From contig OX485803.1 of assembly GCA_950295325.1 (NCBI GenBank), forward strand, positions 37,649,554-37,713,553: a stretch of DNA of 64,000 nt, written 5' to 3'. The translations under genes and the position numbers were made by a program. The stretch comes from Polytrichum commune (Eukaryota > Streptophyta > Polytrichopsida > Polytrichales > Polytrichaceae). The notes under the pieces are model-generated. The model saw only the letters and a list, made by a program, of their open reading frames with translations, did not search any database and was not told the DNA's origin. This document shows, in pieces, positions 1-64,000 of the stretch. Every line of letters starts with the position of its first letter. The first letter of the stretch is position 1.

Positions 1-1050
1 TCCGTTTTGATAGAGTAGTGACGGCATTGACTTTGGATTCAGGATATGAGGAGTGCTGGTAGATGGTATGTTGAATGTGATTCACATTTCTAGACCCGCC
101 TTCCCCATCCTCCTGAATTCGGACATGCTTTTCTTTCTTCCAATCTCTATTATTTGATTGGTAATCCTTTTTAGGTTCCGGATACTCATCTGTAGGATGT
201 CTTGCGGTCTTACAATTCCCGCATAGAGGCACATAATCTTGGGACTTCTTTGGGTTAGGACATTCATTAGCGTAATGTCCCAACTCTTGACACCTATAGC
301 ATATGGGTATTTTCCGTTTATCATTGGAATTAGAATTGTAGTTCCGCATATTATTGTTATAAGGAGGTCCATCCCAGTTAGGTGGACCATTGGTTCTACC
401 CCAACTAGGTCGGTTAGGGAAATTGATCGGGACCGGCCGTTTATTAAAATTCCTTCGAGGATTATAGTTGGAATTTGGGCCTGGCCCGGTTCTCTCTTCT
501 TGCCATGGTCGATTCCTATTGTCTTCAACTTGATTAACAGGACGCTGGGGTCTTAAATTCCAACATTTGCTCACCGAGTGGCTATTCCCACAATAAGTGC
601 ATTTAATTCATATGCCTTGGGGTGTAGGACACTCATTAGCCACATGACCATGCCCTTTACAATTAGTGCACCAAACATTTGTACGCTCATTAGTAGCTTG
701 GGGTCGTTTTGGTGCACCTTTCATGACCTTGACCGACAATTCTGTCAATTGTTTGGTTAAGTTCATGATAGCATCCTCATGTTTAGCTATGGTGGGGTCA
801 TGGGTGGAGGACGTCATCCCAGCCGGTTTAGAAAATATAGGAGTGGTAAAAGTGGTGGAAGGATGAACATCCGTTATATAGTGTTGATTTTGATTGGTTA
901 TGGGGAACGTTCCCATATGAGGAGGTATAGGGTTATTCGAGTAGGTGTTGTCCGTATAGATGACTAAGTCGTCTTCTAAACGGCACTCCTCCCAAATTTT
1001 GGCTTGAGCATATGCTTGCGCATATGTTGCCGTACGACCTTCCTTCACAT
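1..1050 (-). pseudogene. Retrotransposon gag remnant with zinc knuckles
   Basis: One minus-strand frame can be read from about 1050 to the window edge, broken only by two TGA codons (608-610 and 82-84). It encodes a hydrophilic nucleocapsid-like region with several CCHC-type knuckles: CTNCKGHGHVANEC (about 629-670), CTYCGNSHSVSKC (about 560-600), CYRCQELGHYANEC (about 261-302) and a degenerate fourth (about 198-239) whose last Cys is Tyr. Asn/Pro/Arg-rich spacers separate them. Such arrays are known from gag proteins of LTR retrotransposons that bind RNA in the particle. The upstream (N-terminal) part is lost where a CACTA-type end starts at 1051, and pol would lie beyond the left edge. Superfamily not determined; Ty3/gypsy is my guess. 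Confidence 0.75.
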
Positions 1051-1880
1051 CACTACAACAAAACACGTCTTTTACAACTAGGTTTTTTCACTCCTACGAG
1101 TGAGAAAATCCAGACTTTACTGATGTAAAAAATGACCAGTCGCTTCGGACAAGCAGTAAAGTCTGGTCATAGTCATGTCGGACAAGACGTTCCCAATGGA
1201 CACGTTCCCAATGGCAGTGAAGTTTGGGGTGTTCCGCGTGCTTCACTTCATAAAGTCATGTCCTACTTCACTATGCCTCATCAATATAAGCAACATAATA
1301 CACGTCACCATATAACTCCCTCTAGTAATCTCGGACAAGTCATGTAGGTGTGTACTAACTTTTGCACTTCACTACACAAAGTCATATATGTGAAATGAAA
1401 AAAGATCTGCATATCACTCCCTCTAGTAATCTTGGACAATAACGAAGGAGATCCATAACTTTACATAGTAAGTGCGTGTGATTTATTATAGTAAACAAAT
1501 CCGGCAATGACATAGAATTCTCACTTTATGACGTAATATCCATTTTATTATGTGGAGTAAAGTAGTCATGTAGGGGTGTACTAACATTCGCACTTCACTA
1601 CACAAAGTCATCTTACGGGTAATGAATTGAATTCTCCACGTCACTGCCCTTAGTAATCACAGACAGTAACGCATGACATTCATAACTCGGTATAGTAAGT
1701 GCATATGACTGGTTTTAGTAAACATCTCCGGCAATAGCATATATTTCTCACTGTTTGGCGGATGGACCTACTTTACTATGTGTAGTAACTTTTGTATCAA
1801 CCATTAGTATTTGGCTTACTTTGTGGAGTCATATGGTTGTCATATGTAGTAAGTTTTTGCTATGTCTTAAAATAACAAAA
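1051..1880. mobile_element. CACTA-type terminus with subterminal repeats
   Basis: The sequence switches from gag to CACTACAACAAAACACG at 1051, a typical CACTA end that interrupts the gag frame. The 800 bp that follow have no gene. They are built from short motifs repeated in both orientations (AGTAAAGTC, GTAGTAAG, CACTTCACTACACAAAGTCAT at about 1360 and 1590). This is how CACTA subterminal transposase-binding regions look. A related block occurs at 6720-7000. I could not find the matching opposite end; CAT at 1048-1050 would be the 3-bp target duplication to look for. Confidence 0.6.
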
Positions 1881-3391
1881 CCCAGGGAACAAGGTCTCCA
1901 GGAAGACTGAGCTAGTGTCTATAAGGGTTAATGTCACATTGGATTAAGGTTCTTAATAACATCTTAGGGTGATTCTCATTCTTTACTCTCTTCAATATTA
2001 ACTTATCCCATTCTGTTTCCTTCCTCTTATTAATTCATTCGTGATGGTTCCGTAGTGAGTGTTGTCTGTCCTATCTTCAAGGTAGGTACTATCACTCTAA
2101 AGCTTGGACCTAATTCCGTCGTGAAGCTCAACAGCTTGGCGAGTAGTCAATGGCTCATAGTCAGGACAAAGTCCGGGGTAATGTCTTTTTGTAACCGCAT
2201 AGTCTTTGCTCATCATAATTCACAATTGCAATAATTCAACGATTTAATTCCTTCCTTAATCAACTTACAACCATCATGCAAGCGTCGCAAAGCTAATAGC
2301 CATCACCCCCACTTATCGGGTAAACCTGGCAACTCATCTCAAAAACATCCACATTGTCAATACATAAAGCCATGCATGATAGGCTAGGCGATATTCTGTG
2401 TTAAAGCTTTAGTCTGCTGATCTTATTCAAAAATTACACAAGGTATAATCTTACTCTGTGATGGTAATATCTCCTCCGTCTCAGGTAACTCTCTGTCAGC
2501 CTATGGCCTACCAGCTACTGTCTCTTGCCTTCGTCTCTCTCTGATACACAGAATCTACCTAGGCTATATTCTACCTCAGTAACTGCCAGGTAATGTCTAT
2601 CTCTGTCATTCTGACTTAAGACTTTGAATCTGGCTATGGCCACTTAGTCTATCTCGGGGTAATGGCCTTGCTTCTCTCAAGCCTCTCAGCCTTTACTACG
2701 TCCTCTCAAACTACTTGCCTCTTTTACTTCTTCTCAACATCTATTCTACTTCAGCCTCCTGGCTAGGTATTTCCTTTGTCTTACTGATGAACAGGCGATC
2801 GCCCCTCTCAAGCGACTCGTCCTCAATTCTTCCTCTCTGTCCCTCTGGTTATAGCCTGATTATCACTCCTCGACAATGGCTCAAGGTTCTCACAGCCTGC
2901 ACTCTTTATCTTGCCTCTCAGACCACCCGGTATGCCCTCGGCTATTGCCCTCAAGGGTTCTGATTATGGCCTGATACTTCTCAACATTAGTTTCCCCAGA
3001 CATTACTCTTCAAATTCTCACTTAACCCTCTCTTCTCTCTGGCCTATCGCCTGATATTTCTTTCACTTCCTTTGTCAATAAAACAACTTTACTCTCCCAG
3101 TCGGACACTTCTCACCAGACCACTTGCCTGACTCATATTCAACTATCAAGTTCTTACAGATTCATGTCAACATTCCATTCCAAGACAATTGCACAGACAC
3201 ACAACACTACTTACACTCCGAACTCGTCAAGATTATAGCACTGGTATTATATTTCACTTCAATGTCACATATCAAAAACTACCAGAGTCCGAATCACTCG
3301 GCTCTAAGAATTCTATGTCTAAGCCCACAAGCATCTCACTTGGGGTTGCCTATTAGCCACCCAACCTCAATCTCTGAGTGTTGGTGCATCC
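1881..3391. repeat. Gene-free degenerate repeat tract
   Basis: No convincing gene. From about 2150 to 3391 the sequence is rich in C/T with recurring short words such as GGCTATGGCC, TATTGCC and AGGTAATGTC. The same words (GGCGATAGCC, AATAGCC) resume at about 4520-4780 on the other side of the inserted CACTA MITE, so it is probably one tract split by the insertion. Short open frames here (for example 2715-2963) are compositional. Confidence 0.4.
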
Positions 3392-4516
3392 CACTACAAG
3401 GAAATGGGTGTATAATTGACAAAAATGTGACACTAAAATGTCCGAAGTGACAAAATCAGCTCAAAGCTATGAGTTTTTGTCAATTCGGACATTATTCAAA
3501 ATTTGTGTCAATTTTCTGTCATCAGATTTATATATTTCACGTTTAACTTATTCCCTTCACCTGAGCATGTGTCTCATATTTATTAACAACAAAAGGTGTT
3601 ACAAAAGGTTTTTAATTATTGTAATTACTAGTATAAGTAATTAATATAATTAATGTATTTACTATAATTAATGTAATAACTAATTTAATTAATTAATGTA
3701 AATACTGAAATTACCAATTTAAGTAAATACTGCAATTACCCTTTTGAGTAAATACTGAAATTACCAATTTAACTAAATACTGAAATTTGTTAATTTAAGT
3801 AAATACTGAAATTTGCTATTTTCAGTAAAATACTGAAATTATTGTAATTAATGTAGTTAAAATAATTACAATAATTACTGTAATAATGTTTAGGAGTATT
3901 TTTGTAAATTGTTTTTAATACAAATACAATACGTACTAATTAAAAACAGTAAATACATTAATTCTATGCTTGTTTTTACTTTCACTAATTAAAAAATATA
4001 TATACATAAGTTTATAAGTCTTATGGCTTCTTCATACAAAACTCTTACATACTTGGCCTATATCATGTAATGAGCGGTGGCTTAGTGGCTAAGGCCTTCA
4101 CACTATAACCAAAAGGTTCAAGGTTCGATCCCCTTGACCCCTTACCCTTGGCTCCGCCTAGGGTAGGTAGGTGGCTTTGTTCATTATTAGCCTAGGTTAG
4201 GTGAGGTGGCCCTTCGCCCTTAGACCTATGTGAGTAGGCCCTGAATGCGAGGGTGTATTACTAATTTAGGATTTTTTTACTAGTATAACTTGGACATTAA
4301 ACCACATCACCATGGGTAAATGACGAGGTAAAGAGATTCCAACATGGCAAGGGGGCCGGAGTAAATGGAATCCTACGTGTATAATTGTCCCAGATGACAA
4401 AGAAATTGACAGAACTTTGTTAATTGTATGACCGAATCAAGGTGCCCTATATGACACCCAAATTAACAGAATTTCGTCACATTTTTGTCAAATAGGTCAT
4501 ATAAACTCTTGTAGTG
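3392..4516. mobile_element. Complete non-autonomous CACTA (1125 bp)
   Basis: Begins CACTACAAGG and ends CTTGTAGTG, giving a 9-bp terminal inverted repeat. It is flanked by TCC on both sides (3389-3391 and 4517-4519), the 3-bp duplication expected of CACTA. Both subterminal regions, read inward, share TTGACAAAAATGTGAC, a likely transposase-binding motif. The interior is AT-rich, with repeated AGTAAATACTGAAATT-like words at 3700-3860 and no transposase, so it depended on an autonomous partner. A tRNA-derived SINE sits inside it. Confidence 0.85.
4073..4275 (+). mobile_element. tRNA-derived SINE
   Basis: The head resembles a tRNA gene: a pol III A box TGGCTTAGTGG (about 4078-4088) and a B box GGTTCGATCCC (4122-4132) at normal spacing. 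A tRNA-unrelated body with short GGTAGGTAGGTGG-like repeats follows, and the copy ends in a T-rich stretch near 4270. With only a tRNA-like 5' third and a longer unrelated tail, a SINE is more likely than a functional tRNA gene. It lies inside the CACTA MITE, so it inserted later or travelled with it. No clear target duplication seen. Confidence 0.65.
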
Positions 4517-4519
4517 TCC

Positions 4520-5222
4520 TCTAGCCTATTGCCTTCACTACGAGACTATGCTTGATTTCTAAACTGGAAAATAGCCTGTCGTCTACCTCGGCTGTCCCCT
4601 CCTTATAGTGTCGAGAGAGAAAGACAGTCGGTTAGCCTTGTAACCGCCTCTGCCACGGCGATAGCCCTTCCTTTTCACATTGGATGGTCTCCAGTGGCTA
4701 ATAGCCGGATGAATCTCATCAAAATTCGAAAATGGCCAACTTCGGCTAGGCGATAGCCAAAAAATTGGTGTTACATCATATGTCATTATTGTGTATAACT
4801 GGTAGTGAACTTTATATGGCTTTGCAAAGTGACATATTCTGGATGCATATGACTGTACTTACTACAACTAGTAACATGAGGTCAACTCATCATAGTTAGA
4901 TGTTAATGGCATGCACAAAATAATCTGCTTAGTCATACTAACAATACTATGCTGAGTCATCTAATGGATGGTCGCTTCACTTTGAGATGCAAGTTGATTC
5001 TATAAACTAACATTCATTTACGACATACAATGAAGTGTATAATACATTCCTCCACCAAGTGCAGTCACACAAACATGGTTCCAATGTTCTACTACCAAAT
5101 TCATAAGGGTACAAATAGTATGTCATTCATGTTCCACATTTCACTACTAGCAATGATAAATACTACACTCCGAGGTTTTATAAGTCTGAATATTAACATT
5201 GCTCTACAAGTCCACACTACAC
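4520..5222. other. Gene-free spacer with CACTA-like short repeats
   Basis: No gene seen. 4520-4780 continues the GGCNATAGCC-rich tract. 4790-5220 has scattered words shared with 1051-1880 and 6720-7000 (TACTACAACTAGTAAC, CTTCACTTT), suggesting CACTA subterminal origin. Confidence 0.35.
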
Positions 5223-5459
5223 TCACGTAGGTGCATACAACCTAACACAATCATTTGGCCAAAGAACGTAGTGGCATTTTGCGTTGCCGATTGTAGTGAT
5301 TAGAGGGTCGTCTTTGGAGAGGGGAATACATAGGGGATAGTCATCCTTATATGTCTCCGTAAATGTGGGAGATATGTAGCCACCGCCAATCACCTTATTG
5401 TGCAATATCCCACCTGCTAGGTTCTTTACAATACCCTTTCCAATGAATGTCGTCTTCAA
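5223..5459 (-). pseudogene. CACTA tnpA-like C-terminal domain fragment
   Basis: A 78-residue open stretch. Its plan (G..L.NKVIG..Y near the middle, a short acidic link, then TIGNAKCHYVLWPNDCVRL) matches the TIG-A-...-WP signature of the DUF8039-type domain in plant CACTA second proteins. A better copy of that plan lies at 15691-16164. It lies downstream, in transposon orientation, of the tnp2 remnant at 7.6-12.5 kb, the usual tnpD-then-tnpA order, so it may belong to that element. No other exons could be joined with confidence; the start and end given are only the open-frame limits. Confidence 0.45.
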
Positions 5460-6357
5460 GTTTTCTCTTCATGACCGCAGATATGAACCACATCCCCCGC
5501 ATTTTGCACAAGTGCAACAACCACATGTTAGTGTTTGAATTGGGGGCATTTACGGTTGAGGTCCTACTTTTGGGACAAATGACTTAAGGACTTTGTTGCA
5601 TTGATCTTGGTTTTCATCATGATTTACTATTATTTGATCAATAAATTTTACATAAATAAGTAGATAGTTCAAAGGCTTTATCAAAAAAGATTTTTATTAT
5701 TATTTAATAATTACCCTAAACCCTAAACCCTAAACCCTAGGCCACATCAGTGGCATTTTTTTGTTATTTAGGTGTACATTGGTGGTCAATTATTTCCTGT
5801 TATGTATCTTGGTACCTTGGTAAAAGTGTCATGTGTCCATTCATATAAATTTTTTTGTCCAATTCTAATACTAGACGTTCCTTTTACGTGTGGCCGTGAG
5901 TATATGTATATTTGGACATGTTTGGTGCCACATGTAAAGTTGGGCAATTTCTATTCAATACATATTTGAATCTATTGGTACACACTTGAACGATGAGTGT
6001 AAGGAAAAAATTTGGGATCATTTCGATTAATTCTTGTTATCCTTTTCGTTCCTTGATCCTCAGGTCAGGAAGTAAGACAACACTCCTGAATGTCCTTTAA
6101 GGAATCAAATGGATATCATAGATGACCCTATTCCTTCTAAATTAACTTTGTCGTTGTATTCAATATGGAGGATGAAATGTAGGTATGATCCAAAATATGC
6201 TCCACAATACAAATCCAATTATACCAAGTATGTGAAGTTATCAAAAAAAGTCCTTAAACCGTTAGACACCCAAAAATAGTACCCCAACCGTGAATGGCCC
6301 CAATTACAATTGGGCAAGGTTTAGGGTTTTGCAACAAAATATCGAAACATGTTTCCT
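5460..6357. other. Gene-free spacer with telomere-like tract
   Basis: No gene recognised. AT-rich, with the CCCTAAA tract at 5713-5739 as the only distinct feature. Some of it may be intron of the tnpA-like remnant whose fragments flank it (5223-5459 and 6358-6652, minus). Confidence 0.4.
5713..5739. repeat. Interstitial telomere-type repeat (CCCTAAA)n
   Basis: About three and a half tandem CCCTAAA units, the plant (TTTAGGG) telomere type. Too short for a telomere. It may be a break-repair scar or a promoter-type telo-box, but no gene start lies next to it. Confidence 0.8.
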
Positions 6358-6652
6358 AGCAAGTGCGTACATATTCGAGGCTGGTTTTGGTCTTCTTTGA
6401 AGCCTTGGTGCCAAGGGAAGGTTTATCAGCCCGGTGTTTGTCCACCACCTGTTTGTTCTTTAATGGGCTACTTCTCAATTTCTCTACAATGTCGCCTTTC
6501 TTTAATATTGGCAGAGCCTCCAATGTCAAGTTCTCGCCCTCAGTCAGTCGTGCACGCTTGTGTTTAAGGGCAACCTCTTTTTTGGCATCCCCACCATGCG
6601 CACTGATGCCTTGGCTGCTCGATGGCGCCCGAACTGGTCGAATTGCACCGCT
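6358..6652 (-). pseudogene. Basic tnpA-like exon remnant
   Basis: On the minus strand an open segment starts after an acceptor-like TTTCCAG (about 6655) and reads GAIRPVRAPSSSQG..., then KKEVALKHKRARLTEGENL and further Lys-rich sequence, ending at TAG 6357-6359. The Lys/Ser-rich low-complexity composition matches the linker that follows the DUF8039-like domain in the tnpA-like gene at 15.7 kb. Identity with tnpA is inferred from position and composition, not from a conserved motif. Confidence 0.35.
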
Positions 6653-6719
6653 GGAAACCTTATTTACCTATGAATATCAACTTCCATTGCGCACATTAGA
6701 CATCGCTACACCAGTTATG

Positions 6720-7010
6720 ATTTAGTTCAGCACATACATAAGGCCATATAACTAATTCTAGTGATATTGTGTTCTATTGCCACCAGTCATGTCACTGTGA
6801 GTTACATTCGGGTCATTACTGCCAATAGTAATGTCAGACAATAACGATTGAAATGCATTACTACACCTAGTAAGCGCGTTGACTGCTTATAGTAAACAAG
6901 TCCAGTAATGGCATATACATCTCACTTTATGGCGTAATCTCTACTTAACTATGTGGAGTAAAATGCCAATGTACCTAGCAGGTTCAGCTTTGTCTTACAT
7001 AAATTAATAC
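6720..7010. repeat. CACTA-like subterminal repeat block (second copy)
   Basis: Shares long stretches in direct orientation with 1400-1800, including ATCTCACTTTATGGCGTAAT, AGTAAACAAGTCC and TATGTGGAGTAAA. No gene. Probably the subterminal part of a related CACTA copy that was rearranged or overwritten. Confidence 0.5.
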
Positions 7011-7135
7011 TATTCCACCTATCATCTTGCCACAGAAACTTTGTAAGGAATTTCTGACTTGAAGTGGATATTGAGAGATAGTACCAAATTGAACAAATAG
7101 AGACAAGTCGAATCAAATAGTAACATTAGAGCCTT

Positions 7136-7621
7136 CACTACTACAAAAACATGGCTTAATGTCTCGGCACAATTGACTATCCATGTTTATTTAACTGAGG
7201 TAGCTCGACCTCATAGTCAGGGTGGTTTTTATGACTGACCATAGTCCCAAATCACCCTTGGTTTTTTTGACTCAACAATCCAATCGCACTTATTGACTAA
7301 ACATAGTCCACAAAGTCAGAGGAGGCATACATTATTGGGAGCGAGCAAACTATGCATTGAATATGTTTTTTTGACTCAAGACCCAATCACACATTTAGAC
7401 TAACTACAGTCTTAAAAACTTGAGGGTTCATACATTATTGGTAGCAAGCAACCTATCTATTGCATATGTTGTTTTTTTTACTCAGTAATTTGTATGCATG
7501 CATGGCACATGATCCTACATAAAGTTTGGGCATATCAAATACAAATTGAATTAGAAGCATGGCTATGTGCACCTTGTAATAACTACTTTGTACGTATGAG
7601 ATACACAAGCCGGTATGACAT
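7136..7621. mobile_element. Probable CACTA 3' end beyond the tnp2 remnant
   Basis: CACTACTACAAAAACATGG at 7136 looks like a CACTA terminus. It lies just past the 3' end of the minus-strand transposase remnant. The next 450 bp hold spaced variants of GACTAAACATAGTCC (about 7237, 7293, 7397), as in subterminal binding regions. The other end of this element was not found; the 5' side is lost near 12.53 kb. Confidence 0.55.
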
Positions 7622-8474
7622 TCATTCTTCATCTGAAGATGAAATTCCAAGGTAATCTGAATTGTCCTCTAAGTCAAACTCATTAATATCTTGCCCTCAT
7701 CATTATCATCTGCACTATCATCATGCTCCACATCACCTGCATCTAGTGTGGGATCTGCCAAGCCTGAATAGTTGCTATCATTCCCTAAGGTCAGACAAGG
7801 CACCTCTACCATTTTATCCTTGGCACATTCTACTCTTCGACTGCGAGGCTCGTTCTTCAGAACCACTTTCCATCCAGGTTCATTGCCAGGATCATTTGAG
7901 AAAAAACCTGCTCAACGTGGATAGGAAATGCAAAAGAATCTTCAGAGATGGGTAACATATGATTGAAGTTCACCAAAGTGAACCCATACTCATCACGTTT
8001 CATCGTAGCCCCTGCTCCTCTATGATTGGCTCTCACCCAATTGCACAACAACACTATCACACACGTGGTACCATAGTTTAATTCCAAGATCTCCTCCACA
8101 TAGCCTACATATTCAACCTCTGCTTCAATGGGGTTCCTGTCATTTACACTTGAGCGACACGTTGTCCCAAATACAGCTGCAACTCCAGAATCCATGGTAA
8201 CCAAATTGGTATCAGCACTCTTCACACGGATGTGATTGCCATATGCATACATAGACCGGTATGCAGTAGCTTTCATGGTAGGAGGTATGCTCAATTGAAT
8301 GACCTCCTCTTCTATGTTCTCTCCATCATTGATTGCTTTGGAAATGGCTGGTAATATCCAATTTTCATAAGGCGGCAACGGCCTCAACTCATCTGGATAT
8401 TGCAACCTTGCCCTCCCTCCCCTCCTCCTATGACTATTCTGATAGTGCAATCGAGCTGTGCCTTGAGCTTCCAC
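7622..8474 (-). pseudogene. CACTA transposase C-terminal region (DUF4216-like)
   Basis: An open stretch on minus (8474-7857) carries the features of the DUF4216 region at the end of plant CACTA tnp2 proteins: an Asp-rich start, VEYVGYVEEILELNYGTTCVIVLLCNWV, then a GFTLVNFNHM-like segment and FPIHVEQVFSQM. It ends DGKWF-stop at 7857; one base out of frame the text continues WKVVLKNEPRSRRVE. A second one-base slip at about 7695 leads to an acidic tail ending SDEE-stop at 7622-7624. Two frameshifts in 250 bp make it inactive. Upstream it joins the DUF4218-like exon. Confidence 0.75.
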
Positions 8475-8645
8475 AGCGTCTTCGTACCTCCTGCCATCAA
8501 AAAGTTAGGTATAAAAGTCACGAGGGCATTTGATTTTGGCAATATTGTAAGAAATCACATATATGATAGGGTGTATTATATGATAGGGCCATTGTAGACC
8601 AAAATTAAACATGGCCTGACTATCTATATGTATACATATGAGATC

Positions 8646-9527
8646 TTACTTTTTCCAGGGTTGTAATGCGGCTGCATTTTTCAAGACAAACGAGTGTGCC
8701 CAATCCCTCAAGATAGCAGGCATAAGCCTGTCATGCCCCTCTCCTTTTGGCATTTCATCATACATCTTGGGATCTTCACGGTCATCCCATACTTGCGTCT
8801 TTGTGCTCTTGGAGTCTTTTATGTACTTTGTACAAAATCCGAGCGATTCTTCAATTGAGTACCCCTCAGCCATGCTCCTTTCCGGCCTTCCCCTATTTCG
8901 TACAAAATTCTTCAATGTCTTCATGTACCTTTCTATAGGGTACATCCATCTGGTGTGCACAGGACCACATAGGTCCAACTCCTCTACTAGGTGGTACATT
9001 AGATGTGTCATTACATTGAACAAAGAAGGCGGAAACTCTTTCTCAAGGATACACAATGTCATTGCAGCCTCTTCTCTTAGTTCTTTCATACTGCTTGGAT
9101 CCAAGGTTTTGGCACAAATCCGTTGAAATACACGACTCAGGCGAATGATTGCAAGCCTTGATCCCTTTGGCAGTATAGTGCGAACACATAAAGGTAGGAC
9201 CTGTTGCATAAGAATGTGATAATCATGGGCTTTTAAGCCCTTCATTTTGTTAGTAACAGGGTGTATTCTTTTTTTCAAAGAACTTGAGTATGAAGAGGGG
9301 GCCTTCAACTCCTGTATTATACCCGCAAATGTTTGTCGTTCATCCGCGGTCAACACATAAGGTGCAGGTGGTAGCTCTAGTTCTCCATTCCCCATGGGAA
9401 TGGGCCACAAATTTGAGCGTACGTTCATAACAACCATATCTCTCCTTACAGCCACTGTATCTTCTTCACCAAAAAGAATGTTCATTAAGTGCTCAACGAG
9501 ATTTTTCTCGCAGTGCATCACGTCCAA
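8646..9527 (-). pseudogene. CACTA transposase middle region (DUF4218-like)
   Basis: A 293-residue open stretch beginning MDVMHCEKNLVEHLMNILFG, the usual end of the tnp2 catalytic part. A DUF4218-like domain follows: LKAHDYHILMQQVLPL, FPPSLFNVMTHLMYHLVEEL, CGPVHTRWMYPIERYMKTLK and GYSIEESLGFCTKYI. An intron-like gap (9541-9753) separates it from the upstream tnp2 exon. The stretch itself has no stop, but it belongs to the broken gene described at 7622-8474 and 9754-12520. Confidence 0.85.
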
Positions 9528-10287
9528 AGTGTGACGAATAAGAAGATCCTGTAAAAACCATAATAAATTATCAATTATGTTACATACTTAGATTGTATAC
9601 AAGCCTTCTTCATACTGCTATATTGGAATATGTTGGATCAATCATTTAAAATGTTGCGCCATACATCTATACCATAATTAGTCTAAAAGCAAAACAATGC
9701 TATAGACTACACTAAACATTTGACTATAATGCATCTTAAAATAATTTACAAGCTCATAATTGGTTTATTTGACAATCTTTAAGACTAGAGTATTTGTTGT
9801 GCATAAAGAGCAGAGTTTCAGATAAACGAACCTTCCAGTAAGGGAGTTTCCATAGAGCACACATTCTTTTCATTCCATGCTTGTGTACAGGGTTATTTAT
9901 GGCTCCAGGTTTTCCCCCTTTAGCAATCCATTTATCTCGCTCTGTAGCATTTTTTATAATCTCGTCCGTCAAGAGTGCTCGTGGTTTTGTCCTCTTTTCT
10001 ATCTTGCCATTGAACCAGCTTTTCTTTTTTCGGTAAGGATGTGGGCGAGCGAGTAGGCCTCTATGACCGGTATAGATCATTTTCCGCATAGGTTTCGAGT
10101 ACCTTGCAATTGTATTTGGCCCGCAATTTGGACAAGCCTTGTAACTGTCACAAAAAATTCCCCACCCTTCGATTTCGTCCTAGTCCGAGTGGAAAAATTA
10201 TAATGACACGTATAAAATCCTCCCTCGGTAATTCAATGTATGATTCCAATATACCCTTGGAATATACACAACTTGACTAATCCCACA

Positions 10288-10455
10288 CTATGTCATCTTA
10301 TATTCCTTAACTTCGCGTAAGGTCACATCCTTAGCCTTTTCCAATGTCCACCCGGCCGCCTTGGCTATGCCTGCCTTCAATAATTTCCCTCGTGTGAATC
10401 GAGTCCTCGCCGTTGATTCCACACTACTCCACGAACCTTCGCTTGTTGATTCCAT
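10288..10455 (-). CDS. Conserved 55-aa small ORF of element A
   Basis: A 55-residue basic peptide starting MESTSEGS and containing RFTRGKLLKAGIAKAAGWTL then EKAKDVT, ending at TAG. The ATG at 10455 is chosen over the upstream in-frame ATGs (10482 and 10464) because copies in elements B and D begin ME at the equivalent place. The shared core is RG..L.A..AKA.GWTLEKA..., retained although flanking DNA differs widely. That points to past selection on the peptide. No domain recognised; the amphipathic Lys/Ala-rich centre could be a helix. Confidence 0.6.
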   Translation of the reverse strand: MESTSEGSWSSVESTARTRFTRGKLLKAGIAKAAGWTLEKAKDVTLREVKEYKMT

Positions 10456-10659
10456 GAAGCACATAAGTTTAAGTATTAACAAATACTTGTGTAACTTATG
10501 GTGGCCTCTCCTTCACAGGCCTTCACATTCCATTACTAAGTTCAACCTCAATGGTCAATCACCAATACATTCAAAAGTTACACACACCCCTTCCTACCTA
10601 ATGAATCCAACACTTTAAGTCTAAACATCATAAGTCAAAAACTATAAGAGTGTGTCACT

Positions 10660-10960
10660 ATTTTTTTGGAAGTTTGGACATAGTCTCGGTTTTTTGGCTT
10701 TCAAAAATTCATATGAAGTCCAAAAAATGAGTTCTTGGTATCCATGGATAGGTAATGAAGTCCTCTACATGAATATACAATAATATTTTTACTGCCACAA
10801 AGTATATGGTCGCAATTCTACGCTGTTCCCTTTGAATCTGCACTTTTTCACTAGTTTTTGGAAGTTTGGACATAGTCTCGTTTTTGGGCTCTCAAAAATT
10901 CATATGAAGTCCAAAAAATGAGTTCTTGGTATCCATGGATAGGTAATGAGTTCTTGATAC
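10660..10960. repeat. 192-bp tandem repeat in element A (about 1.5 units)
   Basis: The word GGAAGTTTGGACATAGTCTC recurs at 10668 and 10860, exactly 192 bp apart, with near-identical following sequence. The same 192-bp unit is in element C at 47127-47570. Confidence 0.85.
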
Positions 10961-12529
10961 GCACACTTATAACACGTAGGGTGCCAATGAGCACGAAGAA
11001 AAGAGAGAATGAGTGAGGGAAGAACGAGGTCTTAAATAGCAAAGAAGAGGAGAGGACATGAAGTAAGGATAGGGTGAGAGGATTAGAGCCTCCAATCACA
11101 ACCCCTTAACCTTCTCCTTCTAAGTAGGGACTCATCCCATCCACAAGGCTCTTCCATTTTTAAACCAACAAGGTGGATCCTAATGTGGGCATTTAACCCG
11201 CGGATCCCCTCTCGCCTCACCTTACTCCATACTCACCTAGTCAAGGCATTACCTCATTGAACTTAAACCTTGAGGCAATCACACAATACCCCTTAATGTC
11301 TAAACTTAATGCACACCACACTTCACTATTTTTATATTTTTGTGAATAATTAATAACCGTTAAAACATAACTTCTAATGGTCTCAAAGACTTAAGAACAC
11401 ATGTGAACACCATTTTGGGCTCACAGTAACCCTTGGTTACACACCCTGAAACAAGACCTAGGGCTGGAAAATCATGTATGGTCCACATCAAAACAGCTCG
11501 CAACAAGAATCGATGGTTACCATTAATTGCAGCAACATTATATGCCCACACTCCTTGCCATAGCTGGAGAAATTCTTCAATGACAGGTGCTAAATAAACA
11601 TCAAAGTTATGATCCTTAACCGCATCTTTCCCAGGAATGATGAGAGCCGACATGACGAAAAATCTTTTTGTCACAAGCCATGGAGGTAGATTATAGTTTA
11701 AAAGTACCACTGGCCATGTAGAATGTTTCAAGTTGAAATCACCAAATGGGTTCATCCCGTCTGTAGCTAGACCCAATCGTATGTTACGGGTCTCAACAGC
11801 AAAATCCGGCCACATACTGTCAATGTGCTTCCAAGCCTTGGAATTTGCTACCGATCGCACCAAATTCTCATTTTCTACACCTGTTTCAAGAGATCATGTA
11901 TCTTTTGGTGATTATGTGCATGATGTTGCATAAGCCCAGCTATGGATTTGCAACGGTACATTCGTTTAAGTCTTGGGATCAAAGGGAAGCGGCGAAGTAC
12001 TTTTCGCGGGACTATGGATGACCCTTCCACATATTGGCTGCAATCGCACTTTGAGCATTTGTCAAGATCCTTGTGCTCCCCTCGATACAATATGCATCCA
12101 TTTTTGCAAGCGTGTATAGAGTCATAGGACAATCCAAGGTTTCTTAGAAATTTTTTGGCTTCATATCTTGATTTCGGCAACAAATTGCCCGGCTCCAATA
12201 TATCCTCAGAAAGGAGAGTTAATAACTCATCTACATGGCCATTCGTAGTACCATGCACTGTGCATGTATTAAGAATAAGCAACACAGCCTGTAAGAGCTT
12301 CACTTTACTCCCTGGATACAAAGGAGTGTTAGCCCACTTAAGTAATTCATCCAAATTGGGGTCCACCACAGGATCTCCTGAGTCCAATGTATGCCCATCT
12401 TCATCATTTTCCACCTCATCAGGGATGTCATTTTCGCGTGAGCTATTCCCATGGACTTCGTCATAGCGGATAAATGCTTCATTACACATGCGATGCAACT
12501 CAGTTTCAGGATCTATGGACTAGAGGAAA

Positions 12530-12651
12530 ACAGTGCCCAACGAGACACTAAGAAACGCGGTTTTTAACGTGGTTTAACGCAGTTTAACGCGGACACTTTT
12601 TTTGACGCACAAAATCCAAAAATGTCACGGACGTCTTTTTGCTTTAACGTG
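12530..12651. repeat. Edge of the TGACGT/AACGC-repeat element
   Basis: The text changes at about 12530 from CACTA to a stretch with AACGCGG, TTTAACGC and GACGTC words like those at 14.43-15.35 kb. Element B then starts at 12652. This may be one terminus of the element that carries the tnpA-like gene at 15.7-18.5 kb. Confidence 0.45.
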
Positions 12652-13373
12652 TGTGAGCTCAAAATGGTGCCCACATGTGGTGATTAACTCTTCGAACCCA
12701 ATTTGTGTTTGACTTTGATGTGTTATGTTTATTCACAAAACATAAAAAGAGTGAAGTGTGGTGTGGATTTAAGTTTAGGCATTAGAATGTGTTGTGTGAT
12801 TATTTCAAGGTTGAATTCAATAAGAGTATGCCTTGATAATGTGAGTAGGGGGTAAGGTGAAGCAAGGTGAGCTCCGCGGGTTAAATGCCCACTTTTGGAT
12901 CCACCTTGTTAGTTTAGGAAGAAGGAAGCTTGGTGGAAGGGGATTAGTCCCTACTTTAGAGGTGAAGGTTAAGGGATTGTGATTGGAGGTGCTAATCCTC
13001 TCACCCTATCCTTACCTCTCTCTCCCTCTCTCCCTCTCTCCCTCTTTACTACTTAAGGTGGTTTCTCTCTTATTTTTCTCTCTCTCCATCAAGCGCTCTC
13101 AAGGGAGCAAGCTCTTCAAGAGCTTGAGCCACGTGTGTGGGTTAGTAGTTTTTAGTAAAGTTAATTAGTTAAGCTCTCTCTCTCTCAATGCCTCCCAAGT
13201 GAGTGAGCTCTTAGAGCTTGAGATTGCCTAGGAGGATTAGGGGTTAGTTTAGTGAAATTAGTGGGATATGTTCATTCATTGGTCAAGGGACTAGAGGAAT
13301 ATTCGATTAATCATTAGGGGTTGAGAATAGTTATTAGGACTTATTAGACATCTGCCTAAACACTGCTTGGAAC

Positions 13374-13850
13374 CAAGCTTAGTTGCTGCTGGGCAGCTGA
13401 AACTACACCCAGCTTAGTTGCTGCTGGGCAACTGGACCTGTACCGAGCTTAGTTGCTGCTGGCAGCTGAAACTGCACCCAACTTAGTTGCTGCTGGGAAG
13501 CTGAAACTACACCCAGCTTAGTTGCTGCTGGGCAGTTGAAACTGCACCCAGCTTAGTTGCTGCTGGGCAGCTGAAACTACACCCAGCTTAGTTGCTGCTG
13601 GGCAGTTGAAACTGTACCCAGCTTAGTTGCTGCTGGGCAACTGGACCTGTACCGAGCTTAGTTGCTGCTGGGCAGCTGAAACTGCACCCAGCTTAGTTGC
13701 TGCTGGGCAACTGGACCTGTACCGAGCTTAGTTGCTGCTGGCAGCTGAAACTGCACCCAACTTAATTGCTGCTGGGAAGCCGGACCTGCACCGAGCTTAG
13801 TTGCTGCTGGCAGCTGAAACTGCACTGAACTTAGTTGCTGATTCCAGGTT
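13374..13850. repeat. 35-bp minisatellite in element B
   Basis: About 13 units of roughly 35 bp built on CTTAGTTGCTGCTGGGCAGC followed by TGAAACTGCACCCAG-like text, with 34-36 bp variants. CAGCTG and GCTGCTGG words make it partly self-complementary. Confidence 0.9.
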
Positions 13851-14133
13851 AACCAAGGGACTGCCGGTAATAGGCCGGATTTGGACCGATAGGTTAATTA
13901 GCCGGTTGGCTGGTTTAGCGAGCTAAGGTTAAGATTAAGAAGGGGGTGCCGCTAACCTAGCCATGAGGGTGTTAGACCATTTGTAGATTAAAATAGTTCC
14001 TAGACAAGTGCTCAATAGGATAGGCGATGTGTGTGTGGAAGTTACATGTGATTGCATTTAACATTGACTATGGAGTAAAGTGTTTCTTAACACTTGTACA
14101 CTCTCAAGTCACCATAATTCACGTGCACAATCA

Positions 14134-14298
14134 ATGGAGAATGTGGAGGATTCTTGCAATGGCAAGAAAAAGGAAGTGAAGATTAAAAGAGTGAGGGGAA
14201 TGTCCTTAAGGGCATGTGTGGCTAAAGCCACGGGTTGGACTCTTGAGAAAGCTAACTCTACCACAAGCCAAGAGGCTAACATTAATAAAGCACAATGA
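14134..14298 (+). CDS. Conserved 54-aa small ORF of element B
   Basis: Starts MENVEDSCNGKKKEVK, continues RVRGMSLRACVAKATGWTLE and ends NINKAQ-stop. It aligns over its whole length with the ORF in element D (63371-63535), with several substitutions but no frame break, and over the last 37 residues with the 55-aa ORF in element A. ATG 14134 is the first ME in the aligned register. Function unknown; basic, probably soluble. Confidence 0.6.
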   Translation: MENVEDSCNGKKKEVKIKRVRGMSLRACVAKATGWTLEKANSTTSQEANINKAQ

Positions 14299-14428
14299 GT
14301 GAGACAATATGTGTTCATTTGAACATGAAAATTACCTTGCACAAGGTTCAATGTTGCAATAGACACATGTGATTCTCAAAGTCATCACCCGGACTAGGAC
14401 GCTAAAGGGGGGTGGATTTGGCCTCACA

Positions 14429-15350
14429 ATGTGCCCTGTTAAAACATGTTAAATGAGTTAACACGTTTTTACGTGCTGCGTTAAAACACGTTATTCAAGT
14501 AAGCTTAACTTACTTGGCACATGACGGACTTGCCGCGTAACTTACTTGCCACGTGAGCATTTCCCGCTTTTGTGCATTCCACGTTGGATCTGACATGGAC
14601 ATTTTCCAATTTTTTAAATTCCACGTCAGATATGACGTGGACAAGTCTCCGTCCTTGTGATGGATGCAAAAATTGCTGATGTGGCATGGAAATCTGACGT
14701 GGCGTTTAGGTTTTCAATGGCTAGGATTGTGACACGTGGCGTGATCCTAGATTTCGCGTATATTTTCGCATCGACTATGTTATTTTGTGTTTACGTAAAC
14801 GCAATGTGACGTGTTTTGGAAGTGCGTCCCGGACGTCAATTTTGACGCTTTTTGACGCTGATAAACAGATGTGTCACCTATTTTAACGTTTTTCGGGAAA
14901 GTCTTTAGACATAGGATGACGTTCGCCACGTCAACTATTTGACGCATCCAATTTGAATTTTGTGTCAAAAAAAACACAATGTAGTGTTCATGTTGACGCT
15001 GATAAACAAATGTCTCACATATTTTAACGTGTTTTGGGAAACGTCCTTAGACGTAGGATGACGTTCGCCACATCAACAATTTGACGCATCCAATTTGAAT
15101 TTTGTGTCAAGGGAAACACAATGTAGTGTTCATGTTGAGGCATAGCCAGCGTCCATTATGACACATACAAACACTCATAAACATGAACGATGACGTCAAC
15201 TGATACGCGACATAACATATTTTATAACACCTTTGAAACGTCATATATAACACATTGTAACACAAAAATGAACGCGTCATAACGTGTATTAACAACGTCA
15301 ATCACACTTTAACACTACGCACATAAACATCGGTAAACACTACATGTCCG
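14429..15350. repeat. TGACGT/AACGC degenerate repeat flank
   Basis: Gene-free flank made of loosely repeated AACGTCA..., TTTGACGC and GTTAAAACACG words. It includes two near-identical copies of a segment of about 130 bp (14860-14990 and 15000-15125, sharing AATTTGAATTTTGTGTCAA). The same word set fills the introns of the adjacent tnpA-like gene. Confidence 0.65.
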
Positions 15351-16164
15351 TCACATGAAGCTCATCAGTGTGCGCGCTACAACATGGAAAATTAGCCAAT
15401 TGCATTGAATATAATGCTCATACAATGTCCTGTCATTAAATAGCATAATGCATAAAGGCTGCCTGTTGATTGTGATAGCGAACACCTTTCTACTAAAATG
15501 GCGCGAGACTACTTCTTGGAGATGCAGATGATCTTGGGTTTGGGATGCGCGCAAACGCTGCGTAGCGTAAGGGGCTGCTCATGCTGGATTCTTCTTAATC
15601 TACACAGCCCACATCATCGCGCTAACGGTGAGTTCATAGCAACACATCATCCAATCAAATTAGGGTGAAGAACGCTTTAGTAAGTGAGCTCTAGATCTTA
15701 CGTACCTTTTTAACGCACTTAATTGGCCCTGTCCCTCGCTTGGACTGAGCCTTCTTTTCCTTCAATGGGGATTTCAGCTTCTTTGTCCCCGCTCGTGTTG
15801 TTGCCCTCCCCTGCTTTGGAATTCCCGGAGGTGTTTCATCACCGGCCCCCACTGCCGCTGCTGCCCCTTCGACTTCGGCACGCCTTAAGTTGCTCGCGGG
15901 CCACCGAATGAAATGACCCATGGCCTGCTTCATTGTGAGGACGTCTTCATCCTCTATTGGGCACTGAAGGTCGTGGTCGTCTTTTAGGCTTGTCATCACC
16001 TGCACGGAGAACTCGTCCTCTTCAATGGTTTTGCAGTGGACCGACTCTCCAGGCATTCCGTGCAGCACTCCTAACCCAACAACTTCGGTGCAGGGGTCGT
16101 CATGAGCGGCACTGAGCAACTGCACCGCCACTCCTTTCGCAAATCCACCATGCGATACCAACAA

Positions 16165-16520
16165 TGTATCGCAGTTACGTTATTTACTTACGTTCTGTAA
16201 CATCACTTGAACGTGTGCTATGTCATTCAAGTCGGAAATTCGTATCATTCGAGGCGCAATTTTACGTCACTGGAAACGCAATTTTATGTCATTCGAGACG
16301 AATAGTACGTCACCAGAAACATAGTTTTATGTCATTCGGGACGCTTTTTATGTGACACGTGACGCAATGTTATGTCATTCAAGACGCGGTTTCATGTCAT
16401 TCAAAACACAGACGTTATTTGGAACGCGATCTCACGTTCCTTGAAACGCGAAGTCCTGTCATCTAAAACACAATGTAATATACTGGAAAATGTGATATAC
16501 ACAATCAACGCCCTTTAACA
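16165..16520. repeat. Intron filled with ACGTCA/AACGC repeats
   Basis: The intron between exons 2 and 3 of the tnpA-like gene is a run of units of about 25-30 bp of the form TATGTCATTCGAGACGC / ACGTCACTGGAAACGC. No coding potential. Confidence 0.7.
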
Positions 16521-17300
16521 GGCATGATCTGAAACCTTCTTCTCGATGGAGAGCGTTGCGATCGTTTCGACAACCTGTTGCTCGTCCGTTGTTTCGGAGG
16601 ACGCCTTTTCCTCCGAAGGTGCTTTGGGTCCGTCACTGCCGTCATACGAACCTTGAGGAGGTGAACCTACGTCATTGGTAGTGGCGGCCTCCTCCGTCTC
16701 CACATCTTCTTGCGGGGCGCCCTCCTCCGTCCTGGCGTCTTCCTCGGGCCCCTCCCCCTCATCCGGCTCTGTCAGAGTGTCCACGGCCTCCTCCGGCTTT
16801 GTGCGTGCGTCCGGAGCCTCCTCTTGCGCAGGGGGTGCGTCTGCACCGTCCCCTGTCTCCGTGCAGTCATCCGGGGACTCCTCCGTCTCCGTGGCAACTT
16901 TTCTTGCCGGGTTGGGGAGCGTGGCTACATCCTCTGTGTCGTCCATGTCAGGCTCCGGAGTGACAACAACTTCTTTTGCTGTCTTACTGCTGCCTCACTT
17001 GGGCTGCGCTCTCCCTCCAGAGTCCTTGGTGCCCTTCTGTTTGGACGCCGCTGGCTCGACGAATGGTGGAGGTGCAGCCCTGGCCATGGTGGCGTGTAAC
17101 TCCGTCAGCAAGTCCTCCACCTTCTTCAACCTCTTCTCTTGGGCCGCACACAACGCTTCAATCTTATCCATCCTCGCATCATCATCACCTTCTGGCTTCC
17201 GCTTCCTTGTTGTGAGGCGGTCTTCCAAGTCCTTTCGCCTCATTGCCTTCACCTCGATCGCAACTTCCGCTTCTGTTGGCCTTCGTCCTAATTTTATACT

Positions 17301-17747
17301 CTGCGCATGAGTCCCACCTTGTCATTTTCTGGCCAAACAACCACAACTGTGCTCGTCTATCCTAGTGCGTCACTTGTAACATTACACAGTCCACATATGT
17401 TTAAAGTGACACAAGCATGTTACTTTAAACGTGCTAAAACGCAGTTTTGCATCACTTGAAACGCAGAGTTACGTCATGTGAAACGCAGAGTCACGTCACT
17501 TGAAACACAAGGTAACGTCATAAGAAACGCAATTTAGCGTCATAAGAAACGCAGCGGTCACGTCGTGAGGAACGCAGAGAAACGTTTCTTGACACACGCG
17601 CGTCACTAGAAACGCAATGTCACGTCATAAGAAACGCAGATAAACGTCACTTGAAACATCAAATTAATGTCATTAGAAACACAATGTCGCATCATTAGAA
17701 ACACAATGTTACGTCATCGCGGACAGGTATTGTAAGAATGAACTTAC
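17301..17747. repeat. Intron filled with ACGTCATAAGAAACGCA repeats
   Basis: About a dozen degenerate units of roughly 25 bp, each with ACGTCA, a variable trinucleotide, then GAAACGCA. They sit in the intron between exons 1 and 2 of the tnpA-like gene. TGACGT is the core bound by plant TGA-type bZIP factors and could equally be the element's own transposase-binding word. Confidence 0.8.
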
Positions 17748-18531
17748 CAGCGCTGACACTGCCGCTAAGGATTGGTTCCATGCGCTACCGGACTTCGACG
17801 GCCTCCCAAGCAAAATGCTCGACATGAGTTGGGATTTCTCTTGCACTGCTGGGTCTTCCTGCAATTCCACCAACCTCTCCCAATGGCGCTTGGCTATGTC
17901 GGCTGGCCTCGCGGCTCCCTCCTTGATGAGCTTATTGATTTGGTACTTCAGCCGCGTCACGCACCTCGACATCCTTTTGTTGAACCACCTCTCACTGAGT
18001 TCAGTGGTTTCACCATAGAATTCGAACTCCGTCCGCACTCGTTCAATCAGCGCCTTCTTTGCCGCCTTCTGTTGTCCGTGCCAGCCGGGCCGCACTGTTG
18101 GATCCAACTCCCGTGCAAACTTCTGCAGTTCCCTAAAAACCACTGGCTCGTGGGATCCAACCGGCACGCCATGGCGATCCAGTTTGATGCGTAGCGGGTC
18201 CTTCGGAGAGAGATCATCTTCCTCCTCGTATCCCTCCATGTCTTCTTCCTCCTCCATATCTTCATCATCGAATTCATCGTCATCGGCATCCTCAGCCTCC
18301 TCGGAAGATGACGACAAGCGTTGCGGTGTGTGGGAGGCAGATCCCAAGCTGCGAATGGCCGTCTTTCGCTTTGCAATTGGCGCCCGGGAGCTGGATGAGC
18401 GCCCTAGTGGTGAGGAGGTGTCCGTGTCTGCAGGGCCGCGCCATGGCGGATTAAACATGTCTTCGCTCAACTCCTGCGAGGGTCTCCTCGGTGGTGCAAG
18501 TATTCTCTTCAACACCCCTGCAGGTTTCTAG

Positions 18532-19700
18532 CGACTTGGCCCCGGAGACGCCCTCCCACTGGACTTGGCCGTGGGCATAGGTTTCGGAGGGCTTCCTCCC
18601 GCCTCTCGATCCATCCACCTTGTCTCCACGCGGCGCTGCTGGTTGCCCATGCTCCCGCGTGGCTTTCTGCCCTTCCGACCGTCCTCCTCCCAGTCCTCCA
18701 TTTCGTGCAGCAGCGCCTCTTCTCAACGCAGTGCAACTCGGACCGCCGTCACCGACAAACAGTTCCTTCTAAGCGGCAACTTAGAAGCTCGCGGCCTCCA
18801 CCCAACGAAAAGCTCCTTGCTCTCCTTGCGTTTCTGTCAGAGTGAAAAGAAAAGTACGAACCGAAAGCCGTCCACCTAACTGTCAGCGATGACGGCGTAG
18901 AACGACATTGGTGCCACAAATCCCTAAAATTCAAGCAACCAGCCACTATGTTTAAATTTCAAATTATGAAGCAATCGGCGATTAGGTATTTGTAGTTGGT
19001 GAAGACGAAATGACGAAAAAATTGGCTGCTTCAGGGTTTCTTACCTGAACCTCTCACTCCGCTGTGCTTGCTCTCCTTGCGGCCCAGCATTCGCTCATCA
19101 AAGGCAATAGGTTTAGGGCAGGGGGACTTACGAAAGGGACGAGACTTGTATGTGAGCGGTGAGCAGAGAGTGGAGAGCAGAGAGTGGCGATTTGGAGAGC
19201 GGAGAGCAGAAATGGTGTAAAAATAGGAAATATTCTATATTAAATTTAGAATTTCCTAAAAATAATACAAGAATATACTTAGAATATTCCAGATTATGCC
19301 AGAAATAGAAAAATTTGGGACCTATTTCCGTGGAATGTGTAGGCACTAAATAAAATAAATGCCTTGAATTTGAAATGGTCTGATTTAGTTTGGGAACCGT
19401 GAAGTGCAAAAATGATAGTAAAATTGTGATATAATAAATAAGTAGATGATGAAAACCAAGGATGATCCCAAGATGTATAGAGACACATGATACAGTTGAG
19501 TATTGTAATCCAACATTTTGAGTTGAATAAAAATAATCCATGCGATTGTATTTATTATATTATTGAGCTGACAATCTTAAATTATTCAATGAAAATCTTA
19601 TATCACTTAGTCTATGTCGTACTCGATTAGAAACATGGATGAATAGGCACTACTTCATCGATCTATCATGTTGATGGGAGAAAGGGACACTCCTAGAGTA
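18532..19700. other. 5' flank of the tnpA-like gene, then AT-rich spacer
   Basis: 18530-19130 is GC-rich and probably the gene's 5' region. 19150-19215 is a purine run (GAGCGGAGAGCAGAGAG). Its inverted relative is at 36110-36165, marking a second copy of this element there. 19215-19700 is AT-rich with no gene seen. Confidence 0.45.
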
Positions 19701-19704
19701 AATC

Positions 19705-22700
19705 CTAGGTCCGATCTAAAGGGTGAGTTAAAATTCCACTCTCGAGAATTACTTTGACCTCGTTGAAGCTGAAGGTTGGCGCGTGGATGAAAAGGTCTAC
19801 ATCAGGATTGCGATGGCAGACCTTTAAAAGAATATAGTAAACATGCTTGCAATACGAGAATTGATTCCGCCCTCGAAAGTTGGTCATTGTCTTCTTGAAC
19901 GCAGGGCATGTGCAACCCGGGAGGGAACTGATGGTGATATGGTATTGTGTCACATCGGGTGGCATCATCGAGTCTAGCGCAATGATGCAGCCATGGCCAG
20001 GGTGAGGAATCATTGTGACCGAGCGGAGTTGAGCTTTGAGGGAGTCCGAAGAGCCCATGGATAGCCGCTGCTGAGGGTTTGGACGGGTTGCGGTGCGCTT
20101 AACGAGCTTCCCTTCTCTCTTCCCAGGATACCTGTCCGCATCTGCTGGCACCGGCACGGAGTCTAGATTTGCCGGAGACGGTGCAGTGGAAAAGAGCCTT
20201 CTGGGTGAGACTGGCACTTTCTGCGGCAGTTGGAATCCGGCCGCCTCGAGGGCCAGGATCTCACATTGCTTGAGGTTAGTGCCAAGTTTCACTGGCCAAA
20301 CATCCGGAATGCTTGGTCTCTCCTGTTCCGCAGAGTATTGAACAACCCATTTGCGCCTGCTACCCTTAACGCACCTATGGATATCATCTGAGCAGAAGAA
20401 AAACTCTGTGGTCTCTTTCACATTCCTCCTAGTGCTGTGCCATAGACCGGTGTACGTAGGGGCAGGGGTTGATTTTGCACCCCTTACGATTCTCTCAGTA
20501 CACTTCTTTTTGGTGACAGCTCTCTGTGCCCAACAACATTTGGCAGAAGTCTTTGGCAACCGAGCGATGTGCCACTCCTTCACGTTCACCCTAGTCTCCT
20601 CGACGGCAGTGACGTGGCTGATCCGTCCCTCGGGGATGTGGGACGGGACGACATTGTCGGCATATGGCGCCATGGGTGCAACTTCCGGGACATTGGAATC
20701 ATCCTCTTCAATAATTATGGGCATGTTAGTGGAACGAGTCCGGACAGCCCTACCAGAGCCACGGGGATGTGAGAAGTTGACCTTATCAGGTCTGTGCGAC
20801 TCCTCTTCTGCTCCAAGAGGTAGATCTGCTTTCCGTTTCGTGGACCCGAATACCTCTTCCCCAGCCATGCAAGGCACCCGGGTACAGAACTCTTCTGCTC
20901 CAGGCATGTCCATCATGGGGTCTTCGAGGACTAAAGGATTACCCGTTTGCTTCGCCCTGCGCTCTGCCAACCTTAGCTTGAGCTCTTTCTTTGTAGGGCC
21001 TGTACCGCCGACATCACCTTTCAGGAACTGGTAGTAATTGACAACCTGTAGGAAGCCTCGAACGAAGTCGTCCACGGTAGCAACATAGAGGTCGCCGCCG
21101 CTATTTCCAGACGCTTGAAGCCACTTGTTGTGTATTGATTCGGCGAGATTACATGAAGGCATTTCTGCTAGTTCTCCTTCTGTAAATTTCTGCGTGCACA
21201 TAGTGGAAGCAATTATAAATTGGAGAAGAGTTGTGAAAATTACAGTGAAAGAAAAAAAAAACAACAAGTTTTGGGACAACATACCCCGGTCATGAAGCCT
21301 CCCCATTGGCGATAACGGAAATGCCAGAATGCAAGCCAGAGCTCCAGTTTGTCAAGTGCCTTCTCTGTCACTGCCCCGGCGGATACCCACCATGCACGTA
21401 GCCCGTGGTACAGGTTTTCCGCTTCGTCCATGGTCCTCGCGGTCCTATATTGGTGGCACATCTTCTTGTGCTGCTCCCAGAGTTCTTCGGGAATGTATTT
21501 CTCGGTATACTTAACCATAGATTGGGTCCAATGAAACTGACAGGTTCTCTCCCGGTCATCCATGCGGTCCTCCTTCTTCCCGTTGCCATATATGACCCGA
21601 ACTGCATTCCAATTGGCCTGGGCGCTGTCGGCCATGAAACCCTTGAAGTTGGTATCGACAACACCATTCCTCTCCATCACAGCATTGAGATTCTTCCAAA
21701 AAACGATCTGGGCATCACAGTCCTCCGATTGCATGTCACAACTTGCAATGGTCATGACACGACAATACGTGGAGTCATACACGTGGCATGCCATTGTGGT
21801 CCATTGTCTAACCCGTTTCACATGGTCGAACATCATCCAAGCATTCTCCAGATCTTCGCCGGGCTGCATACGCTTCACCAAGTCTACCCCACTACCAGGC
21901 CCGACTTCCGACATCTTGAAGACAAAAACCTTGTCAAGATCAGCCCCTTGACCAGGGAATTTGTTCTCCTGAACAAAGGCCCATAAACTGATTCCACGGA
22001 GTTTGGTGATAGAGTCCATGACACCATACCTTTTGAGGTATCGGAAGCTCATGACCTTGTTGCGGATGTTCGGGGAAGCCATGTCCTTGCACCGGTCGAA
22101 TACAGGAACAAGTTCCTCCAGAGTGAGCTTCTTTGGTGGCGCGTCATCGGATTGAAGAAGATAGTTGCCAATTAGAACTTTGCTAGCCTCCAACACAAGT
22201 GCACTCTTGGTAGCCTGAGGAGTCTTCTCGATCTGTTCTTCAATTAGGCCACTGATCTCAGCCTTAGTGTCTCTGTAGTCGCCCACCTTGACAGGGTGAT
22301 CGTGAGTTCCAATGTGGATGCACGCTCTTGTGTGGTTGTTTTTGCCAGCAACATAATAAATTTTCGCTCCACATGTAGCAATACATGTTGGGGGTTCTTT
22401 ACATACCTTGCAAACAAACGTAGAGTCAGGTGGGGGCGCTTGATCCACTACAAAGGCTTGGAGGGTACAACCTTCAAACTCTGTCTCGTTGACTTCGAAA
22501 ATACGAGGTCGGCGGATCAAATATTCGCACTCCTTGTTGTTGCAACACAGGTGTCCAACGCAAGCGGAAGAACGGAAGGACAAACCAAAGTCGTTTGTGA
22601 TGTTGGTGGTGATGGTCTTCGTCCACACATGGCCGTCGTAACGCTTGTCCATTCCCTGCATTGACTTGGCCTGTGACCGTGCGGCCGTGTCACTAGCGGG

Positions 22701-23390
22701 TGGCAACTCAAATATGACGACACCATCGAACTCAGCAGGAAGGTACTCTACTCTCTCGTGTCTAATCACTGAGTAATCTAATTTTTTTAGAATATTTTTT
22801 TTTCCCGGCCTTCCTGCAAGTTGTTTTAGCAATGGAAATATGCTAACAGTCTCTTGGGACAAAGGATATACTTTAGGAGCATTCCCACTAACTATAACCT
22901 GAGGCAGGGGCTTGGTGGGACTGCCCTCTTCATCTGAAGAAAGTGTAATTACAGACTGAACTCTAACGTTTTCTACAATTGGCGTGTCGAGACCGGGCTC
23001 GAGCTTGACCTTCACATCACGTGGCAGAGGAGTTTGAATGGTGCACGTAGAGGAATTACGAGGAGTGAGGATCTCAGTAGACGCAGCCATCTGAGAATCA
23101 GTGAGGCCATACACTCGGTAACTACCTGGAGGAAGACTCCAAAACAAGTTATTGTTCTCATCTCGCTGCGATACCCGACCAAGGGTGTATGTAAGTTCTG
23201 ACGTGACAACATCAAAAATATCCTCGTCAACAATAATAGTATCCTCTCTGAAGCCGAACCGAATACTCAGACGTTGGGACGTCACGTAAGCTAGACCGTC
23301 CTTTTGCATCCGAAAGGTAACTGGGACTCTCACACCATCTGCATAGAGGACAGCCAACCCCAAGTCTCCAATAGCAGGAATATGAGCCAT
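19705..23390 (-). CDS. MULE-like transposase with SWIM zinc finger
   Basis: Two exons: 23390-21285 and 21189-19705 (donor GGG|GTATGT, acceptor CACGCAG|AAA, phase 0), giving an open frame of 1196 residues. Start: ATG 23390 (MAHIPAIGDLG) is preferred over ATG 23501, whose extra residues look like leader sequence. In order: an N-terminal region; a Cys-rich zinc-type segment (CVGHLCCNNKEC and CKVCKEPPTCIATC) of the GCM/FLYWCH-WRKY sort common in MULEs; a DDE-type core with SCDMQSEDCDAQIVFW (Asp about 552) and GFMADSAQANWNAV (Asp about 587), then FHWTQS; a WHFRYRQWGGFMTG segment; a long linker; and a C-terminal SWIM finger CTCPAFKK...YCKH (about 1128-1151). Open throughout, so possibly active or recently so. 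I found no flanking inverted repeats. Confidence 0.8.
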
Positions 23391-23589
23391 GATAAGGGGA
23401 ATGAGCCCTTGCGGCAAGATGGAAATATGAAAGAGGATTCTAAACATTGTGGGCCATCTATATATTACAAATGGGCTGCCAACGACAACGACATGATCCA
23501 CATGATGGATGAACTCTGAACGAAAGCTTCACTAATATTTTCAATATGGAAACAGCCGCCCTTGGGTCTAAAAGTGATGGGTAACGCTG

Positions 23590-25200
23590 TCACGATATAT
23601 ATAAGTACAGCGTGCAAGTCATGGTAGACATTCTACTCGACAAGCAATTAAATTTGATTATTTGGCGCCGACTTAAAGCATGTATCATAACTAGGTCTAG
23701 AGATAGACTTGACGTTTCAAGACAGGAATAGAACGAATGACAAAGACCCAATTGGGCATTAAATATAGGACTGTCCCTCGTGCGAACACTTGTATAAGAT
23801 CTCGTGATACTCAACTCCTTTGTTTTAGAATCATAAGTTATGGACTCTCGAGTGCCGTAAGATGTGTTCGGTTCAAGGGAGGATTTTGGGAATGTTGGAG
23901 TAGACATGCTCTGGAAGGGTGATACCTGACATGCAAAATCATATCAAGAGAAGGAAAAAGAGAGGGAAGTTGTATTTCAGTAGCACTAAGGCATTGAAGA
24001 CAAGTAGAATGGGAAGGAAGAAGGCACAACACGAAAGATACGAGACAAATGGAATTAACAAAGTTTCCCTCCCAAACGTAGAACATCTTGCCAGAAAGGT
24101 GTGTAAGGTAAGGGTCAATTTGAATTAAAATTGAAAATGCAGTGGAGCAGTTACTTAAGTTAGTCATGATCATATGCCAATCCAAATTAGATATATTAAT
24201 AACAAACATGAGGCTGGATGCCGAGTGACGTACTTATAAATACACCAGAGACCACGTGAACCATTTAGTGGATATAAGGGACACCCTAAAGTAAAGTGTT
24301 TCTTTTGGAGTGGAAGATTGAAATGGGCAAGGGAAGAGCATTAACCTTTAAGGAGAAGCTAGAATAAGTTAGTTTAGTTGGAAGAGTATCGTCAAGGTAT
24401 GGCTATACAGAATATTTCTTCTAATTAGTTTAGTTTGAATTATGTATTATCATTTGTACTATCATTTTTATTTTTATAAAACATGATATTCTTCATTTTT
24501 AGATTACTTCTGAATTATTTCTATAAATGTTATTAGACATCCGTGTCCATTATTTTAATGTTCATTTTTATGATTCCTTATATGTTTATAGCAACTTGAC
24601 TGTAATCAAAACATATCGACATTATGTGAAAAAGATTATGGGATGGAATATTAGTGTGGATGTAATACAGGCGAGACACATACATTGATAGAGTGATGTT
24701 CACATAGGAGGGAAGTGTAGAATTTGTGAAGCCGGTTCAGTTACATGACAGGGTCCTCGCCGATAGAGTTAGTGAAACCAAAGGCGAAGAGGAGGAGGAA
24801 GGCATTTTTCTCAAGCAGGAAGCAATTAAGGGCATCTAGGATGAGACAACCGAAACAACGATATGATAGCTTAAACAGCACAGTCAAGGCATTGGAATTC
24901 TCCCCAGACCGCACACGGTCAAGGTCTCGTATACGGAGAAGCCAGACTCACAGTGGTGAAGACATTGCTAGCAAGGAAGCTGGAGTGGGTACGACCAGAC
25001 AAGTGGAGATATCACATGATCTATCGAGAATTTGCGAGACCCAGGTATGAACCTCAAGTCGATGTTAACATATATGCACTAGAAATTAGGGGTTGTATTC
25101 GTGAGCTAGAGAAGGCAACAAGTGTGGGCCCGTTGAAGCACTCGACATCACAATGAGACCGTCACAAGTGGAAGGGAACAAGACTGCCGCGGCAGTAGCC
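23590..25200. other. Region with two related basic open frames
   Basis: No recognised gene. Two plus-strand frames, 23919-24128 and 24745-25050, share the pattern (K/R)RRK..FSS.K.L+.SRM (KRGKLYFSSTKALKTSRMGR and RRRKAFFSSRKQLRASRMRQ). They could be two exons, or a duplicated segment, of one Lys/Arg-rich protein. 24130-24700 between them is AT-rich with no gene. Confidence 0.3.
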
Positions 25201-25379
25201 TACCATCGTTCCCCGCATTACAACGGACCTCTGAACTAGGCTTGCAGGGTTGCAGCCACGATTTGGAGCGGGGGAGTGACTCGAGGGAAGGGCAGTGGTC
25301 GCCCCGTGGAGAGGTTTGAGGTGAGAGCCCTGGGGGATGAAATTTGAACCTCGCAAATGACTTTAGATGGCTGGTTTAG

Positions 25380-28300
25380 GGTTGGCAAAGGGCTCCTTAG
25401 TGAGGTATGAGGTGAGAGCTGGATGATCCTTAGTAAGGTTCAAGGTGAGAGCTGGGGCGGCAGAAATTTTGGTGGCTTTGTAGGGTGGCTGGATGCTCTT
25501 AGTGTGGTTCGATGTGATAGCTTAGGGGCCAGAGATGAAAGGTGATCATATGAATTTCGGTGGCTGGATGGTCATAGTGAGGTTCGAAGTGGAAGTTGAA
25601 GCGGGCGGTGCGGTGCGGTTCGGTTCGGTTCCTTCGTTCGTTCGTTTCGTTTCGTTTCTTTCATTCTTCAGCTTTCTTTTTCAGCATCCTTAGTGAGGTT
25701 AGAGGTGAGAGCTGGGGCAGAAATGTAAGGTTATTATCTGATTTTTCGTGGCTTCCTAGGGTGGTGGATGGTCCTTAGTGAGGTTAGAAGTTAGAGCTAA
25801 GGGCACTGTCGGATCCGACAGACCCCTAGGGGCAGATATGCGCACCTCGCTTTTTATTTTCGGGAGGTTAGAGGTGAGAGCTAGGGGCAGAAATGCGAGG
25901 TTATTATCTGATTTTTGATGGCTTTCTAGGGTGGTTGGATGGTCCTTAGTGAAGTTAGACGTTTGAGCTAGGGGCACTGTCGGATCCGACAGACCCCTAG
26001 GGGCAGATATGGACACCTCGCTTTTGATTTTCGGGAGGTTCAAGGTGAGAGCTGGGGGCAGAAATGTAAGGTTATTATCTGATTTTTGGTGGTTTCCTAG
26101 TGTGGCTGGATAGTCTTTAGTGAGGTTAGAAGTTAGAGCTAGGGCATTGTTGGATCTGACAGACCCCTAGGGGCAGATATGGGCACCTCGCTTTTGATTT
26201 TCAGGAGGTTAGAGGTGAGAGCTAGGGGCAGAAATGCGAGGTTATTATCTGATTTTTGATGGCTTCCTAGGGTGGTTGGATAGTCCTTAGTGAAGTTAGA
26301 AGTTAGAACTAGGGGCATTGTCGGATCCGACAGACCCCTAGGGGCAGATATGGGCACCTCGCTTTTGATTTTCAGGAGGTTCAAGATGAGAGTTGGGGCA
26401 GAAATGTAAGGTTATTATCTGATTTTTGGTGCAGCCTAGTGTGGCTGGATGGTCCTTAGTGAGGTTAGAAGTTAGAGCTAGGGGCACTGTCGGATCCGAC
26501 AGACCCCTAGGGGCAGATATGGACACCTCGCTTTTGATTTTCGGGAGGTTCAAGGTGAAAGCTGGGGGCAGAAATGTGAGGTTATTCTCTGATTTTTGGT
26601 GGCAGCCTAGTGTGGTTGGATGGTCCTTAGTGAAGTTAGAAGTTAGAGCTAGGGGCACTGTCGGATCCGACAGACCCCTAGGGGCAGATAAGGGCACATC
26701 GCTTTTGATTTTCGGGAGGTTCAAGGTGAGAGTTGGGGCAGAAATGTAAGGTTATTATCTGATTTTTGGTGGCAGCCTAGTGTGGCTGGATGGTCCTTAG
26801 TGAGGTTAGAAGTTAGAGCTAAGGGCACTGTCGGATCCGACAGACCTCTAGGGACTGATATGAGCACCTCGGTTTTGATTTTCGTGAGGGTCAAGGTGAG
26901 AGCTGGGGCATAAATGTAAGGTTATTATCTGATTTTTGGTGGCAGCCTAGTGTGGTTGGATGGTCCTTAGTGAAGTTAGAAGCTAGAGCTAAGGGCACTG
27001 TCGGATCCGACAGACCTCTAGGGACTGATATGAGCACCTCGGTTTTGATTTTCGTGAGGGTCAAGGTGAGAGCTGGGGCATAAATGTAAGGTTATTATCT
27101 GATTTTTGGTGGCAGCCTAGTGTGGTTGGATGGTCCTTAGTGAAGTTAGAAGTTAGAGCTAGGGCACTGTCGGATCCGACAGACCCCTAGGGGCAGATAA
27201 GGGCACATCGCTTTTGATTTTCGGGAGGTTCAAGGTGAGAGTTGGGGCAGAAATGTAAGGTTATTATCTGATTTTTGGTGGCAGCCTAGTGTGGCTGGAT
27301 GGTCCTTAGTGAGGTTAGAAGTTAGAGTTAGGGGCACTGTCGGATCCGACAGACCTCTAGGGACTGATATGAGCACCTCGGTTTTGATTTTCGTGAGGGT
27401 CAAGGTGAGAGCTGGGGCATAAATGTAAGGTTATTATCTGATTTTTGGTGGCAGCCTAGTGTGGTTGGATGGTCCTTAGTGAAGTTAGAAGTTAGAGTTA
27501 GGGGCACTGTCGGATCCGACAGACCTCTAGGGACTGATATGAGCACCTCGGTTTTGATTTTCGTGAGGGTCAAGGTGAGAGCTGGGGCATAAATGTAAGG
27601 TTATTATCTGATTTTTGGTGGCAGCCTAGTGTGGTTGGATGGTCCTTAGTGAGGTTAGAAGCTAGAGCTAAGGGCACTGTCGGATCCGACAGACCTCTAG
27701 GGACTGATATGAGCACCTCGGTTTTGATTTTCGTGAGGGTCAAGGTGAGAGCTGGGGCATAAATGTAAGGTTATTATCTGATTTTTGGTGGCAGCCTAGT
27801 GTGGTTGGATGGTCCTTAGTGAGGTTAGAAGTTAGAGCTAGGGGCACTGTCGGATCCGACAGACCCCTAGGGGCAGATAAGGGCACATCGCTTTTGATTT
27901 TCGGGAGGTTCAAGGTGAGAGTTGGGGCAGAAATGTAAGGTTATTATCTGATTTTTGGTGGCAGCCTAGTGTGGCTGGATGGTCCTTAGTGAGGTTAGAA
28001 GTTAGAGTTAGGGGCACTGTCGGATCCGACAGACCTCTAGGGACTGATATGGACACCTCGCTTTTGATTTTCGGGAGGTTCAAGGTGAAAGCTGGGGGCA
28101 GAAATGTGAGGTTATTCTCTGATTTTTGGTGGCAACCTAGTGTGGTTGGATGGTCCTTAGTGAGGTTAGAAGTTAGAGCTAAGGGCACTGTCGGATCCGA
28201 CAGACCCCTAGGTGCAGATATGGACACCTCGCTTTTGATTTTCGGGAGGTTCAAGGTGAAAGCTGGGGGCAGAAATGTGAGGTTATTCTCTGATTTTTGG

Positions 28301-28662
28301 TGGCAACCTAGTGTGGTTGGATGGTCCTTAGTGAAGTTAGAAGTTAGAGCTAGGGGCACTGTCGGATCCGACAGACCCCTAGGGGCAGATAAGGACACAT
28401 CGCTTTTGATTTTCGGGAGGTTCAAGGTGAGAGTTGGGGCAGAAATGTAAGGTTATTATCTGATTTTTGGTGCAGCCTAGTGTGGCTGGATGGTCCTTAG
28501 TGAGGTTAGAAGTTAGAGCTAAGGGCACTGTCGGATCCGATAGACCCCTAGGGGCAGATATGGGCACCTCGTTTTTTATTTTCGAGAGGTTAGAGGTGAG
28601 AGCTGGGGGCAGAAATGCAAGGTTATTATCTGATTTTTGGTGGCTTTCTAGGGTGGCTAGAT
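25380..28662. repeat. 171-bp satellite array with a 16-bp palindrome per unit
   Basis: About 17 units repeat every 170-172 bp; the palindrome CTGTCGGATCCGACAG recurs near 25807, 25978, 26318, 26488, 26660, 26829 and so on to 28530. Each unit also has CCCCTAGGGGCAGATA, GATTTTCGGGAGGTT, GGTTATTATCTGATTTTTGG and TGGATGGTCCTTAGTGAGG. Units differ by a few percent and form sub-types (CCCCTAGGGGCAG or CCTCTAGGGACTG) that alternate in blocks. Long open frames on both strands here only reflect the period being a multiple of three (171). Confidence 0.95.
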
Positions 28663-29560
28663 TGTCGCAACCCTTGCTAGTCCCCTTAAAAATCTTGCCA
28701 ATTCGCATTTCTAGCATAGGTTACGAGTACTAACCCTTCGCATACCGCCAAGCTAATGGTTAGCTCCTCCTACCCGGACCGGTTAGTTCATAGGAGGGGA
28801 ACCAACCTTCCTACTTTGCTTTCGGGACTCACCCCTTAATCGGTAACCCATTCCCAAATGTGGACTTCCATCGATGGAAGTCCAATCCCATGTTGATCAT
28901 CGCGTTGCCGGAGCAACACTACAACAACCCGAACCATACTATGCAACTATGGCCTCACAATGGGCCAAAGCCCAATGAGGCCGTGCCGTTCGGCCTCGGG
29001 TGGGTGAGGCCACACCACCTCAGCCATATAAGCCTCTAGGACTCTACGAGGGGCCCCTACCCCACCGTCAACCAACCTCTTGTCTCTCTACCAAGAGTTG
29101 GGGCCAAGTAGACATTTTCCTTTAGCTGCTGGGCCTAGAAGCCCCCAACAGCTTCAGACCACCATAACTTTCTTGTATGATTTTTGATTCCAACAACCAA
29201 CCACTCCATCTTCATCTACGCTTCACGTAGATGCCGATGGACCCCTCACTTGACCCATTCATGCAAGTATTGACGACGTTATGCCTGTTTGAACCTTGGC
29301 AGTCCCGGGAATGACTCCCAGGCAATGCTCAACCAGGGCGCTGTCCCGCGACAGCGCCCCACTCAAATGGCCATAACTCCTAGCTCACACCTCCGATTGA
29401 GGTGTTCTTCAGCTTTCTAGAATCACCACGCCATGAGCTACGCATAGCTCATGGCCTTAGTCTTGTGCCTCCTAGTCTCCGAGGGTGAGCGGCGTCTTTA
29501 GGCTGCGAAGTCTGTGTGAGCGGAGCGGCGAAGTATGTGAGCGGCGAACCCATAACCCTT
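28663..29560. mobile_element. Diverged LTR copy inside the satellite
   Basis: Starts TGTCGCAACCCTTGCTAG and follows the LTR of the gypsy element at 47893-54950 (same minus orientation) until about 29490, where similarity fades. The far end (GCGACA) is not recognisable. Many differences from the 47.9-kb LTR show an older insertion or another subfamily. Open frames inside are not genes. Confidence 0.75.
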
Positions 29561-29589
29561 GCTTCAAACCCACTAGGCATCCTTAAAGA

Positions 29590-29828
29590 AAGAAAAAGAC
29601 GAAGGAGAAGGAGAAGGAGAAGGAGAAGGAGAAGGAGAAGGAGAAGGAGAAGGAGAAGGAGAAGGAGAAGGAGAAGGAGAAGGAGAAGGAGAAGGAGAAG
29701 GAGAAGGAGAAGGTGAAGGTGAAGGTGAAGGTGAAGGTGAAGGTGAAGGTGAAGGTGAAGGTGAAGGTGAAGGTGAAGGTGAAGGTGAAGGTGAAGGTGA
29801 AGGTGAAGGTGAAGGTGAAGGTGAAGGT
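29590..29828. repeat. GAAGGA to GAAGGT hexanucleotide microsatellite
   Basis: About 19 tandem GAAGGA units (to about 29712) change abruptly to about 19 GAAGGT units (to about 29828), with no mixing. The frames through it (Arg-rich, Leu-rich, Pro-Ser) are artefacts. Confidence 0.98.
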
Positions 29829-29829
29829 G

Positions 29830-31046
29830 CGTTTCTTCTGCTTTCTTTTTCATCGTCCTTAGTAAGGTTAGAGGTGAGCGTTAGGGGCACTGTCGGATCC
29901 GACAGACCCCTACTCCTATTGGCAGATATGGGCACCTCGCTTTTTATTTTCGGGATGATTAGGGTGAGAGCTGGGGGGTGGAGGTTTAGGGTGGCTGGAT
30001 GGTCCTTGTGAGGTTAGAGGTGAGAGCTAGGGGCACTGTCGGATCCGACAGACCCCTACTGACAGATATGGGCACCTCGCTTTTGATTTTCGGGAGGTTT
30101 AGGGTGAGAGCTGGGGGTGGAGGTTTAGGGTGGCTGGATGGTCCTTGTGAGGTTAGAGGTGAGAGCTAGGGGCATTGTCGGATCCGACAGTCCCCTTGGG
30201 GCAGAAATGTGCACCCGAATTTTTTATTTTTATTGGACTTTTTGGTAGGCCAGATGCTCATTTGGACAGGTATTAGTTGGGGGTTAATGCACGTTAGTGA
30301 GGATTTAGTCATGTTTAGATGCTCTTAGTGTGGTTCGAATTGATAGCTAGGGGGGGATTTAGAGGTGCTCTATAATCTGTTTGGCCTTTAAGGGTTTGGG
30401 ATGCTCTTAATGTGGTTCGATTTGATAGCTAGGAGGGGCACAAACTAGAGGTCAGATTATAGTGGAGAGAAACAGGGCAGATTTGCTAGCATATTATGTG
30501 AATTATGGTAGATTATGTGGGTGGCCGAAAGCTCCCAATGAGGCTAAGGTTAGAGGTAGGGGTCTGAAATGTGTTTGTTAGCACCTGAATATTTGTGGCT
30601 GGCTTTAGCTTGTGAGGTATGATATGGAAGCCCAGGGGCACTGTCGGATCCGACAGTCCCCTAGGGGCAGAAATGTGCACCCAAAATTTGATTTTTGTTG
30701 GACTTTTTGGTAGGCCAGATGCTCATTCGGGCAGGTATTAGTTGGGGGATTGTGCACGTTAGTGAGGGTTTAGTCATGTTTAGATGCTCTTAGTGTGGTT
30801 CGAATTGATAGCTAGGGGGGGATTTAGAGGTTAGATTATATTTGAAAGAAACATGGCATATTTGCTAGCATATAATCTGATTTCGGGTGGATTTTGGGGG
30901 TAGCTGAAAGCTCACAAGAAGGCTAAGGTTAGAGGTAGGTGGATTTTGTGGATGGCCGAAAGCTCCCAATGAGGCTGAGGTGAGTTTGGTTGTATTATCA
31001 TGTAAATATTGGGTGGCATTGTTCATTCTATTGGTTCTTATGTTGG
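29830..31046. repeat. Satellite continuation and 465-bp duplication
   Basis: Palindrome-bearing units resume at about 29890, 30035 and 30175. A further block is duplicated about 465 bp apart (palindrome at about 30177 and 30642; GGTAGGCCAGATGCTCATT at 30246 and 30711). No gene. It runs to within tens of bases of the methylase-like gene's first open exon. Confidence 0.8.
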
Positions 31047-31076
31047 TAAGTAATTGATTCTCAGGAGATTGTTGAG

Positions 31077-34000
31077 ATGGTTGCGGATGGAGAGTCATTG
31101 GATGTTGGGGTTCGCATTGGTGCTGGGTCATCCCTTAGTGTAGAGGAGCATATGGAGCAAGGGTCTCCGTTGTCATGTGCTGAACCTACTGGGCTTACAC
31201 CTGGTAGTGGCGAACCGCAGACACCCGGGATGACACTCACCGGCTCACCACCAGAATCGGATGTGGGTGTTCGTGTAATGGAGTATCGGATTCGCCACAA
31301 TTTAAAAAAAGATAGTTTTTCAGTTGTTGAGGGCATGAGGATACAACCGGTCGAAAAGTCCTCTATGAGAATCCCTCTCTGCAGGTTGATTCACATGCCA
31401 TTGGTTCGGCCAACTCTCCGCAGCGACGTTACAAAGCTCATGGCAGCATTTCAATTTGGATACCGAGCTGGGTCTGCCACTTTTTATGTGTCTACTGCAA
31501 ATGAGAGTGGAGAGAATCGATTCATTTCTGCCAAAGACAAGCGTGAATGGGGAGAGCTATGGAATGCAGAAAATGATAAGTTTGAGTTTTTTTTGCGCTC
31601 GGATAAGGACTTGATGAGCCTTAGTGGATGCATGTTCTTTGTGTATGATGGTAACCACCGCTTGCTAGCGTGGAAGGAGTGTATTGAAACAGATCACAAG
31701 GACGATGCACTTTGGTATGAGAAACATGGTTGCCCAGAATGTGTCATCCTCGACACAACGGGTGGGCGTGGAGACGTCCTTAATGCAATGCACGACATAA
31801 ACAAGTAAGTTTGTTATTTTTTTGAACATTTTTTCCTTCATTTTTTTATTTTCATCTAATGCCATTTATCTCAACCGCAACAGGGCTAACCAGACTGCGC
31901 ACGTTAAGACTAGCCTTGTTCACACTCTACACCGCATCCAAAAATACGGTTCGTATGATCTTAGCTACTACCAGCCATTGTTGACCGAGGAGCAATTCCA
32001 AGCGTGCAAGAGCAGAGGCCCCAAGAGCCCTTGGTACCCGCTGACCCAGGATCTTATGGTGTCCTTCATTTTCAATGTAAGTCACTCCAAATTCATCAAG
32101 CTCCTACTTCGCATTCATTACTTTTAGTCATGGTCTAACAATTTAGAATACATGTCCAGCAAGAGATAGCCGATGCGGTAGATGAGGCGGCCCAAATCTT
32201 CAAGGAGGAAGTGCCTCTAGATGAGCAGTCAGGGAAGGGGTTGAGTGATGTATTGGACGCTGTAATTAAGAAGACGTCTAAGGAACTTGGGCATAAGTTC
32301 AACAAACAACAGTCGATCGCAAACCCTGCCCTTGGAAAACAGTTCCTAGATGAGGTAATTTCCTTGTCATCCAATTTGGAATTATGCTTTTCGTATTGCT
32401 TGCATTCTTTGCAGCATTTTTTCAGTAAACATTCTAAAATTTACTTGGCCTTCTATTTTGATTGCATTTGTTTCAGATTACTAGGCATTATAGCGCCCAC
32501 CATTCTCAAAAGATTGAGATGACATTGGAGAAATTGCAACTCATTGCCACTGCCGCTGTCGAGCCAGAGTATAAAGCCCGTTGGCTTAAGTGGTGGAACA
32601 GTGGAAGTTTCAATCGTGAAGCTATCCGGTTTCCCAAAAGTCCTGCAAGCGAGGACAACTTGAAATCTTGGCTCAATAAAGCAGCGTTCTGGGCAGGGGT
32701 ACGTCTATCCTATTTTCTTTGCTTACCTTTCAATTCTTCATTTTGTGCCAATTCTCATGTTCGCCTTGAATTCCTTCACAGCTAGAGGATGCTGCGGTCA
32801 AGGAGTTACCGGATATACTAAGTGCATTGGGTGGGCTTGACGGAGACGTGGAAGTTGATTCGTTGCCGGATTACTTGGAGAAGTGGCGAATTTGCCTTTG
32901 GGATAAGGCGTTCATTGGTCACTTCTCAGGGTCAGATATCTATGGAAAGGGGACGTGGTGGAAGGATGTCAAAGGCGCTGACAACATTGTCAAGCGCTTA
33001 ATTTTCCGGTAAGTTAGTTGGGCCATCTTTTGTTCTCATTTATATCAAACTAGTTGTTTTCTAAGTTGCTTATTGGCCTCACTCTTTGGTTGTGAAGGTA
33101 CATCAAGCACGAGCTTTTCAAGAAGAAGGCTTTGAAGAAGCTTCCTCCATTTCTGGATGCATGGTCGGATTCCTCTTCGCCCACCTTCATTTTTTCCCCG
33201 GCTCAAAAGCGCAACTTCTCCCTCCCGCATCTCCGCGAGTGTTGCTGGTACTTGGAGTGTAAGAGGACGTGGCAGCCGGATGAGGAGGCGGCCTTGAAGA
33301 TTCGGCTCTCCGGTGGAGAGCCACCTTCTCAAAGCGATGAGGTTGTTCTTCTAGAGAGTCAGCTTCCGGAGGCGGATGAGGTTGTTGCGACTCTCGATGA
33401 GCCCAACACTCAGAAGTCCAAGAGGAGGAAGCGTGCGACTCAAGACGAGTCTTCACTAAAGAAGCGCGCGAGGAAGCTGAAGACTGTGGAGGATGATCCC
33501 CCTGCTTCACCTGAGGCGGCAGTTGCATCCACTACAACTCTTAGTCAAGTTCCTACTCTTTCCAGGCCGCCTCCTCCGCCCGTTCTTTCATCTGCTAGGC
33601 GTCCTCCAGTTGTTTCAGAATGCATCTTGAATGCCTCTATTCTTCATCAACGTCGTCATTTTCAGGATGTTTCCAACTTCATTCTTTCTCTTCCACCCTC
33701 CTATCCGCGGAGAGCTCTAGGCGTTGCGAGGTCAGATGTGGGCATGGCTGATCTTGTCATTGCCGACCTCCCGGAGAACCTGCCGGTACCCAATGTCTCC
33801 GATCCTTCCTATAGTGTGCCTTCCTGGAATGCATTGGATTCCGATTTTATTGGTGAACTCTTCGATTTCGCGGACGAGATCCTGCATGACGATGGAGCTC
33901 TCCTCCTCTTTCATCCAGATGACAATGGTGATTTCAGGGAGAGCATTGAAGACCACTTCGCTGCTTTTGGGTTCACGATCTTCAAGGAGTGGCTGGGAGT

Positions 34001-35008
34001 CAACCGTCTTCGCCTACATTCAGCTAAGCATAAGGACAAGACCACCAACCTCTTCCAAGTTGTACTACTTGTTCGTGCCACCAAAACAATTGGATCTGAC
34101 CTTGATAAGCGGCCCCGGCACTCGTCATTTCGCCTTCGCGATGCCAATGAGCTCAAGGCTCTTGGCATTGAGCTCGACATGGATGATGCGATTATGAATT
34201 ATACCGCAACTCCTCTCATGGACGGCTCCAAAGCTTGGCGTGGTCCCCGGGAGAAAGATATTTCTTTCATGTCCTCCTTGATCATGGCCACTACGGACAT
34301 TGGACAGGTTGTGGTGGACATTAATGCAGGCGTTGGTATGTCCTAATTCACTTGCCAACATATCCTAGTTTTCAATTTCTAAGTTTGTTTTTTTTTCCTT
34401 TGCTAACCTTTCCTCCGCAACAGGGACTTCTATCCATGCATGCAGGCAGCTTGGGCGCCATATCGTTGCTCTTGAGGAGGACGAGGACACCTTCAACCGT
34501 GTCCTTAAGCCACTTAAGAGTGTTCAGCCTACGGTGAAGGCTCCATCCATTGTTGTTGCTTCCACGCAGGCTTCACAAGGCACGCAGAAGAGGCCGCCGG
34601 CCTTGAAGCGATCGAGGCCAGAGCCCTCGCAGTAAGTGAGTATGATGACCTTCTTCGCTTATTTTCTTTGTCCATTCAGCTTTTACACTTTCCATCCTCT
34701 TTCTTACATTTATCGTGTTTTTTTTCAGACTTGGCGTTGGAGCGGATGTGTTGGGTACTCCCACCATGGGATTCACATTGCCTATCTATGCCCATGATAT
34801 GGCGATGGTACTAGCGGCACAACCTTCTCCTACCGAAGCTAGTTCCCCGTCTCCACGTTATGACCCCCGTGCCTTAGACTTCTTCGAGCATTCTGCGGAG
34901 GTGGATAATGAGTGCCATAGCTTAGATTCCACTTCAGATGAGGGCGGCCATGAGGGTAGTATCTTTGGAAGTAGGGAATCTAGTAGTGACGACCTCATGG
35001 TTGATTGA
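31077..35008 (+). CDS. ParB-like / permuted DNA-methylase-like fusion protein
   Basis: Eight exons with canonical GT-AG borders join into one open frame of 1096 residues: 31077-31804, 31884-32076, 32160-32354, 32477-32698, 32782-33008, 33098-34335, 34424-34631, 34729-35008. Residues about 98-240 resemble a ParB/sulfiredoxin-fold domain: IPLCRLIHMPLVRPTLRSDV, a FQFGYR helix segment, then VYDGNHRLLAW (191-199) at the GxxR-type position. The middle (243-530) is unrecognised. 615-690 is Lys/Arg then Pro-rich, with KSKRRKR as a possible nuclear signal. Residues about 735-965 follow the N4/N6 (beta-class) methylase order: motif IV place DLVIADLPENL (741-751), GALLLFHPDD, then motif I place VVVDINAGVGTSIHACRQLG and HIVALEEDEDTF. 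The DPPY/SPPY catalytic motif reads DLPE, so activity is doubtful. The tail is acidic. ParB-methylase fusions are known from phage and bacteria; origin by transfer is my inference. ATG 31077 has an in-frame stop upstream (31047), but a 5' exon is possible. Confidence 0.75.
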
Positions 35009-35377
35009 TTTTGGGTTTGATTGATTTGTTGGTTTGATTTATCGGTATTTGGATTTATAAAGTGTTGTGTGGATTTCAATATTCCAATTATCTCATTGAA
35101 TGCATCTTTTCGTTGTTCTCAAATCACGCTTCACTTGGTGGTCGTCATACTCCAAAGAGAATTTAGTCCACCATCTTCTCACAATCTTAACCGCTAGTCA
35201 CAAAACAATGTAGCATCCACCCACTCCAATAAAAAGTTGTTGCCTCACACACCTCCTCCTTGTTTCCTTGAATCATAAGTATTCAATAATACTTGTTGCA
35301 CACCACCCAACACACTCCAATTCATACTACCCGCATTGCATTCTTCATTTTTGTTCACCATCTATAATGTTCACCCT
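35009..35377. other. 3' flank of the methylase-like gene
   Basis: No further gene. AT-rich; polyadenylation is expected here but no single signal stands out. Confidence 0.4.
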
Positions 35378-35785
35378 CAAATGTTCACCCTCTATAAATG
35401 TTAACCCTCGGGAGTGGATCGAACTTTACATGTATAAAGGTGTTAACAGTTAACAATTATAAAATTACTTCTTTGAACAATATGCAAATCTTAACATGTC
35501 CTAACTATAAGCAATTGTGAAGAGTAATTGTGAGAGAATATCATACACAAAATTGCAAACCCAATCAAAACTTTATTCAATATCAAGTTTACAAATCATG
35601 GGTGAATTATGAATGTATTTCACTCGTTAACATTTATAGAGTCAAATTTACAAAGAAGGGAACACCGTTTTGTTAACAATTAACAGGTTTAACATTTATA
35701 GTGTGCAATATGTAGGGAGTAGAATAAAGTGAACGTTTGGAAATGGTTAACACTTATAGGTGTAACAGTAATAGAGGGTGGACTG
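35378..35785. mobile_element. pogo-like MITE
   Basis: The right end, read inward, is CAGTCCACCCTCTATTACTG, followed on the outside by TA. The left side has TTCACCCTCTATAAATG and TTAACCCTCGGG. The motif GTTAACATTTATA recurs inside (about 35625 and 35690). CAGT...CCCTC ends with a TA target fit pogo-type Tc1/mariner elements. The left terminus is degraded. A related end (ATCCACCCTCTATAAATG) is at 62840. Confidence 0.45.
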
Positions 35786-36069
35786 TATGTGGAGAATTTT
35801 TTTCGCCAACCTCCTTCATGTCACGTTCAAATAGTAAATATTATTTAATTTACCGTAATATAAAATATAGTACACCATTTTGGTAATTATAATTGTGACA
35901 TCATAGTGATGTAAGCCCTAATTTTGTATTTTATTTTAATATTTCTATGTTTCAAAAATCTATTAACTTTATGAATAGGGAAATGTTACTTTATTTCCAC
36001 GGTAATAGAGTCCATAACTCTCCAAAGTTTCTAAAAATAGTTCAACATTTTTCCCTCAATCCCGCGGTT

Positions 36070-36259
36070 ATAGGTGCAATTTCTCTCTCATTTCATGTCT
36101 CAAATTGAGTTCTCCGCTCTTCGGTCTTCGCTCTCCGCTTTCCGCTCTCCGCTCTCCGCTCGCATACTAACTTTCCCCCTTACGAAAGCTTTGCCGCCTC
36201 GACTAGGCGCCGCTCCCTCCGAGTACGAGCAAGCTAGACGCTGGCGCGAGCTTCGCCTT
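36070..36259. mobile_element. Left part of a second TGACGT-repeat element, split by a solo LTR
   Basis: CTCTCCGCT-rich text (36110-36165) and CCCCCTTACGAAAGC match, inverted, the 5' side of the tnpA-like element at 19.1 kb. It resumes after the solo LTR at 37232. Confidence 0.5.
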
Positions 36260-37231
36260 TGTCGCGCACCTCTCCATGAGGAGTGCCCGAAACACCATGG
36301 GCACAAGGGGGACCCCGGAGTGACACCCGGGACTTGTGGCGCCGTTGGTGAGAGGGCCCAAGTGATCCTAGTGTGGGTGAGGGCCCCGGCGTTGGGAACG
36401 CCTCCCACCCACGAAGACTAGGAGGCACAAGGGTAAGGCCATGAGTTATGCGTAGCTCATGGCGTGGTGATTCTAGGAAGCTCAAGAACACCTCAATCGG
36501 AGGTGTGAGCTAGGAGTTATGGCCATTTGAGTGGGGCGCTGTCCCGGGACAGCGCCCTGGTACAGCAGTGCCTGGGAGTGATTCCCGGGACTGCCAAGGT
36601 TCAAACAGGCATAACTTCCTCACCACTTGCCCGAATGGGGCAAGTGAGGAGTCCATCAACATCTACGTGAAGCGTACATGAAGATGAAGTGGTTGGTTGT
36701 TATGATCAGACATCATACAAGGAAGTTATGATGGTCTGAAGCTGCTGGGGGGTTCTAGGTCCAGCAGCTAAAGGAAAATGTCCACTTGGCCCCAACTCTT
36801 GGTAGAGAGACAAGAGGTTGGTTGACGGTGGGGTAGGGGCCCCGCGTGAAGTCCTAGAGGCTTATATGGGTGAGGTGGTGTGGCCTCACCCACCCGAGGC
36901 CGAACGGCACGACCTCCATGGGCATTGGCCCAATGTGAGGCCATAGTTGCCTAGTATGCTTCGGGTTGTTGTAGTGTTGCTCCGGCAACGCGATGATCAA
37001 CGTGGGATTGGACTTCCATGGATGGAAGTCCACATCTAGGAATGGGTTACCGATTAAGGGGTGAGTCCCGAAAGTAAAGTAGGAGGGTTGGTTCCCTCCT
37101 ATGAACTATATGGTCCGGGGTAGGAGGAGCTAACCATTGGCATGGCGGAATGCGAATGGTTAGCGCTCGTAACCTTTGCTAGAATTGAAAATTGGCAAGA
37201 TTGTCAAGGGGGGCTAGCAAGGGTTGCGACA
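36260..37231 (+). mobile_element. Solo LTR of the gypsy family
   Basis: Starts TGTCGCGCACC and ends GGTTGCGACA, 972 bp, an inverted copy of the LTRs at 47893 and 53978. The flanks GCCTT (36255-36259) and GCCTC (37232-37236) are a 5-bp duplication with one mismatch. No internal region, so a product of LTR-LTR recombination. Frames such as 36074-36421 run partly through it and are not genes. Confidence 0.9.
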
Positions 37232-37745
37232 GCCTCGGCTGGAAGTCCGACTCCACATCATCCGATCACCGCCTTCTCGCACTTGTCTTCACCGTTGGAG
37301 CAGCGGAGGACTTGATAGAAGAAACCGCGCGCGAAGGAAACAGGCCGCTCACAAAGTTTCCTTCAAATCGTGCCTCCTTCAATCGCAACGCCACCTCCCT
37401 CATGTTTGCCGCGACCCTTGCATCACGCAGCAGCTCGTAGGGAGGAGTGACAGCATCCGCCTCCATATCTGCATGGATCCACATGATGAAAGGGCAATCC
37501 GGCTGCCATAAGTGATCTCGAGTTGGTGACCCTATAAGCGTGCGCCAGTTAAATCACCCGGCGGTGATAAGGTACATGTCCCCTACTTCCGCGGAAATTC
37601 AGAACACCACTATATTTAGAAATTACTCCTTAAATGCTAAATAGTGTTTACCAACGTCATGCATAACAATACAACGTCACTTGGAGCGCGGTGTAACGTC
37701 AACTGAAGCGCAATTTCTACATTAACGTGGAAGGCAACTTCTATT
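37232..37745. mobile_element. Right part of the split TGACGT-repeat element
   Basis: A minus-strand stretch (37484-37266) could encode VAANMREVALRLKEARFEGN, a plausible exon remnant. 37650-37745 has AACGTCACTTGGAGCGC and AACGTCAACTGAAGCGC, the same repeat words as 17.3-17.7 kb. Confidence 0.4.
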
Positions 37746-38369
37746 AGTTAATAACAAAAATATTTGCTCCAAGCCACGCCAAGCCACGCCACGCCACGCC
37801 GCGCCGCTCCTGCTCCAGCTCCTTCTCCTTCTTCGTCTTTTTTTTCCTTTATTTCTGCTCATTGGGGTTTGGACAAGGGTTATGGGACCGGCCTAGGGTG
37901 GGGGGTGGACCGGGGGCAGTGGAGAAATTGTCTGGGGAGGTCGGCCACAGTCTTCAACTTTTTGGACATTTTGGAGGAGAATAAAGCTGACAAACTAGAT
38001 TTACAGGTACAACATCATTGATGGTGAAAATTATATATGACAGTCACCCGCTTGCTGCAACATTCAATCTTGCAAATTTAGGCTCAGCCACAGTCAAAAT
38101 GCCAACAAGCAAATCTTCAAGGGGCCTGTGATGCTTGGATGCCAATTTCAGAATTACATATAGAGGTAGACCAACACAAAAATGAAGCAACATCATAATC
38201 TACACCGCTGGCAACATCAGAGCCATCTCTTCTCTTCTTTTTCTTGCAAGTTTCTCCTACTACTGTGGGTTTCTTGGTTGAGCCTCAAAGGAGAAAGACC
38301 AGGAAAGTCTATTGTCCTGCAAATTTTATCAGCTCGGCTAATCTCAAAGACCTGCGGGTTAAATGACAA
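37746..38369. other. Spacer with CCACG microsatellite
   Basis: No gene recognised. A short (CCACG)n-like run lies at about 37771-37808, followed by C/T-rich text. Confidence 0.4.
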
Positions 38370-38413
38370 TGCAGGTACGGGTGGAAGCATCCTTGGGTGG
38401 ATCCTCTAGGAAC
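38370..38413 (+). repeat. Left 44-bp terminal inverted repeat
   Basis: TGCAGGTACGGGTGGAAGC, then ATCCTTGGGTGGATCC and on to AGGAAC. Pairs with 62631-62674 (mismatches at positions 5, 15, 32 and 36). Confidence 0.75.
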
Positions 38414-39089
38414 GTCACACTCAAATTTCACTTGACAGGGTAAGTTTTAGGAAACTTGTTTTCAATCTTAAGTGATTGTTTTTTTCCTTATGAACACATT
38501 CTAAGGTCAATTAGGTTTAGGTGTAGCCATTCATATAAAAGACTAAGAAAAAACCATGTGTTTTCAACCTTGAGAGGGTTGTTAGCAAAGAATTTCAGGA
38601 ATGAACTGTGTATACTTATAACTTTAGGAATCAAGTAGGAATGCAAAATAATATCAATTGTTGTTGGTTTTATTTTTGCATGGTAACCTCTGAATGTAAT
38701 AATGCTACCTACTCATTATTTGCAAAAAATAGATCTATACTCTGGAGGTAGGGTCACTTGACCTCTAGGAACACAGCTTTCCGGGGGCAACATCATTAAG
38801 GACACCTGCATTGATTTTTTTTGTGTTTTAGCTCATCCCAAAGCTACTATTCGGCATCTTCTAGTGAACCAGTGGGCCATTTATTGGAAAAAAAAACAAG
38901 CTGAACCCGCAAAGTGCCCTCCCTGTCAAATTTTCAGGAATCCCCGGAATTGCATAGGAAACCTTCTTTCCAAACGTTCCTACGGTGGTATTCCTGATTC
39001 CCACCTCTCACTTTTTGACCTTTAATTTTGAGCTGTCGGATTGAGAGCACTTTTCCTCACAGTCACTAGATCATTAACGAATTGATAAG

Positions 39090-39539
39090 ATGGAGTTAGC
39101 GATAGTTCTGACTCCTACTTTGCTGAGAGAATGTTTTGCCGCCGATTTTCTAAAGTTGCTAAGTGATGTTTGCCGCCTTTCACTTGGCGGCTATGGTGGT
39201 TTGAGCTTGGGAAGCTCCAACACAGTGGGTAGTGCCAAAACGTGCAGCATTAGACTGAAGTGGGTTGTCATGGGATTTGAAAGACCGAGGCAGGTTTTGG
39301 GTGTAAAACACTCCCAGACACTCATTACAGATTTCTTCAAGGGTTCGAATGTAAAGCATGAAGAGGGAGTCTCATCTGAGAGTGTTTCATCTTGCGAATG
39401 CACTGGCTCATCGGCACCTTCTAATTCTTCCTCGTCTTCTCAGAGTATCCATAGAACTCCACTCTCCAAAATTTCTCCTCCTTGGTCATTTACATCAGCT
39501 TCTTCTTTGAGTCGTGTTAGTGAGACATGCATGTCATAG
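39090..39539 (+). CDS. ORF with PIP-box-like motif, upstream of the transposase
   Basis: A 149-residue open frame; no catalytic domain recognised. It contains QTLITDFF (about residues 80-87), which fits the PCNA-interacting consensus Q-x-x-(I/L/M)-x-x-F-F, followed by KGSNVKHEE. The rest is Ser-rich. It is in the same frame as the transposase ORF that begins at 39564, separated by two stops (TAG 39537-39539 and a second two codons later). It may therefore be the transposase's own N-terminus with nonsense changes, or a separate exon. Confidence 0.4.
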   Translation: MELAIVLTPTLLRECFAADFLKLLSDVCRLSLGGYGGLSLGSSNTVGSAKTCSIRLKWVVMGFERPRQVLGVKHSQTLITDFFKGSNVKHEEGVSSESVSSCECTGSSAPSNSSSSSQSIHRTPLSKISPPWSFTSASSLSRVSETCMS

Positions 39540-39563
39540 GGTTAGTCATTCACCTTCAATTAC

Positions 39564-42500
39564 ATGGCAAACCAACGGAATAGGAAAATGCCAGGTCAAG
39601 GTACACGAGAGCGGCTTGCCAGAGAATTAGAAGAGTCTAATAGAAGACAAGCTCAAAATGAATGGCAAAGACGGTGTAGACAGAGAAGGTCCGAAGGTCT
39701 GAGAGCTCTATGCGAGGAACTAGAGTCCCAAGGGTCTGAGGATAGCAACATTAATGTGGAGAGGTCAACGTCTAGGGTGGCAGAGAATTTTTCCCTTCAA
39801 TGGTATCAAGAAACATCTGGAAGGGGTCTCCAATATCAAAGGTCCTTGATTCCCAAAATATTGAAGCATGTTGTTTGGCAAAGTGTCCTCCCCAACTACT
39901 CTGAAATGGAGCATGCTTGGGAAGCTGTAGGGAATATAGCTAAGGGGTGGCAACAAATCAAAGGTTGTCACTCCAAGGATGATCAAAGGGCTAGGAATGT
40001 TATCATTCATATGGTTGCCAGTTTGAATACGAATATGAGGCAGACAAGCCTTCTCACTGGCATTCATAGGAGGAATTTCCATGTTGGGATAGTTAGGCGG
40101 TTGAGTTTAGATGCCCGTGTAGATCGTTCTTTGTGGGCTCTTTGTGGAAAATCAAAGCGCATAGATGCCACACCTTCAAAGGTTTGTGAACTCATTGTTG
40201 ACTTCTGGTGCCTTAATTCAAGGGTAAGTCCTAACAGAAAGGATGTTGTGAGGAAACGAATCGACAGTGGAATGTGGGAGACTCATGCAACCCACCACCT
40301 CATGGAATCTCAGGTACACCTTACCCATCATGGGGCTTCTCTGCATTTTTTTCTACAATGGATTGTGGTTTAGGGTGTTGTGCAAGGTTAAGCATGTTTT
40401 TTAGTGGTTCAGGGGGTTAGGCTTGTTTAGGAAATTAATCCTTAAGGCTTAAAGGAATTATCTGATTCCTATCATATTAGTATAGTTCCTGAGGGGCTCC
40501 CCTCATGCTTGGAACACTTCTATTTGGATCATTCCAGTGTGTTGGGTTCTAGGAATGTGCGCATAGTTTAGGTAAATTCCTTTAGATGCATAATTTTGGT
40601 TTCCAAGCGTTCAATCCATTCCTATGCTAGAGTTCCCATATCCCTCTTATGTGATATTGTTCATGGTGTAGTTGCAATGTTGTAAGGATTCTCTTATGAT
40701 TCCTATCCTTTATTCCTGTGATTCTTAGTGATTAACCTCAATCCTGATGATTCCTACTTCCTGCATATATCTTTCCTGATGATTCCTACCTCATGTATAT
40801 ATGTTTCCTGATGATATTTATGTGTCCTGATGATTCCTACCTCATGTATATATGTTTCCTGATGATATTTATGTGTCCTGTCAATTCACGTCTTTCTTGC
40901 TCTGTCCAGTTCCTTAATGCAATATTTCCTGATGATACACCCTAGTCCTGATGATTCCTTCTCCTCAGTTCATGTTCCTTGATGTAGTTATTGAATTCAT
41001 AAATGTTTTTTATACTGAGAATATGTATTAATATTTTGGAAACTGCCCATGTTTTGCAGCTTTCTTTGTACACTTGATTCAAAGAGGAACATCCAAATGT
41101 GGAAGTTGGCCTACGCATATTTGAGTCATTGAAGCCTTGGTATGTGAAGAGGCTGCAAGAATTCAATTCTTGTTGCTGCCGCTATCATGTGCAGATGGCA
41201 GAATTGAAAGATGGCTTCAACAACATGAGACGAAGAATCTTGCACCAATCATGTGATTGTGGTTGTGTTGTTTGTGGTGCACGTGGCCCCGGAACACCGT
41301 GTTGGGCTCCTTTATCTACAGTTGAGGGTGTGAGGGCCATGTGTGATCTGGTGCTTTGCTCAAAACTAGAGTCCATGGACTTCCACAAGCTTCAGTGCAT
41401 TAGAGGGAATTGTCCTGACTGTGGTGTGTGGAAATTGCAATTGTGTCCTCATGAGGTGGACCCCAATAGCACAACACTGATTCCTTGGAGGAAGTTTGAG
41501 AATGTTTTTGTAGGCCAAAATTCTGAAGGTGGTGATCGGCATGCACTACGATTGGAGCACAAGACCACTCCTCCTTCCGAATTCATATCATTCCTTAAAC
41601 CCAAGCTTGCAGAGTTTCTGGCACACAATTTTGAGGCAAAATGGCAAGATGCTCAATTCAAATCTTGCCTTGAGATCTTGTCAGGTGACCAAATCCTATT
41701 TGTTATTGATTTTGCTGAAAACTATTCTTTAAATGGCAAAACGAAGTGCAATCCCAACATTGGCAGTCATTCCAGGTGACAATCCTTGTGCATATTACCT
41801 TCCGAATTGATACTGGTTGGGATGAAGTGGATGTTAGGGCCAAAATACTTACCGAGTATCATTTTTATGTGAGTGACGACAAAACCCACGATAATTTGTT
41901 TGTGCAATATTGTTTTGGTTTGCACTGGCTTTTTTTGATAGAATCAGGCCATGCAGTACCGGTGGAGCACATAGTTTTCTCTGATGGGTGCTCTTCTAAA
42001 TTTAAGTGCGCTAGGTCCCTTTATTTCGTGTCGCGCTATCCTACGCTAACCAGAAGTCCACACCTACCTAATGGATGTGCTATGCAATGGAATCATTTTG
42101 GTTCCGGGCACGGAAAGGGACGTTGGGATGGGCAGGAGCAACAATCAAACAAGCTCTTCGAGCAAAGCAGGTGAAACCTGATGGTATTAGGCTACACAAT
42201 GCTAGTGATGCTGTTGCTTACCTTAGGCAATATATGGGTCGGCAAAACGCCGGGTATTCCAATGTTCGTAGGGATGTGAAACGATACTTTTATGAAGTGG
42301 CCACCACTGATGTTATGCGTGCAGATCAATTTAATGCCCGCACAGTGGAGGGAACTAGATCATTTCACCAAGTTCGCAATGTAGGATTGGATATGATTTC
42401 CTTGCAGGTTCGGACCCTTTCGTGTTTCTGTAGCTTCTGTCAAGATGGAGGTGATGGCCCCTGTGACAATGCAGACTATGTGGAGCCTTATAGACTCATA

Positions 42501-43061
42501 AGGATTGAGCCTTGCAACATAGATGATGTTCGCGTGGATTTGGAACATGTTGATGTCATTGGGGAGGGTGACAGGGAGGCGATAGCTGCTTGCTTGGAAG
42601 TTGGGGATCATTTCGCGGTTGTTGCTGATGAAGGAAACTCCGAGGATTCCGATTTTTGGATTCTAATTACTGAAGAGACTCTTCATGCTGTTGAGGAAGA
42701 ATTCAAGGAAGATTGTTGGGGCCAAAAGGTGTACAAGGGAGAGCAAATTGTGGTAGGCAGGTATTACAAGCAAAAAGGAAGGAGTATGAGATCTTATGTT
42801 CTATGCGATGTTGGTCATGCTTATATCTACTCCCATTTAGTAATTGCAGCAAAGTTTGCAATGTTGCCGGCACGGCATCGACAAAAAGGTGGGAGGGAGG
42901 GGACACATGTACATGCAATCTATACTGAACCCACCTCTTTTTGTATGGGCATCTTCAAAGTTATGGTATTTTTTAAATTGTTTTTAAAGGTACTTATGTT
43001 ATGCAAAAGGGAATCATTCCATACGTGCATGCCTTTCATTTATCAACTACATGGCATGTGA
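39564..43061 (+). pseudogene. Broken transposase of unrecognised family
   Basis: Exon 1, 39564-40313, is Arg/Gln-rich then helical (donor CAG|GTACAC). The best acceptor is TTTGCAG|C at 41060, in phase, but TGA follows at 41075. The frame continues HPNVEVGLRIFESLKPWYVK, a Cys-rich zinc-type region (CDCGCVVCGARGPGTPC, then CIRGNCPDCGVWKLQLC), and a DDE-like core with ILFVIDFAENYSL, HIVFSDGCSSKFKCARSLYF and FGSGHGKGRWDG. One-base deletions break it near 41740 and near 42137; the frame then runs AGATIKQALRAKQV and on to about 42820. VIDFAEN, FSDG...K and GHGKG..DG look like catalytic-site blocks of a DDE transposase; I do not recognise the superfamily. Inactive: one stop and two frameshifts. Confidence 0.65.
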
Positions 43062-44530
43062 TTGTTTGCACACAACTTTTTAGCATGATGGGACAGGGGG
43101 AGTGTGGGGCATTGGAGGTTATTTTCTAATAATTCCTTGTGGTTGGTGGATAGGTGTACACGCTCCCTGCAGCTGCTCATGAACTCATAGAAGCAAGGCT
43201 TAGTGCAACTTAAGACATTCACCTGACATTGTAGAATTTCTAGCTAGGGTGATGTGTACATCTGAAGTGCATGATCATTTCCACCCTGAGTGCACTTGTG
43301 CCTCTTGTACCAGATATATTATCACATTTAAATGTGCCACCATCGCACTGGTGGGTTTTTTTTTCCAAGTGAAAATCATGTCATTTTTGTTGCTTGAATG
43401 TGGCCATGGGTTAGGTTGATAGTTTTATGTGCCCTTCTTAGACCTATTATGCTTAGGCAGTCAATGATTGGTGCAAAATTGTGACCGTGTTTTTTTTTCC
43501 GTGGATACTGGTTTAGGCTCTTACCCAAGCTGGGTTTACTTTATGCCCTCCCTCGCTCCCTCTTTTGGATGTGTTTCTTTAGCAACTTCTCAGTACCATG
43601 GTCCGAAAAGTTTTTGAAGTTATTGAGGTTAAGGGTTACCTGGGAGTTTTGAACTTAAAAGTTTGGTCTCGCAATAATGTGTCACAGTATCAACCTGTTA
43701 TGCCCAAAAACCTCCCCGATCACTGGCCACTACTAGAGTAGCAACTTTGACATCCCACACATGTGGACATTATACAACACAGTTGTGAGCCCAGAATTTA
43801 AGGTTTGTGCAGACTCAGGAGGACAATTGACACAATCTAGACAAGCAAAACTGTCATTTTTCCCTGACATACAGTATTGATATCATGTATGATCTATGCC
43901 TCCGGTTTTCTCTTTTTCTGACCACATGATGCATTCTTGGGAATCAATTGTATTTCCTATGAAATTACAGACTTCATAGTATGAAGGCTCCATGAATCTC
44001 AAGGAATTTGATGACCGGAGGTTACAAGAAAACTGTACACTCTGAATTAAGCTGCCAAAACTAAAACTTTGACAACTGTTAGATTCTAGAGTCTAAGCTT
44101 CACTTTGGTAGGTAGGAGGATTTGACATCATGTGTAAACCAACTGGATAAGAGACAAGAGAATGCCTTTGTCATATACCCTGATCCGTATATATATATAA
44201 CCTATATACACCTCTATGTACTCATAACATTATTAAGATCCATAACAATGTTTTGTGGGAATGAAAATATTTTGTAAAATATTCCCCACATTCAGTTTGA
44301 ATATGAAGAATATTCCACCAAATACTGTCAGTCCCGGATAACACTATTATGGATCTGAACAATGCTATGCTCTTGCACAACATCAACAAACATTACTTAT
44401 ACTTATATTTATTTTTTAACAATTAATGACTCTCGGGCTAAATTTTTGACAATACTGTTGGTATTGTAACATTACTTAGAACCTTGACCCCCAATCTCTA
44501 CAAGAGATTCAATGGTTCATCAACATATTA
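43062..44530. other. Gene-free stretch within the large element
   Basis: No gene seen. Mixed AT-rich sequence between the transposase remnant and the pogo/Tigger copy; includes a (TA)n-like run near 44190. Confidence 0.4.
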
Positions 44531-45632
44531 CAGTCTAACCTCGTTAGTACGACACTCGTTTAAACGACACCCTCGATATTACGACACATTTTTGCGCGAC
44601 CAAACTTTTTAGTTCAAAACTCCCTCTTTTATACGACTACGACACTCAATAATACGACATTTAGAGCCTGTATTTTGTCATATTAAAGAGGGAATAAATG
44701 CTGAAATTCTTTTCATCCATGTCATGTACAACTAGAATACATCCATTTTCACTTGGGAACTACTTGAGAACTTCACTTATCAATGAGAACTTAATGATAA
44801 TTAGGGTTACTAGTGTAGAATGGACATGGTTAGGGTTAGAGTGACCTCTTGCCTAGTATGTTGCCTTGTACATGGGTGAGATACTATCTCTTGTGCACTC
44901 TTGCATTCTTGCAGTCTCAAATTCAATTTTCTATAATCTCCAATACAATGGAATGTTGATTTTGCCCTAGTTGATGAAAGGGAGAATAATAAAATGCGAG
45001 AACAATCACATGAACTCGGTGCTATGATTTCAAAGTTGCGATTGGGGGATGATGAGATGTCATTTGAGACTTATATTTAGAGAGGAAGGGGGAGAGTTTA
45101 CAGAGCTACAATTGAGTATTGATGAGTTGGTGGATGCCGCTTTGGGAATCAATCATGCACGGGGCTTTGATCTCAATGTTGATTTGCATTCAGTAGATGT
45201 GGATGATGTTGCCCCACCTACAATAAAGCTTAGTGATGCTAAACATCATGCATCATTGTTGTCTAATTTCTTATTAGACAACTTTTTACATTTTGGTGTT
45301 AATGAAATTTTTAGTTTTCTAAAGCTAGTAGGGAATTTAGATAAGATGACAGTTGCTAACTTAGGTAGGCAAAACCAGAGATCTTTGAACTCTTATTTCA
45401 AGAGTTCTTGAAAAAAAATTGTATTCTTTTGGAGTTATCGGTTATTATTTCATACAATTTATATTGTTTAAACTCGTTGTATATGTTTTGAAGCTCATAT
45501 TTCTTATGTTTTTATAATCCCTCGATAGTACGACAATTTTAGGCCATTTGTCATATTAATGAGAAGACAACACCTAGATAATACGACCTTTTTTGCGTTT
45601 CCCAAAGGTGTCATACTAAAGAGGGAGAACAG
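44531..45632 (+). mobile_element. pogo/Tigger-type remnant
   Basis: The left end is CAGTCTAACCTCGTTAGTAC. The right end read inward is CTGTTCTCCCTCTTTAGTAT, so the inverted repeats are imperfect. TA flanks both sides (44529-44530 and 45633-45634), the Tc1/mariner target. GATAGTACGACA and AATACGAC words repeat near both ends. Only the C-terminal part of the transposase remains. Confidence 0.75.
45000..45411 (+). pseudogene. Tigger/pogo transposase C-terminal tail
   Basis: Reads DDEMSFETYI in one frame, then after a one-base slip REEGGEFTELQLSIDELVDA, ending GRQNQRSLNSYFKSS-stop. The plan (acidic, E-L-T/S-D/E-E-L-V, then Q-x-x-L-x-x-Y/F-F at the extreme C-terminus) is that of jerky/Tigger-type transposases. 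Their terminal PIP box contacts PCNA in pogo. The DDE core is deleted. Confidence 0.65.
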
Positions 45633-46094
45633 TACTCTAAAGCAAAATACTGTTGTCCTTAGAAAATTGAGAATTTCCCTTTCAACCCCTATTTGGTTTT
45701 CTTCAGTCAATATTTCAAATACACTTGTTACGCTTTCATAAAATGGTCTTAAAATTCTGGGTTTTGTTCTGACTCTTCTCTTCATCAACCAGGTATTAAG
45801 TTCTTCATCTAGATTATATAAGAATGCTTCAATTCCCTAAAGTTCCAACCTCGGACCAGTATTCATACCTTATATTGCACCGTACACACTAGCAAAAATT
45901 GGGACCAATTATGCAGCACAACACTTGTGATATCTACTCCCGTTCTAGATCCAACACATCCATGTCTATTGGGACTTCTGATAAAAATATATTTCAGTCC
46001 CTAACATGGTCACCGCGCTCCCGGTAAAAATGGCGTCGACTACCAACGTCACTCTTCTGCATCCATTTCATTCAAAACTTTAAGCACACAATTA

Positions 46095-46489
46095 GGGCCA
46101 GTTTACACTACGGTGGAGAAGTCCACCGGTAATGAAAAAAAGGGCGTTTCTTAATTGTGAATGGTCGAAAATGCAACTCTTGACCGGTGGGTGTTTACAC
46201 TAGGTGAAGAAAACAATGGGGGTGAACTTTTCTCATGGATGATAAAATGACATGGCCGCCTTACGTGGCGGCACTTTTTGGAGTTAGGCTTCTCCGGAGG
46301 AGAGTTTCTTGTCAGGCCTCAAGAGGCCGGACAAGAAACTCCTCCTCCGGAGAAGTCCAATTCAATAAGAAATATTTTATTGCCTTTAATTCTTCTCCGC
46401 AACATCCACCATTTGCCTCATATAACCATGTCTTGGCCAAGCATTCTTGACCGACCGGAGGCCTTCTCCACCGTAGTGTAAACCGGCCC
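46095..46489. mobile_element. Tourist-like MITE (395 bp)
   Basis: Terminal inverted repeats of about 27 bp start GGGCC(A/G)GTTTACACTACG and continue GTGGAGAAG. TTA flanks both sides (46092-46094 and 46490-46492), the PIF/Harbinger target. No coding capacity. Confidence 0.9.
46289..46355. repeat. Long hairpin nested in the Tourist MITE
   Basis: Two arms of about 32 bp (CTTCTCCGGAGGAG..., then GTTTCTTGTC(A/C)GGCCTC) face each other with almost no loop. They differ by one base change and a small indel. Confidence 0.85.
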
Positions 46490-47126
46490 TTAGTACAACA
46501 TGAGTAGCACATCCCATCCTAGGCCATAGCCATTGAATTCCTCGTAGTTTTCAGAGTCCATATGAATATCTTAATGGATTATCAGAGAGGATGTTTTCTT
46601 TCTTCATCATATACGCCTCTCCAATTATGTTGATTATTAAACTTAAGATAGTTAATAAATATGAAGCACGTATTTCAAGTTTTTTTTTAATATATATAAG
46701 TGTTATTTGTGTCCATTCGTAGATCCACATCTTAACATGTATCACTTGATAGTATACATGTGTTTGATTAAGATAAGTAACCGAATGTTTAAGATAAGTA
46801 GGGTTTGCTTTCATTAAGGTGAGAGCCTTACATGGTCACTCTTCTCAATTCTCGATGAGCTGACTTTTCAATGCTTTATGAAAAACTTGAACTTCATCTT
46901 TTCATAGGCTTTAGGGGTCAACATCTTCCTCATTGCTTTGTGTCACCAAAAAGCCTCCACCCTTCAATTTCATCCTAGCCCGAATGGAGAAGTTTATAAT
47001 GACATGTAAAGATTTCTTTCTTTGTAACACAATGTATGATTCCAATCTATCGTTGGAATATACGCAACTTAGCCAAGTCTATACTATGTCTTCTTACACT
47101 CCTTAATCTCGAAGTTTGGAAGTTTG

Positions 47127-47570
47127 GAAGTTTGGACATAGTTTCGGTTTTTTGGCTCTCAAAAATTCATATGAAGTCCAAAAAATGAGTTCTTGGTATC
47201 CATGGATAGGTAATGAAATCCTCTACATGAATATGCAATAATATTTCTATTGCCACAAAGTATATGGTCGCAATTCTACGCTGTTCCCTTTGAACCTACA
47301 CTTTTTCACTAGTTTTTGGAAGTTTGGACATAGTCTCGGTTTTTTGGCTCTCAAAAATTCATATGAAGTCCAAAAAATGAGTTCTTGGTATCCATGGATA
47401 GGTAATGAAGTCCTCTACATGAATATGCAATAATATTTCTACTGCCACAAAGTATATGGTCGCAATTCTACGCTGTTCCCTTTGAATCTACATTTTTTTA
47501 CTAGTTTTTGGAAGTTTGGACATAGTCTCGGTTTTTTGGCTCTCAAAAATTCATATGAAGTCCAACAAAA
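47127..47570. repeat. 192-bp tandem array in element C
   Basis: TTTGGACATAGT words at 47134, 47326 and 47518 are spaced exactly 192 bp: two full units and part of a third. Same unit as in element A. Confidence 0.9.
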
Positions 47571-47892
47571 CTAAATGCTCCAATAAGAGACTTTGCACAT
47601 CCGCATAAGTATAAGGCTAATCAATGTAAATCCAAGTATTCAAACAAAGTCATAAATTGAACTTTAAATCATTCACGCCCAACTATTACTAATAAGAGGT
47701 CAAGCCCTCTTCAAGGCCAACTAGCCTTGGCTCCTAACCTTACATCCATGCACACATACGTGCTCCTATCTTGCTTCCCACGCACCCACATTTATAACAC
47801 GTGGAGTGCCAAGGAGCACGAAGGAAAGAGAGGATGAATGAAAGAAAAATGAGGGATTATATAGTAAGTTTGAGGGGGTGAGCACCCTTAAG

Positions 47893-48865
47893 TGTCGCAA
47901 CCCTTGCTAGCCCCCCTTGACAATCTTGCCAATTTTCAATTCTAGCAAAGGTTACGAGCGCTAACCATTCGCATTCCGCCATGCTAATGATTAGCTCCTC
48001 TTACCCCGGACCTTATAGTTCATAGGAGGGAACCAACCCTCCTACTTTGCTTTCGGGACTCACCCCTTAATCGGTAACCCATTCCTACATGTGGACTTCC
48101 ATCCATGGAAGTCCAATCCCATGTTGATCATCGCATTGCCGGAGCAACACTACAACAACCCGAACCATACTAGGCAACTATGGCCCCACAATGGGCCAAT
48201 GCCCATGGAGGCCGTGCCGTTCGGCCTCGGGTGGGTGAGGCCACACCACCTCACCCATATAAGCCTCTAGGACTTTACGCGGGGCCTCTACCCCACCGTC
48301 AACCAACCTCTTGTCTCTCTACCAAGAGTTGGGGCCAAGTGGACATTTTCCTTTAGCTGCTGGGCCTAGAACCCCCCAGCAGCTTCAGACCATCATAACT
48401 TCCTTGTATGATGTCTGATCATAACAACCAACCACTCCATCTTCATCTACGCTTCACGTAGATGCCGATGGACCCCTCACTTGCCCCATTCGGGCAAGTA
48501 TTGAGGAAGTTATGCCTGTTTGAACCTTGGCAGTCCCGGGAATCACTTCCAGGCACTGCTGTACCAGGGCGCTGTCCCGGGACAGCACCCCACTCAAATG
48601 GCCATAACTCCTAGCTCACACCTCCGATTGAGGTGTTCTTGAGCATTCTAGAATCACCACGCCATGAGCTACGCATAACTCATGGCCTTACCCTTGTGCC
48701 TCCTAATCTTCGTGGGTGGGAGGCGTTCCCAACGCCCGGGGCCCTCACCCACACTAGGATCACTTGGGCCCTCTCACCAACGGCGCCACAAGTCCCGGGT
48801 GTCACTCCGGGGTCCCCCTTGTGCCCATGGTGTTTCGGGCACTCCTCATGGAGAGGTGCGCGACA
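47893..48865 (-). repeat. 3' LTR of the gypsy element
   Basis: 973 bp, nearly identical to 53978-54950. Open frames within (48633-48971 and others) recur in every LTR copy but have no domain. Confidence 0.95.
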
Positions 48866-48885
48866 CTCACCCCCACCAAACGGAG
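48866..48885 (-). promoter_or_regulatory. Polypurine tract
   Basis: On minus, TTTGGTGGGGGTGAG directly precedes the 3' LTR: the expected plus-strand primer site. Confidence 0.75.
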
Positions 48886-49969
48886 TCGATGCCCTCATCG
48901 ACTATACTCGTAGTCGGCACACCAATTCTCAAGGTGCCATCCTCTATGGTGCGGCATTGTGTTTACCTTAGGGCGCGACCCCCACAATGCATCTTCAAAT
49001 TTGGCATAGTCCCAAAGGTGTCGTTCCTAGGTGGTCCGTTAGCGACCTTGGATCTCTCATCCAAGGACCTAACCTACACTAGACCCACCTACTTCGGGAC
49101 TCACTTGGGTTGCCCCTCCTTTGGGGCCTCCCCTGTTAGGCTCCACTAGCCTAACGTGACACATCTAGGCGAGACCTCAACGCTTCCACTAAGTTGTCTC
49201 GGTTGCAACTCCGAGATGGCTTTCCATTGTTAAGCCACGCCTCGATCGCACGGGGGTGATGCCAAGTCCCGCCCGACTCGGTTCCCACTTTGCTCTTTCG
49301 AGACATGGGTTCATGACTCCCATGCGCCAACTCTCGTTAGCTCGCGGGTAGCACTTTTATGAGCACGCGCCATCACCTTGTCCCCGCCCGGACAAGCCCA
49401 CAACTAAGAAGTTTCTTGGTTTTATCCAAGGCCCCTCCAAGCCATGGCCCCCAATTACTCAGCTTACCCAACCTAGTTTGGCATATCTATTCCCCCTCTT
49501 CCATTAACCAAGCACAAGTACAAGACTAGGACCTCATCTCATACTTTTCTCTTTGCACCACTAAAGTTTGGACTTTATTCCCTCAAGCCAAAGAACAAGT
49601 TCATGTTGTGGAGTAATTAACCTCGAAGCTAAGTGTGCTACTAGCGTCTCTCCCCCACTAAAGGAGATTGATGTCCTCATCAATGCCTACGCTTCATTTC
49701 ATTGGAGTGTCTAGCCTTAGTTTCTTCAAAGTGCTTTACCAATTCCTTGCCGTTCATCATGTCTCTTGCCGCTACCCAAACGGCTTCTTTCTCATGGTAT
49801 CCTCACCATTTCACCAACTACTCCTTTGTACATTTTCTTTCATTTTCACTTGGGCTTCCTACACTTGAGGATGCCCTCCTACCTCATGTTCCAAATGACG
49901 TCCACAAGGTCGAGACGTGGCCTAATCACTTGCTTGTGTTCGGGCCACAAGATGTCGTCCTAAAATGAC

Positions 49970-52857
49970 TTTCGTAATGAGACATGAAATGTCGGATGCA
50001 CTTTGATCTCCGGCAATAATTCCAATCTATACATGTCCTTGAACACTTGTTCCACAATGGAAAACAAAGCTCCAATTTTGGACATGAACTTTGGAGTGAG
50101 GCCTTCCGGCTAAGTAAAGTTGTTTACATTCAACAACACCTTTTGGCCCACCTCATTCTCCACTTCGCGTCTTCCGGCATTGACTTGCACTCCGTAGCAC
50201 CTTCGGGCTTTCTCCACCAACAACTTGGTCATCTCCAAGACTTGTTTACCATCCTTGGCCAGGTCCTCACCATCTTGGTTGAACTCTAGTGTTGAATGTG
50301 CCCCCTCGAGAGCTAGGTTAATAGGTTGGAGCGCATCCACTCCATAAGCCACCACCAAAGACCACCCCTTGGTAGCCAAGTGCGTGGCTACATTGCAATT
50401 ACACTCCGCTCGACCCACATAGTCCGCCCAATCTCCTTGGTCCGCCCCCACCAAGTTCCTCAAGTATTGCTTCAAGACTCCATTCACACGCTCCGTTTTC
50501 TCATCCATTTGGGAATGCAAGGCCGTGCTAAACCTTAGTTTCATTCCGACCTCCTTAGAGAAATGCATTGAAAATGCACTTGTGAACTTTGAATCTTGAT
50601 CCCACACAATCACTCTTGGCAACCCGTGGTGCCTCAACCATCCTTTGAGAAAAGGCTATGCGGTCTCCAACGCGGTGGCGGTTCCCACAATCGGCACCAT
50701 GTGTGCCAACTTGGCAAACCGCTCTACCATCAACAAGATGGCATCATACCCATGTGACTCCGGCAAACTTGTGATCAAGTCCATGCACATACTATGCCAT
50801 GACGCCGACGGGATAGGCAACGGTTGCAAGAAACCGCCTTGCTTTTGGTAAGAGGCTCGGTTCACTTGGCACTTTATTCACGCCTTCACAAAGTGGGTTA
50901 TATCCTCCTTTATGCACCCCCAATGGTACCTCTTTGACACCATTCTATGGCGGTTGTTTCTTTCTCCTTTATGGCCGGCAATAGGACTATCATATTCCTC
51001 CTTCAAAACCGATAGCCTCAACTTGCCTTGTGGCACATACACCCAACTTTGCTTGCACTTGAACAATCCGTCCACCAACTTAACCTCTTTGAGCACCTTG
51101 CTCTTGCGAAGCTCACCTAAAAGCTTTTGTGCTTTGGGGTAGTTAATTTACCCCTCCCGTATCTTGCATCACAAGTTTCCTTCGCCGGCACACATTAGCC
51201 ACAAGGTTTGGATGGTTTTCATTGCTTGGAACTCTTCCGGTCTACTTCGCGCATCCGGCACCACATTTCCACGGTCCGGTTTGTGGATCAAATCCACGTT
51301 CATAAGCGCCAAACTATCATGCCACCGCAATGACTTGGTGCTTACTTGCGCTTGAATGTCAAAATTCTTTTAGGACACATTGTCCTTGTAGACCTTTACT
51401 TTGTGCGACCCCAACTAGTGTCGCCACATCTTCAAGCAATGCACTACCGCAAAGAAGTTCTTTGTCATGAGTTGGTTGTCTTCTTTGACAACCATCGAGC
51501 TTCATGCTCGCATATGCAATGGCCATCCATCTTACACATAATCCATCATTGGCAAAGTTACTCGCCCCCGTATGCACCTCAAAAGGTTTGTCAAACTCCA
51601 TGAACTTGAGCACGGGCGGTGAAGAGGACTTGCTCTTAAGCTCCCCAAAGACTTGGTGACAAGGCTAGTCCCACTCTTGGGATAGCCATTTCTTTCACAA
51701 GTCGGACAAGGTCTTACAACCATCGAGCTTCATGTTCCCATATGCAATGGCCATTTTTTTTTTTACATCCACATCCGCCAAATAAAATCTCTCGCCCCCG
51801 TATGCACCTCATAAGGTATGTCAAACTCCGCGAACTTGAGCACGGACGGCGAAGAGAACTTCGTCTTAAGCTCCTCAATGGCTTGGTGGCATGGCTCATC
51901 CCACTCTTGGGATAGCCATTTCTTGCACAAGCCGGACAAGGTTCGACAACCATGGAGCTTAATGCTCTCATAAGCAATGGTCATCCATCTTGGATCAACA
52001 TCCGCCAATGATAAAGTCCTTCGTCTCCATGTGCACCTCAAAATGCTTATGAAAACCCGGAAACTTAACCACATCTTGTGAAGGGAACTTGCTCTTGAGC
52101 TTCCCAAGGGCTTGGTGACAAGGCTCATCCCACTCTTGGAATAGCCATTTCCTCAATAAGTCGAGTAAGGCCCTAGCAACCTTAAAACAAATCTAGAATG
52201 AAGTGGTGGTAGTAGTTGGCTAGGCCAACCAATGACCTAAGCTCTCTTTTTTGAGTCAAGGACCAATTCTCCTCTTGGATTGCCTTGAAATTCTTCATGT
52301 TTGTCCACCAACTTCCTTTGTCACCACATGCCTCAAGAACTCAATTTCTTCTTGAGCAAAGTTGCAATTCACTTCTTGGCGGTAACATTTTGAGCAACAC
52401 ATTGGTGAATACATCCTTGTATCTCACCAACATCCCACAAGTATGGTTTGGGGGAGGCCCATCTTTCCTAGCCTCCCCATGAGTTCCTTGGAGTTGCTTC
52501 AATTGAACCACGACCATTATGTTTACCATATTTCATTTGGTCCATTAAGACCAAATTCAACTTGGGTCCTCCTACCATAGGAGTCCTTGTCAATTTGAAC
52601 TTCAATTCTTTGCCATTATGACACATCATAATGCACCGCAAGCACACCGGCTTGCACCTCACATCTATCATGTGAGTTTCAAAGAAGGCGGCCTTCACAA
52701 TGACATGCATTTCATCTATTTCACATGGTGTGAAATTTTGACAAAATTCCAATGTCCCACATTGAAAGGTTACATGCATCGCGGCCTCCTTTGTCTCATG
52801 CGGTTCGCCCTTTCCAAACCGCACCTTGGTGGGCTTCACCACTCTACCAATCAGCAA
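49970..52857 (-). pseudogene. Defective gypsy pol (protease, RT end, RNase H, integrase)
   Basis: In transcription order: aspartic-protease-type stretch (52857-52468: FTPCEIDEMHVIVKAAFFET, TRTPMVGGPKLNLVLMDQMK); the last part of reverse transcriptase (about 52345-52200: EEIEFLRHVVTKEVGG, then LRSLVGLANYY), with the catalytic YxDD part missing; RNase H-like pieces (LKFAEFDIPYEVHTGARDF) repeated; an integrase zinc/core region (51096-50110: KQGGFLQPLPIPSASWHSM, GLPRVIVWDQDSKFTSAF) and the end HPTFHVSLRKSF at about 49970. Many frameshifts and stops. The order protease-RT-RH-integrase places it in Ty3/gypsy. Confidence 0.85.
51540..52170 (-). repeat. Triplicated RNase H segment in the gypsy element
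   Basis: A block of about 230 bp containing TTGGTGACAAGGCTAGTCCC / TTGGGATAGCCATTTCTT and CCCGTATGCACCTCA occurs three times in tandem with divergence. Each copy repeats the start of the RNase H domain, so the open frame cannot be functional. Confidence 0.7.
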
Positions 52858-52984
52858 ACCCCAACTCCCTTGTGAGCTTTGGGGTCATGAAAGAATGCCT
52901 TAACTCTTTGTCAACCTATGAGACAAGCCTCCCATTCATTTGAGCCTCAAGGTACAAAATACTTGGCCTCGGCTTAAGGCTACT

Positions 52985-53325
52985 AGCCTTGGCCACAAAG
53001 CCATCGTCCAACATTTGGTCCTCGGCAACTTGGCTTGGCTTGGTCCGCAAAGCCAACTTTAAACATTTCGTCCGCGGGACAAATTGGTTTGGTGCCACAA
53101 AACCAATTTCTAATAATTTGTCCGCAAAACAAACATGTTTTGCCTTGGTAGCACAAAGCTACCTTCCCACACTCCGTCCGCGGCACGAACATGAATTGCC
53201 TTGGTAGGACAAACCCACCTCCCAACATTCCGTCCGCGGCACAAGTATGATTTGCTTTGGAAGCATAAAGCCACCTTTCAACATTCCGTCCGCAGCACCA
53301 ACATGTTTTGCCTAAGTAAAATGGA
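52985..53325 (-). repeat. Tandem repeat of about 62 bp in gag
   Basis: About six degenerate units built on CACAAAGCCACCTTTCAACA, TTCCGTCCGCGGCAC and TTTGCCTTGG. They lie between the start of gag (about 53970) and the protease. Confidence 0.75.
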
Positions 53326-53957
53326 CCAAACAATTTGCACTCATTTCTTTGGGACCTACTTTGGCTAAAGCCACTTGTGGTGATGCGCCGCCGAACTTCT
53401 CTTTGGGACCATTGGCTTCAATGCTCTTGCAAACTTGATGGTCCCCACCGTGTCCTCAAGAAGCCTTGGGGACTTAAACAAGGCATCCACCACCCGCTTT
53501 TAAAACCCCACCTAAAAGGATGCATTTCTCAGAAAGCTCGTCCGTTTTAGGTGTATCCTTCATTTGTGCGTTTGAATAGCGCACATAGGCCTTAAGAGGC
53601 CCCGGGTGCCTCATTAGCACCAAATTCATTCCAACATCAATACCTTCCAAGCATTTCGAATTGGAATTTCAATCCAACATTAATGCCCTCCAAGGTTTTG
53701 GGTGCTTTCGGTATTCTAGGCCCCAAATGTTTTTTGAGGTTTGCGGGAGCCCTTTTCAAAGCACTCCTCCATTTTCCTTACCAAATCCACCCTCATGCCC
53801 ACCATTGTCATTTGAACCAATGGTATGGTCAAATTCCACTTGCACATGATCCTTGTTCCAATTTGAGCCTCACAACCTTTTGGAAACCCTGGGCTCACCA
53901 TCATAACCCGCATTTTTTATACCCATGTTTCCCTCAAAGTGCGAGCTCAAAACTTGG

Positions 53958-53977
53958 AACCCTACTCTGATACCAAG
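53958..53977 (-). promoter_or_regulatory. Primer-binding site (initiator Met tRNA)
   Basis: On minus, the 5' LTR is followed by CTTGGTATCAGAGTAGGG. TGGTATCAGAG is complementary to the 3' end of plant initiator-Met tRNA, the commonest primer for plant LTR elements. Confidence 0.9.
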
Positions 53978-54950
53978 TGTCGCAACCCTTGCTAGCCCCC
54001 CTTGACAATCTTGCCAATTTTCAATTCTAGCAAAGGTTACGAGCGCTAACCATTCGCATTCCGCCATGCTAATGATTAGCTCCTCCTACCCCGGACCTTA
54101 TAGTTCATAGGAGGGAACCAACCCTCCTACTTTGCTTTCGGGACTCACCCCTTAATCGGTAACCCATTCCTACATGTGGACTTCCATCCATGGAAGTCCA
54201 ATCCCATGTTGATCATCGCATTGCCGGAGCAACACTACAACAACCCGAACCATACTAGGCAACTATGGCCCCACAATGGGCCATTGCCCATGGAGGCCGT
54301 GCCGTTCGGCCTCGGGTGGGTGAGGCCACACCACCTCACCCATATAAGCCTCTAGGACTTTACGCGGGGCCTCTACCCCACCGTCAACCAACCTCTTGTC
54401 TCTCTACCAAGAGTTGGGGCCAAGTGAACATTTTCCTTTAGCTGCTGGGCCTAGAACCCCCCAGCAGCTTCAGACCATCATAACTTCCTTGTATGATGTC
54501 TGATCATAACAACCAACCACTCCATCTTCATCTACGCTTCACGTAGATGCCGATGGACCCCTCACTTGCCCCATTCGGGCAAGTATTGAGGAAGTTATGC
54601 CTGTTTGAACCTTGGCAGTCCCGGGAATCACTTCCAGGCACTGCTGTACCAGGGCGCTGTCCCGGGACAGCACCCCACTCAAATGGCCATAACTCCTAGC
54701 TCACACCTCCGATTGAGGTGTTCTTGAGCATTCTAGAATCACCACGCCATGAGCTACGCATAACTCATGGCCTTACCCTTGTGCCTCCTAATCTTCGTGG
54801 GTGGGAGGCGTTCCCAACGCCCGGGGCCCTCACCCACACTAGGATCACTTGGGCCCTCTCACCAACGGCGCCACAAGTCCCGGGTGTCACTCCGGGGTCC
54901 CCCTTGTGCCCATGGTGTTTCGGGCACTCCTCATGGAGAGGTGCGCGACA
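53978..54950 (-). repeat. 5' LTR of the gypsy element
   Basis: 973 bp; differences from the other LTR noticed at three sites (CTTACC/CCTACC, CAATGCC/CATTGCC, GTGGACA/GTGAACA). Confidence 0.95.
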
Positions 54951-55276
54951 TTAAGGCTCACGATAAGCCCTCGAGATTTCTTCCTACTTTGTAGGCTCTT
55001 ATCCTATCTCCTAAGCCTTCCTCCCTCAAATGATCAACAAGGATCCTAATTCAAACATTTAACTAACCTTGGCTTTTTACCTACCACAGTTTACCAAGGT
55101 TTTTCCTTCTCCTACTTAAATCCACTCCACAAAAGCCTAATGCTTCAAACTAAGCTTTCTTCAAGCTTCACTCTTTTTATATTTTTGTGAATAATCATAA
55201 ATCACCAAAACACCACTTGTAATGTTTTACAAGTGTTAACAACCAATGTGGGCATCAATTTTGGGCTCACACTTTG

Positions 55277-56040
55277 TAAGGGTGGGTGGGTGGGAACCCT
55301 CTTACCACTCAGTCTCTCAAACCAAACCTTTCCTATACAATATCTTAATGCTAACAATGCAAAATGCATAGTGTTTGTATCCATGCCTAATTGTGACTAA
55401 CCAACATAAACATGCTACTTCATGTCATACTGTGCCTCATAAGTATTTGTATTATACTTAGGGTTTCAGTATTCATATATTGTTCATAAGTACTGATAAC
55501 AAACTGTGGCTGACTATACCATACCTTGGTAGATTTAATCACCTATCTTCATGCCTTACTCCACATATAAGTAACCTATCTACTATACATATGGAATACA
55601 TACCAGGGTATATGCCTAGTAGTCTTAACCAAAAGAAATTCATAATATGTCATAGTCACAATACATCATTGTATTGAGAGTCTGCCTCACCTATTGTTTA
55701 CACCATTGTTTACACCTGTGTTGAACTGGTACCTTTTTATTTCCATACCCATACATATCTATTTGTAACAAGGGTTTCACATGTTATGATAGAAATGGGC
55801 TGTTGCTATTGTGGATATGTTCAGTTATTTTGCATATGTGTATTTGGGCCTAGCATCATTTCAATATCATTCACAACAAAGGTAAAATTGTTGTAGCAAC
55901 CTCATACACGCATTATCCCTCCAAAGTATATTCTTTGAACATCTACAATATATGTAGCCCTCAAGATGATATACAACACTCAATCCTAATTGTACATTGC
56001 ATGACGAAAATAACAACATTGGATGGGAGAATGTTAACAC
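55277..56040. other. AT-rich spacer
   Basis: No gene, RNA or repeat recognised. Confidence 0.4.
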
Positions 56041-56043
56041 AAT

Positions 56044-56343
56044 TCATATGGCATTATAACATTTGGAAGGTCTATACATATTTGGAGACTTTGATTGTTG
56101 TGGGTATATAAAAAATAATGCCTCTTCATCTAAAATAGATAAACCAGTAGGTGCTATACCACTGAAATATATGACACTCACAAAATTGGTCCATCCAAAA
56201 ACTACTTGGTGCCATCTATTTACTATGGGAATTGGAAATATTGTCCTTTGTTGATGCAAGGGTGAAGCCAATGACTTCCTGAGAGGCACACACACAAACA
56301 TGACGTCAATTCCACCAATGCAGCAATTGGAGTGAAGAGCCAA
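56044..56343 (-). pseudogene. Possible PIF/Harbinger-type transposase fragment
   Basis: A 99-residue frame. CCIGGIDVMFVCVPL resembles the first catalytic block C-x-G-A-x-D-G-T-x-x of Harbinger transposases, and IYFSGIAPTGLSILDEEAL resembles the later G-x-x-x-S-x-H-D-x-x-x-L block. Key residues differ (Gly-Thr after Asp is lost; the second Asp is displaced). If correct it is a decayed fragment. Confidence 0.35.
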
Positions 56344-56614
56344 CTAGTTTCATGTCAAATTCCACAATAAGAAATTTGTAATGAAACACGACTTAAAAAA
56401 CTAGCACTGTGACAGCCATTCAATCTTACCTTTTCTGAATATGTTGGGCTCAAATGCAATTGACTGTTGGCAGCTCATCCAGATTGCACCCCTAAAGCAA
56501 CACCCCCATCCATGTACATGTATAAGAACTTATGAGTATGCAAGATAGATAAAGACATAAGACAACCTGGACCTTCAATATAGCTTAGCTCAAAACCTAA
56601 ATGCAAAAGTCCCT

Positions 56615-58144
56615 TCAACAAACCCATGCTTCAATAACAATGCAAAACTCTAAGAGAAAGGTTAAGGATGAACCTTCTTGGACTTCCATTTCTACATCTG
56701 ATTTTTGTTTCAATCGATCAAGGCATGCTTCATAGTGATGGAGCTTTGTCAATTCTGACTTGTGGTGATCCATCTTGGTTTTAAGGTCACACCTCACTTC
56801 CCCAATTTCATGGCACACCTTCTCCAATTCAAGTATTGAATCCTGCACTTCTGCCAGCCCAAACTTGTGCACATCATCTCCGTCAATGTTCTCTAAACCT
56901 AGGACCTGTACCTTGGCTGAATGAAGACGACCCTCAACACTGTTCATTTTCAAGAGCAAATCACATAGTTTTCCCTGCATGGCCGCCAACAGTTTCATGC
57001 AGTCCTTCACAGTCTGCCTTTTCTTCACCACAAGTCCATTCATGTCTTTGATTTGGGTGGCCAAGCTAGAACCCCCAAACTTTGATCCCTCACCCACATG
57101 TTTCTTCTTCTCTTCCTCCACTACACCACCAGGGTATCCTAAATGCAAGTATTTTCTTTTCAGTGCTAACTGCCCAATTTTGAACTGCAATAGCTCTCTC
57201 TTAAATTTCACTTGATCTTCTCTCAATTGCACTTCCTTCAGCCTCACTGCCCTCTCCATGATAATGAGACCATTGTCATCAATTTCTTTCCCAACTGTGG
57301 GTGGCATTTGCAGCCCTTCAGCTACTAGTGGCGATGTGTCTAAATTCTCACCTATTGGCGCAACATGAAAGTGGCCTAGACCAGCACCATGTGTCTCTCC
57401 TGCTAGCTCCCCAGTCTTCTGAGGTGTTTTGAGCTCAAATTGAATTCCCACCTTCTCACAAGAGGGAGACTGACCACCTCTTTCTGTCCCCAGTCTCTCA
57501 TCTCCAATTTGATTTTTGGGTGAATCTGCATGCACAACCCCTTGCCTATGCGATTGGAGTTGATCAGCATCCCTGCAACCATGACTTTTGGGCGGAGATT
57601 GCATTGGATGCTCACCTTCAACAACCTGTTCAACAATTGGTGTAATCCCTTCCCCTGGGTAAGCTTCAGTGGAGTTACCTTTGTCTAAACCATTGCCATC
57701 TGCACTCCCATCCTTGCCCTTCTCTTCCTGATCTTGATCCTCCTCCTCTTCTTCTTCTTTCTCCATATCATGGCTAGAAGAGGAAGTTCTATACTCTGGA
57801 TGTGGCGAAAAACTTCGCTTCCTCCTATGCACATACTCAGCATATTTCGCCCAATTTATGCTGAATCCCTTTCGCTCTGCAAGTACTCCCATTGCAAATG
57901 TAAGGTTGATGTCAGAGTTGGGCGTCTGCTTGCGTTGGTATACTTGCCGAATCAAGGTCTCAATCCTGGTCTTCAAGGACTCATCGTCATGGGTAGTGTA
58001 GCGAAAGCCATTGTTACTCTTGCGCTTTCCCCACAACTTCTCACACTCCTTCGAGGCATATCGTTTTCCCATGTTGGGGGAAGGCAACAACCCCTTTGCT
58101 GGCAGTCCCACCACATCTCTAAACCACCTCCAACTCCCCTCCAT
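56615..58144 (-). CDS. Coiled-coil protein sharing a domain with the RING gene
   Basis: A single-exon 509-residue frame starting MEGSWRWFRDVVGLP. Residues about 40-112 (ECEKLWGKRKSNNGFRY ... AMGVLAERKGFSINWAKYAE YVHRRKR, split here for length) align with the start of the neighbouring RING-type protein. That pattern faintly recalls gag-like domains of plant transposons with A...L..GK.INWA. A Glu/Asp-rich linker follows (140-160), then charged heptad-like helices (about 300-345 and 365-490) predicted to coil. No catalytic motif. Same strand as the RING gene, 600-800 bp downstream of it; both lie inside the candidate large transposon. No lesion seen, so possibly functional. The ATG at 58144 is the first in frame. 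Confidence 0.6.
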   Translation of the reverse strand: MEGSWRWFRDVVGLPAKGLLPSPNMGKRYASKECEKLWGKRKSNNGFRYTTHDDESLKTRIETLIRQVYQRKQTPNSDINLTFAMGVLAERKGFSINWAKYAEYVHRRKRSFSPHPEYRTSSSSHDMEKEEEEEEDQDQEEKGKDGSADGNGLDKGNSTEAYPGEGITPIVEQVVEGEHPMQSPPKSHGCRDADQLQSHRQGVVHADSPKNQIGDERLGTERGGQSPSCEKVGIQFELKTPQKTGELAGETHGAGLGHFHVAPIGENLDTSPLVAEGLQMPPTVGKEIDDNGLIIMERAVRLKEVQLREDQVKFKRELLQFKIGQLALKRKYLHLGYPGGVVEEEKKKHVGEGSKFGGSSLATQIKDMNGLVVKKRQTVKDCMKLLAAMQGKLCDLLLKMNSVEGRLHSAKVQVLGLENIDGDDVHKFGLAEVQDSILELEKVCHEIGEVRCDLKTKMDHHKSELTKLHHYEACLDRLKQKSDVEMEVQEGSSLTFLLEFCIVIEAWVC

Positions 58145-58720
58145 AGCTCCCTCCTACAGCACTATCCCACAATCCCTACACAAGTGCAAGCAATCTTCAA
58201 AAGCTGGCCAATGACTAGTGGGCAGGAGCTTGGGACAGAATGGTGGAAAACAAAGCTAAGTCAAAATTCAAACTGCAGGTAATGAGGTAAGATTGTTGTG
58301 GGTAAGAGTAGATAGGGAAGAGGATGCGTACCAACACATGTGCCCAACTTCCATGCTTGATGATGAGAGTCTTTAGAAGCTGCATCAAATTATTAGAAGT
58401 ACTAGAACATTTAACCCTTACCTGATATCATGTTGGTTGTCCACATGTGTGACTTACATGTGTTGTCATTTCCCAAGTACCCTAAACATAGTGATAATCA
58501 CTGATAATCAAACCACAAATTAACTACATACTCATTGCCTCTGGTATGATATAATTCACCAACTAAGTCTACATGTACTTGTCTAGTAGGTGTTATAAGT
58601 AGCTCAAACTCAATGCAAACTCACTCAATGTACAAAGAGTAAACATCATATCACTATAATAACAAAGGCAATCAACATTTTATTCCATAATACTATGAAC
58701 AAGGTGGGCACCTTAAATCA
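58145..58720. other. Spacer between the two related genes
   Basis: No gene seen. AT-rich. It should hold the promoter of the 56615-58144 gene and the 3' end of the RING gene, but no clear motif stands out. Confidence 0.4.
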
Positions 58721-58969
58721 TCACTTGCCCCTTCGTCTGGACCTATTGTCATAATGAAGGGAGGCAGACTTGGATGGACTGTTAGCCAACAATTTCATAA
58801 CCTCCTTATTGGGTACTGGTTTTAGGCCCCCATGTTCCCTTAGGAAGGCAGAAGGGTCTTCAGCTGGACCCTCGGTTCTAGTAACTCTCTTAGCAAAATT
58901 ACCTGGCATTGTAGGGTTTTTTCGTTTCACGTGAGGGATGTTGTCATGTAGTTCAACAATTTGCATGGA

Positions 58970-61900
58970 CTAAGACTGAACATCTACAGGGGTGCAGGCT
59001 GGTAGTGCATGAACATCCAAAAATGAGTTAGTGATCACCTCCTTAGAATCTACAAGAACTGTATTGTTATCCGATACATCTTGCAAACAGTTGCTGGTGT
59101 TGGTTGTATCCTGGATTGGTTTGGAATCACTTGGATGAACTCTGTCTTTGTCATCCTCCTCAGAAGTATCAGTGTACGTATCATTTAATCCTAAAAGCAC
59201 ACTATTACCACTACCGCAAGAGGCTCGTTTAGGTCTATTTTGCAAGGAACCTATAGGGGTTTCCAATATGGCCAATTCATCTTCAGAATTAGACTCAGAG
59301 TCAAAATCAAAATCAGGCTCTTTAAATCCATGAATCTCCATCCCACTACGCCCTGTAGCAGCAATTTTAGCACGTTTATTGGCTGGCCCCCTAATAGTTC
59401 TCCTAACCACAGGTTGAACACTTGCATTGAAAGCTTTTCCAAGACCCACCATAGTATTTTTTGGCTTCAGGTTAGCACGCATTGATCCTGATATGAGGTC
59501 ACAGCAAGTTGGACACAAAAGTAGGTCTTTTGCACACATCGTGCAAACACAAGTATGACCACAAGGCTGCATCACAATCCATGCAAAGCAATATTAATAT
59601 AACTATTTAGATACAACATGAGAATCCTAAACCAAATTTGATTGCTTAAATAAAATATGTAGGATTCTGCCACAATGACGTGTGAATGATGTCCAAACAA
59701 TCACCTCCAATGTAGCCATGGGTTTGCATTTCTCAAAGCAAATGATGCATTGAAGGGCTGGTGTGTCTAATCTGTGCGAATTGTCAATGTCATCTTCCAC
59801 CAGCGATGATTTCTGTGAAAAAGGTTGAGGAGGGCCTTTCTTAGAGGCCACCTCTGCAAATTCTTCACCACATGCACCACTTCTTGGAATGAAGTTGTCT
59901 TGACTTGCTGATGTGTGGGTCCTCAAAGAACAGGAGGGCTCAGGTATTGTTGAGTTTGCGTCACCCAGTTGTTGAAAAATAGTGGTGGAAGCTCCAAAGT
60001 TTGAGTGGACATCTACAAAACAGAGGAAGGAATTAAATAGGATTTAGGAGTCCAAAAACATATCATGTTACTACATCAATCCAGGAATGAAAACAATTAG
60101 TCATGGCATCCAAAAGAACCAGGAATTACATCCTGAATCCATCTCCATATTTGACAGTAATGAACTTCCTAGTGGGCTAGGACACATGCGGATTTGAGTC
60201 CTGAAACAATAAATTGTAAGGAATTAAGGAAAAAACCTACGTTGACAGGCAAAGGCATTAGGAAATTGGAACATGGATACTAATGGAGGCAGGAATGGAA
60301 GCAAATGGGCAGGAATGGAAGCAAATGGGCAGGATACAACCATGGGAGTGAGGAAGTTGGTTCCTGAATCATGAGGATGGCATGATTAGTATTTACACAC
60401 ATCCTGAAACAATAGTGGATCTAATATTCTTGTCTTGTGTCCTAAAACATGAACAATTGAAAATGAAGGCAACCTAGGAATATGGAGGAATATACATAAC
60501 TTCCTAGTTATACATGCTGGAAGATATGTAAGTAAAAGAGATCCTGGTGGGGTAGGGGACTAGGAAAATAAAAATTTAAGCTCACCTGACATAGCTGCAG
60601 AGTGGAGATGATGATCCCGATTTTTTGGAAGGTCGTATCCAAATGACAATCGCCATTGAGAATCAAATTCTTGTTGGCAGCTTTGCAACTTGCATTTGTT
60701 GGATGAAGTAATGTGCACACCAAGGCACCAAGGGTGGTAGCAGTGACCGCATGACAATACACATATATCATTAATATGGAAGTTTTCTTTGCAAAAGGAA
60801 CAATCCTTAACATTCAGTTGAGTACATTGGGACTTAGTCCTATCAGCCCTTCCAATAGGTTCAGGGTGGGTGGTTAGTAAAATGCCACCCTTCAACTTAG
60901 ACAAATAATCAGCTATAAGAGTCAACATCTTTTCTAGGACAAGTTGATGTTGAACTTCCTTTGCATATGCCTCTTCACTGCTGGAAAGTTCATTTTCCTT
61001 GAGAATGAAATCTTTCTCCGCTACAGAAAGTTTTGAAAGAGAGGATTGGACATTACGCTCCTCACACTGCAATCTCTGTTGCAATTGAGCAACAGATTCA
61101 TCCTGATGTGCATGACTTAATGAAATTCCCTCAACATTTTCTTCCACCACACCAGATGCATCAGTCGTAGGAATTTGATTGGACTCAAATGAAAGTGCAT
61201 CTTGCAAAGCAACACGAGCTCTAGAAAGTTCTCCTTTAGCATCAGTATGGAGACCTTTGAGAACATCTAGCATGAGTTTTGCACGTTTGAAATCCATCTC
61301 AAAATTGGATTTAGAGGCACAAGTGGCACGAAGCCGCTCCTTAGAATGTAGCAATGTCTTCTGCTTTGATAAAAGTAATTCATGAAGTCTAGTGATGATG
61401 TCCTCTGTTCCAGGCTTTGGTGGATCTGAGGCCATCATCGCCTTCACCCCTCCCCTAAAAACACTAAGGCTATTGCGCTTAACTGACACACCAATTTCAA
61501 CCTTCACTTTTGTTGCACGCAACAATAGAGAACGATTCACAGGTGTACGAAAACTAGACTTCCTATCAGGTCCAAGAAAAGAACCACTAGACTGAGGGAC
61601 TTGGGCAGGAGAAAATTGTTGTGTAGCAACTCCTACAGCAGAAACAGGAAGCTGGGAAATAGAACTTCTTGTAGGCTGGATACCACGCTCTGGGCCAGAT
61701 TTGGTTGCCACTTTGAGGGAGTCTGAACTGGTGCCCTCCTTGGCAAGTTTCTTGGCCTTTTTGACATTCTCCAGAGACACCCGCTTTTTGTGTAGGTGCA
61801 CTGCAAATGATGCCCAGTTCACAGGGATGCCTTTGTTCTCTGCCACAATGGCCCTCGCCCACTCCAAGGTCAATTGATCATTGAGAACTTGATCTCTTAG

Positions 61901-62233
61901 GGTCACTCGGGAGTACAAATTCAGCACTGATTCTTGGAACTCCCTGCTAGGCTTCTCATTGACCTTCCAACCATTCTTATCCTTACGAGGTCCAAAAATC
62001 CCACAAATCTCCTCAGTAGAAATGTCACCCTTTTGCAGAGACTTCACCTCCCTCCCTTCTCCTCTCAAACCTTGAACATTGATGAAATAATGCAGATCCA
62101 AAAGGGGTTCATCTTGGAACCAGACCACAAGATGAGTAAGAGAAGATGAACAAACCATCTTCTGGTCGAAGAGTAGAAAACATGAACATTCAAAATGTGA
62201 AATTTCCAAACACATTTGTTCCGCCATAGCCAT
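58970..62233 (-). CDS. Two-RING coiled-coil protein (E3 ligase-like)
   Basis: Three exons (62233-60586, 60012-59705, 59566-58970; GT-AG) join into 850 residues. ATG 62233 (MAMAEQM) is preferred to 62272, which may lie in an intron. The N-terminal domain (about 75-165) has GIPVNWASFAVHLHKKRVS and matches the gene at 56.6 kb. Then a basic Ser-rich stretch and helical coiled coil (about 290-460). A RING-H2-like finger CSFCKENF...CGHCYHPWCL...CKLQSC lies at about 477-520. A second, C3HC4 finger, CIICFEKCKPMATLE | PCGHTCVCTMCAKDLLLCPTC (638-673), is split by the second intron. RING fingers usually recruit ubiquitin-conjugating enzymes; no substrate can be inferred. After TAG (58970-58972) the same frame stays open to 58721 for 82 more residues ending RSRRRGK, so the stop may be a CAG-to-TAG change. 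It could also be a host gene captured by the transposon. Confidence 0.7.
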
Positions 62234-62630
62234 CCCTAAAAACAACAAGTTTTTGCAAACGGCGATAAACAAACAACATAGAATGAAAAGAAACTACAAC
62301 CTGAAGGTTGTCCCTCGAGCAAACTCCTGCACACAAGCAACTAGCCTCATTCCTCGCACCCAAAACCTAACCTATCAACCATCTTCGCTAGTTGAAGCAC
62401 ATGTAGATACTATTTTGGACATCTGAATTCGGCGGGACCAAGGGTTCTGAAGGGATTTTTTCAAACGGACAGCCTAAACCATTCGACTAGGCGGGACTGT
62501 TACTCTTGACAGCCATGATGATAAGGTAGTGTCAGAGAAAAGAACCAATGAGAAAATTATTGATTTTTTATTTTCAGAAAATAGCATAAATTGACTACGA
62601 CCTCCCATTTCCTGGATTTTTTCCTAGGTG

Positions 62631-62674
62631 GTTCCTAGTGGAGCCACCCAAGGATGCTTACACCCGTACTTGCA
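62631..62674 (-). repeat. Right 44-bp terminal inverted repeat
   Basis: On minus: TGCAAGTACGGGTGTAAGC, then ATCCTTGGGTGGCTCC and on to AGGAAC; 40/44 identical to 38370-38413. It lies about 400 bp upstream of the RING gene's start. Confidence 0.75.
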
Positions 62675-62839
62675 AAGAAGGGTTCGGATCTGAAGGCCAT
62701 GGATAATGCTATGCTTTCAGGAAAACCTCTACTGGGGTTCAAGTGCATGTATGCTTTACTTTTCATTTTTCAATGAGTCACGCTACCTTTCCCCATTCTT
62801 CTTCATTGATTTTCTGGTCAAAAGAAGGAACATTCTAGT

Positions 62840-63240
62840 ACAATCCACCCTCTATAAATGTGTTAACCCTCTCTAAATGTACAGAAGAGATGCCGTCATA
62901 CGTTAGTAGTGACGTTGTTTTGCGTCCTCGGAAACGCGATGTAACATACTGTAACGTCAATCGTGACGTTATTTTGCATCATCGGAAACTCAATGTAACA
63001 TATTGTGACGTCTTCTGAAACGCGTTCTGCCGTCATTTTAAACGATGTTTAACGTAATCCACACACGCGTATGAACATCAGTAAACGTATGAAGGCAAAT
63101 TCCTAACCTCTCTCTGGCTTGCGTGCAGAAATGGTGATTTCCAATAGAAAACGCAAATGGAGATCGACTAAGGAAATCATTCACCATCATGAACTTCAAT
63201 TCGCTGCAAGTAGGGATGTCCCTATAACAAGGTGGTCATG
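62840..63240. repeat. pogo-like end and TGACGT-repeat fragment
   Basis: ATCCACCCTCTATAAATG at about 62842 matches the pogo-like MITE ends at 35.4 kb; a TTAACCCTCTCTAAATG word follows. 62890-63070 carries GTGACGTT, GGAAACGCGATGTAAC and TCTGAAACGCGTTC words of the TGACGT-repeat element. No gene. Confidence 0.5.
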
Positions 63241-63370
63241 TGTGAGGCCAAATCCACCACCCTTTAGCGTCCTAGTCCGGGTGATGACTTTGAGAATCAC
63301 ATTTATCTATTACAATATTGAACCATGTGCAAGGTAATTTTCATGTTCAAATGAACACATATTGTCTCAC

Positions 63371-63535
63371 TCATTGTGCTTTATTAATGTTGGCCTCTTG
63401 GCTCGTGCTAGAGTTGGCTTTCTCAAGAGTCCAACCCGCGGCTTTAGCCGCACATGCCCTTACGGACATTCCCCTCACTCTCTTGATCTTCACCCCATTT
63501 CTCTTGCCATTGCAAGAGTCCTCCACATTCTCCAT
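63371..63535 (-). CDS. Conserved 54-aa small ORF of element D
   Basis: MENVEDSCNGKRNGVK, then RVRGMSVRACAAKAAGWTLE and ...NINKAQ-stop: the same length and frame as in element B, with amino-acid changes at only a few places. Supports a real, family-wide peptide. Confidence 0.6.
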   Translation of the reverse strand: MENVEDSCNGKRNGVKIKRVRGMSVRACAAKAAGWTLEKANSSTSQEANINKAQ

Positions 63536-63778
63536 TAATAATGCAAGTGAGTTATTTTGACCGATCGGTGCAAGTGTTGAAAAACACTTTTATCAATGGT
63601 TAAACACACTCATACAACCCACACGTGGTACCAACTAGCCCAATGAATCTAACTATTTAGCCACCCCTAAAGTGGCCTAATGTGATTTAGTTTTTAATTT
63701 TATGTGCTAACACTTACTAATTGAACTAGCCTTGCTAACCCCTAGATGGTCTAAAATGATTTGTTGCTAAGCCTTGCG

Positions 63779-64000
63779 GCTGCAGTCTGCCACGGTCTCG
63801 GTGTGGTCTAACCCCCAGCAGCCCAGCTGCAGTCTGCCACAGTCTCAGTGTGGTCTAACCCACCAGTAGCCCAGCTGCAGTCGCCACGGTCTCGGTGTGG
63901 TCTAACCCACCAGCAGCCCAGCTGCAGTCTGCCACAGTCTCGGTGTGGTCTAACCCACCAGCAGCCCAGCTGCAGTCTGCCACAGTCTCGGTGTGGTCTA
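63779..64000. repeat. 48-bp minisatellite in element D
   Basis: About four and a half units of TGCAGTCTGCCACAGTCTCG plus GTGTGGTCTAACCCACCAGC plus AGCCCAGC (one unit slightly shorter), running off the window. Confidence 0.9.

Follow-up and report, generated by a model that had tools for sequence, protein, structure and literature searches.

Liverworts, although eukaryotes, possess a 4mC writer with an amino-methylase fold of bacterial type. In bdelloid rotifers the 4mC writer is likewise a bacterial-type amino-methylase and is reported to lay down a working host mark (PMC8885841). Closer in plan to the gene described here are the ParB-methylase proteins of eukaryotic transposons, which are reported from algae (brown, red and green) and may serve there for self-marking; one of these, an accessory protein of 1104 aa with a ParB-like and an N4-N6 methylase part, lies opposite the transposase gene in the Ectocarpus giant transposon Sola1-1_Ec32, and giant transposons mostly contain nested insertions and often have dead transposases (PMC12477816). 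It may be noted that our literature search, a weak test confined to open-licence literature, found no report of a ParB-methylase fusion in land plants among the records listed.

In the window (the whole 64-kb stretch of DNA that was analysed) a plus-strand gene was found whose product may be like the Sola1-1_Ec32 protein in plan, as that protein is described: it has 1096 against 1104 aa, a methylase-like part and a neighbour on the opposite strand. The locus as a whole also fits the Ectocarpus giant transposon, as far as the available description extends, in size, plan, opposite-strand neighbour and nested LTRs. It differs in that the neighbour is MULE-like, by a pattern we recall, and not Sola1, and in that no element ends were found. 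The fold of the methylase-like part is of the bacterial amino-methylase type as in the rotifer and liverwort writers, whereas the 1096-codon product differs from the rotifer enzyme in its degenerate active site and in bearing one domain more. The reading we prefer, with a probability of roughly 0.4, is that the product is a transposon accessory protein of the Ectocarpus type, carried by a large DNA transposon and recognising its own element. The probable land-plant host, to which the moss homologue and the kinds of transposon in the window point, and the palindrome array are tentatively put forward as what is new here beside the known algal kind.

The eight-exon gene and its Ceratodon relatives

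The eight exons of the gene, when joined, give 1096 codons and a stop with zero lesions. They are as follows.

31077..31804, + strand: exon 1, N-terminal part; putative ParB-like region at residues ~98-240 (31368-31796), which contains DGNHRLLAW
31884..32076, + strand: exon 2, in which the middle region begins; colinear with Ceratodon P0002
32160..32354, + strand: exon 3, middle region; colinear with Ceratodon P0002
32477..32698, + strand: exon 4, middle region; colinear with Ceratodon P0002 and P0003
32782..33008, + strand: exon 5, middle region; colinear with Ceratodon P0002 and P0003
33098..34335, + strand: exon 6, low-complexity linker leading into the predicted methylase-fold domain, with DLVIADLPENL (33750-33782), which is motif IV-like, and then the opening residues of motif I
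34424..34631, + strand: exon 7, closing residues of motif I (GTS), the next helix/strand and the EED acid
34729..35008, + strand: exon 8, acidic C-terminal tail, provisional

All seven introns are of the GT-AG type, each 79-122 nt long with a GC content of 27-37%, and the frame is open throughout, so that the first-pass annotation, which had proposed eight exons with canonical borders and 1096 residues free of lesions, is borne out. The motifs it quoted are also in place, with DGNHRLLAW in exon 1 and DLVIADLPENL 5′ of the motif I-like VVVDINAGVGTS, the latter being divided between exons 6 and 7 (34308-34335 + 34424-34431). No second copy of the gene was found in the 64-kb window.

A search of ~5.8 billion proteins, in which the 8000 candidates sharing most words were scored, returned one match, M758_1G295400 of Ceratodon purpureus (P0002, 1147 aa), with E=5.8e-119 and about 32-33% identity over 81% of the query. 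This protein is colinear with the 1096-codon product over the ParB-like, middle and methylase parts and through junctions 1-6/7, and the ParB-like region of exon 1 has 44-47% identity with its Ceratodon counterpart. A two-sequence profile search (6047 candidates scored) added KC19_7G101700 (P0003, 661 aa), also from Ceratodon, which as annotated has the middle and methylase parts without the ParB-like part. P0002 and P0003 are 59% identical and have different locus tags. When residues 500-980 were used as the sole query of the protein search, zero homologues were returned, P0002 included.

Because the Ceratodon match at this E-value is colinear through junctions 1-6/7, the gene model is beyond chance, and the eight-exon gene is real and intact. 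The probability that the model is a chance construct or an artefact is close to nil, being refuted for exons 1-7 by a homologue colinear over six splice junctions; what speaks for an artefact is confined to the 3′ end, where the homology to the Ceratodon proteins does not take in junction 7 or exon 8 (92 codons plus the stop codon) and the donor of exon 7 is overlapped by a TAA stop. Exon 8 is therefore treated as provisional, since it has no counterpart in either Ceratodon protein and the stop overlaps the donor, and a shorter protein without it, with residue 1004 as its last, is possible.

The ParB-like and methylase-like parts

The N-terminal part runs in the order IPL, helix, FYVS, a long insertion and YDGNHRLLAW, an order that resembles ParB, with 47% identity between the product and P0002. 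A ParB/Srx domain had earlier been assigned to residues 98-240; the motif plan on which it was based is present, whereas the profile tests against ParB stayed at noise. Among the matches listed, none was to a ParB family in Pfam or to a ParB chain in the PDB, and the sole ParB family listed from PHROGs was phrog_1033 at E=0.22 (in 1 of 2 members). The hhalign comparison with nine phage ParBs scored 12.0, against a mean of 11.3 and a maximum of 18.7 for 60 column shuffles, and an HMM of nine phage ParBs placed P0002 behind ~94 of 400 shuffled sequences, with the 1096-codon product absent from its matches. The DGNHRL-A box aligns at the G-x-x-R-x-x-A box as the best match of both hhalign and HMM, at a level that is insignificant. 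A structure model of P0002 built from a four-row alignment was unusable (mean pLDDT 34.4, pTM 0.27). The N-terminal part resembles bacterial and phage ParB/parS systems in that DGNHRLLAW recalls the G-x-x-R-x-x-A box and a 16-bp palindrome array adjoins the gene, and it is unlike bacterial and phage ParB in the want of a significant profile match and in the long insertion before the box. We still lean towards a ParB-like N-terminal part, because of the DGNHRLLAW-type motif and the published description of similar proteins.

For the C-terminal part, Pfam PF01555 (N6_N4_Mtase) matched the 1096-codon product at residues 905-957, a span that covers exons 6-7, with an E-value of 2.1e-5 over columns 163-215 and 25 bits, just under the cut-off of 26.7; for P0002 the match was above the cut-off (4.9e-7, columns 2-217 of 221). 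A profile made from the three methylase parts (product, P0002 and P0003) matched, among solved structures, DpnA at 2.1e-9 and CcrM at 6.9e-8, the methylase part of the product alone giving 8.6e-5. The CcrM alignment is colinear over profile positions 12-220, starting just after motif IV and passing through motif I, and the DpnA alignment includes motif IV, but the motif IV stretch is weak alone (i-Evalue 6). The order of motif IV before motif I is a permuted one. Since both PF01555 and the DpnA/CcrM profile matches point to it, a permuted beta-class N4/N6 DNA-methylase fold is, as a sequence-based prediction, well supported. The fold would be that of M.CcrMI (6pbd) and the DpnA adenine methylase (5hfj, 5hek), and alignment with these two shows conservation of the K in the region preceding motif I and of the acid that follows the motif; the product departs from them in lacking both the aromatic residue of motif IV and the F in FxGxG, and in being fused to other domains.

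Motif IV of amino-methylases follows the rule (D/N/S)-x-P-(Y/F/W), and its aromatic residue stacks on the flipped base. The 1096-codon product with DLPE departs from this rule, against DTPF in P0002 and DQPY in P0003. In motif I the product reads DINAGVGTS, keeping GxG without the F of FxGxG, and the Ceratodon proteins read DLSASTGAS and DLAASTGAS, each with one G kept. As the motif IV aromatic is absent, the 1096-codon protein probably does not methylate, while its Ceratodon relatives may. The first-pass annotation had claimed a methylase-like domain in the beta-class order, motif IV before motif I, and had remarked that the DPPY-type motif is DLPE; the second remark was accurate, the catalytic aromatic being absent, and the first claim holds for the fold and probably not for an enzyme.

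The palindrome array and the neighbouring elements

Upstream of the gene lie a tandem array and an open reading frame on the opposite strand, and LTR sequences are found on both sides of the gene.

19705..23390, - strand: MULE-like ORF, two exons (23390-21285 and 21189-19705), 1196 codons, open
25695..28644, no strand assigned: tandem array of 17 units of 170 bp; every unit carries CTGTCGGATCCGACAG, the palindrome, exactly (14 of 17) or as a near copy
28663..29495, + strand: truncated LTR, nested between the array and the gene, outside the gene's unit
29855..30681, no strand assigned: four diverged units, palindrome at 29890, 30036, 30175 and 30641 (3 of 4 exact)
36260..37231, - strand: solo LTR downstream of the gene, ~973 bp (TGTCGC..GCGACA), flanked by GCCTT/GCCTC with one mismatch
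47893-54950: LTR element, intact, LTRs 99.7% identical, TTAAG on both sides

CTGTCGGATCCGACAG is a perfect 16-bp palindrome with GATC at its centre, GATC being the site of DpnA-type methylases. Allowing up to 3 mismatches, it occurs at 21 sites (17 exact), all within 25806-30656, against 0.10 expected from 100 shuffles, and none was found at the same threshold elsewhere in the 64-kb window, the region downstream of the gene included. The last diverged unit ends ~420 bp 5′ of the ATG. In the four diverged units, 63 of 64 palindrome positions are kept, whereas the flanks keep 458 of 616 (Fisher p=6e-7); the excess persists against the nearest 40 positions per unit (133 of 160; p=7e-4). Of the 155 windows of 16 bp in the array unit, 9 show no more variation than the palindrome, and the 8 of them that were listed all overlap it. 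Such conservation would look like that of a bound site, for which the parS of plasmids and bacteria is the analogue; to read the array as a repeat bound by a transposase is just as admissible. Transposases bind the subterminal repeats found in DNA transposons, and there is not quite an even chance that the array is such a repeat, or a satellite, unrelated to the product of the gene. The array is one-sided and homogenised in 170-bp units, tandem arrays homogenise without selection, and the palindrome has no copy downstream of the gene, all of which speaks for an unrelated array; that the palindrome is among the least variable parts of the unit, and that it is better kept than its flanks in the four diverged units too, argues against it.

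The MULE-like ORF is divergent to the gene, the two start codons lying 7.7 kb apart, and its intron is a canonical one picked among several that keep the frame open. By its pattern we take it to be a MULE-like (DDE-like) transposase that has a finger of the WRKY-GCM type and ends in a SWIM-like part. Pfam gave SWIM at E=0.14 for one exon and zero matches for the spliced protein. The ORF would be the candidate transposase of the element carrying the ParB-like/methylase gene. The earlier view of the surroundings as otherwise decayed transposons does not hold, given that this ORF is open over its 1196 codons and that the LTRs of the element at 47893-54950 are 99.7% identical.

Terminal inverted repeats with a target-site duplication round the gene and the MULE-like ORF were searched for in the window and none were found. 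The apparent flanking inverted repeat of ~800 bp (28663-29495/36260-37231) was rejected as a pair of element ends because it consists of the truncated LTR and the solo LTR, both of the family of the 47893-54950 element. Three other pairs were also rejected: 29549-29631/37807-37886 (79%), which is without a target-site duplication; 19127-19205/36111-36188 (75%, GAGCGG-rich), again without one, of which a window-wide search recovered a 19-bp piece only; and 14077-14431/63237-63590, for want of a target-site duplication or of significance.

Origin of the gene and its possible role

If the gene is a transposon passenger, a large DNA transposon would have brought it here, with the divergent MULE-like gene at 19705-23390 as its transposase. 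Much as ParB holds on to parS, the N-terminal part would grip the 16-bp palindromes of the array that lies between the two genes, while the methylase-like part would mark GATC-type sites in the array or, in the alternative suited to the DLPE copy, would bind only SAM or DNA. The outcome would be an element that recognises itself and shields or regulates itself. In this scheme we infer the ParB fold, the transposase identity of the neighbour, the common element, the binding of the palindromes and the effect on silencing. The different locus tags of two Ceratodon proteins that are 59% identical, and the open DDE-like ORF on the opposite strand in a layout similar to that of the Ectocarpus element, support the transposon origin. 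Counting against it are the lack of ends with a target-site duplication in the window, the ParB tests at noise, P0003 without a ParB-like part, the degenerate motifs IV and I, and the spliced neighbour without a Pfam match. The fuller proposal, in which the locus is a self-recognition module of a land-plant giant transposon whose ParB-like protein binds a parS-like array of 21 near-identical GATC-centred palindromes, and whose methylase domain marks these same sites or, in the copy described here, reads them without marking, thereby protecting the element from silencing, appears distinctly improbable as a whole.

The first-pass annotation held that a plant had acquired a ParB-methylase and kept it; that the gene is spliced and open was correct, and the claim may be too host-centred when compared with the algal transposon accessory gene, so far as that gene is described (PMC12477816). 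An ordinary host gene would be a ParB-methylase-like gene of the bryophyte lineage, acquired long ago and encoding a DNA- or chromatin-modifying factor, with the transposons as chance neighbours. The frame, intact beside nested and broken repeats, and the moss homologue, whose colinearity takes in every exon but the last, agree with such a history, which we nevertheless think unlikely, as the published protein of like plan is a transposon passenger (PMC12477816), the two Ceratodon proteins are just 59% identical at different locus tags, and the gene has beside it both the palindrome array and a divergent DDE-like ORF that is open. We rate the transposon passenger no less likely than the plant gene. 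ParB-methylase fusions occur in phages as well, and a recent insertion from a phage or a giant virus would account for such a plan; a review on the proteins of phages and plasmids names a ParB-methylase of Bacillus (PMC5512222). Such an insertion is very improbable here, given that the gene has seven introns, that three scans of viral contigs, two of which used the same two peptide patterns, and one of prokaryote genomes, in all of which only relatives sharing the patterns are visible, confirmed no relative, and that, although the Ceratodon protein matched 264 phage records, the 30 of these that were listed match at the methylase end only.

As a transposon passenger, the locus would extend the algal transposon ParB-methylase kind to a probable land plant with moss relatives. 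The palindrome array between two divergent genes is a concrete candidate target, which makes the idea of self-binding and epigenetic self-marking by a transposon directly testable, and such genes should not be taken at once for host writers of 4mC or 6mA.

The window also has remains of other DNA transposons.

39546-43058, + strand: DDE-like protein with at least 2 frame changes
7860-12519, - strand: CACTA transposase pieces

The DDE-like protein presumably resembles Sola-type transposases, Pfam giving nothing relevant for it, and an Rfam search gave no result. For one of the pieces at 7860-12519, DUF4218 was matched at 5.5e-37, and the remaining pieces we take to be of a CACTA transposase.

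Repeats around the ParB-methylase gene

Upstream of the eight-exon ParB-methylase gene (31077-35008, +) we found 21 copies of the 16-bp palindrome CTGTCGGATCCGACAG, 17 of them exact. They lie within 25806-30656, partly in a tandem array of 170-bp units and partly in four units that have diverged. The gene also has on each side one arm of an inverted repeat (29549-29631 and 37807-37886, 79%, starting CCCATAACCCTTG), at which no target-site duplication was found. It may be noted that a GAAGGA/GAAGGT hexamer microsatellite of 38 copies is present at 29601-29829.

Transposase-like reading frames

19705-23390 (-), MULE-like ORF of two exons, open over 1196 codons and oriented divergently from the ParB-methylase gene
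39546-43058 (+), DDE-like protein, motifs DFAENY, FSDGCSSKFKC and SGHGKG
within 7860-18527 (-), fragments of CACTA transposase, of which one carries DUF4218

The DDE-like protein, which we take to be Sola-like, has at least 2 frame changes. A 50-nt inverted repeat (43642-43691 and 44575-44624, 88%), with arms 0.9 kb apart, is present 3′ of this gene and looks like a small nested element. Alongside the CACTA fragments, within the same interval and on the same strand, is an ORF that is presumably Transposase_24-like, and GACGTCA/AACGCA-type repeats surround both.

LTR retrotransposon family

47893-54950, LTR retrotransposon with TTAAG at either side; its LTRs measure about 973 bp and share 99.7% identity
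36260-37231, solo LTR of this family
28663-29495, truncated LTR of this family

The retrotransposon at 47893-54950 is young. A fragment of coding appearance (37232-37490, -), starting MWIHADMEADAVTPPYELLRDARVAANMREVALRLKEA, adjoins the solo LTR.
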